Below, piece by piece: positions 1 to 64,000 of a stretch of 64,000 bases of DNA. The stretch's first letter is position 1. Every line of letters starts with the position of its first letter. Below the pieces are notes generated by a model. The model was not told the DNA's origin. It saw nothing but the letters and a program-made list of their open reading frames with translations, and searched no databases. The stretch comes from Lunularia cruciata (Eukaryota > Streptophyta > Marchantiopsida > Lunulariales > Lunulariaceae): NCBI GenBank assembly GCA_948567375.1, contig OX419759.1:3449303-3513302 (forward strand). The letters run 5' to 3'. Both the position numbers and the translations under genes were made by a program.

Positions 1-165
1 ACAGCTAGTTCATCCTTTATATGGTAAAGATTGCAGACAGACAACTAACAATGGGGCTCAATAGCACTTGGCCTCCTGATCTTTGGCCATCATAGGGTGT
101 ACCATATACTTGGGGTAGATGGCTATTTGGAGTTAGAAGGACCTAACCGCCAACTTGGGGGCAAT
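1..165 (+). mobile_element. 3' internal end and polypurine tract of a Ty3/gypsy element (fragment)
   Basis: This stretch matches, on the opposite strand, the sequence just inside the 3' LTR of the large gypsy element at 25.47-34.87 kb (25,575-25,740). Shared landmarks are the 'ctagttcat', 'tttatatggta' and 'cctcctgatctttg' blocks and the 'acctaaccgcca' run. It ends in a G-rich tract (CTTGGGGGCAAT) directly before the LTR, which fits the polypurine primer for plus-strand synthesis. It is therefore the 3' tail of a second copy of the same family, on the plus strand. The rest of that copy lies left of the window edge. No coding part is visible here. Confidence 0.8.
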
Positions 166-722
166 TGTGGCACTTTAGTGTCTATGTATGACTTATGTGT
201 GAGTTATGTGTCTATAACACATGATGTTGACAACAATGTATGTTGTGTAGCAATGTCTATACGTATGACAACTATCACACCATTTGTAGTGTCACATCTA
301 GATTCCTTGTACATTGGAGTTGCAATGATAATGGTTAGATGTATTTTAGCAATTACCCATAGATTACTTTCCGATGGTCAGATTTGTATTTGGAGTACTA
401 ACTTCATGGTGTAGCCCACTATCAATTTTCACTATTTGCACCATTGGGTGTGCCGTCAATGGGACCCTTAGGGTTTTAGACCTAGCTCAAGTCCAGGGGT
501 ATACTTTCAAAGTGCAGCTCCAAAGAACTCACTTTTCTGATGTTGAGCCTTTGAGTTCTTGGCTATGGTGGACAAAGGCCGGTGAGTGTCACTTGGATTC
601 TCTTAGCTAGAGTGGTTGTGGCTTGAATGTAATCAATGCTTAGTTGTTGGCAGTTTATGGAGTGATAGATCAAGTTTTGATCTGAGTTGAGTTGATTTGA
701 GTGGTGTAAACAAACTGATTAT
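166..722 (+). mobile_element. LTR of the DNMT/PHD-type Ty3/gypsy family
   Basis: The LTR starts TGTGGCACTTTAG and ends near CTGATTA, about 557 bp long. Its first 105 bp match the 3' LTR fragment at 25,470-25,574, and its remaining 456 bp match the 5' LTR fragment at 34,414-34,868 (both on the minus strand). It is thus the only near-complete LTR of this family in the window. A TATA-like 'TCTATAACA' lies about 45 bp in. Divergence from the other two fragments is clearly visible by eye, so the family is not very young. It is followed immediately by another LTR start. Confidence 0.8.
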
Positions 723-812
723 TGTGGCACTTTAGAGTCTAGATATGACTTATGTTTGAGTTATGTATCTATAGTGTATGATGTTGATAGCGATGTATAC
801 ACACACAACAAC
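723..812 (+). mobile_element. second, truncated LTR in head-to-tail arrangement
   Basis: TGTGGCACTTTAGAGTC recurs at 723, directly after the end of the preceding LTR, and continues with the U3-type sequence ('gacttatg', 'gagttatgt', 'gtgtatgatgttga'). Homology stops near 812, where the LINE copy begins, so this LTR keeps only about 90 bp. No internal retroelement sequence separates the two LTRs. Such a junction can come from unequal recombination between elements, from integration of a two-LTR circle, or from a neighbouring copy of the family. Confidence 0.7.
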
Positions 813-2085
813 ACCCCTACTTTCTTCTCATTTTGTGGTTGTTGATAGGTCAATTTTGGAGACTTATGTGACAAAGATGGAGGAAGGATCCTTTCTCTCT
901 AGATATTATTATAGCAGACAAGAGGTAGTCTATCCTCATGGGCATATGAGGACTTTCCATATTTTGCTTCACTATTGTCAGATTGGACTAGAGGTTAATA
1001 GTCTTCCTTGATGGAGAGACAATGTGAGCATACGCTCTATTCTCTCTTAGTTGATTTATTCATTCCTCGGGCTACTAGAGCACATCTTTGCTCTTGCTCT
1101 GCCAAGGGTGTAGGCTCTTGGATCCTAGCTCAATCGTGCATTAGGGCATTTTGACTCGCACCAACTACTTATTTTACAACAATGAGGTTTTGGCTATGTT
1201 TGGTCCACCCATTTGCATCTTCATTACTCACTTGGGAGTGTGGTTCTACACTAGATGTAGCAGTGGTCCATATGACATGGTGTCCTTTTGGAGGACATAG
1301 GATAGCTACCCATGATATTATAAAGGACATAATGTTTGCTATGGCACAAGAGAGTGGATACTTGGCTTGGAGGGAGCATTTGTATGCTTTGCAAATGACA
1401 TGTTTCTAGGCAGACTTATACTTGATCAGAGATGATCAGGTGACAATAGCGGATGTCGTTGTCATAGACCCGACGTGGGATACAATCTCAAAAGGAGTGA
1501 TTACCCATCCCCTTGGATGGGTGGCAAGTGCAGCAGCAGGTGACAATAGCGGATGTCGTTGTCATAGACCCGACGTGGGATACAATCTCAAAAGGAGTGA
1601 TTACCCATCCCCTTGGATGGGTGGCAAGTGCAGCAGCAGGTTGCAAGGTCTCTAAGTATAAGGGCATGCAATGAGGTCACCTCTTTGTTCCTCTAGCCTT
1701 GGAGTTATATGGAGTGATGGACATGGTGTTCAACACATTTGTCATGGAGTACACAAGAGCTTTTCATGTTAGATGCCAAGGGGTACCACTCTCACTCGCA
1801 TACTTTGTAGTATATTTTAGACTGTGTATACATTGCTTTACAAAGGGTAGTGGCGGGTGCAATCTATAGGAGAGCAATCACACTAGTTGATGTTTCTTCA
1901 GATGCTCCAGTTGTTTGTAGACCGTATGACTTGCATAGCTTGGATATCTTAGGTGCAGTAGGGAAGATTTCTCATATAGACTCTATTGGGGCTTAGCCCT
2001 ATTTTACCTTTTTGTCTCTCTCTTGTACAGCTTGATGGGGTCTTCTCATCCTTCATGCTTTCTACGTGGTCACCCTTCACTTTGT
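813..2085 (+). mobile_element. 5'-truncated non-LTR (LINE-like) retrotransposon, copy A
   Basis: About 1.27 kb aligns collinearly, at roughly 80% by eye, with the minus-strand copy at 48,165-49,345. Frames here read a C-terminal domain with 'CPFGGHRIATHD', then 'AMAQESGY', 'VTIADVVVIDPTWD' and, after 1640, 'VPLALELYG'-like residues. This HD ... D-V-V-V-x-D-P pattern is typical of the region after the reverse transcriptase in a widespread plant RT family, and it resembles a PD-(D/E)XK (restriction-like) nuclease; that reading is inference. The reverse transcriptase part is absent, so the copy is 5' truncated, as usual for target-primed insertion. Several stops and shifts show it is inactive. 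The 3' end carries the shared tail (TCTCTCTTGTACAGCTTGATG ... TACGTGGTCACC). Confidence 0.75.
1441..1640 (+). repeat. perfect 100-bp tandem duplication inside LINE copy A
   Basis: Units 1441-1540 and 1541-1640 are identical base for base as far as I can read, both beginning TGACAATAGCGGATGTCG. The sister LINE copy at 48.6 kb has the segment once. The unit spans the DVVVIDPTWD part of the nuclease-like domain. One hundred is not a multiple of three, so the duplication shifts the frame. Identity within an otherwise eroded element implies a very recent event or an assembly artefact. Confidence 0.95.
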
Positions 2086-2930
2086 GATTTCATTTTGTTG
2101 TTTTCCTATTTATGCTTCATTCTTCTTACTCTTTGCCTTTGTTTACTTGTTTGAATCATTTGTTTACTTGTTTGAATCATATTGCTCCCCACTTTGAGTG
2201 CATCGATGTTGTTTTTATTTAATGAGCTTTTATCTTACAACTACTTCACTAAAAAGTCATGGTGCTTCTTGGATATTGCTCTACTAACCAATGTTGTTTA
2301 TTTCAGGAATTCATCATCGATGTTGTTTTGATTTAATGAGCTTTTATCTGACAACTACTACATTAAACAATCATGGTGCTTCTTGGATATTGCTCTATTA
2401 ACCAGTGTTGTTTATTTCAGGGATTCATCAGGTATGTTGTTTGATTACTTCTCTTCTCACTGTGATGTTTTCTTGGCTGGGTTTCATTTCTACGGCTAGA
2501 TTATTACGACTTTGTTTCCTACACTTTTACTTGCTTATACTTTGTAAGATGCTAGAATTTGATGATTGCGGCTGCACTCCTATTTTTCCTATTTTCTAGT
2601 TCAACACACAGTTTTCGCCTATTCTTTATTCAACATTCATACTTAGTCTGAGGGCACTTTGGGGAGCATTTGAGTTTGCCCTGGCACTCATGAGTTCTTG
2701 AGCAGAAACTCGAGACCAGAAGTATTAACACTTGTTCAGTTCTTCGGCTCTAGGCGAATGTGCTTTCGTGGAGGTTTATTATGGTTACCTTTTGCTTCCT
2801 TCTATTGTTTAGCATTTTCAGGTCTCAAGCAACCATAGTTCTTAACAGGTGCATACATATTGTATTTAATGGGTTCTTGATATCCCCTTCCTTGAACGGT
2901 TTCTAAACTCATTCCCTAGTATATAACCAG
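2086..2930 (+). repeat. terminal-repeat-like sequence of a Penelope-like element, copy A
   Basis: This block is collinear with 15,880-16,930. Shared stretches include 'tatgcttcattcttcttact', 'tggtgcttcttggatat', 'gactgc/gattgc ... tgcactcctatttttcc', 'ggcactcatgag' and the 'taatgggttctg/ttgatatc' end. The second copy directly follows a Penelope-type reverse transcriptase, while this copy precedes a GIY-YIG coding relic. That arrangement suggests the pseudo-LTR or UTR repeat found at both ends of PLEs; this is inference. No coding potential is seen. The left edge coincides with the 3' end of LINE copy A. Confidence 0.6.
2201..2428 (+). repeat. 114-bp imperfect tandem duplication
   Basis: Two units starting CATCGATGTTGTT at 2201 and 2315 each run through 'tttaatgagcttttatct', 'catggtgcttcttggatattgctct' and 'tgtttatttcagg'. 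They differ at only about a dozen positions. The homologous block near 15,995 has a single unit, so the duplication arose after the two copies separated. Just upstream, a roughly 20-bp unit (TTTGTTTACTTGTTTGAATC) is also doubled near 2143-2180. Confidence 0.85.
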
Positions 2931-4105
2931 TAAGCACATTGAGAGTGCAATGGCACGGCTCGTCCTCTGCCACTTCCCGATTTTATTTAGAAGTGGTACC
3001 CACTGCGTCTTTTGAAAATTTGAAAGCCTTGCGACAATAGCGGTTTAGGTAAGGTAAGCACATCCATTTTGTATACGCCTCATCACATATTTCTTGCAAT
3101 TAGATTTTCTTGATAACCGTAGGCGGATGGTTTTCTTATTTTTCTGTTATTGTTTCGTGTTTGATTTTCATCGGCAATTTACCGTACACCTTATAGCTTG
3201 TTACACCTCATAGTTTGCTACTAGTATTGAGTAGGAAAGATTTAGATAAGGTTTTTTTGCTTGCCACTACTTTCAATTTATATTCATCTCATCTACTTCA
3301 GTTTTTTTCTATTCATTCGGTTCCTTTAGATTATGATTTCATCGACTCTTCATTATTTTCACCGTTTCTTCAATTTCACAGTTTTCTTTTTTCTTGATTC
3401 TTGGTTTGACCCACCCCTTCATTTCCGGTAACTCAAAGCCATTTACATTTACTCTACGATAATTACATTTTCTTGGTGATATTAACTTCTTCACCCATTT
3501 CAGTTATCTAGATTTTCTTTTGTCCACTCCCACCTCATCCACCTCCCTCTCTTCCACTAAGTCAGTTCCACCTGTATGTTGGCTTATTACCACCGTCTCT
3601 TCCTTTTTGTTTACCCCCTTCCGTTCCGTACCCACCCGGCTTCTGTTATATATACCCAATGACTTCTCGTTCTCCCAATTCTCCCATTCATGAACTGATT
3701 CCGTCCTCATTTTCTCTATATTGAATGATTTCTCCTCTTCCGTCCCCACCCGGCCTTTTATTACATATACCCAATAATTTCTCGTTCTCCCAGTTGCCGT
3801 TCATCGAACCTCAATTCTCATTTCTCTATGCCCAATGATTTGTTTAGCACCTTCTTCTGTTAGAAATACCCAATCATTTCTCTTTTCCTTACGCTTGTAT
3901 GTTTACCCCGCTGCCGTTCCATGCCAAATCCGCCTTCTATTACATATACCCAATCTAATATTCTAATGATTTTCTACTTCCATCTACCAATACCCAATGA
4001 TTTTCTCTTGTCGTTACCCTATATTTCCTCTCCACTTTTTTCATCCAACAATGGGATCCCTCTCTTCACCACTCAATTTAATACAAGTTTTTTTTATATT
4101 ATATA
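2931..4105 (+). other. non-coding leader with a dispersed ATACCCAAT motif
   Basis: No credible gene lies here. Between about 3650 and 4010 a short motif (ATACCCAATGATTT and near variants) recurs about six times at irregular spacing, often followed by 'TCTCGTTCTCCCA', as if from an old decayed tandem array. The stretch sits between the PLE terminal-like repeat and the GIY-YIG reading frame, so it may be a 5' leader of that element. The minus-strand frame at 3504-3749 is low-complexity and looks fortuitous. Confidence 0.45.
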
Positions 4106-4546
4106 GTGGTTCTTAACCATAGTGCTGCATCTTCTGCCTTACAACGTACCCACTTCACTCTTTACTCACCTCCCTTTTATAATATTTCTCCACTTCTTTA
4201 CTTTTTGGTGTTAGCCATGTCTCATTTCAATACAATTTCATCCCTTAATCTAGGGAATACTTTTCCTTCTCCAGGCAGAATTCATTGGCCCTCTGTTCGT
4301 ACCCGCATCCTTACATCTTACTATTCTACGAACCATGATCCCATGCTAAGGAGATTGCGGGAGCTCAGGATTCTTCACACTGGGGATTTCTGGATGCTTC
4401 ATCCTCTAAATGGTGTGATTTATGTGATTTATTCCTTTAGGAGCAGGAAGTGTTATTTAGGTCAAACTTTGGGATCAGCCTTCAACAGATTTCAACAACA
4501 GATTTCACTGTTCCTACGGGAAAACACTGGCTATGCTCCAATCTGA
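4106..4546 (+). CDS. GIY-YIG endonuclease-like relic, probably of a Penelope-like element
   Basis: The 146-residue frame contains 'GVIYVIYSFRSRKCYLGQT' followed by 'FNRFQQQ' in its last third. This fits the two strands of a GIY-YIG nuclease core (IYVI ... YLGQT, then an R-F-x-x-H/Q helix). The first methionine is at 4106, but a start at 4217 (MSHFNTIS) is equally possible because the early residues look non-conserved. GIY-YIG domains are the nuclease of Penelope-like retroelements. In the Chlamys/naiad branch the domain sits before the reverse transcriptase, which would fit this position upstream of the PLE RT at 13.3 kb on the same strand. A stand-alone nuclease relic is the alternative. Weak similarity may continue in other frames to about 4720. 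Confidence 0.55.
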   Translation: MVLNHSAASSALQRTHFTLYSPPFYNISPLLYFLVLAMSHFNTISSLNLGNTFPSPGRIHWPSVRTRILTSYYSTNHDPMLRRLRELRILHTGDFWMLHPLNGVIYVIYSFRSRKCYLGQTLGSAFNRFQQQISLFLRENTGYAPI

Positions 4547-4720
4547 TGCCTTCTAGTATACTCCACCAACAGCGAAAATAGCTAAGTTCGGTTTTGAAAA
4601 CTTCCATTTATTCGCTATAAGCAAGCTTTTGGAATTAATCTCATAGAGTAGAAGAACTTTCTCGATCTGACTCCTCAGTTCTTGGATTCTGAATGGGTAC
4701 AATAGGGGGTTTAAGAAATA

Positions 4721-5279
4721 GTTCTACTAAGCTCTGTATATTTTCATATAGATTATTATGAAGCATTGACTAAATCGGCATGGGGTGCGGGCGGGAGGAA
4801 GAAAGAGTCCCACTATGAAGTTCTGGCCAAGTTCTTTATTATTAGCATAATCCATAAGAGGTGGTTCATATAAAATAAGGGATATGGAGTTTTCAGATGT
4901 CACACCATAATTAATTACATAATTGCAAATTAATTACATATTAGGGTTAATAAAGTGCCTCATTTAGGTTAGGATGAATGTGGCGGCCACCAAAGGGGGC
5001 AATGGTGTGATGTATGAGAACACCAATGACTGAGAAAATTGACTGCCGAGTTGGGAGGTTTATATGCAAGATGATGAGAACCTGAAAATTGACTGTGGAG
5101 TGGGAAGATTTGAGTGCATGTTGTGTGAAGTTTGGAAGGAGGAGTGAATTAGTTTGGAATGGGAAGATTTGAGTGCGTGTTGTGTGAAGGTTGGAAGGAG
5201 GAGTCAATTTGTTTGAAGCACACTACCCAAAATTCTCAATTTCATTATTTAAAAAGTTTCATGTTCTAGTACTAGTTAC
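4721..5279. other. unassigned spacer with a 59-bp tandem duplication
   Basis: There is no recognisable gene. A short tandem duplication with period 59 lies at about 5096-5215; units begin TGGAGTGGGAAGATTTGAG and TGGAATGGGAAGATTTGAG and share 'gttgtgtgaag' and 'ttggaaggaggagt'. An AT-rich patch with repeated TTAATTACATA occurs near 4910-4940. The minus-strand frame over the duplication is a by-product of the repeat. Confidence 0.6.
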
Positions 5280-6660
5280 AAAATGGAATTTCTGATCTTG
5301 TTCTCTTGTTTTGTGTGCATAGAATAGAGATGCCAAGAAGGTGTTATCTTTGGTGATTAAGAATCAAGTCAAGAGAACATGCCAAGAGAGAGCATTCAAA
5401 TAGAAATAACTAGAAATATTAGAAAATGTATTCAATGGATTATTTAATTAGATTTAGAGATCTCACTACAAAGATTAGAAAATGAAGATGAAGAAGTAGG
5501 AGGAGATTTAGATATGCTAGAATTATTGATAAGTAGGTGGGAGTATGCACATACACATTGATACTTGAAACCCCAAGTTACTTATCCTTGTAGTTGATAA
5601 TTTGTGATAAATTATTTTAGAAATCTAGATATGAAGGCCTTTTGCCAACTTACTTATTGGATGTCATTTATTTTTTAACAATAGTAGATTAGATTAAAAC
5701 TCACATTATGTTTTTGAAAGCTATGAAAGAGCGCACACACCAGTGTGGATCCAAGAAGCTCTAGCTCTGGATAGATTTGGACATCATGGCAATGGAACTT
5801 GTGTTGCATGTGGGTTAAATATTTGTTGCATTAGTGCTGGTTGAACAATTGAGATAGAGTTATACAACCATATTAGATTTAATGAGGAGTCAAGTTGCAT
5901 GGCTTGAGCACAAGGAAAGGAGGATATTGACAGTTTTTGCTCAGAAAGGTTTACTTGGTTGTGTTGGTTTGGTATATGGAACATTGTTTCCTCTTGCTGC
6001 TTGACCCACCATGGATGGAGAAATTTATTTCAGCTGCAAGGGATCATATTCCATAAGTGGCCAACTGACTTGTGATGATAAAAGGAGAAATATAATTTTT
6101 TCTAGAGGTAAGTTCTCTGTTTTATTTTGTTCTTTTTTTCAACTCATTGGCACTCCTCTTCATATTATTGCAAGATTTTATTAAAAGTATGATTTGATTT
6201 GTTTATTTGGAGGAATGCCAAGATCATGTCACAACATGACTTGTTTGAAAAAATCATCATTATGGAATGATTTGAACTAGAGAGGGTCATACGTTTGAGG
6301 AAAAGGAGTACCTTTTAGGTGATTTTGGTTATGTACCCATGCATTACCTAGTCCCCGCTTTCAAGCAAGCCCAATCAAAGGACAAGCAAGAGTTTAGCAA
6401 ATATTTGGCAAAGGCAAGGATGATAAATGAGCATTTTATAGGAGTATTGAAAGCTAGATGGCATTCTCTTTGTGAGCTAAGAGTGCAACTTAAACACAAT
6501 AGTAGAAATGCATATTTGTTAAAATGGATTTTATTGTGTTCGATTTTACATATTTTTTTTATCAACAGGTCAGACATTTGGTCAAAAGATGATAGTGGAT
6601 TTCCTAAAGAAGCTCAAATAGATCAAGAAATGCCTTTCATGGTATAAAACTTGATAGAGA
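5280..6660 (+). mobile_element. PIF/Harbinger-like DNA transposon relic (DDE_Tnp_4 transposase)
   Basis: Frames on the plus strand show the order of a DDE_Tnp_4 transposase. 'RFGHHGNGT' lies near 5773. 'GCVGLVYGTLFPLAA' near 5955-5995 corresponds to the usual VGFVDGT block, with tyrosine where the first catalytic aspartate is expected. 'LLGDFGY' near 6315 holds the second aspartate. In the 6339-6647 frame, 'LVPAFKQAQ ... NEHFIGVLKARW' contains the expected glutamate helix, then 'ILLCSILH'. The style is closest to the PIF/Harbinger-like transposases common in fungi and also present in plants. Several stops and shifts, plus the altered first acidic residue, mark it as dead. A GTAAGT ... TTGCAAG pair near 6115-6175 could be an intron. 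I could not define terminal inverted repeats. Confidence 0.65.
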
Positions 6661-8893
6661 AGAAAGTAGATCAATAGTGATGCAACACTACCTTGATTAT
6701 CACCTTGATCATAATCTTGAATGAGTTTCTCTATAATAAATTATTTATTCTTGAATTCTTCATATCTTGTAATGTTTCTTGTACTTTATCACCAACACCA
6801 AGCTTACAAAAATTTTTTCTTCCTTGACCATGACAGGATCTTTATGTAAAATTTCAAGAAGAATGCTCGGGGACACCTTGCGTACATTTGCATGCACTTA
6901 TTTTACACTAAAAAGGCCAAGTGTCCTCCAAGTTTACACTCCAAAGTTGTTGGATAGCGCTTGAAGGTACCAACTCTGAAGTAGATGTTGCTAGATGTTG
7001 TTGGTTGACACCAAGTGTGAAAAAGACCATATTAATATTGGTTGGTAAGGGTGGCGCCAGCCGAAAGTTGCCCATAGACACTGGTGGGCGTTGGGAGCCA
7101 CCCTCCAGCTTGTTTAAATTTGGTTGGTGCTTATTGGCACTTGATGGCCCCACATGATAGCACTCATAAGCGCTTGGGCTAAAAGTAATGCTTGGGTGCA
7201 CCGGTTGGCGATGTGGCATGCCGCATGTTGCCATTGGTTGCCACTCATGATTCAAATTCTTTCTCCTTGAATTTGGGTTCTTTCCACTAAAATAAAAATT
7301 AAGTTAGTAAGGAATATAAATATATTTTTTGCATGGGGCTATATAAACCCTCCTCTTGCACATAGGTTTCACATTTTCTAGAATTGAACCATTTTCAAGA
7401 AGTCATTTGGACAAGAACTATTTGCACTTTGCACTTGAGCTGCATGGGTGTTCAAAGGAGGAGAGTGTTTAGGTTGGTTTAGAGCATTATGGAGTTTCAA
7501 AGGTGTTTTGAGTGCTGAGTGCTAAGTGCTAAGTGCTAATTGAGTTTCTAGGCAGAGATTTAGTGGTTTGGTTCAAGAGATTTACAATTGATCAGACTTC
7601 AAAACTAAGAAGGATTATCAGAATTTGAAACTGAAAAGGAGGGGAGGATTCAAAATTGGGAAGGAGAGGAGAGAGTTCATGAGTAGTTTTTGAACACAAG
7701 TGAGAAAGAAGAATAGAGCAAGGAACCAAATTCTTCAAAATTCCTATATTTACATATCCATGATAGAAATTTGGAGATATGAGAATATTGTTGACGGTCC
7801 GAACATGAGAAATACATAAGAAAGAGATTGATTTATTTCTTTTCATAAAATTCAACACCCAATGAACTTCATCAAATGGTGTTGGCTAGAAAAAACATCA
7901 GATTCAAACCACTATAATTGGAATTCAAGAGGTCAATCTCAATGTAACTAGTCTCAAAATTCCTCTTGGCATTCAATACCTATATGCCAAGGTATTATTC
8001 TGGTCTTCTTAAATTTTTTTCTCCATTCCACTCTAATTGTAAAACATTCAACCTCTATATTTCATATTTCTCCACCTTAGGCATCATGATTCTCAATGCC
8101 TATAAGCATCACCTAAAGCAAATTGTGTCTATCTTGTAGCACCTTCTTGTGCTACCCCACATCAACAAGCATCACACTGCACCTTCTTGCACCAGCCCAT
8201 GTCTGTGGGTGTCACTCGGCATTGTCCATAGTAAAAAACCTAAACCCTTATGTTCCACAACATCCACAAGCATCCAACACTATTTGTACCTTTTTCTGTT
8301 TAAAGCCCTATCTTGTAGTAGCACCCAACACAACTGTGCCTTGCCGGCAACACTGGCGGCCTTTTACATGTGGCTCCAAGCGTTGCTTTGCACTCTGTGT
8401 CACATCACTCCACGCTTTGCACCATGAAGACTGTCTGCCAGTGCCGGCAGGCATCACTCCATGATATTCCCACCCTTAAACCCTATCATGTGTTTGTAAC
8501 AAGCAGTGGCCAGCAGCACTCCTCCCTTTTTTCCTGTTGGGGCAGTCTTTGAGCAGCACCTATTATCTTAAGTTGTAAGGATTGAGGTTTAAGGTTTTTT
8601 TCTTGGTGGTTTTGTAGGTTCTTCCATGTACGGGGTTTGTGAGTTCTTGGGACAAGAATTCTTGGTAAAAGGAAGGCATTTTCAATTGATAGTGGATATA
8701 GTTAGATGCAATTGCCATGCCAAGAGGGAGGACTGTTTTTTATACAACTATTTCAGATTGGTTGCCACATAGGGATAGGGTTGCAAAAAGGTATATTGCA
8801 AGGCAATGTGTGTATCTCATGTTTAGGGCTTTCTTCCAATTGATGGGTGCACTTTTTGCACCAACTATTAGGCCCAAGGATTGTACATGAGCA
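6661..8893. other. unassigned repeat-derived region
   Basis: I see no gene. A TATA-like run (GGGGCTATATAAACCC) at about 7325-7345 followed by A/T-poor transcribed-looking sequence could be an LTR or promoter remnant. Sequence at 6990-7250 and again at 11,460-11,840 is unusually rich in 'tggca/tgcca' and GGC/GCC words compared with its surroundings, hinting at a shared repeat of unknown class. Overlapping frames at 8123-8552 have no recognisable domain. Confidence 0.4.
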
Positions 8894-9241
8894 TTGGTAC
8901 TCAACACCAAGACAAAGTTGAGGAGATTTGGTACGGAGGATTATGATTGGGGAGAGTTAGCATTTAGAGCTATCATTGCTGAGGTGGGGAATTTGCAAAG
9001 CCAATTGAGGAGTCCTCAAGGATGTAGGTTCAAAGCCACCTTCCTTGGGCAGATACTCACTCATCTCTTTGTGGCAAGAGGTTTCATTTTTGAGGAGGAC
9101 GTGATGTACTTGAGAGATGGAGAAGAAGAGATTATTTACAAGGGAGAGCATGATGATGATCATGAAGATGCAAATAGCTTGGATGAGAATGAGACTACTC
9201 ATGATGGGGAGGATGAGGAAGAAGATGAGGATGGTGAGTGA
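8894..9241 (+). CDS. small hypothetical ORF with acidic tail
   Basis: The frame codes 115 residues. Residues 1-85 are mixed and moderately globular (WGELAFRAIIAEVGNL, then TFLGQILTHLFVARGFIF). The last 30 are almost all Asp and Glu. The same sense probably continues upstream of the first methionine (about 8750-8890), where 'RLPHRDRVAKRYIARQCVY'-like residues can be read, so this may be the end of a longer decayed protein. I do not recognise the family. Acidic tails of this kind occur in transposon-borne proteins as well as nuclear proteins. Nothing nearby helps assign a role. Confidence 0.3.
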   Translation: MVLNTKTKLRRFGTEDYDWGELAFRAIIAEVGNLQSQLRSPQGCRFKATFLGQILTHLFVARGFIFEEDVMYLRDGEEEIIYKGEHDDDHEDANSLDENETTHDGEDEEEDEDGE

Positions 9242-9340
9242 TTGATTAGATTTGAATTGTGGCATATATATTTTTATAGATTTGTATATATTAGTATGAT
9301 TGAAAACATACAAAGTTCTATTGTTTATACTATTACCAGA

Positions 9341-9566
9341 TTTAATAAATGAGTTGATTTGACATGCTTTAATTAATGAAATTTTGAACTTGTGTATTTA
9401 CTTGATTCAAAAATGAAATTTTATTTGATGGAGGACTAAGTGTACCATGGTAATTTAATAAATGAGTTAATTTAACATGCCTTAATTAATGAACTTGTGA
9501 ACTTGTGTATTTACTTGATTCAAAAATGAATTTTTATTTGATGGATGACTAAACGTACCACTTGTG
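9341..9566 (+). repeat. 113-bp imperfect tandem duplication
   Basis: Units begin TTTAATAAATGAGTT at 9341 and 9454. Both contain 'catgc(t/c)ttaattaatgaa', 'cttgtgtatttacttgattc' and 'tttatttgatgga(g/t)gactaa'. Identity is roughly 88% by eye. The array lies just downstream of the acidic-tail ORF, in non-coding DNA. Confidence 0.85.
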
Positions 9567-9849
9567 TGTTCAACAAATTCATGTTGAGACATAGCCCTTA
9601 CCAATTGTGAGGTTAGGTCATGATAGTTGGGTTAGGAAAGTCACTTCTACATCTTCATCCTTTGAGATAGCTCCTTCTCCCTATTCTTCCCATTCTCCCC
9701 TTTCTTCATCCATGGAGGGGGCACTTGACCCCACACATTTCAGAGTACCTTCACCTTCTTCTTGTTCTATTGAAATCATATGTGTTTTAGATTATTGTGT
9801 TCGAGTGGCTAAGGAGGGAGAAAGCCATCTCCTTGAGCGGTAGAGGCAA

Positions 9850-10000
9850 TTGGGGAGTGTAGAGGAGCAAGAGAGATTAGTGCTTGAGTGCTAGAGTAGA
9901 TTAAAGAGTGTAGAGGAGTAAGGGAGATTAGTTCTTGAGTGCAATAGTAGATTGAAGAGCTTTGAGGAGCATGGTAGATTGTTATTTTAGAGGAGAGGAA
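9850..10000 (+). repeat. roughly 52-bp short tandem repeat, about three units
   Basis: The unit 'gagtgtagaggag(c/t)aag(a/g)gagattag' followed by 'ttgagtgc' and 'agtagatt(a/g)aa' occurs near 9855 and 9906, with a third decayed unit ('gagctttgaggagcatggtagattg') near 9956. The minus-strand frame across it is a product of the repeat and is not called as a gene. Confidence 0.7.
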
Positions 10001-11940
10001 GAGAGAAATTCCTTTGTGAGTGAGAGGATACTCTTGTTGTAAAAAGGAGGAGAGGCATCTAAACTTGATTACTTTTGAGATAGAGAGGGAATATAGATTA
10101 GGTAACTTGGATTTGGACATCCTAGGTGCCACTACCATGGTAGAGGGTTATAGGGTCTAATCACAAAATCAAGCACAAGAGTTAGCATTTGATATGGAGA
10201 GGTGCAAGAGTGCACATGTTTAGGTAGAGGAGAGTGAGAGTAGTCTAGCTCAGATGAGGGCTCTTGTGGCTTATCTTGGATAGATACTACAAACTATTAC
10301 TTACCAGACCCATACTCATAATGAGATGTAGGTCCAAACCAATGCAATCCTTGTGATAGATGCAACCCATGTATTACCTCATAATGTGGAGACTCAAGGC
10401 ACTCAAACTGAGTTTAGAGAGTGGTTTTGTCTATTAGGATCTGATAAACAAAGCTTCTCTCTAAACTCAATTTGAGTATATTGTATGTATTCTTTTCCCA
10501 TGCTTCCTATGGAAGAAGATTATTGTTGTGGATGTTACTTGTTTGGCATTATTATGGCTTCATGGTAGCACATGTTTCCGTGCATGGGAGACCTAGATGA
10601 CTAGGCATGGTTGGTACCTCATACACAGACAGGACCTATAGTGTGGGAAGCACATCCTGGTGTTAGCCATTTCATCTAGTCATGTTTACTATACTTTGAG
10701 GTTATCTTGCTAGATCTTACTCCGGATGGAGTGGAGTGGTTGATGTTGCTAGAGCATGTGGTAGTGGTTAGAACTCCCCAAGAGAGTTCACACCGGGTCT
10801 CACCTCATGGCTTGTTTGTGTTTTGTAGATGTCTAGCAAGATGTTGAGCTCAAAGGACTTTGAGTTAGATCATATGAGCATCTCACTTCATTAGGTTTAC
10901 CCCTTTGTTATCTTTTGATCCTGGATAGTTATGCATTGTCTTATAATAAGAACAATCTACATGGTGCTATCCATCCTACCTACTTCTGTCCTTATAGGGT
11001 AGAAAGAGCATCATACACTTGGTCATTTGACCCTTTGATGAGTGCTTTGGACAAATTTGTCCATGATGATAGCCTACTTTAGTTGGGTAGAAGTAGACGA
11101 TAGACGGAGTTCTTATAGTAGTGACTTATATTCTCTTTTTGCTATTGTTATCAAGCACAGAGACTTGGATGAGAAAAAGTGCTCCCTTTGGTGGTCATTG
11201 AGTCCATTTAGGATTCAACATCATGTATACCATTGTAGACTTCAGGATGCAATAGTAGCACTTAGACACCATGTGGCATCTCCCTCTTCTTCTTCACCTC
11301 CTTCTCCAATTGCATAGCCATTTGTTTTAGTGGCTCCACATTTATATACATCTTATGTACATGTATACACATTTATATACTTTTCATTTCTCTTTGTCAA
11401 ACTCTCATGCCATGGCAATTTGGATGTGTTTTGTATCACTTGTGCATGATGCATCAAACCCAATAACCCTTGTAGCCTATGCGCACCACCCACAAACAAT
11501 AAGCACCATTGCATGCCACTCTTAACCAACCTAGTGTAACTTGGTGGACCCTAATGGCACTGGGTGTCCATAAAAACTCATTGACCTGCATCATGCTATG
11601 CTTATGCACACCCTCTAGCATTGCCCAAAACCCAACAAGCACCAATTGCCATGGCACAAACTTGGAGGTGTGACATTGGGTGGAATTGGACATCAATGGT
11701 GAGCAACGACATGCACAATGAGGTGTCACTCGGAACCCAACTGGCGCTACTCACCATGGAGCAAACTCAATGGTTCAACACTTGGCGGCACAAGGCATCA
11801 ATGGGCACCATTGGGCATCATTGACAAGCGGCATCCAACATTAACAAGTGATAAATTTTGCAATAGTGATAATATAAAGAATTTTTCAAGTCCATTAAAC
11901 TTATCTTTATTATAACATACTCATGTTACATTATTGTGAG
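10001..11940. other. decayed repeat sequence, family not recognised
   Basis: Plus-strand text near 10,900-11,320 looks like degraded coding sequence: fragments such as 'HGAIHPTYFCPYRVERASYTWS' read through in one frame and the frame at 11,042-11,317 follows. I could not match it to a transposon family. From 11,340 to 11,460 there is an AT-rich part with repeated 'tatatac'. The 11,460-11,840 part is the GC-richer 'tgcca' type noted near 7.0-7.25 kb. No intact gene or RNA gene is visible. Confidence 0.35.
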
Positions 11941-12856
11941 CTATTTTTTATCACTATAGTATGATGAATTTGGAGTAGGATCTTCTTGAACTTGAGTTAG
12001 CACTTTGAAATATTGGGTTATTTCCTCATGAGATTTTCTTGAACTTAAGAGACTCAATTTTGATTCATGATTAAACTTTGACTCTAAACTCTTCTCCTTG
12101 AATCTATAATTATTTGCCCTAGCTTTCCTTTTATCTGCACTCAATTTCTTCTCAATTTCAACTTTCATCTTCTCTATCTCTAATATAACACGCTTGGCTT
12201 CCATTTTCATCAATGTTTTCTCTCCTTTCTCACGTTGGTGGCTTCTAGTTCAGCTAGTTGTAACCTCAACCACTCCATCAATAGGCATTTTTTGATTCCT
12301 ACCATGAACCTATGCAAAATGCTCAAGGTCCTCCAAATAATCCAATATTTGGCCATAGTGGTGCATACCCATGCAAAACCTTTCATCCTCTCTTTTTTTG
12401 CATGGCATGGAAGAAGCCATCATCAACATTTCTCCAAATTTCCCTAATGGTTGTTCAAGTTGCAATCCAAAGGTGAGTCTAAAGGTGAGTCTGTAGGTCT
12501 TGGATCTGCATCCAAAAGTGAGACTTCTACATTGTAACAAGGTACTTGATCTCCCATTGATTGATTTTTGCTACCCTTTTGGAGTGAAATTCCTTGACTC
12601 CCTATCAATTTCTTGGTTGCCATAGGGTAGCAGAGTCTTCATTTTCCATAACTCGCCTTATCCTTTTCCGCACTAATCTATGGAAATGAACTACAAAATT
12701 GCTGTTTAGTTCATTGTCAATAAGAGCATTTGAACTCGAGATTGTTGATTTGAGTTGAGAATTCAAGTAGTTAAGAGCGGGCATTTTGGATCTGCCAAAA
12801 CATTCATAAATCCCACTCCAAGACCAAGTCACATAGTCACATGTCCATCCTCTCAA
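11941..12856 (-). pseudogene. minus-strand coding relic with a coiled-coil-like segment
   Basis: Three minus frames lie in series: 12,856-12,605, 12,540-12,310 and 12,213-11,941. The last encodes 90 residues rich in Lys, Glu and Ser ('EIEKMKVEIEKKL') with heptad-like spacing. The middle one contains 'MHHYGQILDYLEDLEHFA'. No catalytic domain is seen. The set looks like one broken gene or the first ORF of a transposon; I cannot assign a family. Confidence 0.3.
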
Positions 12857-13219
12857 GAAACCAAGTCACTTCTTTTAACAATCATTTATTTCAATAAGGC
12901 ATTCTTAAACGTCTCTAACATGGCGCCTGATTTTTATAAATGAACTCAACTAGGACAAAATACCCCCTTACTGAATTTATAGTGTATTCATTTATTAGCA
13001 TCTCATCTCAGAGTACACTAAAATTAATTACAAAGTTTATTATTATCCCATAGACATCTATCAAATCTATTTCCAAATCACTCTAATGTCCTATGTCGGG
13101 TAGTTCATTGCAATCCCCATTGTACCAATTGACTTTTCAATAAGCTCTTGCTTTCACCTACTTTTGTAACCTCTCCTTAGGATATTTCTCTTCCTCTAGA
13201 TAGCACTTGAAGCCATCTC

Positions 13220-13296
13220 CACTCTACCTCTTTTGTCTCTCCCTTGTACGGCTTAATGGGTCTTTCCCGTTCTTGTGTTCTATGAGGTTGGCTCTT
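13220..13296 (+). mobile_element. LINE 3'-end fragment
   Basis: This is a short match to the tail of the LINE family: TTTTGTCTCTCCCTTGTACGG, then 'ttaatgggtctt' and 'tgtgttctatgaggttggct'. The same tail occurs at 1990-2085 (plus) and on the minus strand at 48.2, 51.1, 61.3 and 63.6 kb. It sits immediately upstream of the Penelope-type RT region, followed by an AT microsatellite-like run (ATATATAAATATATATA). Confidence 0.65.
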
Positions 13297-13333
13297 TTAA
13301 ATATATAAATATATATAAAGATACCTAGAAGAT

Positions 13334-15640
13334 ATGCTCACAAAGATTACTTATAGAGGATCTTCAATCTCATTTTTTGATTTTGCAAACCTCATTGATA
13401 CCTATCTTGCACAATTTAGAGTTTACAATCTTCTTTGCATTCTCCATGTCCTCAAAACCACTCCTATTTCTGTACTTCTAATAAGTGATGAAGAGATTAA
13501 TGCTCTTCTAAACCATCTTCTACTCCCTATTTCTTTGACAAAAGATCTTCGCCCAAATTTTTCCCTACCCTCATCATTTTCCCTTTTGCCCCAAAGGAAA
13601 TGGATAAAGTCAAATTACAACCCTTGCTATATGACTGCAAAGTACCAGATGGCATACCCTTTTCCCTTCGGACTCCCCATCATGGCATATAGGTATCTTA
13701 AAACTCTTGGTAGAGTACATGTAAAGTATGGCCTAACTAAAAATAATACATTGAAACTAAGTCCCCTTTCTTCTCCTTCCTATTGCCTTCAACATTCAAT
13801 TTTCATAGATCTTGCTTATTATCATGTCATTATAGTTCTCTATAGATTTTACCTTCCACTAACATCTGACTTGTTTTCTCTAGAGGTACCAAGTGTTTTC
13901 TTTCTTCCACCTTCTCTCCTCCATCCATGTTCAAGGTAATTCAAGATAGCATTCACAACTTTGCACTCTCTCGTGAAGCTATTTTTGGAATTGAGGGTAT
14001 TCTTGACCAATGGAAAGTTACCCTTCTATAGAAAGTCAAAAGCTACCTCAACCTCCCTTCTATTCCATATGATTTTAGTGTTTTTGACCCTCTCTTCCCC
14101 TTTGGTCACACCAGGCCTCTCCTTTCTTGTTTCAAGTCCCATCTCATTATTACTTACATGGATAAATGCCCAAAAAATTTTTGTTTGTTTGTAGTCAATT
14201 TTATCTTCAAAATTTATGCACAAACTTTATTCTCCTTCAGCTCCCTATAAATAGACATAGATTTCACAAACATAAATTTTTCTTTCTCATTGCATCTTCA
14301 ATATTGCTCAAGGATTCCAATACTGCAAAGATAACAATAGACTCCTTTCCTATTGCTATGCTTGGAATTTCCACAAATCCCCTATACTCTTGAGGTTCAT
14401 CGAATTATTTTGTTGGTTTTCCTCCTTTTTCAAAGCCTTGCTTCCTTCACTCTGAAGGAATGAACTCCTTTGTGTCGGTCTATTGGTTGACATTGGATTT
14501 TGGATGAGTTTGCATTCCATTCTACTTGAGAAGGTGCAAAGATTATGCAAACCTCTATCCTCTATCATTCTTGACTATTATCCATTGAAGGCTCCTTCCA
14601 ACCTTGAGAAAGTTCTTTTTCAGAATTCTATTTTTACTACCTTTATACAAAGATTCACCTTGACAATCTCAAAGATTGACTCTTCTCATCAGGTTGACTA
14701 TTCTCACCTGGATCTCACCAGGTTGACTATTCTCATCCAATCTATTCTTCAATATCAGTTCAATCTCTATATAGAGTCTATGCTAGTAGATGAGACCTTG
14801 GCTTTTGATGTTAAATATAGATGGCTTAAAAATAAAAACAAAATTTCTCCATCAGCAGAACACCTTAAATTCATGGCTACTTATGTTGAAAGCCTTATCA
14901 AGTGGATGTTGTTCTTATTCAATAACCTCTATATCACCTTTGGGAATCAACTTTTCTGTCAAGATATTGGAATTCCTATGGGTACTCCTTATGCAGTCTT
15001 TGTGTCTAATCTGTCACTTAAAAATTAGAATTTGTTTGCAGATTAGTGGATGCTAATGACCTTGACCTACTAGATAATCTCTCCTATATTTGGAGATATA
15101 TTGATGATATTTTAGTAGTAGGCTTAGATCTCCATATTTTATGATTTTAAGTATATGGATGATGTAGCTAGAGGAGGTAGAATCTAACCTAGAATTTCTT
15201 GAAAGTTAGTCCATACTCACTTCAAAACACAATGCTATTATCTTGACTATAGAATCATTCAAGATGACTTCCAGTTCTTCATCTCCATCTACAAAACAAA
15301 AGAACTGCTACATTTTTCTCATTTCAAGACCATCTCACTACCTAATATCTCTCAGATATTTCCTCTAGCAGCAAATTAAGTATTATCAGATTGGAGAGCA
15401 TAAGATACAAGAAAGCTTGTGACTTAAAGAATCACACCTTTTGCATGTAGGAAATTGAAGATAATTTTGTTATTGAAAAAGATTCTATTCACCTCATTGA
15501 AAAGAAATTCCTCTTTGTTTGCGAAGAGAGAAGCACATCTATGGTTATCATGCTCTTGGTGTGTTTAGAGATATGAGAGATTCTATTCTCTCAACTAAGT
15601 AGGGAGCTTCTTTTCAAGCCCACCAATAGTTATTCCAAAA
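13334..15640 (+). mobile_element. Penelope-like reverse transcriptase relic
   Basis: Plus-strand frames at 13,334-13,939, 13,961-14,194 and 14,483-15,028, and the run beyond, read a PLE-type reverse transcriptase. An N-terminal region includes 'YMDKCPKNF' near 14,155. The core follows with 'QDIGIPMGTPYA' at about 14,960-14,995, the PLE form of the palm motif with GIPMG, and 'RYIDDIL' at about 15,090-15,110, the catalytic YxDD box. Codons for residues typical of the post-palm region follow to about 15,640. GIPMG plus RYIDD separates PLEs from LINE and LTR reverse transcriptases, and known PLEs carry a GIY-YIG nuclease. The copy is broken several times. No GIY-YIG domain is seen after the RT here. 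Confidence 0.75.
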
Positions 15641-16950
15641 GAACTTGATTCACTGGTTCTTGTGAATCTATTATAAGCTTTTCTTGTATAGGCATGCATA
15701 ACATGAAGATTGTACATGTGTTTAACATGACTTGAGACTGGTATATATACACTCTTTCACTATGTGATATACTATTTTTTTCTTCCATATGGTCTTGGAT
15801 TGTCTGCTTGTAGACACATGAGCCCACCTTCTTGCTCATTTCATTTGAAGTAGATATTGTCTCTTTTTCTCTCATATTTCCCCCTTTATGGTTTCATGTG
15901 GTTCTTTCCTACTTATGCTTCATTCTTCTTACTCTTTGCCCTTGCTTTATATTTGTTTGAATCAAAATCATTCCCCTTCCTTCTAGTGCATTGATGTGGT
16001 TTTGATTAAACAAGCAAGCTTTTTCCTTTTTTCAATTGCTTTACTAAACAATCATGTTGCTTCTTGGATATGGCGCTATTAAGTAGTGTTTTTTATTTCA
16101 TGGATCCATCAAGTATGTTTCTGATTATGTTTCATAGTGAAAATTTTCTATGTTGGGTTTCATTTTATTGCCAGATTTATTAAAATTACTCTTTTTTCCT
16201 ACACTATTACTTGCTTATTCTTCATAGATGCTAGCTTTTGATGACTGCAACTGCACTCCTATTTTTCCTATTTTCTTGTTTGATACATATTTTTAGCCTA
16301 TTCTTTACTCAACATTCTTACTTTGTTTGAGTGGCACTTTGGAGAGCAACCAAGTTTGCATTGGCACTCATGAGCTTTTGAGCACAGACTTGGTACAAGG
16401 AGAACTAAGATTTGCTCAGCTACTTTGGCACTATGCAAGGCATCAATGAAGTTGTATGTGATTTTGTGGAAGTTTACTATTGCCACCTTTTGCTTCCTTA
16501 TGTTGTTTACTGTTTTCAAGCGTCCATAGTGCTTGCTGCAACATACTTTATCCAATGCTCTTTTGCTTTGCTCTCATATCCCAATACTTAATTGTGTTAT
16601 CTAGCTACACTTTGATCTGTCTGAAATAAAACACATCCTCTACTAATTCCTTATTGATTATTCTTCACTCTTGGTTTGCTTGCTTCTTGGTTTGCACTTG
16701 ACTTTGATCTCCAGAGTTCCTACCTGATTCCATATGGTAACTTATGCTCTTCATTCATGCACTATTTATTTTATGTTCTCTATTCACACATTGCTTACTT
16801 ATGGTCATTTGCCCATTGGAATACATTTTGTCATTCTTGTTGCAACATATGTACATAAGTTGCTTACTAGTTCTTGATAGACAAATATGTATTTCACTTA
16901 ATGGGTTCTGGATATCTTGTTCCTTGAATTGCTTCTGAACTCATATATAG
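15640..16950 (+). repeat. terminal-repeat-like sequence of the Penelope-like element, copy B
   Basis: From about 15,880 this region matches the 2086-2930 block in order and orientation, ending near 'cacttaatgggttctggatatc' (16,900-16,920). It follows the PLE reverse transcriptase directly, as expected for a 3' UTR or pseudo-LTR. It has a single copy of the unit that is duplicated at 2201-2428. It is about 200 bp longer than copy A because of extra sequence near 16,560-16,880. Confidence 0.6.
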
Positions 16951-18847
16951 ATATATATAATTTAAAAAATAATTTTTTGAGATGAAAATTACCTTTTTCA
17001 TTTGGATAAAGGTGAGAAATGTTGATAGCCACCAATATATTATTATACCTAGTATATATTTAAGAGAATGAAAATATATTGAAGTTTATGAAGAGCACTT
17101 TGTAATTATTTAAATGTAATCCTGAATTTATCTTTGTCAAATCTATGATTAGCTTTCCTTAAAAGTTCAACATTAGTTCTATTTTGGGAAATATATATTA
17201 TACTTTACTTACTAAAGATATACAAATTTGTAATTATACTTGGTCATTCTATCTTCAATGTAAATTGGAATTACTCTTAGCTTTTATCCATAATTAAGAT
17301 GTATAGCATATTGTATTCATGATTGCTTTGTAGTTGTGTTGTCAAGAAGTATGATTTAGTAAGATCCATCCACAAAACTTGGTAATTTGCTTGAAAAACA
17401 CTATCTAAGATTTATTACTAATAGTACTATTGGCTCTAATCTCTCCTTAATATTTCTTATTGATTCCCATGTAACAAGTCCGTGTCATATCCTTTTCTGT
17501 CTTGCTCATCCATACTGGAGGTGTTAATATAATCCTAATCTTCCATCATTTCTACCTACCTAATTTTCTCAGTACTAAATTCTTTCTTATCCTCTCTTTC
17601 TCACTCATTCTAAAGCTACATAGCCCTAGTATCATATAATATATGTCTTGAAATCTATGGTATTAGCTAAATTGCACAAAATTCAAAATTTTTAATCTAC
17701 TTTCTCTTAGATATGCAAATTTCAATCCTATCTTCATGATTAATTGAAGGTATGCCTTCATATGCTTTTAGTAAATAACCATATTTTAATTTCATGGCTT
17801 AAAGGTAATAATATTTTGATTCAAGTATAAGCACTTTTTGTCTCATTGAGGTATCTCTTGGTAGCAAGACCATGTCCTTGGAGAAAGGGTAAATTTTCCA
17901 GATGTTGCACAAGATTAACCAAGAAATTTGTAAGCATCAAACCAAAACACCTCGATCAACTCCTCTTTTTATTTCTAACTTTTAAGGCTTATTGTAGAAA
18001 TACAACCATAAAATATCATCTAAAGTTGTGAATCAATTATTAGATATGCACGTTCAAAATAAAATTAGGCATGACAAGTACTTGGAGTTGAAAGTTCCAT
18101 TAATCTGAGCTAGATACTATATAGATTTTGAAGAAAGGAATCTATAAGAGTCATACTTGATCTCATGGTAGACTCTCCTACCCTTGTCATTGCAAATAGC
18201 ACTCTTGTTGAAGAATTTTAACTCTTTTATACCACTTCATTAATGAAGCTTAACTCTCTCAATGAGGTTCTAAATGAAAACATATTATGGCCAAGGATAA
18301 ATATCTCCTTCTCTCCAAAGATTATTTAGAAGCTAGGAAAACTCCTATTGTAAGATGAATTTATCAACTCTTTTTGCTCTCTTCTATAGTTCCTTGAGAG
18401 ATTGACACTCTCTTGATAAATAATTTTATCTCCTTTCTATATTGGTCCAATTGCACTTTTCAACCAAGACAACACTCTATATCCCATTATATAAGCATAG
18501 GAATTCTCAATTCCAAGTCAAGAGAATAAATTCCAATTCACCCAAATGATCCTTATTTGTGTATTTCCTAGACTTCCTCTCACTCAAAGACTCATCACTT
18601 GCAGCTTATATATCCATATAGAGATATTTTAAAGGTAAGGAAGAACTTATAATATCCATTGTAAGCATGAATGATTTTAGGTCAAACAAGGTAATCAAAA
18701 GATAAGGTTGAGAATTTAATTTCAAGTAGATTCTTGCAAAACTTCCACCTTATTTTAATTAAAATTTCCAACTATTCTAAACACCAAATATTCAATCAAC
18801 ATCCCAAAATCAAGGTCTAGGTTTGTAATCATTATCAAATAGCACCA
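16951..18847. other. AT-rich non-coding region
   Basis: Base composition is strongly AT-rich with few CG dinucleotides. No reading frame longer than about 60 codons exists on either strand and I see no known repeat motif. It is probably old intergenic or decayed transposon sequence. Confidence 0.6.
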
Positions 18848-18989
18848 ACCACCAAACTTACTAATGGTCAAAATCCAAGTGTTGCTAGGATTTAGGACAA
18901 AATTTTCACTAACTTCAACATGAATAGCTAGAAAATTGCCCTAAATTCTAACAACACTTGCATTTTGACCAATAGTAAGTTTGGTGGTT
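18848..18989. repeat. foldback (MITE-like) inverted repeat
   Basis: The left arm, 18,848-18,896 (starting AACCACCAAACTTACTAA), is the near-perfect reverse complement of the right arm, 18,940-18,989 (ending GTAAGTTTGGTGGTT). A spacer of about 43 bp separates the arms. Shared words include 'actaatggtcaaaatccaagtgtt' against 'aacacttgcattttgaccaatagt'. Arms of about 49 bp with a few mismatches suggest a miniature inverted-repeat element or a decayed hairpin precursor. There is no coding capacity. Confidence 0.8.
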
Positions 18990-20678
18990 TCTAGTTAATC
19001 ACGGTAGAAAACTCTCATATAGAATCAAGTAGTAGACACTATGAAACTTGATGGTCTTATTATAAGATCTATCATCTCTTAAAAATAAGTAGATAAATGA
19101 TAAGTAAGTCTTCTACCATCTTTAAGATAATATTCTTTTGGAATTTGGACTCAATATATGATTCAAAATCTCTGACCACATCTCATAATCATTTCTATCA
19201 ATACCTCTCTTTGATCTCAATGAACATGGTACAATTCTTTTATATCTTATATTCAATGTATCATGGAAGTCCTTCAACACCTTTCTTTTAGTGTTTGATC
19301 ATCTGTGTGTCCTCGCTTATATCTAATCCTTCCTCTTTGACCATTTCCAAGCTAAGCTTGATGTCATGCTTCCTTGAAGAACTTATCATTTGACCCACCA
19401 ATTCTTTATAAGATACTTAAGTAGTTCTTATGACTTGTTGTTTTTAGTTTACCACTAAAGAGCTCTTCTTTATGGAAGAGAACCCCATCCACATCAAAAC
19501 TTAATAAAAGATGAAAAACTTTTCTTGCTTATCCAATTCCTAAGCATCTTTTTCACACTCCTTGATGAATCTATGTATAGATACATATCAAACACTAAAT
19601 ACTACTCCTAACTATATACTTTAATTGAGGATTCAAGAATCTTATGTGTCCATTTCAAGTAGAAATCTTTAGAGGTATATAATTAGCTATCATCCCAACA
19701 AAAGGAAAAAATGAATCTCAAGCACTATATGAGCACCAACATGATACTCATTCCCAACCTTAATTGAATCACAACTCTCCAAACCTCTCTTTTTACATAA
19801 ATACCTATCCATTTTTCTTAAAATATCCATCCACAAAATGCTACAATTCTCTCTCTCTCTCTAACATTATGTTTCATTGAAATTGTGATAACAAATGTTT
19901 ATTGAAAAGTTTATAATGGTAAGAAACATGTCTATGACTTGAGGACATGGGTCAAAATTGGCTAGATCTGAAGAGACATGTCACTATTGGTACTTCATTT
20001 ATTGGTACATATTTAACTTCTTGAGCATGAATCCCTCCTAGAAGAAGGTAGTATCATTAACCAAGGCACATTACAACAAATGGGAAACTAAAAATCACTT
20101 TGACTGAGAATAAGTTCCAATTATTTCCTAAAGGTGATGATTGAGTCAAATCCAAAGTGGTTACTTCCTTATAAAGACATTCAACTCCAAAGGCTATGTA
20201 ACACCCTTTCCAAAAATCATAAATCTAAAGGCTCTTTGCATTGACAATAGGACTTGGCTTTTTTATTCTATGGTACTACAATTCATATTTGATCCATCAA
20301 GGCATTGCTCCGCTCCTTCAAAACACACAGAGATCCTAGATCCTAGTCACAAGTACAAATGGTACTCCCATTCAAGTACTTGGATTCCTATTATGAAGTT
20401 CTTTACCACTACCTCCCAAAGGCATATAATTTATAATCCAAACTTAAGCAAAAGCAACAAAGGAATTTTTCTCTTTTGCTTTATTCATGGTCAAAGGACT
20501 GATTGAAATACTTACACTAGTGTTGAAACCTTAAATAGATTCTTCTTACTCTAAGCCAAATAAATTCAATAGTTGAGGAAAGCCAAAGATCTTCTTGGCT
20601 CATCTTCATTGTACATTGCTAATCCTATCTTTGTCGTATCCTATCTACTCACTTGTAAGTTAGTTAAGCATCTTATAT
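18990..20678. other. AT-rich region without recognisable genes
   Basis: A (CT)n run lies near 19,847-19,862. On the minus strand near 19,560-19,100 there is decayed coding-like text ('ELVGQMISSSRKHDIKLSLEM'), possibly a gag or other transposon ORF, that I cannot place. The plus-strand frame at 20,141-20,506 (121 codons) has no recognisable domain and atypical composition. Confidence 0.45.
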
Positions 20679-21215
20679 GTAATAATATGGAGTTGATAGA
20701 CAAGTTAACAAAGGCTAATGAGTTACTAAAATAAACCAAATATAGATAAGAATTTTAAGAATAATCTAGAAGGATCTAGGAAACTTCTTGGTAGAATATT
20801 TTAGATGCACCTAGGAAAGCTTCTTAGTGAGGAAGCTTTTAGGTACCTTCCAAGGATTGGGTAACTTGTACACCAAGTTAATGGCTAGCTTAGTTTATAT
20901 AACAATAGATGGTTTTTAGATGGAAGCTTTTTGACTAGCTTAGCTTGCATTCCAAGAAGGCGCCTTTGAGAAGGAAGCTTCTAAATTGTATTGTTTTGCT
21001 ATAAATGCTAAAGCTAAAGTTCATGCTAGGCATTCAGAGTTTCTTTCACTTGAGAGTTCCAATATTATGTTCCATTCTAATCTATAATTCTCCTACTTCC
21101 CTCCTTGGTCTTTTACATTGGTATCATTTCATGAATGGGATGGATAGTATCGATGGACCACCAAATCCATTTTCCCCAAACCATTGGGATTTTTATGTCC
21201 ATGAGTTACTATGAT
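20679..21215 (+). mobile_element. old LTR plus primer site of the chromodomain gypsy family
   Basis: This 439-bp LTR runs from TGTAATAATATGGAG to TCCTTGGTCTTTTACA (21,117). It is homologous to the LTRs at 35,908-36,319 and 41,086-41,495, with the same internal 'gaagcttct' and 'ctagcttagcttgca' words. It is followed by 'TTGGTATCATTTC', corresponding to the tRNA-Met-type primer site, and by leader sequence 'gaatgggatggatag ... ccaccaaatcca' like that at 41,060. Homology fades after about 21,215, so the rest of the element is lost. It is much more diverged than the two LTRs of the 36-41 kb element, hence older. Confidence 0.8.
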
Positions 21216-22572
21216 AACCTAATGTCAATATAATAATAGTATAAATGATAAGAATAGATTTTTCCCTCAAGGATACAAGTTGGAAATGACTAGAATTGAA
21301 AGAAAGTATCACAATGTCATAATTTGTTAATTATTACATATTTAACCTCTTGGGAAGGAACTACTCATAGAAAGTGTATTAAACTTGTTTTGATGCACTA
21401 CCCAAAAGACAAATTAAAATACTCTCAAAAAAAGTCTATTCCAAATGGTGCTCTTGAAAGTGATGATTCACTTTACATTGAAGCTTCCCCAAGTGCTTGT
21501 ACCTTGTAGTAACCTATGCTTTGCATACTACAATTCTTGTGATAAAATTCTATCCTTCCTTGAAGTGTTATTGTGTTGTGGTTTGTATAGCCCATGAAAA
21601 AGTAAATTAGCATGGTTTGACTCCACATTATTGGAGTAGATTGTAGGACGGTTGAGTTGTTACCATGTGAGCAATCTATGTACATGTATGTGATTGGGCA
21701 CATGGACTATGAACTTATCCTTTTCAAGGGCTCTGATGTAAATAGGTGAGTGAGAGTTGAGAGACGTTGGTGTTTTTTTGAGTTTGAGGAATCTCAAGTG
21801 GGAGGAGGATGTTGGGAGTGAGAGTTGTAGCAGAGAGCAAGTGTTAGAGTGTGGGAGGAAGCACTTGAGCAGGATATGTCTCATGCTCCCAACCTTTCAC
21901 TCTCAAATCCCTTTCTCATCAAGCTTCAGATTCTACACCATGATGGCTTACGAGACTAGATGGTGGCACATTTTGGGGCAATATTCAAAGAGTTGGTGAT
22001 AGAAAACTCTGATCCTATTGTCCTTCTAGTGCTAACTTATGAGCATGTTTGGGATTTGACAATCTAAGTGCTCTTATAGATGGAGAATGAACTAATTTTG
22101 CTCATGAGCTTCAAGTTGGAGTTATAGGGTCCATTTGTCAAAAATTGAAGAAACTAAATGACAAAAAAGTGTAAGTTATTGGGTTCCAAGAAGAGAAGTC
22201 TAGAATTTTAACATCACAGTGGAAAGGGGAGTGTATTTGAGAAGAGAAGACTATGGTTAGAGAGGAACTAATAGGCTATAATTTGAACATTGAAATCAAG
22301 TGATATAAGTAGATTCTATGGAGAGATGCTTGGTTGAATCATTGGGTGGGTGGGTGGGTGGGGGGGGGGGTAGAATTCATACCCAAGAGCACAAAATAGA
22401 CAATTCGGCTCACTAAATTTGTAGAGTTTGATGCATAGATTGTTGACTTTAGCTACCTTAGCTTCTTTTGGTGAGCCTTGGTCAAGACCAATGTCTCTAG
22501 TTATCCTTTCATGCAATGAGAAATATCCTACACTATAGTGAGGATTCTCATTTGCTCCTCATCTAGGGTATC
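21216..22572. other. no recognisable gene; G-rich simple repeat near 22.35 kb
   Basis: No supported gene is present. A (GGGT)n run grading into a pure G tract lies at about 22,344-22,371. The right-hand end (about 22,440-22,572) reads on the minus strand as 'DTLDEEQMRILTIV', which belongs to the coiled-coil-like relic that continues beyond the solo LTR. Confidence 0.5.
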
Positions 22573-23306
22573 TGTAATACCAAGGGTTAGCCGTATGATC
22601 TAGATGTGAAATTTGGTTTGGTAACATCTAGAATGATGTTATATATGATGGTCAAAATAGATCAGATAGAAGTATCACCAAAAAAGTACTTCTACTAATA
22701 GGGCAGAAACCAAAATAAACTTGAGAACCTTAGAACCAATAGCTAGACATATGATTTAAAGGTGAGAATTGGTTTGGTAACATCTGGAAGGATGTTACAC
22801 ATGATGGACTAAACAGATCAGAAAGAGGTATCACCAAAAGAGGACTTCTACTAATAGAGTAGGAACCAAAATATGCTTGAAATCTTTGAAGGCAATTTCG
22901 GAGGCCTAAACAGATGAATTAGGCCTTGAAAATGTGCAGACTCCCCCCCCCCCCCAACAGAGGAGAGGCTGGCCTTCCCTCCCCCTGCTTTGTCTCGTCA
23001 AGAGCTTTCCAACGATACCTTACTCGATTCTGAGATTCGTACAGGAAGATTCCCTAAAAGATTCCCTTTGGTCAAAGCTTGTTTGACCAACCAGATAGGA
23101 CCTAGACCAGATAGATCACCCATCCAAGTAAGTAATCCAAGGGTGGAGCTTGCTGACATGTCACCTATCTGTGTCCCTAATCCTATGGTGGAGCTTCCTT
23201 GGAGGAGATCCTCTTTGTCTATATAATAAAGAGAAGGTGCTCCCTTGGGGCATCAAATGTTTGAGTGTGCAATCTGTGTTTTCTCTCTTGTCCTCGGAGT
23301 ATTACA
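22573..23306 (+). mobile_element. solo LTR with 5-bp target-site duplication
   Basis: The 734-bp unit begins TGTAATACC and ends GGAGTATTACA, so its ends form the inverted repeat TGTAATAC/GTATTACA. It is flanked by GTATC on both sides (22,568-22,572 and 23,307-23,311), a perfect 5-bp target duplication typical of Ty1/copia and Ty3/gypsy integration. A TATA box (TCTATATAATAAAG) lies at about 23,216-23,229. There is no internal coding sequence, so the element was reduced to one LTR by recombination. Superfamily cannot be told from the LTR alone. Orientation is inferred from the TATA box. Confidence 0.88.
22590..22905 (+). repeat. 156-bp imperfect tandem duplication in the solo LTR U3
   Basis: GGTTTGGTAACATCT recurs at 22,615 and 22,771. 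Each unit also has 'gatgttac/t', 'atcaccaaaa' and 'acttctactaatag'. The duplicated block lies upstream of the TATA box, where repeated enhancer-like units are often found in LTRs; a regulatory role is inference. Confidence 0.8.
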
Positions 23307-23760
23307 GTATCCCTAATGGACTGCATCTCTATTTCAACCTCCTACCTTACTTGTACACAAAGGATTTGCTCCTTCTCCTCCTGCTCATTAGCCATCATGG
23401 TCACTCTTCAATGTGCATCTTGACCTCCTCTTTGTTAGTATTGTGATTGAGTTTGTCTTTGGCCAATTGACCATGTGTATCTCCTAGGGCTTTCTTCAAG
23501 GAAGCCACTTTCTCATCACAAGCACTTATTTGATTTCCTTGCTCCTTCTTGTAATCCACAAATGCTTGATTATGCTACTCAGCTGCTACTTTCATTATGT
23601 TGACTTTGGTCTTTGTCCTTTGCATTATGCTTCTCTTAGCATTCACTCTCATCATTCTCTTATTGGTTCCTTGTGCTTGCCTAGTATTTTATTTCTTCCA
23701 TGCTGGTGACTTTGATTTTCTCTCTTTGGGAACACACCAAGTGTATAGTTTTGGAGCTTA
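23307..23760 (-). pseudogene. minus-strand coiled-coil-like coding relic interrupted by the solo LTR
   Basis: The minus strand reads Lys/Glu/Gln-rich text such as 'HNQAFVDYKKEQGNQISA', 'KVASLKKALGDTHGQLAKDK' and 'NEQEEKEQILCVQVR', consistent with a long coiled coil. It then reaches the solo LTR insertion, beyond which similar text resumes. It carries stops and is not functional. Similar minus-strand coiled-coil text occurs at 35.3-35.6 kb, so this may be the first ORF of a repeated element rather than a host gene. Confidence 0.4.
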
Positions 23761-25469
23761 TGGATAGGAGGTCACATGTAGACCTATCATCAATAGTTTC
23801 AGCCTACTAGTTTCCCCAAACACCAGAACCTTATAGCCTTATATACAAGGTTATTTCTATTGGGTAGGAGAATAATGAGCAACCTAACCTATCATTAAAA
23901 TACACACTCCTAATATGTTGGTCATCACTTAAATCCATCACTACCAAGGAGAAATACACATAACACCTAGAAGCAAGAAATCTAAGAAAAATACCCTCAC
24001 ACCAATCCAAACCAAATGGGCATACAATCAACCATGCAAAGCATAGAGACAATCCAAACACAAGAAACTAACACAACTCTCCAAGATTTTGATAAGAATG
24101 TACTTTGAAGAGCATTTTCTCTATACAAGGCTATACTCTATATGAACACCAATAGTTGCTTCCAAGAGTTGAATTTCTATGCCTTTTGGGGAAAATCTCT
24201 ACAAGACTCAAATAGGGATAATTTTTTTCTTATAACTCTAATCTAGAGTTTTAGGACTCAATAGAAATCTTATGAGATAATCTTTCCAACCATATAAAGC
24301 AAGCCTTAATTTGACAATTATAGCTCTATTGCAAAGGTCTCAAACTTTGCCTCATGTTTTGTAATCCAAACCCTAATTTCAAAACCCTAAGTAAGGCTCA
24401 AGTCCTTATCTTTGCACAAATTTTGGCCTACAAATTCATGTAAACAATAGAAAATACTCTTAGAAGCTGCAATCCTTTCACTCATGTCTTCAAATTGAAG
24501 ATTTGATATTCAATTATAGTTGAAGATAGAATTTTCCATTGAGCTTATGATAATATTTTTAGCAAAGTTTGTTGCACCATATCTCACTATCTATAAACCC
24601 TAAGCCAACCAAATTTTACACAATAGTTGTTTATACTCTTATCTAAATCTCTATAAGGTGTGATAGTTGAATCCAAACCCAACCTCTAGATATAGATCAA
24701 TTCCCAAGTTGGGCTAACTTTTGAGCTCTATAGACCTACGTGTACTTAATCCAAGATCCTAAATTTTTGATTTGAGATCTCCATATGAAATTTTTACACA
24801 AAGGTGCAAAACTTAACTATCAAAAACACTAGGAGATCTTCATAGTTTGACTTGAGAAATGACACAAACCCCAAACTTGATTATAATCTCCTTCTCAACA
24901 CCTTGATTTATAGTACTCTAACTTCAATTGATCAGATCAATTGAAGTTTGATTTCAAAATAAAATTTCTTGGGCATAATATGATCATTATTCTCTCTACT
25001 CTCCAATCCAATTGAAAAATTATGAAAAGATATAATATAATTGTCAAATGTCTCCAATTGGTGCACTTGGGTATGAATTTGACCTCCTTGCTTCAATTGA
25101 GCATATCTCACTTAAAATTTATTGAAAATCCCTTGATTCTTGTTTTTAAACCATAGCTTGTCTATTTTTCTCTTCAATTGTAGTTTTCTCTCTCCAAATG
25201 ATTATCTTTAATCCCCCAAAAATGTCAAAAAGTTCTTGACTCCCCATGTTGGGATCGAAACCTTGTACTTTTATGACTTAACAACTTCTCCTTTTGACAC
25301 ATAAACCCCACAACTCCACCTTGAATGCCTTGAGCAGCATTCAATTCCTTTCCTTTTACAAAAGCATAATAATGGTTAATTCCAATCCTATCTGTAAGCA
25401 TGTATACAGAGGATAATTAGATTTAGGGTTTCCATCACAATGCCATGAATGTAGCTCCAAAATGTGCTA
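23761..25469 (-). other. non-coding, possibly an LTR-type sequence on the minus strand
   Basis: There is no gene. On the minus strand, 'GTCAAAAGGAGAAGTTGTTAAG' (split at about 25,275-25,295) resembles a polypurine tract followed by an LTR start TGTTAAG, as in Ty1/copia elements. A TATA-like TATAAATCAAGG lies about 380 bp further on (near 24,905). I could not find the matching LTR end, primer site or second LTR, so this is a weak call. The minus frame at 24,061-23,831 has no recognisable domain. Confidence 0.3.
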
Positions 25470-25574
25470 TGTCGTGCGTATATACATCGCTACACAACAT
25501 ACATTGCTGTCAACACCATACACTATAAAAGCACAACTCACACATAAGTCATACATAGACTCTAAAGTGCTACA
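25470..25574 (-). repeat. 3' LTR fragment of the 9.4-kb gypsy element
   Basis: On the minus strand the LTR starts TGTAGCACTTTAGAGTC at 25,574 and matches the first 105 bp of the LTR at 166-722. Homology ends near 25,470. Directly upstream is the G-rich tract CTAGGGGGGCGAT (25,575-25,592), the likely polypurine primer. A TATA-like 'CTTTTATAG' lies about 45 bp into the LTR. Confidence 0.8.
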
Positions 25575-25743
25575 ATCGCCCCCCTAGCTGGCGGTTAGGT
25601 CCCTCTAACTCCAGATAGCCATCTACTCTAAGTATATGGTATACCCTCTAATGGGCAAAGATCAGGAGGCCGGGTGCTATGGAGCCCCATCGTTAGTCGC
25701 CTATCTGCAATCTATACCATATAAAGAATGAACTAGCTATAGG

Positions 25744-26286
25744 TCAAGTACATCTAGGACATAACCACTGTCCCTGAGGAACCACCGTGAGGGGAGGAGT
25801 CATACATGCCATATGCCATCCTCTCGAACAGCTATCACACACTAACATAGTAGCAGCTCCACCAAAAGAGCCACATAACATACACCTCAAGCCTGCACGT
25901 ACAAGTGCTAAGCTTGGGTCCATAGTACCATCAATGTTTGGAAGGTGGCATGGCGCACAATTGCGCACATGATCCTTCCAAACAACACCATCACGTCCTT
26001 CTAACACAAGGACTCCAGATGGCAAAACCTTGCCCACTCTCAAGATAGTGCGGCCTGTAGAAACATCAAGTGTTGTCGGTGCTGTCTGCTGTAGATATAC
26101 ATAGTTGCCTAGATGAAATCGACGGATTGAGGGTCTATAACCTCCTCCTTGAATGGTAGCATAGCGTAAAGTATCTCTATGCTGAGCAATCGCCAAGTTC
26201 TCAAAGGCCATCGGCATCACTCTCCGAAAGATCTCTGCCCGCTGAGAACATGCGCTCATCCATACATCGCGGTCATCCAAGTCCAA
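25744..26286 (-). CDS. integrase C-terminal region with PHD finger
   Basis: The 180-residue frame is the end of the gypsy polyprotein. Residues 50-110 (GGYRPSIRRFHLGNYVYL ... ILRVGKVLPSGVLVLEGRDG) are the small beta-barrel-type tail that follows many Ty3/gypsy integrase cores. Residues 135-179 form a textbook C4HC3 PHD finger: C135, C138, C150, C153, H158, C161, C176, C179, with the usual aromatic residue before the histidine (GWH). PHD fingers bind histone H3 tails, and here the finger occupies the place where chromoviruses carry a chromodomain. A role in choosing integration sites is inference. The frame stops one residue after the last cysteine. Confidence 0.85.
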   Translation of the reverse strand: MDLDDRDVWMSACSQRAEIFRRVMPMAFENLAIAQHRDTLRYATIQGGGYRPSIRRFHLGNYVYLQQTAPTTLDVSTGRTILRVGKVLPSGVLVLEGRDGVVWKDHVRNCAPCHLPNIDGTMDPSLALVRAGLRCMLCGSFGGAATMLVCDSCSRGWHMACMTPPLTVVPQGQWLCPRCT

Positions 26287-26331
26287 AACTATAGTAGCAT
26301 CTCGACAAATGGCTGCAGGTAAATCTGGATC

Positions 26332-27033
26332 TCATCCATAGAGTAGAAAGTATGGAGAGAAGGATGCTAAGGAGGCTTGCCGGCTGAACCGATAGCCCAT
26401 GGCCAACCAAGGTAACTGGAGATCCCAATCTCCCAAGTGGCCTCTCTGCAAACCATACTTTCGCAATCCTCTCTTCACCGTCTGAACCACTCTCTCTGCT
26501 AAGCCATCTGCCTCAAGGTGATCTCGGGATGTAGTACAATGATCAATCAAAGCCTTGTCACACAAGACCTAAAACTCTCCCAAGAACTCTGTACCCTGAT
26601 CAGTCAAAACCTCAGTTGGTGCACCAAAATGACTAAGAACTCGATCTAGGAACGAGTAAGCTGTCCCTTCACTAGACTTGTCAGGAAGTGCCACCAACTC
26701 AATCCACTTGGAGAAGTGCTCCACCATCACCAAAACATACCGATGATGTCTAACAATCAGCGGTAAAGGTCCGGCGAAGTCCAAACTCCAACGGTAACCC
26801 AATCCCATGATAGGTAGTGGGTGTAACTATGGCGTAGGAGCATTGAATGATGCTCTAACTCGGTCACAAACCACACATCTGGCAACAAACTGCTGTACCT
26901 CGGTCTGCATACCGCGCCACCAATAATGACTCTGGAGTAAGCTATATGTACGCTTTACTCCAAAATGTCCTAGCTCCTCATGAGCATGACGGACTAACTG
27001 TGGTCTCTGTGATGGAAGTGGTACTACTCGCAC
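26332..27033 (-). CDS. integrase zinc-binding and catalytic core regions
   Basis: Frames at 27,033-26,827, 26,808-26,569 and 26,565-26,332 read in order. First comes the HHCC zinc-binding domain ('HAHEELGHFGVKRTYSLL', then 'CVVCDR'). Next is the start of the core ('WSLDFAGPLPL', with 'VLTDQGTEFLGEF' further on). Last is 'GLAERVVQTVK', holding the glutamate helix, with 'LPWLAMGYRFSRQASLASFS'. This is the typical arrangement of a Ty3/gypsy integrase that joins the cDNA ends to host DNA. Confidence 0.85.
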
Positions 27034-27045
27034 TTTACCATCCTC

Positions 27046-27771
27046 TCATACATGCAAAAGGTGTCTACCCTCCAATTTGAACCGTCTGGCTCGCTGAAGA
27101 ACACGGTCTCTCTCCTGGGCCCCAACTGTGCCACCCACAACACCAGTGCAAAGATAGTCCATCACTAAGACATCATCATGAATGTCTCGCTGAACTGTAC
27201 CAATATCTTCACTCTTTGGATCTGTGACCTCAATAACTCCTCCTGTATGCGCTGAGAGAGATACCACCAAAGTCTCTGCAAATATACACACAAAGGCCGA
27301 TGCATGCCAACCTGGCACCATCTCCTCATCTGTCTCACCATGCCAACGTGCTCCAATCTGATCCTGCTGGCTGGAACATGGGTTTCTACTCAACCCATCT
27401 GCATCACGGTTCACCACTCCAGGTCTGTGAACAACCGTGAAATCATACTCTTGTAAAATCAGAGCCCATCGTGCAAGCTTCCCTAAAAGCTTGTCAGACT
27501 CCATCAACCACTTCAGCGGCTGATGATCAGTGATGAGAGTGAAGGGGTTACCAAATAGGTAACATTGGAAATGTGCTACTGCCCAAACTGCTGCCAAGCA
27601 CTCTCCCTCATATGAACTATACTTCACCTCCGCTGAATTGTTGGAGCGACTAGCATAGGCCACCACAAACTCCTTCTCCTCATCATCATGTTGGGTGAGC
27701 ACCGCTCCAAGCCCCAACATACTCCAATCAGTGTGAACCTGAAATGGTCGTCTCCTGATCGGTCTCCTCAA
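27046..27771 (-). CDS. RNase H region of the gypsy polyprotein
   Basis: This 241-residue frame begins with the Ty3-type RNase H: 'FQVHTDWSMLGLGAVLTQ' (first acidic residue), 'YEGECLAAVWAVAHFQ' (glutamate) and 'LITDHQPLKWLM' (aspartate). 'WALILQEYDFTVVHRPG' and 'NRDADGLSR' follow. The remainder is a linker towards the integrase zinc-binding domain. The domain removes the RNA template during reverse transcription. Confidence 0.88.
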   Translation of the reverse strand: MRRPIRRRPFQVHTDWSMLGLGAVLTQHDDEEKEFVVAYASRSNNSAEVKYSSYEGECLAAVWAVAHFQCYLFGNPFTLITDHQPLKWLMESDKLLGKLARWALILQEYDFTVVHRPGVVNRDADGLSRNPCSSQQDQIGARWHGETDEEMVPGWHASAFVCIFAETLVVSLSAHTGGVIEVTDPKSEDIGTVQRDIHDDVLVMDYLCTGVVGGTVGAQERDRVLQRARRFKLEGRHLLHV

Positions 27772-28750
27772 AAATAGGAGCAGATGTCAACCTCTCCTTG
27801 AGCTCTACAAAAGCTCTCTCCTGCTCATCTCCCCAACACCACTCCTGTGTAAGCTTGGTCAACTTTGTCAAGGCCTTGGCAATGGCACTAAATCCTCTAA
27901 CATAGCGGCGATAGAAGTTTGCCAACCCAAGGAATGCTCGCACTCTGCTCACATCCGTAGGCCGAGGAATACGTGCAATAGCCTCCACCTTGGTCTGCTG
28001 GACACCAAGTCCTCCGGGGTAGATAGTGTGACCCAAATACTCAACTTGCTCGTGGAAGAACCTACACTTCCCAGGATGTAATTTGAGTCCATGAGATCTC
28101 AACCTCTCAAACACCTCCAACAACTATCTCTCATGCTCCTCCACAGTAGTGCTATAGACCAAAATGTCATCAATATAACACCAAGCAAAATCCAATCCAG
28201 CTAGGATCCTATCCATGACCGTCTGGAACTCAGCAAGAGCATTCTTCAACCCAAATGGTAAGAACCTCCAATGATATAACACATCCTTGCCGTGAGGATC
28301 AATAGCCCAAAATGCTCTCTTGGACTTATCCTCCTCCCTGATCGGCAACTGATGATATCCCGCTCGAAGATCCAAAGTACTGAAGACCTTTGCATGCCCA
28401 ATTGCATCAAAAATCTCCTCCGGTGTAGGCATGGCATACCGATCAGCCCTGGTCTGTCGGTTGATAGGACGGTAATCTCCACACATCCGCCTATCTATAT
28501 AGTTGCCATGCATATCCTTCTTGGCTGCCATCACTGTCGCTGATGCATACTCTCTATGTGAAATCTCCACCAAACCAGCCTCAAAAAGGTCACTACTCCG
28601 GCTCTGAATCAATGTCCTCTCCATCTCACTATATCGATAAGGATGTCGGAAAACTGGTGTGTCACTAGTAAGCTCAATCCGTATACCAGGTCCCTTCAGA
28701 GCACCCAAATCCTTCATATTGAAGGCAAAACAACTCGTGTGACTCCTCAA
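27728..28750 (-). CDS. reverse transcriptase region of the gypsy polyprotein
   Basis: Two frames (28,750-28,124 and 28,123-27,728) cover fingers, palm and thumb. Landmarks are 'DYRPINRQTRADRYAMP', 'FSTLDLRAGYHQLPI', 'FLPFGLKNALAEFQ' and the catalytic 'CYIDDILVYS'. 'FLGHTIYPGGL' and 'FLGLANFYRRYVRGFS' follow. These are hallmarks of Ty3/gypsy RT. The frame is preceded by a linker from the methyltransferase region. Confidence 0.92.
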
Positions 28751-29179
28751 GAACCTCCAAACCCTCCGTCTTTCCTCTCCAGTAAGCTTGGGTCCAAGAT
28801 CTGGCTCCCAAGTATCCTCTATAACTGTAGTAGGAGTGGAAGACGTACTGACTGGCTGCTACATTAGGCCCTTGGGAGCAATAGTGTCATGCTCCCGACC
28901 ACTAGAGGTCCTAACCTCTGTGTGAAAAACTCCCTCCACTCTGGCTGCAAGCTCCACACGTCCTCTGGCTGCATCCCATGTGGACCAAGGGTGTAATCCA
29001 AGTAGCCCACGCTCACCTGGATGGACTCCAAGTAGACTACTCTCCCTAGTAGCTACTGGATGTGTCCCAAGAATACCATGTCCACTCGGTCCATCGCCCC
29101 CAGCATGTGCCTGAATCGTCTCGATAGGCACAGGGCTCACAAGTGTCCGAGTGGTGATGCCTATCAAGCACATCCTACG

Positions 29180-30142
29180 CTGCTCTGCCAAACCAAGGCT
29201 CACAATCCAGGTCAAATAGTTCAGGTCCATAGCCTGACCTAACACCTGACGCTTGGATGCCTCTGACACTGCTGGAACAGCGGTAATACCGGTGCGAAAA
29301 CCCATCGCCCGCTCTCTCTCATCAGCATTGGGCTCCACCAACTACTGTAACTGTGAGTCCCAAACAAGTCCAGGTCCTCCCTCTCAAAAAGCATGAGAGC
29401 TTGGGAAACTCATGAGTGTGGGAAATGCAGCTCTAGGCTGTCCAATTAGGTTCACCACTGCCATAGGTGACCTATCAGCCACTACCACTGTCTGAGACTG
29501 ACGTCCAGCATCCAAGATATCATCAACAAGAATGTGGTCTAGTCGCTGAATCCCATCATAACTACGCTGTAGAACCTCTCAGGGTAAAAGGTTCGTCCAC
29601 CAAAGACGAAGACAATGAGCCCATGATCCCACTCTGGCTGCATCTAACAATACAGCAGGTCCCATCCATGAATGGACGTGATGTGTACTCGCCACCACTC
29701 TAGTGCGAGAATCACCCATCAATGGAATGTTCTCCAAAAAGTAAGCTAGAGAAACAGACTGATGAACCTGGAGATGTCGTAGTATCCGTAACATCTCCCA
29801 AAACACACCAGAACGAGGATCCTGAAGACCTAAACCGCGGCCCGCACGTGTATGTCCCTGACATGGCCATCCAGAAATCACCAAGTGAACAGGCCCATGT
29901 CTCTCTAGGTCATGCGCCCCCAGTAAGGAAATGTCTCCTGGTAAGGCCTTCTGGTAACCTCTGACTGCTGACATCGGTAATAACTCCGGATACCGATAGG
30001 CCAAGTGTGCCACATGATGTAGAGAGACTCGCCTAGCAATCTCATCTCTCTCTACATACAAGTACCTCTGTACTCGGATACCCGCCTGTAACACCGCAGC
30101 TAGTCCGGTGCTGATCCCACCAAACAACTCCAATAGACATAT
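29180..30142 (-). CDS. DNMT3/DRM-like cytosine-5 DNA methyltransferase domain in the retroelement
   Basis: The domain begins near residue 597 of the 783-residue frame (31,930-29,579). Motif I is LLELFGGISTGLAAVL (AdoMet binding), followed by motif II-type YLYVERD. Motif IV is VISGWPCQG, with the catalytic Cys of Pro-Cys-Gln at about 29,860. Motif VI is FLENIPLMG at about 29,735, and a motif VIII-like segment 'AHCLRLWWTNL' closes the frame. Motif IX/X-like 'ERERAMGFRTGIT' and 'RQVLGQAMDLNYLTWI' appear in the next frame (29,341-28,859). The pattern, including the FGGISTG start and the late LGxAxDxN block, is closer to DNMT3/DRM than to DNMT1 or DNMT2. Host members methylate cytosine in DNA. Activity of this copy is not claimed. 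Confidence 0.9.
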
Positions 30143-31930
30143 CCCCTCTACTGGATACTGCCAAGCAATGAGTGTGGTATCCAGAGGTGTCAAAGCAATC
30201 GCCTCTGGAGGCTCATCCTCACACTCATCCCCTGATGGTACAAAGGCTCCACTCCAAGCCTGCTGCACCAACTGATCCGCATGCTGCTGCAATGCCTCCT
30301 CTGAACTCCACAATGGAACATCCAAGGTGGATGGAACAATCCCACTCGTACTCCATAGCCGAGTGATCTCCTCTGGTATTGGAGTATCCTCTGCATGGAC
30401 GTTCCCCTCCAACAAGTCACCAGGCCAAGTAACTGCACCGCTGAAAGCTAAAACTGATGCTGCCATGGTCCCGGACTGTAGTGAGCCAAGACTGCCACTA
30501 CTAAAGCGTACTAGTAGGCGACATACCTGTCCCTCACCAAACTGCCAACCAGGTCTATAAGAGGATGTCTCCTCCCAATAGTCAATGCTGAAACCCATAG
30601 AGTATAACACTGCTCCCCCAACTAGCACATCATATGACTCAGCTATCGTCGCAATAGCCTGAGCTCTCACCACCGAGCTATCAGTCGGATGACCAGGCTG
30701 AACCTGGACAACAAGGTCTCCACATCTGATGTACTGTGTCGAACCACCACCAAGAGATGTCTGGATCTGAAATGGACACCTCTCCACATCGGTCTTCCGT
30801 AACTCCAGACCGACAACTGCAGCCTTCCCCAACATAAGGGGCTGTGCACCAGAGTCTAACAAGACTCTCTGTGGTGTATAGACCTTCCCTGAAGGTCCCA
30901 CTAAACAAAAGATCCCCCTCTGGTTATCCAATAAGACAACACCAGGTGTAAACCGCGCTCTCTCAAAGGCCGGTCTAGCTGGCAACTCCTCCAGTCTAGC
31001 CGCTGCTGCCTGCCATAAACCACTGGTGGCTGAACGGATCCCATGCTCCTCAACCAAGTCAGCTCCACTACCAACCACCTCTGCTCTAGTAGTAGGAACT
31101 GCACCATCCCTACTCTCACACAACATGGCAGCCAACCGGAACACTGGGGCTGGGTCAACTCCCAATGTAAACATGTCACTGGCTGAAAATAAAGGATGCC
31201 GCATAATCAGCTGAGCCGCCCCCAACATCATGCTAGACTCAGTCTGTGTAGTAGCAGGTGGTTGACTAGCAGGTAGTCCATCATGTACTCCATCACCACC
31301 TACCACACCTGCACTGGGACGTCTAGGAACCATGGATGTTGTCTGCAATGCCTCAGATAGCGTGAAAGACTGGGGAAGTCTGACCTGTCTCCCAACCTCT
31401 CCTCTCTGTGGGTCCAACTCCACTGATGCTCCACTAGGCTCTGGAGCACGTACTGCACTCCTAGTCACTGCTGCAGATGCATCCACCTGTGCTGCTCCGC
31501 ACATGAAGTCCAAAGCATCTCTATCACCAGCATATGAGGTGGAAGCCTCAGCACCCGAATCTGATCTCCTCTGAGCAATAGCCATACTAGCCAATCTCTG
31601 CTCCAACTGCTCAATCCGAGTAGCCATAGCTGTGTCAGAAGTAAGGGCAGGTACTGCACCCCTACTAGGTGTAGATCCTCTACCACCACCTCTACCACCT
31701 CGTCCTCCATGAATTGGAGCTCCTCTACTACCTGCCATAGCAGCCCTACCACTCCGTAACTCCGGGTATAGGTCAAAACACCGGTCACTAGTGTGACCAA
31801 ATCTGTGGCAATGCTCACACTGCCTCTGTGCTGGCTGTGATGCACAAGAGGTATCAGGTCCGCTGCCCTGAGTACACTCTCTCCTATGGTGAGGTCCACC
31901 ACAAGTCCAACAAGCAACACCACCACTCAC
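29579..31930 (-). CDS. long frame: zinc knuckles, protease and start of the methyltransferase
   Basis: The 783-residue frame is the longest in the window. Residues 7-19 (CWTCGGPHHRREC) and 38-51 (C-x2-C-x4-H-x4-C) are two zinc knuckles of the nucleocapsid type. A Gly/Arg-rich stretch lies at about 66-90. The aspartic protease signature is at about 351-375, with the active-site motif LLDSGA near 30,860. The methyltransferase starts near residue 597. The region between protease and methyltransferase (about 460-590) has no recognisable domain. Having nucleocapsid, protease and methyltransferase in one frame shows that the methyltransferase is part of the polyprotein and not a later insertion. 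Confidence 0.9.
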   Translation of the reverse strand: MSGGVACWTCGGPHHRRECTQGSGPDTSCASQPAQRQCEHCHRFGHTSDRCFDLYPELRSGRAAMAGSRGAPIHGGRGGRGGGRGSTPSRGAVPALTSDTAMATRIEQLEQRLASMAIAQRRSDSGAEASTSYAGDRDALDFMCGAAQVDASAAVTRSAVRAPEPSGASVELDPQRGEVGRQVRLPQSFTLSEALQTTSMVPRRPSAGVVGGDGVHDGLPASQPPATTQTESSMMLGAAQLIMRHPLFSASDMFTLGVDPAPVFRLAAMLCESRDGAVPTTRAEVVGSGADLVEEHGIRSATSGLWQAAAARLEELPARPAFERARFTPGVVLLDNQRGIFCLVGPSGKVYTPQRVLLDSGAQPLMLGKAAVVGLELRKTDVERCPFQIQTSLGGGSTQYIRCGDLVVQVQPGHPTDSSVVRAQAIATIAESYDVLVGGAVLYSMGFSIDYWEETSSYRPGWQFGEGQVCRLLVRFSSGSLGSLQSGTMAASVLAFSGAVTWPGDLLEGNVHAEDTPIPEEITRLWSTSGIVPSTLDVPLWSSEEALQQHADQLVQQAWSGAFVPSGDECEDEPPEAIALTPLDTTLIAWQYPVEGICLLELFGGISTGLAAVLQAGIRVQRYLYVERDEIARRVSLHHVAHLAYRYPELLPMSAVRGYQKALPGDISLLGAHDLERHGPVHLVISGWPCQGHTRAGRGLGLQDPRSGVFWEMLRILRHLQVHQSVSLAYFLENIPLMGDSRTRVVASTHHVHSWMGPAVLLDAARVGSWAHCLRLWWTNLLP

Positions 31931-32185
31931 TGGCTGCTGCTGACCCGAAAATGAGGGTAAGGGTCTAACTCCACTAGGCCCTCCACTTGCTCCATAGGAT
32001 CTGGGCTGTCCACCCTGTCCTCAAAAACCAACTGGGCGTGGTGCACTCTGCTGCACTCTAGAAGAAGTCACAACCGTGGATGAGGTCTCTCTACCAAATC
32101 CAGCTGTCACCACTCTCTCCTCCACCATGTTGAGCTCAATACGCTCAGCCAAACCAAAGACTACTGCCAAAGTGGGCGAAGTAGC

Positions 32186-33091
32186 CTACAACAACGTAGC
32201 ATCACGAACTCTACGTCGCAACTCCTTGTCCGGTATCCCATACCAAAACTGGACTGCCTGGGCCTCAGTAACTCCCTGAGTGAAACTGATCAGCCGCCTC
32301 ATGCAAGTGTATGCCTCGCGTAGGCTCTCTCCAGCCTTCCGCTGGAACTCATGCAAGCTCCTCAGCTTGTCAGTCCGCACTCCCTGGTAGTTCTACCTCA
32401 AACATAGGAAGAACTCCACCATGGGGTTAAACCCCTGTACCACACCACCTCCTACAGCGGTACCTCCACTCGTAGTAGCACTATCTCCAGCTAGTGCACC
32501 TCCACTAGCTCCACCAACACTACTCGAGCTAGAACTCGTAGGTACAGCCGACCTACTCTTGGCCACCGAACCTGAAGTGATGGAGACATAGTGTGGAGAC
32601 CAATACTGTCTCCATAACTCAATCTCCTCCAAATGAGCTCTCCTGAACTCATGGTAGTCATCCATCGGTGGACCCTCCAAGTGCTGAAACAACCCCTTCC
32701 ATGCCATGAAGGGTGTGAACAAAGTCGGGTTCCGCATCTGCTGCAGATCACACCAACTATCAAACTCCTGGATGAAGTCATCCAACTCAATGGTACCCAC
32801 TGTACTAGAGTAACGCCTAGGGCCTTTGGAGGCCCCATAAATCTCGTCCATGTCCCACAACAACGGTGCGGACACACCAAGTGCACTCTCAACTGAATCA
32901 GCTCCTGTGTCGAACTCCAACTCAGAGTCAATCTCCTCCCTCACTGGGACCTGAGATACAGGCTGATATCGAGCACCACTCCGAGTAAACCTACTACGTA
33001 CTGTAGGGCTAACTCCTCTGGAATCTCCAAAGAACTCCGTCGTGACCACGTAATTGCAACAGCAAACCCGAACCACCAACTGCAACCGCAA
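32186..33091 (-). CDS. gag region of the gypsy element
   Basis: Frames 33,091-32,393 and 32,380-32,186 read a Ty3-type gag. 'FIQEFDSWCDLQQM ... MAWKGLFQHLEGP' corresponds to the start of the capsid-like domain. 'LHEFQRKAGESLREAYTCM' and 'AVQFWYGIPDKELRRRV' correspond to the later helices. An acidic N-terminal part precedes it. A Ser/Gly/Ala-rich low-complexity linker ('SSSSSVGGASGGALAGDS') interrupts the domain. Confidence 0.75.
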
Positions 33092-34413
33092 GTCGCAACC
33101 GCAAGTACCCCACCAAGTGCCAACACCAACTAAACACCACCCACTAATGTAACTCTACCAAGATAACTACACTAGGGGAAGGGCAACCTGTAACCTGCCA
33201 TTATAACATGCACTCTCACGGTCTGCAGGTCATCACTTCCTGCCTCACCGGAGAGAAACAAAGGTAGTCTGACTGGTCATCACTCCAGCCTCACCACCGA
33301 GAGCACACCAGAGCACCAACGCTCAAAAGTCAGGGCACCTCACACAAACGTGGTGCACAAACAAGAAGCAGAGAATGGAGGGGATCCAATCACAAGAAAT
33401 CTAAACGAAAACCCTCCATCTCATAACATAACACGGGACTGACTCTGCCACCATTTGGCATTTGACATAAGAGTAGTTTGTATCTAAGTCCTAAGCTACC
33501 AGGATCACCAAGAATGGGATCAAACTGCCTCTCCTAGCCAAAGCTACATGTGTATAGATAACAGTGGCACAGTCACTATGACAACAAGTGAGGGTGGACC
33601 AGTTGGCTAGGGCACCAGTCTAGGAACAAGAGATCTAGGGGTCAAACCCTGTTGCGCACAATCTAGCAAGAAAGGCAGATTTTGCCAACCAATGACCAAG
33701 ATCTACACTAAACTAGCTAGCCTCACGCCAGCAAGCTGGCTTGCTGGCCCTTCTAGGCCTTCGTAGCTTCTCATCCCTATGCCTTGAAGCCTCGAAATAT
33801 TGAAATTCAGCCAAATGAGGCCTTTCTTGTTGCCACTTTGAACCTCCTCCAAAATTGGCGAAACTTCTCCAAATCTGCGAAGAACCTCCTCCAAAATTGG
33901 CAAAACTTCTCCAAATCTGTGAAACTCCTCCAAACTAGCAAAACTTCTCCAAATCTGGCCAAACAGCGAAACTCCTCCAATTTTGGCCCAAAATCTGACG
34001 TAAAATCTGACGTAAACCCTAAAGATGGATGTCCGCCAAATGCCCCCGCTAACTTTCCACTCAAGCCAAATTGACAAAAAGGGTTTTTCCAAATCACAAT
34101 TTCATGAGAAGAGCTTTCCAACTCCACCTTCAATTTCACTTTCTGAGCCCAACTCGCAGCAAATTGGTCCTGCCTTCACCTCCTGAGCTCAAAATCACAA
34201 CACTGCTCAAAAATTGCTCCTTCTTTGCTCAAAATTTGGCCAGTGCTTCCGCACATCGTCCGCCTAACTGCCAAATTTGCATCAACTACACGAGCTTCTG
34301 CACACTAGGGAAACACAGAACCTGAATCGAGCTACCACGATCCACCGAGCTTGGAGATACCACCAACACTCAACGTTCCTGCACCCGATTTCCCCCTGAC
34401 TTCACTTCTCTGA
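33092..34413 (-). other. 5' leader of the gypsy element with short tandem repeats
   Basis: This is about 1.3 kb between the 5' LTR and gag, without a convincing gene. At 33,841-33,990 a short unit of about 42 bp ('cctcctccaaaattggc', then 'aaacttctccaaatctg') is repeated three to four times with decay; the opposing frames over it are by-products. The primer-binding region should lie at 34,395-34,413 (minus: TCAGAGAAGTGAAGTC). This only weakly resembles the initiator tRNA-Met complement, so the primer is uncertain. Confidence 0.6.
33593..33660 (+). ncRNA. tRNA-like (SINE-head-like) sequence inside the gypsy leader
   Basis: On the plus strand, opposite to the element, 'CCAGTTGGCTAGGGCACC' looks like a D-arm or A-box region. 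About 35 bp further, 'GGGGTCAAACCCT' looks like a T-arm or B-box, with a short GGG/CCC stem around TCAAA. Spacing fits a tRNA-derived RNA polymerase III promoter. The acceptor stem cannot be paired convincingly, so it is at best a tRNA-derived SINE head or pseudogene, or chance. Confidence 0.3.
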
Positions 34414-34868
34414 TGTAATCAGATTGCTTAACATTCTCAACTCAACTCAACTCAGATCAGTACTTGATCTGTCACTCTATAAACTACCAACAACTGGGCA
34501 CTGATTATAGTCAAGCCACATCCACTCAAGCATAGAGAATCCAGGTGACGCTTGCTGGCCTCTGTCCACCATAGCCAGGAACTCGAAGGCTCAACATCAG
34601 AGAAGTGAGCTCTCTGGAGCTCACTTCAAAACTATACCCCCTGGACTCGAGCTAGCCCTGAAACCCTAACGGTCCCGCTGATGGCACACTCGACGGTGCA
34701 AACGGTGCAAAGTGACGGTGGGCCCCACCGTGAAGTCAGTACACCAAACACAAAATCTAACCGTCGGAAAGTAGTCCCTGAGAAACTGCTAGAATAACTC
34801 TAACTACCATCACTGGAACTCCAGTGTCCGAGCATCTAGATGCGGAACTACAAATGGCGTGACAGCTA
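34414..34868 (-). repeat. 5' LTR fragment of the 9.4-kb gypsy element
   Basis: On the minus strand this matches the last 456 bp of the LTR at 166-722. Shared words include 'ccatttgtag', 'gttagggttt', 'gatgttgagcctt/cgagttc', 'ggctatggtggaca' and 'gatctgagttgagttga'. It ends CTGATTACA at 34,414. Homology on its upstream side stops at about 34,868, so the first 100 bp of the LTR are missing here, while those 100 bp are precisely what remains at the 3' end. Confidence 0.82.
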
Positions 34869-35907
34869 CCATCCAAGCCCAGAAGTGATCATTGTGCAAA
34901 ATCTGAAGCATAAGGAGAATTTTTTTGAAAGTCATACATCACAAGTGCAAAACATCTCTTGTTCAAACTCACTCTCTAATGCTCCAACTCCCACACTTTA
35001 CTACAACTCTCAATCTCCAACAACCTCTTCTCATTAAAGATTCCTAAGACTCAAAAAGCCTCCTTTGTCTATCAAGTCTCCACCATCTTTATGCATTAGA
35101 GCACTCAAAATAGACAAGATCATAATCCATGTGGCCAATCACTTAAATGTCCATAGATTGCTTACATAATAATGGCTCAACCATGGGATCTATTATGCAA
35201 TCTACTCCAACATTATGGCGATAAATAAAAATAAACTACTTTTCACTAGCTATGAAAACTATAACATGACATCACAGATTTCAAATCCTGTTATTGTGCT
35301 ATGAGCTTCTCTGCCAATTTGTGGATCTTTTGTGCAAAGATGGCTTCCAATTCTTATATTAATGCAATTATGTCCTTGTCACTTTTTTCTAGTGCATGCA
35401 CTTGCTCATGATACCTCTCTTCTACAACTATGAGTTGTTCTTTAAGTTGTGTGAACTCTTGCAAATCTATCATGCACTCATACCAAGTCAAGCATTGCTC
35501 TTGCTTGTGACATTAACTTACTTCAATGGATGTTTGTTCCTTGAGCCTCATGATTTTTCCCTAAGCTATTGTTAATTTTTTTTACACCTCTTCTCCTAAT
35601 AGGCACTCTAGATAGTGTATAGTATATACTATATTAACCTTGGGTTGTTATTGATATTAGGTTGTATTTTTTGGTAGAAAGGGAGTAAATCCTCCATCAA
35701 CTTCAAAATGAGCATCAGTGCATGGACAACCCACATAAACATTGGTAAACCTTTTAGGGGCATCTGATTTTTTTTCTTATGGTGGTCGTGTACGGTTTCC
35801 CTTTTGGGTGACATTTCCATCACTTTCTCTTTGTTAGGTAGTATTATCTACCTCAAGATCCATCGGGGTGCTCCTCACTTCTAGCAACTCTTTGAAGCAT
35901 GACCCTA
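34869..35907 (-). pseudogene. minus-strand coiled-coil-like relic left of the chromodomain gypsy element
   Basis: The minus strand reads 'EERYHEQVHALEKSDKD', 'FAQKIHKLAEKLIAQ' and other Glu/Lys/His-rich text around 35,300-35,520, and the frame 35,823-35,629 ('MSPKRETVHDHHKKKNQ'). It looks like a broken protein with a coiled coil. The chromodomain gypsy element is inserted into this unit, which seems to continue at 41.5-43 kb. The part 34,869-35,270 has no visible feature. Confidence 0.4.
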
Positions 35908-36319
35908 TGTAAAAGACCAAGACCGAGGAGAGAAATAGGAGAATGGAAGCTCACATTGGGACACTTGAATGAATGAAAACTCCAAATGCCTAGCATGAGC
36001 TTCGGCATTGGTATTATAGGTCACATACAAGGCCCTTGAGAAGCTTCTTAAGAAGTTTCTCAAGAAGCTTCCTCGAGCCGCTTTCTTAGAGTGCAAGCCA
36101 AGTTAACCACAAAGCTTCCTTCTAGAAGCCGCCTTGGCATGCAAGCTAAGCTAGTTAGAAGCTTCCTTCTAGAAGTAACTTACTTGAGGTGCAAGCTAAG
36201 CTAGCCGAGAAGCTTCCCAAGAAGCCTCCTAGATACTTCTAGAATAGTCTAGGCTAATTTGCCTTATTTGCTACTTTTTTAGCCCTACTAACTTTGTTGC
36301 TAAACTCCATATTGTTACA
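35908..36319 (-). repeat. 3' LTR of the chromodomain gypsy element
   Basis: This 412-bp LTR has TG...CA ends. The repeated 'AGAAGCTTCTT/CTAGAAG' words give it internal short palindromes. It is aligned end to end with 41,086-41,495. A TATA-like box is less obvious than in the older copy at 20.7 kb, which reads 'GCTATAAATGC' at the corresponding place. Confidence 0.9.
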
Positions 36320-36379
36320 TATTCCTCCACTGCTAGTTGGTGACGTCTTCATTGCCAATGAAGCTTGGAACTCATGGGT

Positions 36380-36560
36380 GGCCATCTGTGCATTCTGGAA
36401 ATGAGAAAGAGGTTCCTATGTAGCATCATGAAGGAGATACCCTTTCCAAAGGACCTTGTACTCCATATGTTGTCAACAGCCTTGTTGAATATGGCGACAT
36501 GCAAAGATACGATCAACTTTGTACTCCTCATGATCATTGATAGGGACAGAAGGAGGGGGA
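36380..36560 (-). CDS. chromodomain at the integrase C-terminus
   Basis: The minus strand reads 'HEEYKVDRIFACRHI', 'MEYKVLWKGYLLHDAT' and 'EPLSHFQNAQ' in one frame. This is the pattern of a chromodomain: E-Y-x-V-x-x-I, then Y-x-V-x-W-K-G-Y, then the W/E-P and N-A end. Chromodomains guide chromovirus integration to heterochromatin. This sets the element apart from the 9.4-kb one, which has a PHD finger in this position. Confidence 0.85.
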
Positions 36561-36853
36561 GGTTGGACTCAAGAGGAAAAGAAAGAAGGGTTAGGAACAA
36601 AGTGTTTCAACTTGGAAACATGAAAGACATGATGGATACACATATGACAAGGCAAGGCAAGTCGATAAGCAACGAGACAATTTGGGTGACATCAAAGGGT
36701 CCTATCCAATTAGGGGCAAGTTTATGAACTTGGGTATCAAGGGGGAGAAGGAGGTTACTAGAGGATAGCATGACTTTATCACCAACTTCAAAGGTGAGAT
36801 CATGATGATGGTGATCCGCATATTTTTTTGATGATTCGAAGCAGAGATTTGGC

Positions 36854-37498
36854 TTATTGGAGAGATTGGGATATAGTGCTCAAGAATGTTGAAGTATGAG
36901 AAACTTGAGATTGAAGGGAAGCAAGAAGAGAATCTAGAACAAGAGGATCTTGGCCAAAATTGAGAAAGAAAGGAGAAAATCCGGTGCTTGCTTGTTTAGA
37001 ATTGTTGTAGGAAAATTTTGCAACTGCAAGACATTCATCCCAATTGGTATAGTAGATATTGACAAAGGCACATAGCATATCTTCCAATGTATGATTTGCA
37101 TGTTTGGTTTGTCCATCAGTTTGAGGATGATAGGCCATGGACAAAGCAAGCTTGGTGTCGAGTATCTAGAAGAGTACTTGCCAAAACTTCTTGGTAAATT
37201 GAGGATCACAGTCGGAGATGAATACACGTGGCATCCTATGATGCTTGAAGACATTGTCAAAGTAGATTTTTGCTAAGGTTGGAGCATCCACGGTATCACA
37301 AGTTGGTGCCAAGTGGATTTTCTTATTAAGCTTATCCACAAACACCACGATTGTTGTGTGTCCTTGCTTTGTCTTGGGCAAGGATGTGATGAGATCCAAG
37401 CTCACATGCTCCCATGGAGTGGATAGAGTGGCGAGTGGTTGAAGGAGTCCACTCGACTTTTGGTTGCTGGCCTTGTTGCATTGGCAGCTCTTACACAA
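36854..37498 (-). CDS. integrase region of the chromodomain gypsy element
   Basis: The frame 37,498-37,166 begins in the zinc-binding end ('CKSCQCNKASNQ'), then the core 'WEHVSLDLITSLPKT', 'VVFVDKLNKKIHLAPT' and 'VFISDCDPQFTKKFWQ'. The frame 37,144-36,854 continues with 'AYHPQTDGQTKHANHTLEDM', holding the glutamate helix, and 'FSYNNSKQASTGFSPFFL'. It is clearly plant Ty3/gypsy integrase. Confidence 0.9.
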
Positions 37499-38004
37499 CC
37501 GGATGAATTCTTAAACATCTTGCATCATGTTGGGCCACCACCATTGGCATTGGAGGGTACTCAAGGTCTTGTCTACACCCATATGACCAGCTATGGGTAA
37601 ATCATGGGCTTCTTGAAGGCGTACAAGTCAAAGATCACCTTTGGTTGGAATATAGATCAGGTTCTCATGGAATAGAAGACCTTCCTTGATGGAGAAGGTG
37701 TTGTACTCCTTGTCACATGTTGTAAGGAGACCATGTACCATTTGGAAGAAGGGATCTTGTTGTAAAGTTGATTGAAACTTGTTTTGGACCTTGGAGTCAA
37801 TTGACACCATCATAATTGCCATTGTGATGAGAGGGAGAGATTTCAAATCAGGTCATCGTGATAAAGCATCAAGGATGATGTGGAACCAACTTGGTTTGTA
37901 CTCAAGTTTAATGTCAAACAATTGGAGTTATTCCTCCCATTGATGGTGTCAATTCTTCATGTGTTCCAAGTGTAAGGTCTACAACAATGGTTTGTGATCA
38001 GTTT

Positions 38005-38916
38005 TCATGATTGCTTGTTTCCCCAAGAGGTAATGCTTCCATACCTTAGTGGCATATACCATTGCAAGTTGTTCTCAATCTTGAGGAGAGTAGTTTCTAT
38101 TAGCCATATTGAGTCGGTGAGACACAAAGGCAATAGGATGTAGTCCATCTGAGAACTCTTGTTGCAACACGGCTCCAATTGCAAAGTTAGAAGTATCAAA
38201 ATCAACCACACAAGGTAGTTGAGGATCATACGGTTGAAGAATGGGTCTTGAAGACACCATATGTTTCAATTTTTGGAATGCTTCTTTGTGCTTGGTGGTC
38301 CATTGGAAGCTCAAGTTATTCCCCAAGAGGTCAGTCAATGGTGTTGCCACATGAGCATAATAATGGATGAACTGTTGGTAAAAACTGGCAAATCCATTAA
38401 ATGTATGTACTTCTATAACATCCTTTGGAATAGGCCAATCAGTAATAGTCTTGATTTTCTCCTCTTCCATCTTGATCTCCTCTGATGAGATCTTGTGACC
38501 CAAGAAGGTAACTTCCTTTTGCCAAAAGGCACACTTTAACTTCTTGCAATAAATTTCCATTGTCATAGTCGTCTTTGGACTTCTTGCACGTGATTCATGT
38601 ATTCTGCCTCTGTCTTCCTATAGATTAAGACATCATCCAAGAACACCACCATGTACCAATCCAATAGTCCATCCAACACCCAATGCATCTGATCCATGAA
38701 GATTGTTGGAGCATTAGTGAGCCCAAAAGGTAGAACTCTCCACTCAAAATGCCCATACCTTGTGCAAAAGGCAGTCTTTTGCACATCCTCCCTATCAATG
38801 GGAATTTGCCAATAGCTGCTGCAAAGATCCAGCTTGGAAAAGTATCGTGCTCCACTCAATTGATCAAGCAATTCATCAATCCGAGGCAAGAGATATGCAT
38901 TCTTCATTGTTTGCAT
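38005..38916 (-). CDS. reverse transcriptase and RNase H regions of the chromodomain gypsy element
   Basis: The frame 38,916-38,563 has 'FSKLDLCSSYWQIPI', 'EWRVLPFGLTNAPTIFM' and the catalytic 'MVVFLDDVLIY'. The frame 38,566-38,075 follows with 'CAFWQKEVTFLGHKIS', 'FNGFASFYQQFIHYYAH' and the RNase H start 'CVVDFDTSNFAIGAVLQQ'. All are standard Ty3/gypsy blocks. The next coding text towards 37,628 is the RNase H tail and linker ('LITMAIMMVSID'). Confidence 0.9.
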
Positions 38917-39092
38917 ATTGAGCCCACAATAATCAATACAAAAACAAAGTCCTCCATCCTTCTCTGGAACAAATAGTACCAGTGCTCCCCAAGGAGAGGT
39001 ACTATGTCATATGAAGTCCTTCTCCAACAACTCCATAAGTGTTGTTTGCAACTCCTCCAACTCCTTTGGTGAGAGCTTATAGATTGGTCTAC

Positions 39093-41067
39093 TCACTCAA
39101 GTACTCCTTGACAATAACTCAATCTTGAGGGCATACCATGATCAGAAGGTAATCCCTTCAACAGATCATCCGGAAATACATCCGCAAACTCTTGAAATAA
39201 CTGATCAACCCTTGCTTGCTGAGGCTCTCGGCTCTCCTCAGATTGTCCTTGTGCAATCAGCTTGATCCACACTGCAAAAATAGACCTATCTTCCTCCAAA
39301 GCTTGCTCTATGGTTGCTTCACTAACAAACTTCCCATCTAAGGACTCACCTCTCTTCAAAGCTTGCTCCACGATTGCCTTCCTGGCAAACTTCCCATCTT
39401 GGAGCTCCTTTTCCTTCAAAGAATGCTCCATGGCTACCTTCTTAACCAACTTCCCATCCTAGGATTGACTATTCTTAGGTGTCTTACTCAAAGGTGCTAG
39501 ATAACCTAATCAGAATTTCCTACCTTGATGATGTACTTGAATTTGTTGTTGGGTCCAATCAAATTGATCCTTATGATGTTCAAGCCAAGGTAGTCCTAGA
39601 ATGACATCATAGTGTAGAGGTGCCACTACAAACCTCATACACTCCAAATACTCCTTCCCAATCTTAAAAGTAACAAGATGTTAGGTACGGAATGCATAAC
39701 CCTTTCTACCATCCGCTATCATCAATCTACTTCTAATCATTGGCTTGATAGGAATACCCAATTCCTTTGCTACTTGCATAGACATGCAATTCTCTAAACT
39801 TCTAGAATCAACCAAAATCCTACAACTTTGATAAGATATTGTACCTTGTAAATGAAGCAAACTTGCATAGGTCTAGCCTTCAATCCCATTGGAACTAATC
39901 AAGCTCCCAATAGGCGGCTCTAAATCTCCTATTGGGATTCCTTGTTTCTCTAATCATTCTATTCTACAAACTCTATCTGGGCAACTTGTCAAGGTTGCAC
40001 ATTCTTGAGTGGACATTCAGCAATGCAATGTCTAACTTGGCAACAATAAAAACAACCTCCATTTTGTCGCAATCTTTCTCTATCCATTGTACCAAGTGGT
40101 TTCCATTGGATAGCATCAATCTCCATTGGTACTGGTTCCTCCACCAATGCGTAGTGAATTGGTAGGCTTTGTGTAGATCAAGGTCAAAACCAAGTTGTCA
40201 CAACCAAGGAATCAAAGTGCTCAGCTAATTGCATGGCTTTTTCTATGTTTTGTGGTTCTTGCATGGTCACCTCCAATTTGGTTTGTCCCTTCAATCCCCA
40301 CACAAATCGATCTAGAACTTCACTTTCTTGTATATTTGGAATTTGCATGATGATGTTCTAAAATTGTGTGATATAGCTCCTTATAAAGCCAATATGCTTC
40401 AACTCTGCCAGTTTATCTTGTGCAGCTCATGTGGCATTTATAGTTTGAAATTGACTAAGTATTCCATCCTGCCCATGTCAAAATTAGTATAACAATCTAT
40501 CATTTAGCTTGCTCCACTTGGAATCGCCACCAAATTTTTGCCACACCATCTAATTGGCTAGAAGCCAAGAGAATTTGTTTCCATTCATCTTGAAGGTTGG
40601 TGGCTCCAAAATCAGTCAAACACAAAATTGTCTACTATTCTAAAAAGATCCCTGCCTTCAAACACCTTGGGTTTTGGAAATCGGATGCGATCTCCTCCAT
40701 CTCAAACTAGTGCTCTCTCTATGTTCTTGTTGTTGTTGTTCTAGTTCATCTAACAATTGAGTAAGGTGCTCGATTTGTTGCTATATCACAAGGATAACAT
40801 CCGGTATTGCTGATAGTTACTACTCTATCCCACTACTCTCGGTTTATCTAATTGATTAACATATAGATGCAACACGTCCATCGGTCTACATAAGTTACAA
40901 CCGGAAGTATTAAGGGTTCCTCAAACACGGTGATCATATGTAGACAATCCTGCCCAAAACACGAGGTGATGAATTGGGTGAAATGATGCTTGGGTAATAT
41001 TTGGACATGAAAATTCCAATGGTTTGGCAGAAGTGGATTTGGTGGTCCATAAATTGCATCCATCCCA
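39093..41067 (-). CDS. gag, zinc knuckle and protease regions of the chromodomain gypsy element
   Basis: A CCHC knuckle (C-F-Y-C, then H and C, ending 'AECPLKN') lies at 40,013-40,054. A protease-like stretch ('CRILVDSRSLENCMSMQVAK') lies near 39,740-39,850. The linker to RT includes 'ATIEQALEEDRSIFAVWIK' in the frame 39,449-39,093. Gag text with 'GLKGQTKLEVTMQEPQN' is readable near 40,240-40,300. The leader frame at 41,063-40,848 ('MDAIYGPPNPLLPNHWNF') lies just inside the primer site. Confidence 0.7.
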
Positions 41068-41085
41068 TTCCTGCTCTGATACTAA

Positions 41086-41495
41086 TGTAAAAGACCAAGA
41101 CCAAGGAGAAAAATAGGAGAATAGAAGCTCACATTAGGACACTTGAATGAGGAAAAACTCCAAATGCCTAGCATGAGCCTCGGCTTTGGTATTTATAGGT
41201 TGTATACAAGGCCCTTGAGAAGCTTCTCAAGAAGCTTCCTCAAGCCGCGTTCTTAGAGTGCAAGCCAAGTTAACACAAATCAAGAAGCTTCCTTCTAGAA
41301 TCCGCCTACTTGGCATGCAAGCTAAGCTAGTTGAAAGCTTCTTTCTAGAAGCTACTTATTTGAGGTGCAAGCTAAGATAGCCACAAAGCTTCCCAAGAAG
41401 CTTCCTAGATACTTCTAGAATATTCTAGGCTAATTTGTCTTATTTGCTACTTCGTTAGCCCTACTAAATTTGTTGCTAAACTCCATATTGTTACA
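41086..41495 (-). repeat. 5' LTR of the chromodomain gypsy element
   Basis: This 410-bp LTR has TG...CA ends and is homologous throughout to the 3' LTR. It is followed inward by the tRNA-Met primer site at 41,068-41,085. Roughly one position in ten differs from the partner LTR by eye, which places the insertion some millions of years back; the exact age needs a rate for this lineage. Confidence 0.9.
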
Positions 41496-43460
41496 CCTTG
41501 CTTCTCCTTCTTGGATTGCTCTCTCATCTAATTATGCTTGGGTAGGGCAGTCTAGCAAAGCTGACATATGTTCTATGGTCAAGTATAATTCATGACTCTT
41601 GTCTTTACCCTTCTCCACATTTGTAGGCCTTTCTTCTACTTCAATCTTCCTCTACCCAAGTGCTTTGGTATGGGTCTTGGCCTTTGAATAACTCTATATT
41701 TGGTTGGTCCCTTACCTACTAACATAGAATACTTGTGTTGTCTAAGATATCCCTTATTTTATTTCAAGATTTTTGATTGCATGCCTATGTAATATTGCAG
41801 TTGTAACTCTCTCCTCTTCTTCTTTTGGAAATTTCCTCTTCTCTAGAGGATTGTCTTCTTGATGATGTGCCTCCATTCTTGTTGTAAGGATGGATTGTAA
41901 TTCTTCTTCTTGGTATGCCTCCCCATCCTCCAAGGATACTTCTATCTTGGAGAAAGATGTAGTTGGCAATAGGGGTGGCCATTTTGATACTAGGGATTTT
42001 TCCATTGCTCCTCTCTTCCTCTTCATGTACTTGCATAATTCTTGCATCAAGAGTGACATCTAATTCTTGATTATCTTCACTATTTCTCTCCAACATTGTG
42101 TCCCCTTACATATTAGAATCATTATCCTTTAAAGAGTCATCAAATTACTTGTGCGTTGGACTTGTGCCACTATGTAATCAATGTAAATACTCCTGCCTTA
42201 GACTTCTTCTTGCCGGAGCTTGCTTTAATAGTCCTTGGGATCTTGATCCATTGTTCTATTGTTTGGTACTTTTGTAGAGTTTCTTTATACGCTTGTAATT
42301 TGGCTTCATACTTGGGTTGGGAGTGGTAGTGTCCCAATGTGTAAGATATAGCTTCTTCTACTCTTTCTCAATAACTTCATCCTAGTGTAGAAATCTATCA
42401 CATACCAAGAGAGGAAGATGTTTCCTTGTTTTTTTGGAATTGCTCCATCAATTCCATAGTTTGATGGTGAAATATCTTTGCACAATCTATGTGTTACCTT
42501 TGTGAAATAATTAGAAGATGGTGGCCAGGGCATTGTTGATATATGTCATCCTAGTTGACTTAAGCAACTTCATTATTGATATCATCATGACATGCTCCAT
42601 GGGGTTGTTGTATCCATGCACTTTCTAGTTATTCCCGTCTTCTTATGCTTGGTTGAGGCTTTGAAGTTCTTGGTCATCTCCTCCCTTGCTTAAGGTTACT
42701 CTTGGTCGAGGTTCATTGCTCTTGGAGTAGAAATTACAAAAATTTCCAAGAAATTTTTGCCAATGTGCATCTATCCAAGCAAACATGTCACTCCTCAAAT
42801 CAATGAAGTTGGGATTCTTTTGCTATCAATCTCTAATATCATTGGAAGATAAGTGCAAAGCAATAGGAATTGCACTTGCTTGGTGTTAGAGTACTCCAAA
42901 TAATAGTAGTGCACCCACTTTTCCAATTTAGGAGACTTTAATATGACCCTAGCCAATGCCTTCTTCTTGTTCTTTGGATATATGTTATTTCCCATTTGTG
43001 TGTTGTGATCACCAAGTTGTATTTATCTTGCCAATTTTCTCTTTACTCCAATGTTCTTGAGCACCCCTTTGCACAATCTCTTTTTTGTTCTTTGCATCAT
43101 ACATTGGTTTTGTTTTGACTCATAATTCTCCCCCATTGTTCTTTTACCAATTGGAAAGACTTGCATAAATTCAATGGACTTAACCTGACCTCCTTGTGAG
43201 GCTTTGTATTTGTATCACATCATGAACAATTTCATAATTTTTGCGGGCATTAGAAGTGAGCCGTCATTTTTTCCACATGTGTGAAAGGCCATGAGGGCAA
43301 ATAGTTACCAAAATCAATTCTTTATCTTGAGTGGCAATACCTTGTTTTGTGACTACCAATGTGGATGACTAACTTCTAGGCCAATTGTGCATATATCCAA
43401 GGGAGTAATAAGCCAAAGATCAATAAAGCCAAAGGTCTTGGAGTAGTTCCACTTTTGATG
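41496..43460 (-). pseudogene. minus-strand coding relic right of the chromodomain gypsy element
   Basis: The minus strand has charged, broken coding text. The frame 42,995-42,795 contains 'KLEKWVHYYYLEYSNTKQVQ' and 'LLLCTYLPMILEIDSKRIP'. The overlapping frames 42,096-41,754 are rich in Glu, Arg and Lys. I do not recognise a family. The unit appears to be the same one that resumes at 35.9 kb beyond the inserted gypsy element, so it is older than that insertion. Confidence 0.35.
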
Positions 43461-44039
43461 GTCTAAATATTTGGTTTTCCATATATCAGAAGTAAAAACC
43501 AACTAATCCTATATATGGACTCTAATCTACACTGAATGCTAATCAAACTCCTAAATAACCCAAAAAAATTAAAAATTTGCATGAGACAAGGTAAATTACA
43601 ATACCATAACTACCAAAAAATCATTTCATACTTTGGGTAAAATTTTATGAATGCAATCACCTTGTTTGATGAACCATTGATCCTTTTGATTATAACTTAT
43701 GTGGAGCGGTAGACATGTTTCATTCACATGTTGACTTAGATCATTGAAAATAGGTGTTTTGCTAGAGTAGTAATCATGGTGACAATACCCAAAGTTATTA
43801 TTGCTATGTACAATAGATTGAGCACCTTACTTGATTGTTGGATTGTGATAATCACCATCAAGAGCAAGTAAAGAGACTAGCATTTCAAGAAGGAGAAGAT
43901 CAAGTTTAATTTCCAAAGCCAAAGGTATTTGAAAGCAAGAATCTATTGAATGTAATAGAGAATTTTACATTTAATTGCAAATGTTATTTTGAAGTTTATA
44001 GATCTTTTGGATAAATGAAGATATATTTTTTGGCTTTGA
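43461..44039. other. no recognisable feature
   Basis: AT-rich sequence without a reading frame of note. It may contain the lost 5' part of the degraded gypsy copy that follows, but I cannot see an LTR here. Confidence 0.5.
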
Positions 44040-45850
44040 GACAATTAGAGTGGCAAATTCTAAGTAGAGCAAGCTCAATGGAAATTTGTTGCTCCAATCT
44101 TGACATTGGAAGAATTCAAGAGTGCAATCATTAGACTATTCTAATCAATGAATGATGCACAAGCTGCATCAAATAGACTAAAATATCAAAACATATTACT
44201 TTTTTGAGGAGCTATATCACTCAATTCCAAAATACGATAACATAAATTCCAAAGATTTTAAAAGGTGAAACTTTGAATTGGTTTGTGAGAGGCTTGAAAC
44301 TATATACCAAATTAGAATTAACCATGGATGAGCTCAAACACTTAGGAAAAGCCATGTAGTTGATTGAGCACTTTGATTCCTTGGTTTACACAACTTAGTC
44401 TTGACCTCAACCTTCACAAAACTAGCAAATTTACCACATATGAGTAGAAGAGCTAGCACTAATGGAGATTGATGTCATCCAACAAACACCACTTGGTATT
44501 ATAAATAGAGAAAAATTGCAAAAGAATAGTGGTTACTATTGTGGCCAAATTGGAGATTTATTGACTAATGTTCAACTAGGAATGGATGACCTCAACCATT
44601 TCACAAGTAGAGTTCTTGGAGCGTGAGGCTTAAGGAAACAAAGAATTCCAATTAGAGATATTGTTCACTTATTGAAAACTTGATTTATTCCGGTAGAATT
44701 GAAAGCTCAACCTATCCAAGTTTGATACACTTGCAAGGTACAATATCCAATTGTGATTTTAACATTTTTGTTGATTGTGGGAGTTTAATAAATATATGTC
44801 TATGGAGTTAGAAATGAATTATATAGTTCTATCAAGTCAATATTTGGTAAAAATTGATGATGGCAAATAGTAGAAAAGGTATTGCATTTTGTACCTCAAA
44901 TCTTATTATGTTCAAGATTAGGAAAGAACATTTGTATTGGATGAGGTTTGTAGTAGCTCCGCTACACTAAAATGTCATTCTTGGTCTCCCTTGGCTTGCA
45001 ATGTCATAAGGTTTGATTGGGCTTAACAACAAATTCAAGTATAATACCAAGGTAAAGCTTATTGTAGGTTGTTCCGTATCTCTAAAGAAGAAACTTAAGA
45101 ATAGTCAATCCCAATATGAGAAGTCTGTTAGTATAGCACCTATAGAACAAGCTTTTGAGGAAGATATTCTTGCTTTTGTTATGTGGATCAAGCAAATTGT
45201 GCAAGGATCTAATGAGAAAAATTGTGCAAGGATCTAATGAGGATAAGAAGCCTCAATAAGTAGTGGTTGATCAAATAGTTGAAGAGTTTACAGATGTGTT
45301 TATGGATGATCTTTTCATCTTTGATCAAGGTATGCCTTTCAAGATTGAGCTATTGCCAACTATACTCTAATGAGTAGACCAATCTATTGGCTCTCATTGA
45401 AAGAGTTAGAAGAGCTTTGAACAACATTGACCAAGTTGTTGGAGAAGGATTTCATATAACATCCCCTTAGGGAGCAACGGTACTATTTGTATCAAAGGAG
45501 GATGGATAACTTTGATTTTTTTTATAGATTACTAAGGTTTCAATAAATAAACCATAAAAAATTGATATCCCTTCCCTTGAGTCAATGACCTTCTGAATCA
45601 ATAAAATGGATCAAGATACTTCTCCAAGTTGGGTATTTTAAGTAGCTATTAGTATGTCCCAATTGATGCAAAAGATGTGTAGAAGATTACCTTTTGTACA
45701 AGTTATGTGCATTTTTTATAGAGAGTTTTACCTTTTGGGTTAATAATAATAATAATGCTTTGGAAAGCTTCATGGATCAAATGCATTGGGTGTTAAAAAA
45801 GCTATAGGATCAATACATGATATTGTTCTTGGATGACATTTTGAGTTACA
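44040..45850 (+). mobile_element. degraded plus-strand copy of the chromodomain gypsy family
   Basis: Plus-strand text matches the 36-41 kb element in order. Gag is seen as 'FVRGLKLYTKLELTMDEL' and 'IEHFDSLV' near 44,270-44,400. The linker 'IEQAFEEDILAFVMWIKQIV' falls in the frame 45,013-45,237. RT text at about 45,430-45,840 ends in 'LFLDDIL'. Homology stops after RT. The copy is badly broken (well over ten breaks), carries no recognised LTR, and lies in the opposite orientation to its relative 2.5 kb away. Confidence 0.8.
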
Positions 45851-48164
45851 ATACCTCTTGCAAATTTGCACTTGAAATTGTCATTTGCGCAAAATCATAG
45901 CGTTTAGCTTGTCCTTACAAAGATCATGAGATTTATAGTGAAACATTTGATGACCAACAATTGTGGTTACTATGATAGGACACTTGGTCTTTGAAAGAAG
46001 TACAATGATCTTCATCTTTGTAGCTCAAATGGGCCTGCAGTCCTTCAAATTACATGGCAATGTGATGAAAGGCATCATCTCAAACATATTACAAGTTCAG
46101 CAAATTAATAACAAACATTTCCAATTTTTTTGTCTCCTACTACTATACAATTCAACTCTCATAAAGCAAAGGTGTGGAACTACCAAGTAATCTTGGAAAA
46201 AATAATTTAGTGCATATTTGTGCACCTAGTTCTAGTTAGATTTTTATAAGACTTTATTCAAAGTAGTTAGAAGTTAAGTCTTTGATCATTAAATTTTTTT
46301 GATATTAGCTTAAGTCAAGAGAGTAATCTTGCATTGGGAAACTCATTAAGGTATTTATTAGAAGTAGTATTACATCTTTCTTCTTGCAATATAATTGAAA
46401 TTGAAATATTTGGTATCAATTAGAAGGATTGAGAAGTGTTCTACCAATCAATCTTGAAATGGTACAAAAGATCTTTTGCTTCAAATTATTGCAAGGTACA
46501 TGCGTAGCATTAAAGTACTTTGAGAGGAAGAAGACAAAGAAGAGGATTCTATGAATTGGTGCAATGATGATTTGAGCGGTGAGAGGAACATCAACATAAT
46601 ATATGATTCAAATGATTAAGGTGATAAGATTTTTTGAACAAGGTTAGATCTTATACACGGGGTACTATGTTTCACAGCATTTGGATTTTGTGATCAAAAA
46701 TCTTTTGGCATTTAGACAAATGACAAGGAAAAATATGGATTCTTTTTGTATATGAGTTGATCTTATAAAAAATTTAATTATGGATTAATTACCTCTTGTG
46801 GTTAATTCCAAAAACAAGATACATGATCCAATATTATAAATTTTTTATTTAGAGAAACATGATAATAATTGATATAATTTGAGGTTCTTTTCAAACTTTT
46901 GTTTGAGCATACCTTTCGATTACCTCTCTAAGATTGTTACCATTCACACAATGACTACATATATATTATTTATTTATTTATTTATTTATTTATCTGTTGT
47001 GAAGGATTGATATGAAATATTCATTATTTTTTGTATTATATCATGAGATTATACTTATCTCTTTTTAATCAATTTTATCTTAAAACATATTTTGAAAGAA
47101 GTATACAATCAACTATAACATGGATCTACAAATCACTTGGAAATATAAGTTATAATTATAATTCATTCTATTACAAGTATTACATCCAGTGTAAAAGTCT
47201 ATCAAAATTGTCTTCTGCTTATAAGTTTTTACAATATTGTGAATATTTGAAAGTAAAAATTTAATTTCTTTAAGGGACAATATAGAGATATAAATTCCAT
47301 TTTATTCTAAAATTCTATTTATGATGACTCTTCAGTTCCATGTGAAAGTACGCTAGAATGATATTTGTACTTGTCGTTGCATATTGGAATACTAAAGCTA
47401 AGATCAAAGATATATCAAGGTATTTTATGGATACAAATATAGTAAATAATATGTACATTTCAGAATATTATATTTCAGTACCATATTTCAGTATAGTTAA
47501 GTTGACCTTATATGAATATTATAATTCATTGGAAATCTATAGCAAAACCATATCAAGAGATTATAATCAACCTCTGGAAAAATACCTCAGTAATCATTTT
47601 ATTTTATTTTTCTTTTAGATTTATAAATCATATTTTTTATATATTTTTTGTTAGTTCAAAAATCATTCTATCTTAAAATAAAATTCAATTTTTAGACTTA
47701 AAAAACTATTTTCATCATTAATATTTTATTTTTTGATAATATAAATGCTTAGAAAATACCATTTCTTAGTGAATATAAATTTTAAAATAATCCAACTTTT
47801 TTTTCAATTCTTCCCAAGATCCAATTGGTTTGTATAGTATTTGAAAAGCTTTAGTTTATTAGAGTTGAAATAGGGAATAATAGAAATTGGCACAAAATAT
47901 TTAAGAAAAATCATATTTTATAGATTCCTCATTTTTATTCTTAATATAAAATCTTGAATAGGAGATACATAAATTATTTAGAGAATTCATTTAATACCGT
48001 ATCGATAACTGAAACCTCACCTCATAAAGGAATTCATTCAGGTCAAGTAACATGGGTTCAGGTATTAAAATTCTCTCTCTAAATTGAGAAATCTCGTCAC
48101 CTGAGTAAATCCAATTTTTTTAAAAATTTTTAGTGTGATATACTATCATATGATAATAGAAGAA
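45851..48164. other. very AT-rich region with a (TTTA)n microsatellite
   Basis: The part 46,650-48,160 is strikingly AT-rich. A (TTTA)n run lies at about 46,966-46,993. Two plus-strand frames, 47,031-47,264 and 47,358-47,618, are Tyr/Ile/Ser/Lys-rich, as expected from AT-rich chance frames, and I do not call them genes. A 12-bp palindrome TATCATATGATA lies at about 48,145, next to the 3' end of LINE copy B. Confidence 0.5.
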
Positions 48165-50215
48165 ATTTGACCTCATAAAACACAAGAAGGATGTGAAGAC
48201 CACATCAAGCTATACAAGGGGGAGACGAAAGAAATAGAATGGGACTAGGCTCCAATAGTATCAATATGAGAAATCTGCCCTACCGCACCTAAGATATCCA
48301 AGCTATGCAAGTCGTAAGGTATACAAACTATTGGAGCACATGCAAAAGCATCAGCTAGTGTGATTGCTTTCCTATGGATTGCACCAACCAATGCTCTTTG
48401 TAAAGCAATGTACACTCACTGTCTAAAGTATGCTATCAAGTATGAGAGTGAGAGTGGTACTCCTTGACATCTAATATGATAAGCTTCACGCACTCCATGA
48501 TAAATGTGTCCAATGCTATGTCCATCATTCCATATAACTCTCGGGCTAGAGGAACAAAGAGGTGACCTCGCCTTGGAGACCTTGCGTGCTTCAGCACCGC
48601 TCACCGCCCATTTAGGAGGATGAGTAATCACTCCTTCCAAACTACATCACGCATAGGGTCTATAACCACTATCTGCCACTATCACTTGTTCATCTTGGAC
48701 CAAGTATAAGTTTGCTCTGATAGGTATCATTTGCAAAGAATATGAAAGCTCCCTCCGAGCAAGGTACCCACTCTCTTGTGCCATAGCAAACACTATATCC
48801 TTGATTGCATCATGGGTTGCTATCCTTTGTCCTCCATAAGGACATCGTGTCATATGGGCCACTATTGCATCTAGTGTAGAATCACATTTACAAGTGAGTA
48901 ACAAAGATGTAAATGGGTGGACCAAACCTAGGTGGAACCTCATCACTGTAGAGAGAGTGGCTGCTGTCAGTCGGAGTACCTTAATGCATGGTCGAGCTAG
49001 GATCCAAGAGCTTTCACCCTGCTGGAGCAAGAGCAAAGATGTGTTCTAGTGGGTGAGGAATAGACGTCAACTAAGAGAGAATGTAGCATATGTTAACATT
49101 ATTGCTCCATCAAGGAAGATTGGAAACCTATGGGCCAATCTGTCAGTAGTGAAGGAAAGGATGGAAGGTACTCATATGCCTATGGAGATAGACCATCTCT
49201 CGTCTACTGTAATAACACTTGGAGAGAAAAGGATCCCTCCTCCACCTTGGTTACATAAGTCTCCAAAACTAGCCTATCAACAACCACAAAATGGGAGGAA
49301 AGTAGAGGTAACGAGAAAGCCCAACTACCCAAAAACACTATAGGTGCCATCTCCTCGATAGAACATAAGCCTACCCCTCCGCATGAGATTGGTAGAGATG
49401 CTTGTCTACAAGCCAAATCCCCCATCACACACTCAAATGTCCATGGTCCGATAATATCACCAAAGACTCTCATGATCCTCCTATCAAAAGCTCACAAATG
49501 TGATAGGAAATTTAAGGAACAAGGAACCGTGTGGAGAATGTAAATCGGTCGACGTGCAATACTAGAAGAGAGTATACCAAAAGCCACCTACGGATCTCCT
49601 AGTAATGGAAAGTCATCCACATGGAGAATATCCTTTGCAAGGGCAACATCTAAGAAGCATGTGACAAAATCCTCATATCTTGTTTGCACTCCAAAAATGC
49701 ATAGTACATCTTAGATGTGACACACCTCTTTGGAAGCTCAAGGTGGGAATGGATACCTGAAGGGGCTCTACACTTTGACACCTTGACTCTCAAGCCTACA
49801 AGATGTAGCTAGGTAGTCAAGTGATCAAAGGAATGTCTAATCTGATCGGTGCCCACAATGTGTATATTGTCTGCTAAAGAGAGAAATACACAACCTAGCA
49901 TGGCCAAAGTAGTAGATAAGAGAGCTCTAAAGTGAGCTATGGCAAACAAAGGTCCCCCTAAAGGATCCCCCAATTGTGTACGACAACTTACTCCAAGATG
50001 GTGACTCCCTCTTGTGACCACCCATGCTGGTAGTAAGGGGAAGTAAGCAAGCCATAAAACAACCACACAAAGGGAATGAGACTTGCCAAAGATCCACCGG
50101 CCTCCCTAAGCTCTCTAAAGATGGATGCCAAGAGATGCTATTATATGATAATTGATCGGGCAGAATGTTTCGAGGCGCTAAACTGGTAAAAGATGCACTG
50201 CCCATCTGCAGGAGA
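48165..50215 (-). mobile_element. non-LTR (LINE-like) retrotransposon, copy B, with RT motifs
   Basis: This is the longer copy. On the minus strand, the frame 50,066-49,809 reads 'GVSCRTQLGDPLGGPLFAIA' and 'FLSLADNIHIVG', the B and C palm motifs of a non-LTR reverse transcriptase; family members usually read ADD, here altered to ADN. Connector text with 'LRVKVSKC' follows. The frame 49,036-48,647 holds the C-terminal nuclease-like domain ('HMTRCPYGGQRIATHD ... AMAQESGYLARRE ... QVIVAD'). The 3' tail ends near 48,165. The 5' end is cut within RT at about 50,215. Stops and shifts make it inactive. No clear target duplication was found. Confidence 0.8.
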
Positions 50216-51075
50216 GTAAGGATTTAATTTTCTTCAACACAAATCATATATTTATAAGGTATAGAGAGCGGAAGAAGCTTATCCATTCCGATGAAACTAC
50301 AGAAACAACAAAGAAAAAACATTATAAAACAAAATACTTTGGTGGATATATCTTAAAGATACGGGATTCAACTTTATAATATGCCCCTTTCGATTCCCTA
50401 CTTTGGTTGGTATGTCGTGAACCATGGGATAGATAGATTCATGTTGTAGTTTCTCTTTGACTTTGGGCCTCGGATAAACTCGGAGACACGAGATACACTT
50501 TATCTGCAACAAAGAATAGTTTAATCGACCAGCTCGATGGAGTATAGGAATGTTCCAAGATGGGGCACACATCGGATTTCATCAACTTTCAAGAGCGTCT
50601 GCAGGCGCTCTTTCTGTTTGAAACTGCTGCGGTTCATGTCATCTCATTCATTAGTCATGACTCATGAGCCTTTGCATTTAGCATTTGCGCTGGACGAGCT
50701 ACAGAGCAGATACGCCAAAAAGTCGAGGGTAAACTGGCACTCAACGAGCTACAGAACAGATACGACAAAAAGTCAAGGCAACGACCAAACCAACTTCGAG
50801 TGTGATTCTGTCGCTCATCTTCCTTGGCTTGTCGCCGTGTTCGGACGCCACGCCTCTTCTGGCAGAATTTTGTGGATTCCGGGGGTCGGGAAAGCTTCGT
50901 CTGGGACGAAACGGGCGCGATCACTTCGCGCATCCTATGGAATCGATGGATCCCGTCTTTACTAGCGGATACGACAGGATCTCCAGAAGTCTTTCAGTGC
51001 ACTGGCTTGGCGGTGTTGAGATCTTGCTGTAATTACAGCTTTCCTGGAAGCTTTTTTTGAAGACAAAGATAGAGA
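50216..51075. other. non-repetitive-looking DNA with a 50-bp tandem duplication
   Basis: A change in composition starts here, with more CG dinucleotides and fewer homopolymer runs. Around 50,692-50,790 the segment 'acgagctacaga(g/a)cagatacg(c/a)caaaaagtc' is repeated with a 50-bp period. The plus frame 50,537-50,965 (142 codons) spans this duplication and has no recognisable domain, so I do not call it a gene. Confidence 0.55.
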
Positions 51076-51190
51076 AAGGCGACCAAGTAGAACACATGAA
51101 GGATGAAGGATGGGAAGACCTCATCAAGCCAAAAAGAGGGATGGGAAGACAAAAGAGGTAAAATGGGACTAGACCCCAGCAGATACAATA
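51076..51190 (-). mobile_element. short LINE 3'-end copy
   Basis: The minus strand matches the LINE tail: 'ctggggtctagtcccatttt', 'tgtcttcccatc', 'ttgatgaggtcttcccatcct', 'tgtgttctacttggtcgcctttctc'. It contains a small extra repeat of 'gggatgggaagac'. It is a 5'-truncated copy of about 110 bp. I could not define a target duplication. Confidence 0.75.
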
Positions 51191-54100
51191 TACATGGAAA
51201 AGGAAGTCAAACTGACTGTGCCTGGGGATCAAGACCACGAGATGACATGCAATGCAACTTAAATTGTTGTTCATGTGAACCGGAGTTCGGCTCATGCCGA
51301 TTGAACCTTCTAAATTCTGGGAAATTCTCGACGTTGGAGAGGTACTTCCTGCTAGTTTTGATTCAGAGTCAAGTCTGAACCCGTAGCACGGGAAGGGTTC
51401 TGAATTACTTTCGCTGTGGGAACTGAATCTTGCAGCTGGTTGTAGCTAGAATGTTATGATAGATTTTTCCTGAATATTCATTCCTCAATGCCCAGCTCAC
51501 ATGGAATTCTGACGCTTCGTTGTTAGAGATTCGGAGAAACAGAGCAAAAGACAAGTTAAAGAGAGAATAGTTGTCTTAATTTGTCATGTAGATAGACCCC
51601 GGTATCTCCAAGCATATGTGTATATTGGAATCAATTCTTGTTCTAAATAACGTAGTGTCTCTGTTTTCTTGGATATACATTGTGTGAACAAGTTAAGTGC
51701 CATGGATTTCTGTGTATAGTATCGAGTAAACAAGATAAACGAAATTGTAACGCGTAGTAATGGATTCACTTTGTTTGAAACTGAATAGACGGGTATTTTC
51801 AATGTAATTTCCCCCTTCTGGCCACAACTGTATAATCCAAACGTTCTCAAGGACTTATGGTAATTACTTGCCGGTACTTTTTCATTTCCAGTATCTATTA
51901 CATTAATATTGCTAACCAGCGAATACTGCAAAATCACATTCACCACAATTTACAATTTCATCAAATTAAATTAGCTATAAAAGAGGTATAATGCAGGAGA
52001 AAAGTTGATCCCAAATGAAACTCGTTATATGACTTGATATATAATCTACCAATATTTTATGCAGAAAATTTTTGCACCGCTTTCCTATTTTGCATTATGA
52101 TCTCGAACGTTACGTATTTGTGGAAGTTCAGTAAAATGTCAGTCGATGTAATAAATCGCCGAATCCTGACCAAAGTTAAGGTACTCAGAAAAAGGATCAC
52201 GCACTCTTAATAATATGTGAAGTCTGATGTGATGCCCAGGCAATTTAGACCACATGATCTACCCTCTACATTGTAGGGCCTCTACATCATAGATATCAAA
52301 AAGAAGAAAAGGTTTACATCTTACAGATCTTTGCGAAAAATCAGTCAGAAGTGCAACGTTACGTAGCGAATATATTATTCATGCGCATTGCTATTATCAA
52401 CAACAGATATCGTTTTCGACTACACTTTGGATTTATTCAAAGGAAGAAGTCAAAGCTATTGGAATCAAATGCGGAGCAGAGGCTTAGGAAACGCAAGTGG
52501 CAATTTCCCAAATGCTGCCGTGTGTGGTCAAAGGTCAGAGAATCAACTGCGTATGGACCACCTCACCTTACAGCGTGAAAAACTTGACTCCGTCGGATAC
52601 AACATCTGAGTGATCTTTGATGCTATACATGGCGTACTGCATGTGGAGGGCCGGGTGAATGGGAGATCGTATCCAGACACTGATATCCGACGGTTGAAGA
52701 TTGGAACCGGGTAGTTTACTAGCGTAGAGCTCGAGTAGAGCGACAAGATAGACGTTCGCAGTCGTTTATACAGCTTGTCTCCATTTGACGGGAACAAGTT
52801 GACATCATGCACATGATCGTTCTCGTGCAGCCATACGATTCGTTGATTTGTGGAAAACTCTTTTATCTGACTCTCAGCATGTTCGTGCTCACGTGCCGGA
52901 AGCTTTTATTGTCCAGGATTCGTCATGACTTGTTTCTTATCTGGCGGGTTTCCAGTGATCCGGCCATATGTTACGGTGAGCCTACTGAATACGCCGATTG
53001 TATCCTACGAGAATACTTACAAATTCGTCGTAAGAACATTATACCTTTTGTCTGTTGGTCCATCATCCCATCTGTTCTCCCTCTTTCGATTCGCCTTCCA
53101 TCTTACTTCATCTCAAGGATGGAGGATACAGGGAATTACAACGCAGTTACTTCGACGAAGTACGTTGTAGAGTTATAACTTCGTGCGGAGACTACAGTAA
53201 TCACCTCGGTTTGTAGAAGTACAAACGTTCTGGAGGATTCCGCACGAAACTCAGTATATGAAATGTTTATCCTGTTATTCACCAATCGCCATCTTAGTTT
53301 GTCTCTTTGGTTTTCTATTTTAGAATGTGGTTTTTCTTCTAAGGAGAACCTTGTGTTTGTTCTTTTCATTCCCTAGTCTGTTTACTTTCGGTATACGTAT
53401 TTTGTTTGGCTAGTTTCCACGTTGTAGACTGAGGCGATTGAATAACGAAGGCTTTTTACTCCATGGAGCTTTTTGCAAGGCATGAAGACCCAGTCTAGAC
53501 AAAATATATTAAATCTTCAGGCCTTGAAATCTGCCTTGTTTTTTTAAGAGTATAAAATTATATCTTGTGAATCTTTTAGATAGCTGAATGAATAAATCAT
53601 TAGTGTTGGTTATATGTAATAACACTGGTTAATATCTATAACCACAAATATTGCCTTAAATTGGTAGAAATTGAATTGTATATTGGTATGCATTCCCCTC
53701 AATAAACGCAATAAAAATTCAATCGTCAATCAGGTCAGATGAAAAGTTAGTATATGAATAGAAAAAAAAAATTAGAATAGAAGGGCGAAAAGAACTGGTT
53801 TCACGAGATGTTAGTCTGCCTTATATTTTAGAACATGATGACCTACAGCTACAATTGGATTAAGATATATTCTACTAATTCTGCCAGGCATAAGCTCTGT
53901 ATAATTTCTCCATAGATTCATAGTGATCGAAGTTGAGTTATATCTCTTGCGATCCAAGTGCAGAGCTTTATCAAATAAATTTAACAGTCATAAGGACAAA
54001 CATCAGGTCAAACAGAGATTAGTCATCTCGATTCTTAACGCTTTCTGTAATTTCAGTTCTTTATATATAACCAATTTGAGAATTAGCAGCTTATGACATA

Positions 54101-57100
54101 TTTAAAATGTTATACGTTGCAAACCTCCACACTCAAAAATTTTAGAACTATAATATCTTAGAGTCTTGTCTTGTCTCTACAAGAAGGACAAAAATCCAAG
54201 CCAAATAGTACACTCGAAGGAAAAGAATAGGGAAAAGAAGCCACTGATAAGTGCATGAGAGAAAAAGAAAAAGAAAAAGAAGCACGATTCTCAAAGGAAA
54301 ATGGGCAAGACCTGAAACCAAAGGAAATCACACTAGAAAATCTAACCTGATAATGATCTTAAACAAGTATATATTTGAGCTGAATGATAAAGATGCTTTA
54401 AGAGTACATTCTGGTATGAGAAGTAGAAGTTTCCTAGGAGTCGTGAGAAGAGCTTCCCTACTCTAGTGCCTAACAGGAATAACTGAATCAAATGCCTGAG
54501 ACTGAATAACTGAATCAGACAACACAAAGAGCTGGAGGAGAGACCAACGTGACTATTCATAAGGGCTCGAATTTCTCGTTGTGATATCATGATCAACATG
54601 ACAATAAATCAGATTGGATAAGATGCGACAAATACTTTCTCTTTCAATGGTAGTGATTTGGCAGTTCATTTGATGAATTTGGCAAGACGGCTATGTCAAT
54701 CATCTTGAGATCAGGTTACATAAAGGATAGAAGTAGCCTAAGGACAAAATTTGAACTCATGCGACGAAGTAGAAATGAAACATGAACAACCTTTTTTTGC
54801 TTGGAATTTCTAATGGATGAAGGCAATGATCACTTACTACTTTCTTATGCGGTATCTACTAACCAAACTGTCTGCTGGAACTTTTACCGAGGACTATATA
54901 CCATTGCGTCGAATTGGAAGTATGAGGAAGCACATGCAACTGTAGGCTAAATTTGTCTGTCATGCAAACACTGTTATAAAGGTGCTATTTTCGAGCTCAT
55001 GTTGACTTGGACTTGAGTTCGAGCGCATACCAAGAAATGCTTCATAGGGACAATAACATGCTATTGTTTCGAGTAATGTAATAGAATGCTAGTGCTTGGT
55101 CATATTATGTTTTATTCTTAATGCGGGCATTCTAGGACCTGGGCTGTACAAAAGATTATATAGAGAGCCAGAGCTTGAGAAGATGCAGTTTCTCAAGACG
55201 TGTTCCACTCATTTCAGTGTGTTGGAAAGTTTTTGGGTCGGCAACCTTTTTACTGGAGTGTTTTTCTGCTGCTTCCTTTCTCTCTCGTTCTTTTGATGAT
55301 AGGTTCTCATACAGTTCCTCGCTTTTGAATCTTTGTGTCGTTGAGGAACGTCACTTTCTGTCATCAAACAGTGTTGGTCTTGTAAGCTATCGTCCTCAGC
55401 ATGGAACTTGAAAATAGAAAAATGGGAAAATTTGCACATCAACTAGCATGGTCAGAAAGGGGTTTACCAACCAAAACAGTTTGAGGAATTTATACTTCTA
55501 ATCATTTGGCCGATATCCAGTATATCAGATATGATGTGGATGTAAGATCAGTCTAAGGAGAACTTTTGCTCCGAGTCACAAAGAACACTCTGGCAAATTA
55601 TGCTCCGATGGCGCTTCCTCGATTTGGCTTGTCATTGAGCGATATTTGCTGGTTTGCATGCCCTCGCTATACATGCAAATTACATGCCTTTTACAAAAAA
55701 CGCCATTAGCCAAGGACCCTCCAGCAGCTATTTGTGTAAGAAATCTATGGGGAAAAGGTGACAATAATAATGGAGTGCAGATGGGATGAAATTACGAAGG
55801 TCGTCACAACAATTACTCGGTCAAAAAAGCCAGCAAACAAGGATGCCGACACACATCCTCCGTCTTATATATTCTGAAGGTGGTACAATCTAAAGGATGT
55901 TCTCTGAATAAAATACTGCGTTCATGATTGAGAATTTATAAGAGAATCTATGACTATGACAAAAAGTCTATCTGGAAGCCATGAAGACCTAGATGGATCC
56001 CTGGGGTTCTACCACCCCAGTCACTCCAAAAAATTTCAAGAGGACATAGAGAGAGCGTGCTCATGAGGAGCACATGACTAGGAATCTCGATTTTCTCCCA
56101 CACTCTTGACCTCACAAAGCATGGTAATATGACTCCTGTAAGGTACGAGCTGGCGCTCTCAACTCATCCAAGCCTTTACGCTTTAGAGTCGGCTATAACC
56201 TTTCTCAAAGCGAGACCAGGACCAGGTCCTGGTCTTTATGCCTCACTTTATTCATTTGGTTTCTATCCATTGCTCTAGTGTGATGTAAAGAGTCTTACAA
56301 GCTTGATCCATTCCCTCATAAGCCACGTTCGATGGGTTGCTGGCTGGCTACCACTAAGTGGTGCCATTAAAAATTACACATATATCAAACCATGTCTTGG
56401 GGCCCGGATAAGTGATGGTTATGGGTCAAAAACCAAGAAAGTAGAAGGAGTAGTAGAGGATCGGAGCTTTTATGGCCCAGTAAAACAAACAATTTTGTGG
56501 AAAGTATTTTGCAGAAATTTGAGTAGGATTTAGTATGATATATTTGTATTTGTTTCTATCAATAACGTAGATAGAAGAATGGGAAGATATAGTATAACAA
56601 TGATATTACAAGATAGCTGTAGGGTGCTATATATTCAACAGTCGATATCGATACTGTGATCTCCCAAAAGCACATGTCCACACACCTCAACGGAAAAGAA
56701 AGGAGAAAGTGCGTTCTTCTTTTCGATCTTGTGTAGTGGAGAATGATTTACAACACGTGGAGAAGAATGAATATTTTCTACTTCTTTATGACTAACTTTG
56801 TCGTGGAGATCATACCTACATTAGACACAGGTAACAACCAGGAAACAACTTATGTTTGCAGTTTGACCTGTTGGTCATTTGCAAACATTCTTCGCAAATT
56901 GAATAGTTCTTTGGGCTTGTCGAAGGCAGCAGATTCTTCGGGGAAACAAGGGGCCTTATACTGTAGGATCATGCGATAATGCAATCCAAAATTCTGCTTT
57001 GCGGGGGTTACTTATGAAGGGGCTGTGGAAAGCATTAGCCATTATCATTTGGGTTCCCTTCTAATATCCGAGAAGCAAATTACAGTATCATCCTGTGTTG

Positions 57101-60100
57101 TCCCGACGTATATTATCCGTAAGCCCACGTCACATGAAGCAGATCTAGTAAGCAGAAATGAAATTCCTTCGTTCTTTGTGCTCAGCCGGCTCGGTACGTC
57201 ACGAACGTATCTATCTATCTACTCGAACATTCTCGAACCATTATTCCTGAAAGGACTGATTTAGTTGCCGAGCAAAGAACTTTCAACGCGTTTGACGTAC
57301 CGGAACTAACTTCACAAGGTACAACTTAAAAATATATTTAAAACCCCAGGCGTTAGAGATCACATATACTCTGAAGATTCAAGGTTCAAAATTCAAGTTA
57401 GTCAGCAATTTGACTCAGCACTCTCATTTTCTCGTACCTTAAAATAAGTGATCTCGTTGCCTTTCTTCCATGTCGAGATTGGCATCAGCTTCATAGATAC
57501 TGTGAAATAATGGTATCGGAGCTTGTATACAATATAGATGATGACCCTAACTCCATGAAAAATATTCATTAGGATTGTTTGGCCCAGGAAAAGTGGGGCA
57601 TAAATGGGACTCTACAAAGATGTGACGAAGGTTTTCTAGAGAGGTGATGTGATGTAAGAAGCAGGTGTCAAACTTCTCCTGGTAGTATCGCCATAAGGAA
57701 AGAGAACGTTACTCACTGTAGAGATGAAACAAAATGCTGACTCAAAAGCTGATCGAATTCTAAGAAACTTTTACCTTCTGGCATAGTTGATAAAAAAGAT
57801 TCTGATTAGAGATAACACCGCGATGCAATCAATCAGAAACGAGAAATATACTCAAACAAAATTGAGGAGAGATCAGATGATTCAAATCACGAGAGTATCT
57901 TTGCTAATCAAAATGGCTACTAGAGCTACTGTAACGCATGCCATCTAGAGGCAAAGGTGGTGGTGATGTGTTGGTTCTTCGTCGTGGGCTCGAAATTCAT
58001 GCGCGAAGGAGACAGAAACAAAGGGAACGCATGCGGTTGTGTTTTGTGTGTGTGGTGTATATTCTGCATTCATACCAAAGTAGACAAAGCTACGTAGAGG
58101 ACATCTTTGGTGGTCGGAATTGGAAGGTATGGGCGCTTCTCCTACAAATCCACGGCGAACATCGAGGAAAGAAGATGTAAGAAAAGGCAAACTGTGAACT
58201 TACAGAGGTGATAAGTCTGCTCGTGGTAATATCGATACGCAATAGCAAGCGCAGCGTAGCACTTTAGTCGGGAAGGGGATATGGGGGCCGTGTGTGTTCT
58301 CGTTTCTGACTGGCCATCAGCGAGCTTGGTCGGTGGGAGGTGTCTTGTTTAGCAGCATTGAAGACAGACCGTGTCTCGCGATCTTCCAACACCTAATGAT
58401 TCTTTGTGTGTGCGAGAGTCAAAACTCTCGTCAGCCCACTAACTCAAATGTGCTTACTTTGACCTTCGATTTGCTCTGCTTTGCTTGCAGCCCTTCTATA
58501 CTTCTCCTTTATTTCTTCTTATCTATTTCGCACTACCAAGATTCGTTTGCAAGTTGCTTTGACCGTTGAATATGGCAACCACTTCAACTGTCCATCGCTT
58601 CAGCACTCCCAACTCCTCTCTGCTTTTATCATGAGTAAGAAGATCTTCTTCCTTACTTTTTCTTCTATGGCGAAAAGGCCGTAAATGATCACTTGTCTCA
58701 TCATTTCCCATGTTTTCCACATTTCCAGCACTTTTTACTCTCTTGACTTGACTTAAACAGCTTGAGAAGCCGTAATTTTCAAGCCTACCTTTGACGAAAC
58801 GCCTCCTGGTAAGAGAATCTGTATCCATCCTGCGGCAAACAGATTAGCAGCTCTTTTCGTCGAGTGTTAGTAATAAAATAATAGAAAAGCTTAGGCCTAG
58901 TTCTCGCTTCCTAGCATCGAGATAATTTCCATGGCTGCATGCTAACAACTCTCATCATTCTGTTATTGAGGTCGACGTATAAATCTGCAGTTTTGCAGTA
59001 CCCTGGAATTTAAAAAAAATTACTTCCTCGAGGGCTAGAAGATAACGCCTACTGTACTACAAGCTCGTCCGCATGTGGGGAGGAAACTCTGCACAATAAC
59101 GTCTGGAAGCAAGCTCACTTTCATCTCGATGCTCAAAAGCTTTTACTCCTCAGGAATTAAAAATGGTTGTGACCATGTTTTTATGTGTTGAGCAAATTAA
59201 ATAGGATAGAAAGGGAGCACTGTAATACTGTATCGTAGAACAGGGATGGCACAACAAACAAAGTCAAAGACAGAGCAGAGAGATCGACAAGATGAAAAAC
59301 TACCAATGATTAATTTACAACAATCAATCAGCCATAATGATCCGGGAGGGCGGCCAAAAAGGTTACAAAGTCATTGGCAATTGCACAAATCTAGGAGATC
59401 TAAGGAAAACCAATTGTTTGTGGCTGACTTTCGATCAACGGAACAGAACGCTGTCTTCAACTCATCTCGTATGTGTAGTCATTGTGGTCCCCTACGTGCG
59501 CAACATGGCATCAGTCATCCACAGTGTCTTTGACAGTCCCCTTCAGACTCCAGTTCAGTTCAGTTCCTTTCCTCTGTGGTCTTGCCTACCTGCGTCTTTC
59601 TATCTGTGTCCAACAATCCACATACCCTGTTCTTCAACTCTTCCGGTTCCCGGTTTCGTCCCGTCTCGTCCCGTGGCTTGCCTCTCGTCTTTCTCAACTT
59701 CCTGAGCTCGGGGAACCCGTATGCTTCCCAAGGAATTTCTGCTCGTAATGGATTCCTTCGGGATCTTTTGGTGTTTCACTCAGATTCTTTCATGACATGC
59801 GGGTCCTGTAGATATTTCGGGATTTTAAGGAACATTCCTACAGCAGCAACCTGCAGTGTCTTCAACAGAATCCTTCACGAGGCCGGAAATGTCTTGAATC
59901 GGGCGGGACGAATCAGGAAAGCACTATTTTCGGATCTCTGTGAGCACTCGATCACAACTAAGGTCTTCCATTGGTTTACATTGTAGCATAATTATCATCA
60001 AGAGGCCAGATGCTTAAGTACGATAATCCTGATTAACTTGGTCTGTTAAACATTTCACTCTATGTGAGAAATTCTAAATTTCTCTTCAGGAAGGTCAGGT

Positions 60101-61283
60101 ACTCACGTTGAAGATATTTGTACTGATTCTTACCCGGTTGAGATTCGCTGTGGGCCATGTTTACTTACAGCAAGAGTCGCTTGCGTGATGATTAGTTACA
60201 AGTAGGTAATCATGACCGGGTGGTGTGAGACCCGGTTAGTCCTAATCCTTCTGTAGGTACTGGAGTCTTCCCAGTACGCTGGCGCGTGGTTTCTGCAGGA
60301 AAATACACTGCAGATACGCAATGATACTTCCTGAAACCACGATTAAGTCAGGTTTGAACCGAGTTTGGTCCTGGCAGCTTCATCCTTCTCCAGAGCTGCA
60401 GTAACTTAGGGAAGAACGAAAGCTATAGAATGTACATATAATTCTACTGGTGTTATTCCAAGCGTTCGCGATTATGATCTAATTTTCCCCTTGCAGGTCT
60501 TTCTCCGAAGAATATAGTACACTTGATTTCAGACAGGGGCTTGCTTGCAGAACACTCTTCCTAATTCTGCCATTCATTCTCCATATATTTTATTCCTTCC
60601 TGAAGTTTATCGAAAATCCCGATCAGAAGATACTTCAGCAACATATATAAACAAGTGACCTTAGGACGAGAGTAAAGTTTTCTCGTGTTATGTACTCGGG
60701 CTTGATATCCTGAGTTTGACTCCACCACTTGCAAATCTTCTTCATGGGGGCTTCGCGTCTTTTCAAGATATCAAAGCCACTACAAGAGGAGAAAAACTAG
60801 GGGTGTAAATGAGTATCATCAGGGCTTCCCACATGTAGGTACAGTATGCCATTCTGATCCGTCCAATTCCAAAAGCTATGAGTTGTGGAACAAATCTGTT
60901 TTGCAGCTGTACTACCAGGAATGGTAAATTCCAAAGAGAGATAAAACAATTACTTCTAGTTTTCTTCCTTGACCTAAGTATATATTATGCAACCTCGTAA
61001 GGACTCCCATAAGACTCTTCCCGTCGAATCAATAATTAAGTACCGGGAAATGAAGCTACCGCCATTTAAAGAAGAAGTGTGTCGATCACAATGCGTGCGT
61101 GCGTGTGTTTAGACCAAATCCTTTCGTTACATTCATCCATTCATACAAGTGAAGATCCAAATGCATTGTGATTCTGCAAACTCGCGCAAGGGCTCACTCC
61201 ATAATCATGGATGTGTATGTTACGATTTTCCTTCTTTTCAATCATACTTTATCAGGTCTGTCTTAGTAATCTCTATTCCACAA
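51191..61283. other. 10-kb region without recognised genes or large transposons
   Basis: I looked through both strands for conserved protein text, tRNA boxes and LTR or TIR signals and found none I can support. All frames are under about 140 codons and overlap on both strands, as expected by chance. CG dinucleotides are common, unlike the transposon-rich half. An A-rich (GAAAAA)n tract lies at about 54,258-54,282. Short hairpins such as GGGGTTCTACCACCCC (about 56,004-56,019) and an ACCGGGT...ACCCGGT pair (about 60,214-60,236) occur. Promoter or intron sequence of a flanking gene is possible but not demonstrable. Confidence 0.5.
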
Positions 61284-61713
61284 TTCAATTTAAAAAACGA
61301 AAGGCGATCACATAGAACACAAGAAGGAAGGGAAGACCCCATCAAACCGCACAAGGGAGAGAGAAAAAGATAGAATGGGGCTAGGTCCCAATAGCCTCGA
61401 TAAGAGAAATCTGCACTACTATACCTAAGATATCCGAGTTAACAAGTCATAAGTTCTACAAACTACTGGAGCATCTAAAGAAGCATTACCTAGAGTGATT
61501 ACTTTCCTATGGATTGCACTAGCCAATGCTCTATATAAAACAATGAACATATGTTGTCTGAAATATACTACAAAATACGAGAATGAGACCTTGAACGTCT
61601 AATATGACAAACTCTCATGCATTCCTTGACAAATGTATACAACACCATGTCCATCACTCCATATAACTGCAAAGATAAAGGACAAAGAGGTGACTCAATT
61701 TCCGCCCCATGCA
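61284..61713 (-). mobile_element. 5'-truncated LINE copy of about 430 bp with probable target duplication
   Basis: On the minus strand this matches the last 400 bp or so of LINE copies A and B ('gagtcacctctttgt', 'agttatatggagtgatgga', 'ctattgggacctagccccatt', 'ttctatgtgatcgcctttcg'). The flanks carry CTCTATTCCA at 61,271-61,280 and again at 61,714-61,723, a 10-bp match consistent with a target-site duplication. The 3' side has an A/T-rich tail (in plus orientation CAATTTAAAAAACG). Confidence 0.75.
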
Positions 61714-63614
61714 CTCTATTCCAATAACCTGAATCGGACCATATGAACGACTATACTTAACAGAAGGAGAACTAGAACTAACGATAAAACTAGCGAGCAC
61801 ACACCGAGAGATAGAGAGAGCTCTTTTGGTAGCCGGTCCAAAAAGACCTACAGTAATAAAGCTAATCCTTACATGCTAGAAGTTAAGGGTAGTTGAACTT
61901 GAGGAGGAACGTTAGAAGCAGAGACAGACTCAAAGAAGCGATAACCCAAAATGTACAGAAGCCAATGGAGAAGTGGGGACACAGATAACGAAAGGCCCAA
62001 ACCGCAGCTTAGGAATACCATAAACGGAAAAGATTCATGGAGCATATATAGACATAAAAGATTGTAGGAACAATCTTATCTTTTGTTGACATGCATTTTC
62101 CCGGTTGATTTTCTTCTTTTGGCCCACTACTTTCTTGACATGCATAGTTTGTGTACTGCGTCTTCTTCTTTTGGGTTCTTGTTGTCTTCACGTGATGATC
62201 AAACACACACTTACATTTGAGGAGGATAATGATATGATCGACTCGGTACTTTAGCGTATGAAAAAGGCTGCCAAGCCCTTCCACATGATGTCCCACAAGA
62301 TACTCAAATTGTAAAGTCTCAGCATCATTCAAATATAAAACTGCCAAGGTTAGGTGAGGAAAACCAGCACTACTGACTAAATTACCACAAAATTATCAGG
62401 GTACAATTGATTCATACACTCAGCAAAAGTTGAAGCACTTGATTCAACTTCAAAAATAGCTTGTCTTCGACCTGTATGCCACGTGGTGAGCCAGTTCAAG
62501 TCACCAAATGCGTTATAATATTCTCTCCTAAAAGTTGTCTGTCTACACTACCCTCTCTAACTCCGCTCTCTAGAGCCAACATGTCGTCCAATGATAATGG
62601 CCCCCTCTGTGGTTGCATCAATCGAGCACAGCAATTTGTTTATCACTGCCTAAACCTTTCAAGCATTGTCACGTAGTATTAGAAATCATGACAAATCATT
62701 CAGAGTGCTTTCTTCTAGCCCCATCGATCTGGGTAATATGCTGCATAGGTTCCATGGATGAAACCTCTGTCCGTCCGTCAGCCCTTCTGTCCCACCAGTT
62801 ACCGGTTTACCGTGGAAACTAGAAATCTGCCCCTTTCTCTTGTACAGTATGTGTGGAGGAAGTACGAGTGTATCCGCTAGATGTTGGTGAATTTACACCG
62901 TCGGAAATAGGTCTTGAAACTTTCCATCGTCGATGCAGACAATGAACGCTATAAGTACCTTGCGGCTGGTCGATTGAGTACCAGTGGTAACAACCGCGGA
63001 CGTCGTGTAATACCGCAAGAAGCTTGACAGCAGTCGCTCATGTAAACGTACTGTGGTGGGAGGAGCTGATAAGCTGATACGAGTCTTGATGCCAGGTCAG
63101 CGTCAAAGGAAGACAATATCTTGGACTGACCCAGGTTCAGGACCTTTGGACCCTGGGATCATTAACATAACCACAAGAGCAGGAGTTAAGTTGTTTTTCT
63201 GTCTCGTCTCGTCTTTGAACCGGAATAATAAGTATGTCCGGCTGTCGCCCTTCTGGGGCGCAAACGGGAGAAGGCGGAAATTCCTACCGTAGCCACGGAA
63301 TAGTATGGAATATTCGCGGCTTGAGAGCGTTGGGAATCCAGGATGTAAGACCGTTATTACAAAGGATGGGAATTGGTCATAATATATTTATCGATATACT
63401 AAAGTCAACGCCTTTTGCCATGCCTGCCTGCCTGGGCCCCCGGACACCGCACCTCCCGCCGTGGAGCCCTCGGCTTCACGTGGCATATCCACATCTCCCC
63501 AGCCTGTCACCCTACTTCTGGCGACATTGTGTTTTCGGGTATACTCGATCTGTTCTCTATTTGCCAATGTGCTTGCCTTCGGGGAGCTACTTTCTAGAAT
63601 TAGAGAAGTGAATA
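61714..63614. other. no recognised gene
   Basis: The same CpG-richer background continues. The minus frame 62,347-62,009 and the plus frames between 62,461 and 63,600 show no recognisable domain. A segment near 63,410-63,500 is GC-rich ('cctgcctgcctgggcccccgg'). Nothing can be assigned with confidence. Confidence 0.5.
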
Positions 63615-63723
63615 GAAAAAGGCGACCGCGTAGGAAAAACGAAGGATGGGAAGACCCCTCAAACCCTACAAGGGAGAGACAAAAAAGGTAACATGGGGCT
63701 AAGCCCCAATAGAGAAGTGAATA
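63601..63723 (-). mobile_element. 95-bp LINE-tail (SINE-like) insertion with perfect 14-bp target duplication
   Basis: The direct repeat TAGAGAAGTGAATA occurs at 63,601-63,614 and 63,710-63,723. Between them, 63,615-63,709 matches only the 3' terminal segment of the LINE family on the minus strand (starting TTGGGGCTTAGCCCCAT, ending 'cgcggtcgcctttttc'). The insert is thus a complete retroposition product, either an extremely 5'-truncated LINE copy or a SINE sharing the LINE tail. The intact duplication shows a comparatively recent event. Confidence 0.9.
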
Positions 63724-64000
63724 ACCAATTATACATTACCAAAGCCAGAAAGATAAGAACATTTTTATGTGTGATATTAAATTGAATTGGGTTTTATAAA
63801 ACTTTGTAGATTAAATAAACATACTCAGCTGATCAAGTATTTGAAAGCAAAGAATTACTCTCAAATCGCATAATCAGGAAGAAGATGATTTGATGGTTTG
63901 AAACTCCTTGAAGTTTCATATAAAGCTGAATGAATAAATTATATTTGCAGTATTAGAACTCGCTATTTCCAAAAACATTTGAACTGCCTGTCTGTCAAAA
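63724..64000. other. no recognisable feature
   Basis: AT-rich non-coding end of the window. Confidence 0.5.

Follow-up and report, generated by a model that had tools for sequence, protein, structure and literature searches.

A multi-copy Ty3/gypsy family with a predicted DNMT3-type methyltransferase and a probable PHD reader in the liverwort Lunularia cruciata

Described systems and the element in the window

The closest known system to the element described here is the Gypsy-Dnmt3 element of Klebsormidium nitens (KnitGypsy-Dnmt3; de Mendoza et al. 2018, PMC5890265). That element has an unrearranged DNMT3-type enzyme within a Gypsy Pol and, according to a figure legend, a DIRS-like repeat structure, and our family has both. 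The main text of that paper mentions neither a PHD finger nor Marchantia, and where it treats the capture of the enzyme it takes it as private to the K. nitens lineage (PMC5890265); here, the lineage spans bryophytes and algae. To the description of KnitGypsy-Dnmt3 our family adds a PHD finger, 4-bp target duplications and a TAG that ends ORF1.

Three other systems share parts of this plan. SymbioDIRS-Dnmt3 of Symbiodinium, as presented in PMC5890265, has a DNMT3 enzyme, repeats in the order A-coding-B-A-B and two domain orders, all like our family. Unlike our family, it is a DIRS element with a tyrosine recombinase, an unrelated retroelement (PMC5890265). A passage in PMC12344493 places DNMT3 in 'LTR Copia and DIRS' elements. 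Ginger1 DNA transposons (PMC2836005) resemble our family in their Gypsy-type integrase, TGTNR ends and 4-bp duplications, and one listed family has a PHD finger. They differ in having terminal inverted repeats and the life of a DNA transposon, and the sections of their description drawn on here (PMC2836005) name neither a reverse transcriptase nor a methyltransferase. Chromoviruses, which are Ty3/gypsy elements, also carry a chromatin-reader module at the integrase C-terminus; theirs is a chromodomain rather than a PHD finger, and the abstracts on them name no methyltransferase. Chromoviruses have ordinary LTRs.

We analysed a stretch of 64,000 nucleotides of L. cruciata DNA (the window). All methyltransferase motifs and the coding sequences of the element are on its minus strand (Table 1). 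A preliminary description had reported cytosine methyltransferase motifs in the same frame as CCHC knuckles and a protease. We found this to be correct: LLELFGGISTG, YVERD, VISGWPCQG, FLENIP and LLDSGA are all in ORF 29579-31930 (-), and the later blocks ERERAMGF and RQVLGQAMDLN are in the same frame in ORF 28859-29341, upstream of the reverse transcriptase ORF. The order protease, reverse transcriptase, RNase H, DDE integrase, together with a gypsy-type reverse transcriptase and RNase H, is that of Ty3/gypsy elements. Asp_protease_2 has a Pfam match in the relatives P0035 and P0098 and none in the window ORF; rve and H2C2 have Pfam matches in relatives of the window element.

Table 1. Features of the element and of a second copy in the window.
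Feature	Position	Strand	Evidence or remark
Whole window copy, A1-internal-B1, ends TGTC...GACA, lacking the A2-B2 of full copies	25470..34864	-	
4-bp target duplication TAGC, element's 5' side	34865..34868	.	partner 25466-25469
4-bp target duplication TAGC, element's 3' side	25466..25469	.	
Repeat A1, 449 bp	34416..34864	-	matches 272-721 of second copy and A copies at genome loci
Gag N-terminal part to its first stop	32393..32856	-	ORF; by eye like start of Marchantia P0007
First CCHC knuckle	31874..31912	-	read in ORF 29579-31930
Second CCHC knuckle	31778..31819	-	read in ORF 29579-31930
Aspartic protease region with LLDSGA (approximate limits)	30530..30930	-	motif
Predicted DNMT3-type cytosine-5 methyltransferase domain	29174..30145	-	Cys of PCQ at 29861-29863
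Conserved TAG closing ORF1	28859..28861	-	then CAGCCA (fits CARYYA)
Reverse transcriptase, one in-frame stop	27728..28750	-	RVT_1 4.2e-17 and 1.9e-5 (Pfam)
RNase H, other frame after frameshift	27046..27771	-	RT_RNaseH 3.4e-36 (Pfam)
Integrase with in-frame stops	25885..27045	-	frame; same stretch in P0031, P0050
PHD finger, integrase C-terminus	25750..25884	-	PF00628 4.2e-11; PDB PHD chains
Polypurine-like tract directly before B1	25577..25585	-	read from letters
Repeat B1, 107 bp	25470..25576	-	
Second, older copy, 3' end, 80-86% identical	1..798	+	
Repeats of second copy	within 1..798	+	B1 164-270, A2 272-720, B2 721-798 (cut short)

The window copy is dead. Its methyltransferase domain has three in-frame stops (TGA 29581-29579, TGA 29386-29384 and TAG 29344-29342), and at two conserved arginines of the block after FLENIP it has W and C; of the 20 other host copies in the alignment, 19 keep each arginine. 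Its gag, reverse transcriptase and integrase are also broken by in-frame stops, with a frameshift between reverse transcriptase and RNase H. Being broken, this copy cannot write methylation or mark its cDNA, the activities that the preliminary description had proposed for the retroelement. Judged by its sequence, the locus is best explained as one inactivated member of a Ty3/gypsy family with many copies.

The window holds other repeats. Another element, at 35907-41502, has gypsy-like ORFs flanked by repeats (35907-36326 and 41085-41502) that are ~5.2 kb apart. A multi-copy repeat family, 78% alike, occurs at 813-2078, 48168-49309 and 61299-61694, and one of these adjoins the second copy of our element. 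There is a 100-bp exact tandem duplication at 1437-1641. By eye, ORFs 4106-4546 and 14483-15028 are like the GIY-YIG and reverse transcriptase pieces of Penelope-like elements.

Copies, ends and reading frames in the host genome

We searched the host genome assembly (565.8 Mb in 74 contigs, at least eight of which are 60-85 Mb) in two ways. The search with PF00145 gave 123 scored matches out of 2,161 candidates, at least five of which are ordinary host genes. The search with the integrase-PHD region gave 150 scored matches out of 11,403 candidates, all 94-99% identical. We sampled 20 copies along these 150 matches, blind to the enzyme. The methyltransferase was at the expected distance in 18 of the 20 (17 with PCQ, and 9 stop-free over the part seen) and was absent from the expected place in two. 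Most of these copies, chosen by integrase-PHD similarity alone, carry the domain at the same place, which upholds the earlier claim that it is built into a Ty3/gypsy element. Neither outcome that the preliminary description had named as refuting, no significant profile hit or a domain private to one copy, was observed. In the sampled sequences, the methyltransferase is a fixed part of this multi-copy family. For 30 loci selected by PF00145 score, a single full alignment was obtained for 20, two of them stop-free within the domain. Long open frames recur among the host genome copies.

Many copies are young and carry a footprint of CG and CHG methylation, as indicated by the small divergence of the repeats and by the transition bias at CG and CHG sites. 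In 18 copies, the A and B repeat pairs diverge by 0.4-3.1%, and 144 of the 153 differences between A1 and A2 are transitions. Differences per site between A1 and A2 are 0.107 at CG, 0.064 at CHG and 0.006 at CHH. Host enzymes suffice to explain this footprint, since genes like DNMT3, DRM and CMT are all present in the genome. Five loci (L079, L080, L081, L082 and L093), sorted by motif, are exons of such genes.

The evidence for selection on the enzyme within the host genome is suggestive only. In the 21 aligned copies, which were chosen by enzyme score and give non-independent pairs, pooled pN/pS comes to 0.45 in the methyltransferase against 0.57 in early ORF2, and the median dN/dS drops from 0.64 to 0.36 with distance. 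Conservation of the enzyme between the liverwort, moss and algal relatives is stronger evidence of selection than pN/pS.

Full copies do not have the two identical terminal LTRs of an LTR-retrotransposon. They have the order A1-internal-B1-A2-B2, their ends read TGTC...GACA, and they sit between 4-bp target duplications. In the older copy whose 3' end lies at the window edge, A, a copy of the element's 5' end, comes after B1, and a further B after that. Of 30 genome loci, 27 finish with B1-A2-B2 at the 3' end; two, L047 and the window copy, stop at B1, and L055 is rearranged. At the 20 loci for which 5' ends were fetched, 19 begin with A, in one case over just 29 bases, and L047 showed no A1. 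Exact 4-bp duplications with TGTC...GACA-type ends were found at 19 of 20 loci, with a chance expectation of ~0.1 in 20. The spacer between B1 and A2 is GC in 16 of 18 copies; one more has GC with a missed A start, and one has AC. The junction GACAGCTGTC (GACA-GC-TGTC) is palindromic. We sought an LTR pair flanking the window copy and found none, an absence that the split repeats of the second copy and the 30 loci explain. A stretch near 33455, TGGTGGCAGAG, was considered as a primer site and dropped, since the sequence that this placement would assign to the LTR does not follow A2. We looked for a canonical tRNA primer site after A1 and found none.

ORF1 comprises gag, protease and methyltransferase. 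ORF2, in the same frame, comprises reverse transcriptase, RNase H, integrase and PHD finger. An in-frame TAG separates them in all 21 aligned copies, the window's counted. Its 3' context matches CARYYA in 23 of 25 loci, the listing of which required the stop. This hexanucleotide is the one at which tobacco mosaic virus shows readthrough, as given in part of PMC4132726. In many type A relatives from metagenomes (P0097, P0098, P0103, P0106 and P0108; type A is defined below) the TAG is absent and a single long frame runs through, so Gag-level expression of the enzyme would not be general.

The enzyme, the PHD finger and their lineage

The resemblance to a methyltransferase is beyond chance, because the domain scores above the curated cut-off of PF00145 (E 9.2e-6; 25.7 bits against a cut-off of 22) and because a protein search found 34 relatives, with E from 3e-95 to 9e-18. 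The motifs of a cytosine-5 methyltransferase are unrearranged and lie between protease and reverse transcriptase. Among solved cytosine-5 enzymes, the retroelement enzyme is nearest to DNMT3 in sequence and fold. The best profile and structure matches are the DNA methyltransferases DNMT3A/B, with DNMT2 far below. DRM2 and CMT chains are absent among the 50 structure matches listed, which is no evidence against them. Structure 4onj is a tobacco DRM and 4dkj is M.MpeI.

The enzyme had been called DNMT3/DRM-like. The profile and structure comparison bear out the first half of that name. The second half does not hold: the motif order is as in DNMT3, in contrast to the rearranged order of the host DRM-like genes L080 and L093. 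A tree of part of the families named in the preliminary description, with only two DNMT3 rows and few DRM rows, puts the retroelement enzymes in a clade of their own (94/95), which joins DNMT3 plus DRM to the exclusion of 28 prokaryotic-type rows (100/99). The outgroup came from a scan of virus contigs, in which 71 pattern stretches gave 28 loci with weak phage-type matches. By profile and predicted structure, and less clearly by the tree, the enzyme is predicted to be of the DNMT3 type.

Three protein searches (34, 74 and 87 hits) gave 152 distinct proteins. Their hosts include Marchantia, Calypogeia, Sphagnum, Closterium, K. nitens, Cymbomonas and many metagenomes. Domain mapping found the methyltransferase in 136 of the 152, reverse transcriptase in 54, the integrase C-terminal part in 49 and the PHD finger in 38. 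PCQ or ECQ is present in 82 of 87 long domains of the relatives, and the EN pattern in 68 of 87. Among the 54 proteins with both methyltransferase and reverse transcriptase, the enzyme is upstream of the reverse transcriptase in 17 (type A, the order of the window, including Marchantia) and downstream of RNase H in 37 (type B). Two proteins have further domains: in P0150 from Cymbomonas, precomputed Pfam domains show the methyltransferase of the lineage joined to ankyrin repeats, and in the type B protein P0109, residues 1276-1325, between methyltransferase and integrase, match a G-patch domain under the Pfam cut-off.

Trees of the enzyme and of the reverse transcriptase (44 rows including the window; 11 of the 54 proteins, with short domains, left out) each split A (13 rows) from B (31 rows), with SH-aLRT of 100 and 96 by a quick, unrooted method with no bootstrap. 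The inner branching of the two trees is partly discordant, with low support at many nodes. Since both trees show the same two clades, enzyme and reverse transcriptase have been together since before the A/B split. On these sequences, the enzyme would have moved within pol once or have been captured twice from one source. One K. nitens protein, the partial P0137 (KFL_009030040), falls into clade A together with the window. We assume it to be one of the K. nitens elements of PMC5890265; our family, like KnitGypsy-Dnmt3, combines split repeats with a Gypsy Pol that contains a DNMT3-type enzyme.

The PHD finger occurs in 38 of the 49 proteins that have matches to methyltransferase and integrase C-terminus, and in 37 of the 42 that have more than 60 residues beyond the integrase match. 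No PHD match was found in the other five of these 42; one of them, P0096, has a Cys/His-rich tail by eye. The finger is present in type A (the window, Marchantia P0050, P0098) and in type B (Cymbomonas P0148 and metagenome proteins). In the window, Pfam finds no chromodomain in ORF 25744-26286, and the PHD finger is there. The best PDB matches of the window finger are CHD4, KMT2D, PHF12, KDM5 (KDM5A/B), PHF21A, KAT6A and DPF3; its matches also include BAZ2. Many of the matched fingers are readers of the unmodified H3 tail. PHD fingers that read H3K4me3 carry a cage Trp, and in the 39 aligned fingers of the family the residue ahead of W/Y/F-H is never Trp. The finger is a probable histone-reading module, of the H3K4me0 type by likeness. 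Among the 38 PHD-bearing proteins, 25 (P0101-P0148) have a tail of more than 200 residues after the finger with conserved DPW.G and PP blocks; by eye, these tails may resemble an N4/N6-type methyltransferase. In two clade-B C-terminal tails, Pfam at E up to 10 gave no match.

The lineage in liverworts, Sphagnum, Closterium and Cymbomonas, in two clades with the enzyme at different sites in pol, goes beyond the K. nitens report. Also added here are the PHD finger after the integrase in both clades, the split repeats with exact 4-bp duplications, and the position of the enzyme at the end of the Gag-protease frame, where a conserved TAG with readthrough-type context follows. The PHD finger, the split repeats, the second copy and this stop are absent from the preliminary description. 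In the parts of the open-licence literature covered by our search, no paper treats the lineage in land plants, or its PHD finger.

What the element may do

We propose the following account, tentatively; as a whole it is somewhat more likely to be wrong than right. Low-rate readthrough of the TAG would cause the methyltransferase to be made with Gag, in excess of the reverse transcriptase. The methyltransferase would enter the particle and methylate new cDNA ahead of integration. Through its PHD finger the integrase would be anchored to chromatin that lacks H3K4 methylation. Fresh insertions would arrive already methylated in silent chromatin, with less damage to the host and less exposure as foreign DNA. 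The cDNA would circularise, and the integrase would cut the palindromic B-GC-A junction within the LTR, giving split repeats and integrase-type duplications. The window form, A-internal-B, would be a product of recombination between B1 and B2. This needs less than the lesser possibility, an integrated single-LTR circle, and is preferred for that reason. We infer every step, from readthrough through cDNA methylation and targeting to circle integration, from the anatomy of the element. Against the account stand the silent K. nitens enzyme (below), a methylation footprint that host enzymes explain, the weak signal of selection, the two of 20 sampled copies lacking the enzyme at its place, the TAG-less type A frames, the missing tRNA primer site and the five of 42 proteins with no PHD match.

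A wider version is doubtful when all its parts are taken together. It would have an old green-plant Ty3/gypsy lineage with a paired PHD reader and DNMT3-type writer, the writer made with Gag in the bryophyte branch and moved once in pol, and the element integrating as a circle, its copies pre-methylated in H3K4-unmethylated chromatin.

DNA methylation by such enzymes has been assayed in yeast, in results reported in PMC5890265. DNMT3 enzymes of Symbiodinium retroelements methylate CG there, which favours the proposed account. The enzyme of the K. nitens gypsy element, the sole one like ours to be assayed, gave no methylation, which the authors call inconclusive. Such a result would fit a methyltransferase that is kept for another task, RNA methylation or nucleic acid binding in the particle. 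For LINE-type enzymes, PMC5890265 considers RNA as a possible substrate, and a Gag-linked position suits binding equally. Against another task, the top profile and structure matches are DNMT3A/B with DNMT2 far below, and most relatives retain PCQ and the ENV-like motif (82/87 and 68/87). We consider another task unlikely, with perhaps one chance in several of being right.

It is about equally unlikely that the enzyme acts in trans on the host genome, either altering host methylation to the gain of the element or slowing the element so that the host survives. Both versions are discussed for Symbiodinium in PMC5890265, and the many copies in the L. cruciata genome would fit them. However, K. nitens, which carries such elements, has an ordinary plant-like methylome (as stated in PMC5890265), and the host copies here bear the footprint at CG and CHG that silencing would be expected to leave.

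The ends could have another origin than the proposed cut of a circle inside the LTR, namely DIRS-like replication, inherited or copied from DIRS elements. A1-internal-B1-A2-B2 is the order of PAT-type DIRS elements, as described in part of PMC4157794, and split direct repeats of this kind are present in 27 of 30 loci; the K. nitens repeats are called DIRS-like (in a legend of PMC5890265). DIRS and PAT elements, however, combine such repeats with a tyrosine recombinase and no DDE integrase. Pfam found no tyrosine recombinase in the window ORFs or in the relatives scanned, relatives have the rve integrase and H2C2, exact 4-bp duplications flank 19 of 20 copies, and the polypurine tract directly before B1 fits LTR logic. 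We regard this origin as slightly less probable again than the trans effect. Finally, the reading that a host gene inserted into a single copy, which the decay of the window copy might suggest, can in practice be dismissed: the domain is at the same place in 18 of 20 copies, and 17 of the 54 relatives that have methyltransferase and reverse transcriptase, Marchantia included, carry it before the latter.

An element that carries the silencing enzyme of its host inverts the usual picture of an arms race, and one algal gypsy case was known before. The lineage described here extends over prasinophyte, charophyte and bryophyte hosts, appears to have kept a reader and a writer together, and has many young copies in one genome. 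Why an element retains a methyltransferase becomes a testable question, possibly in Marchantia, which has relatives of the element. The split repeats and integrase-type duplications need a new account of how a gypsy element forms its ends.
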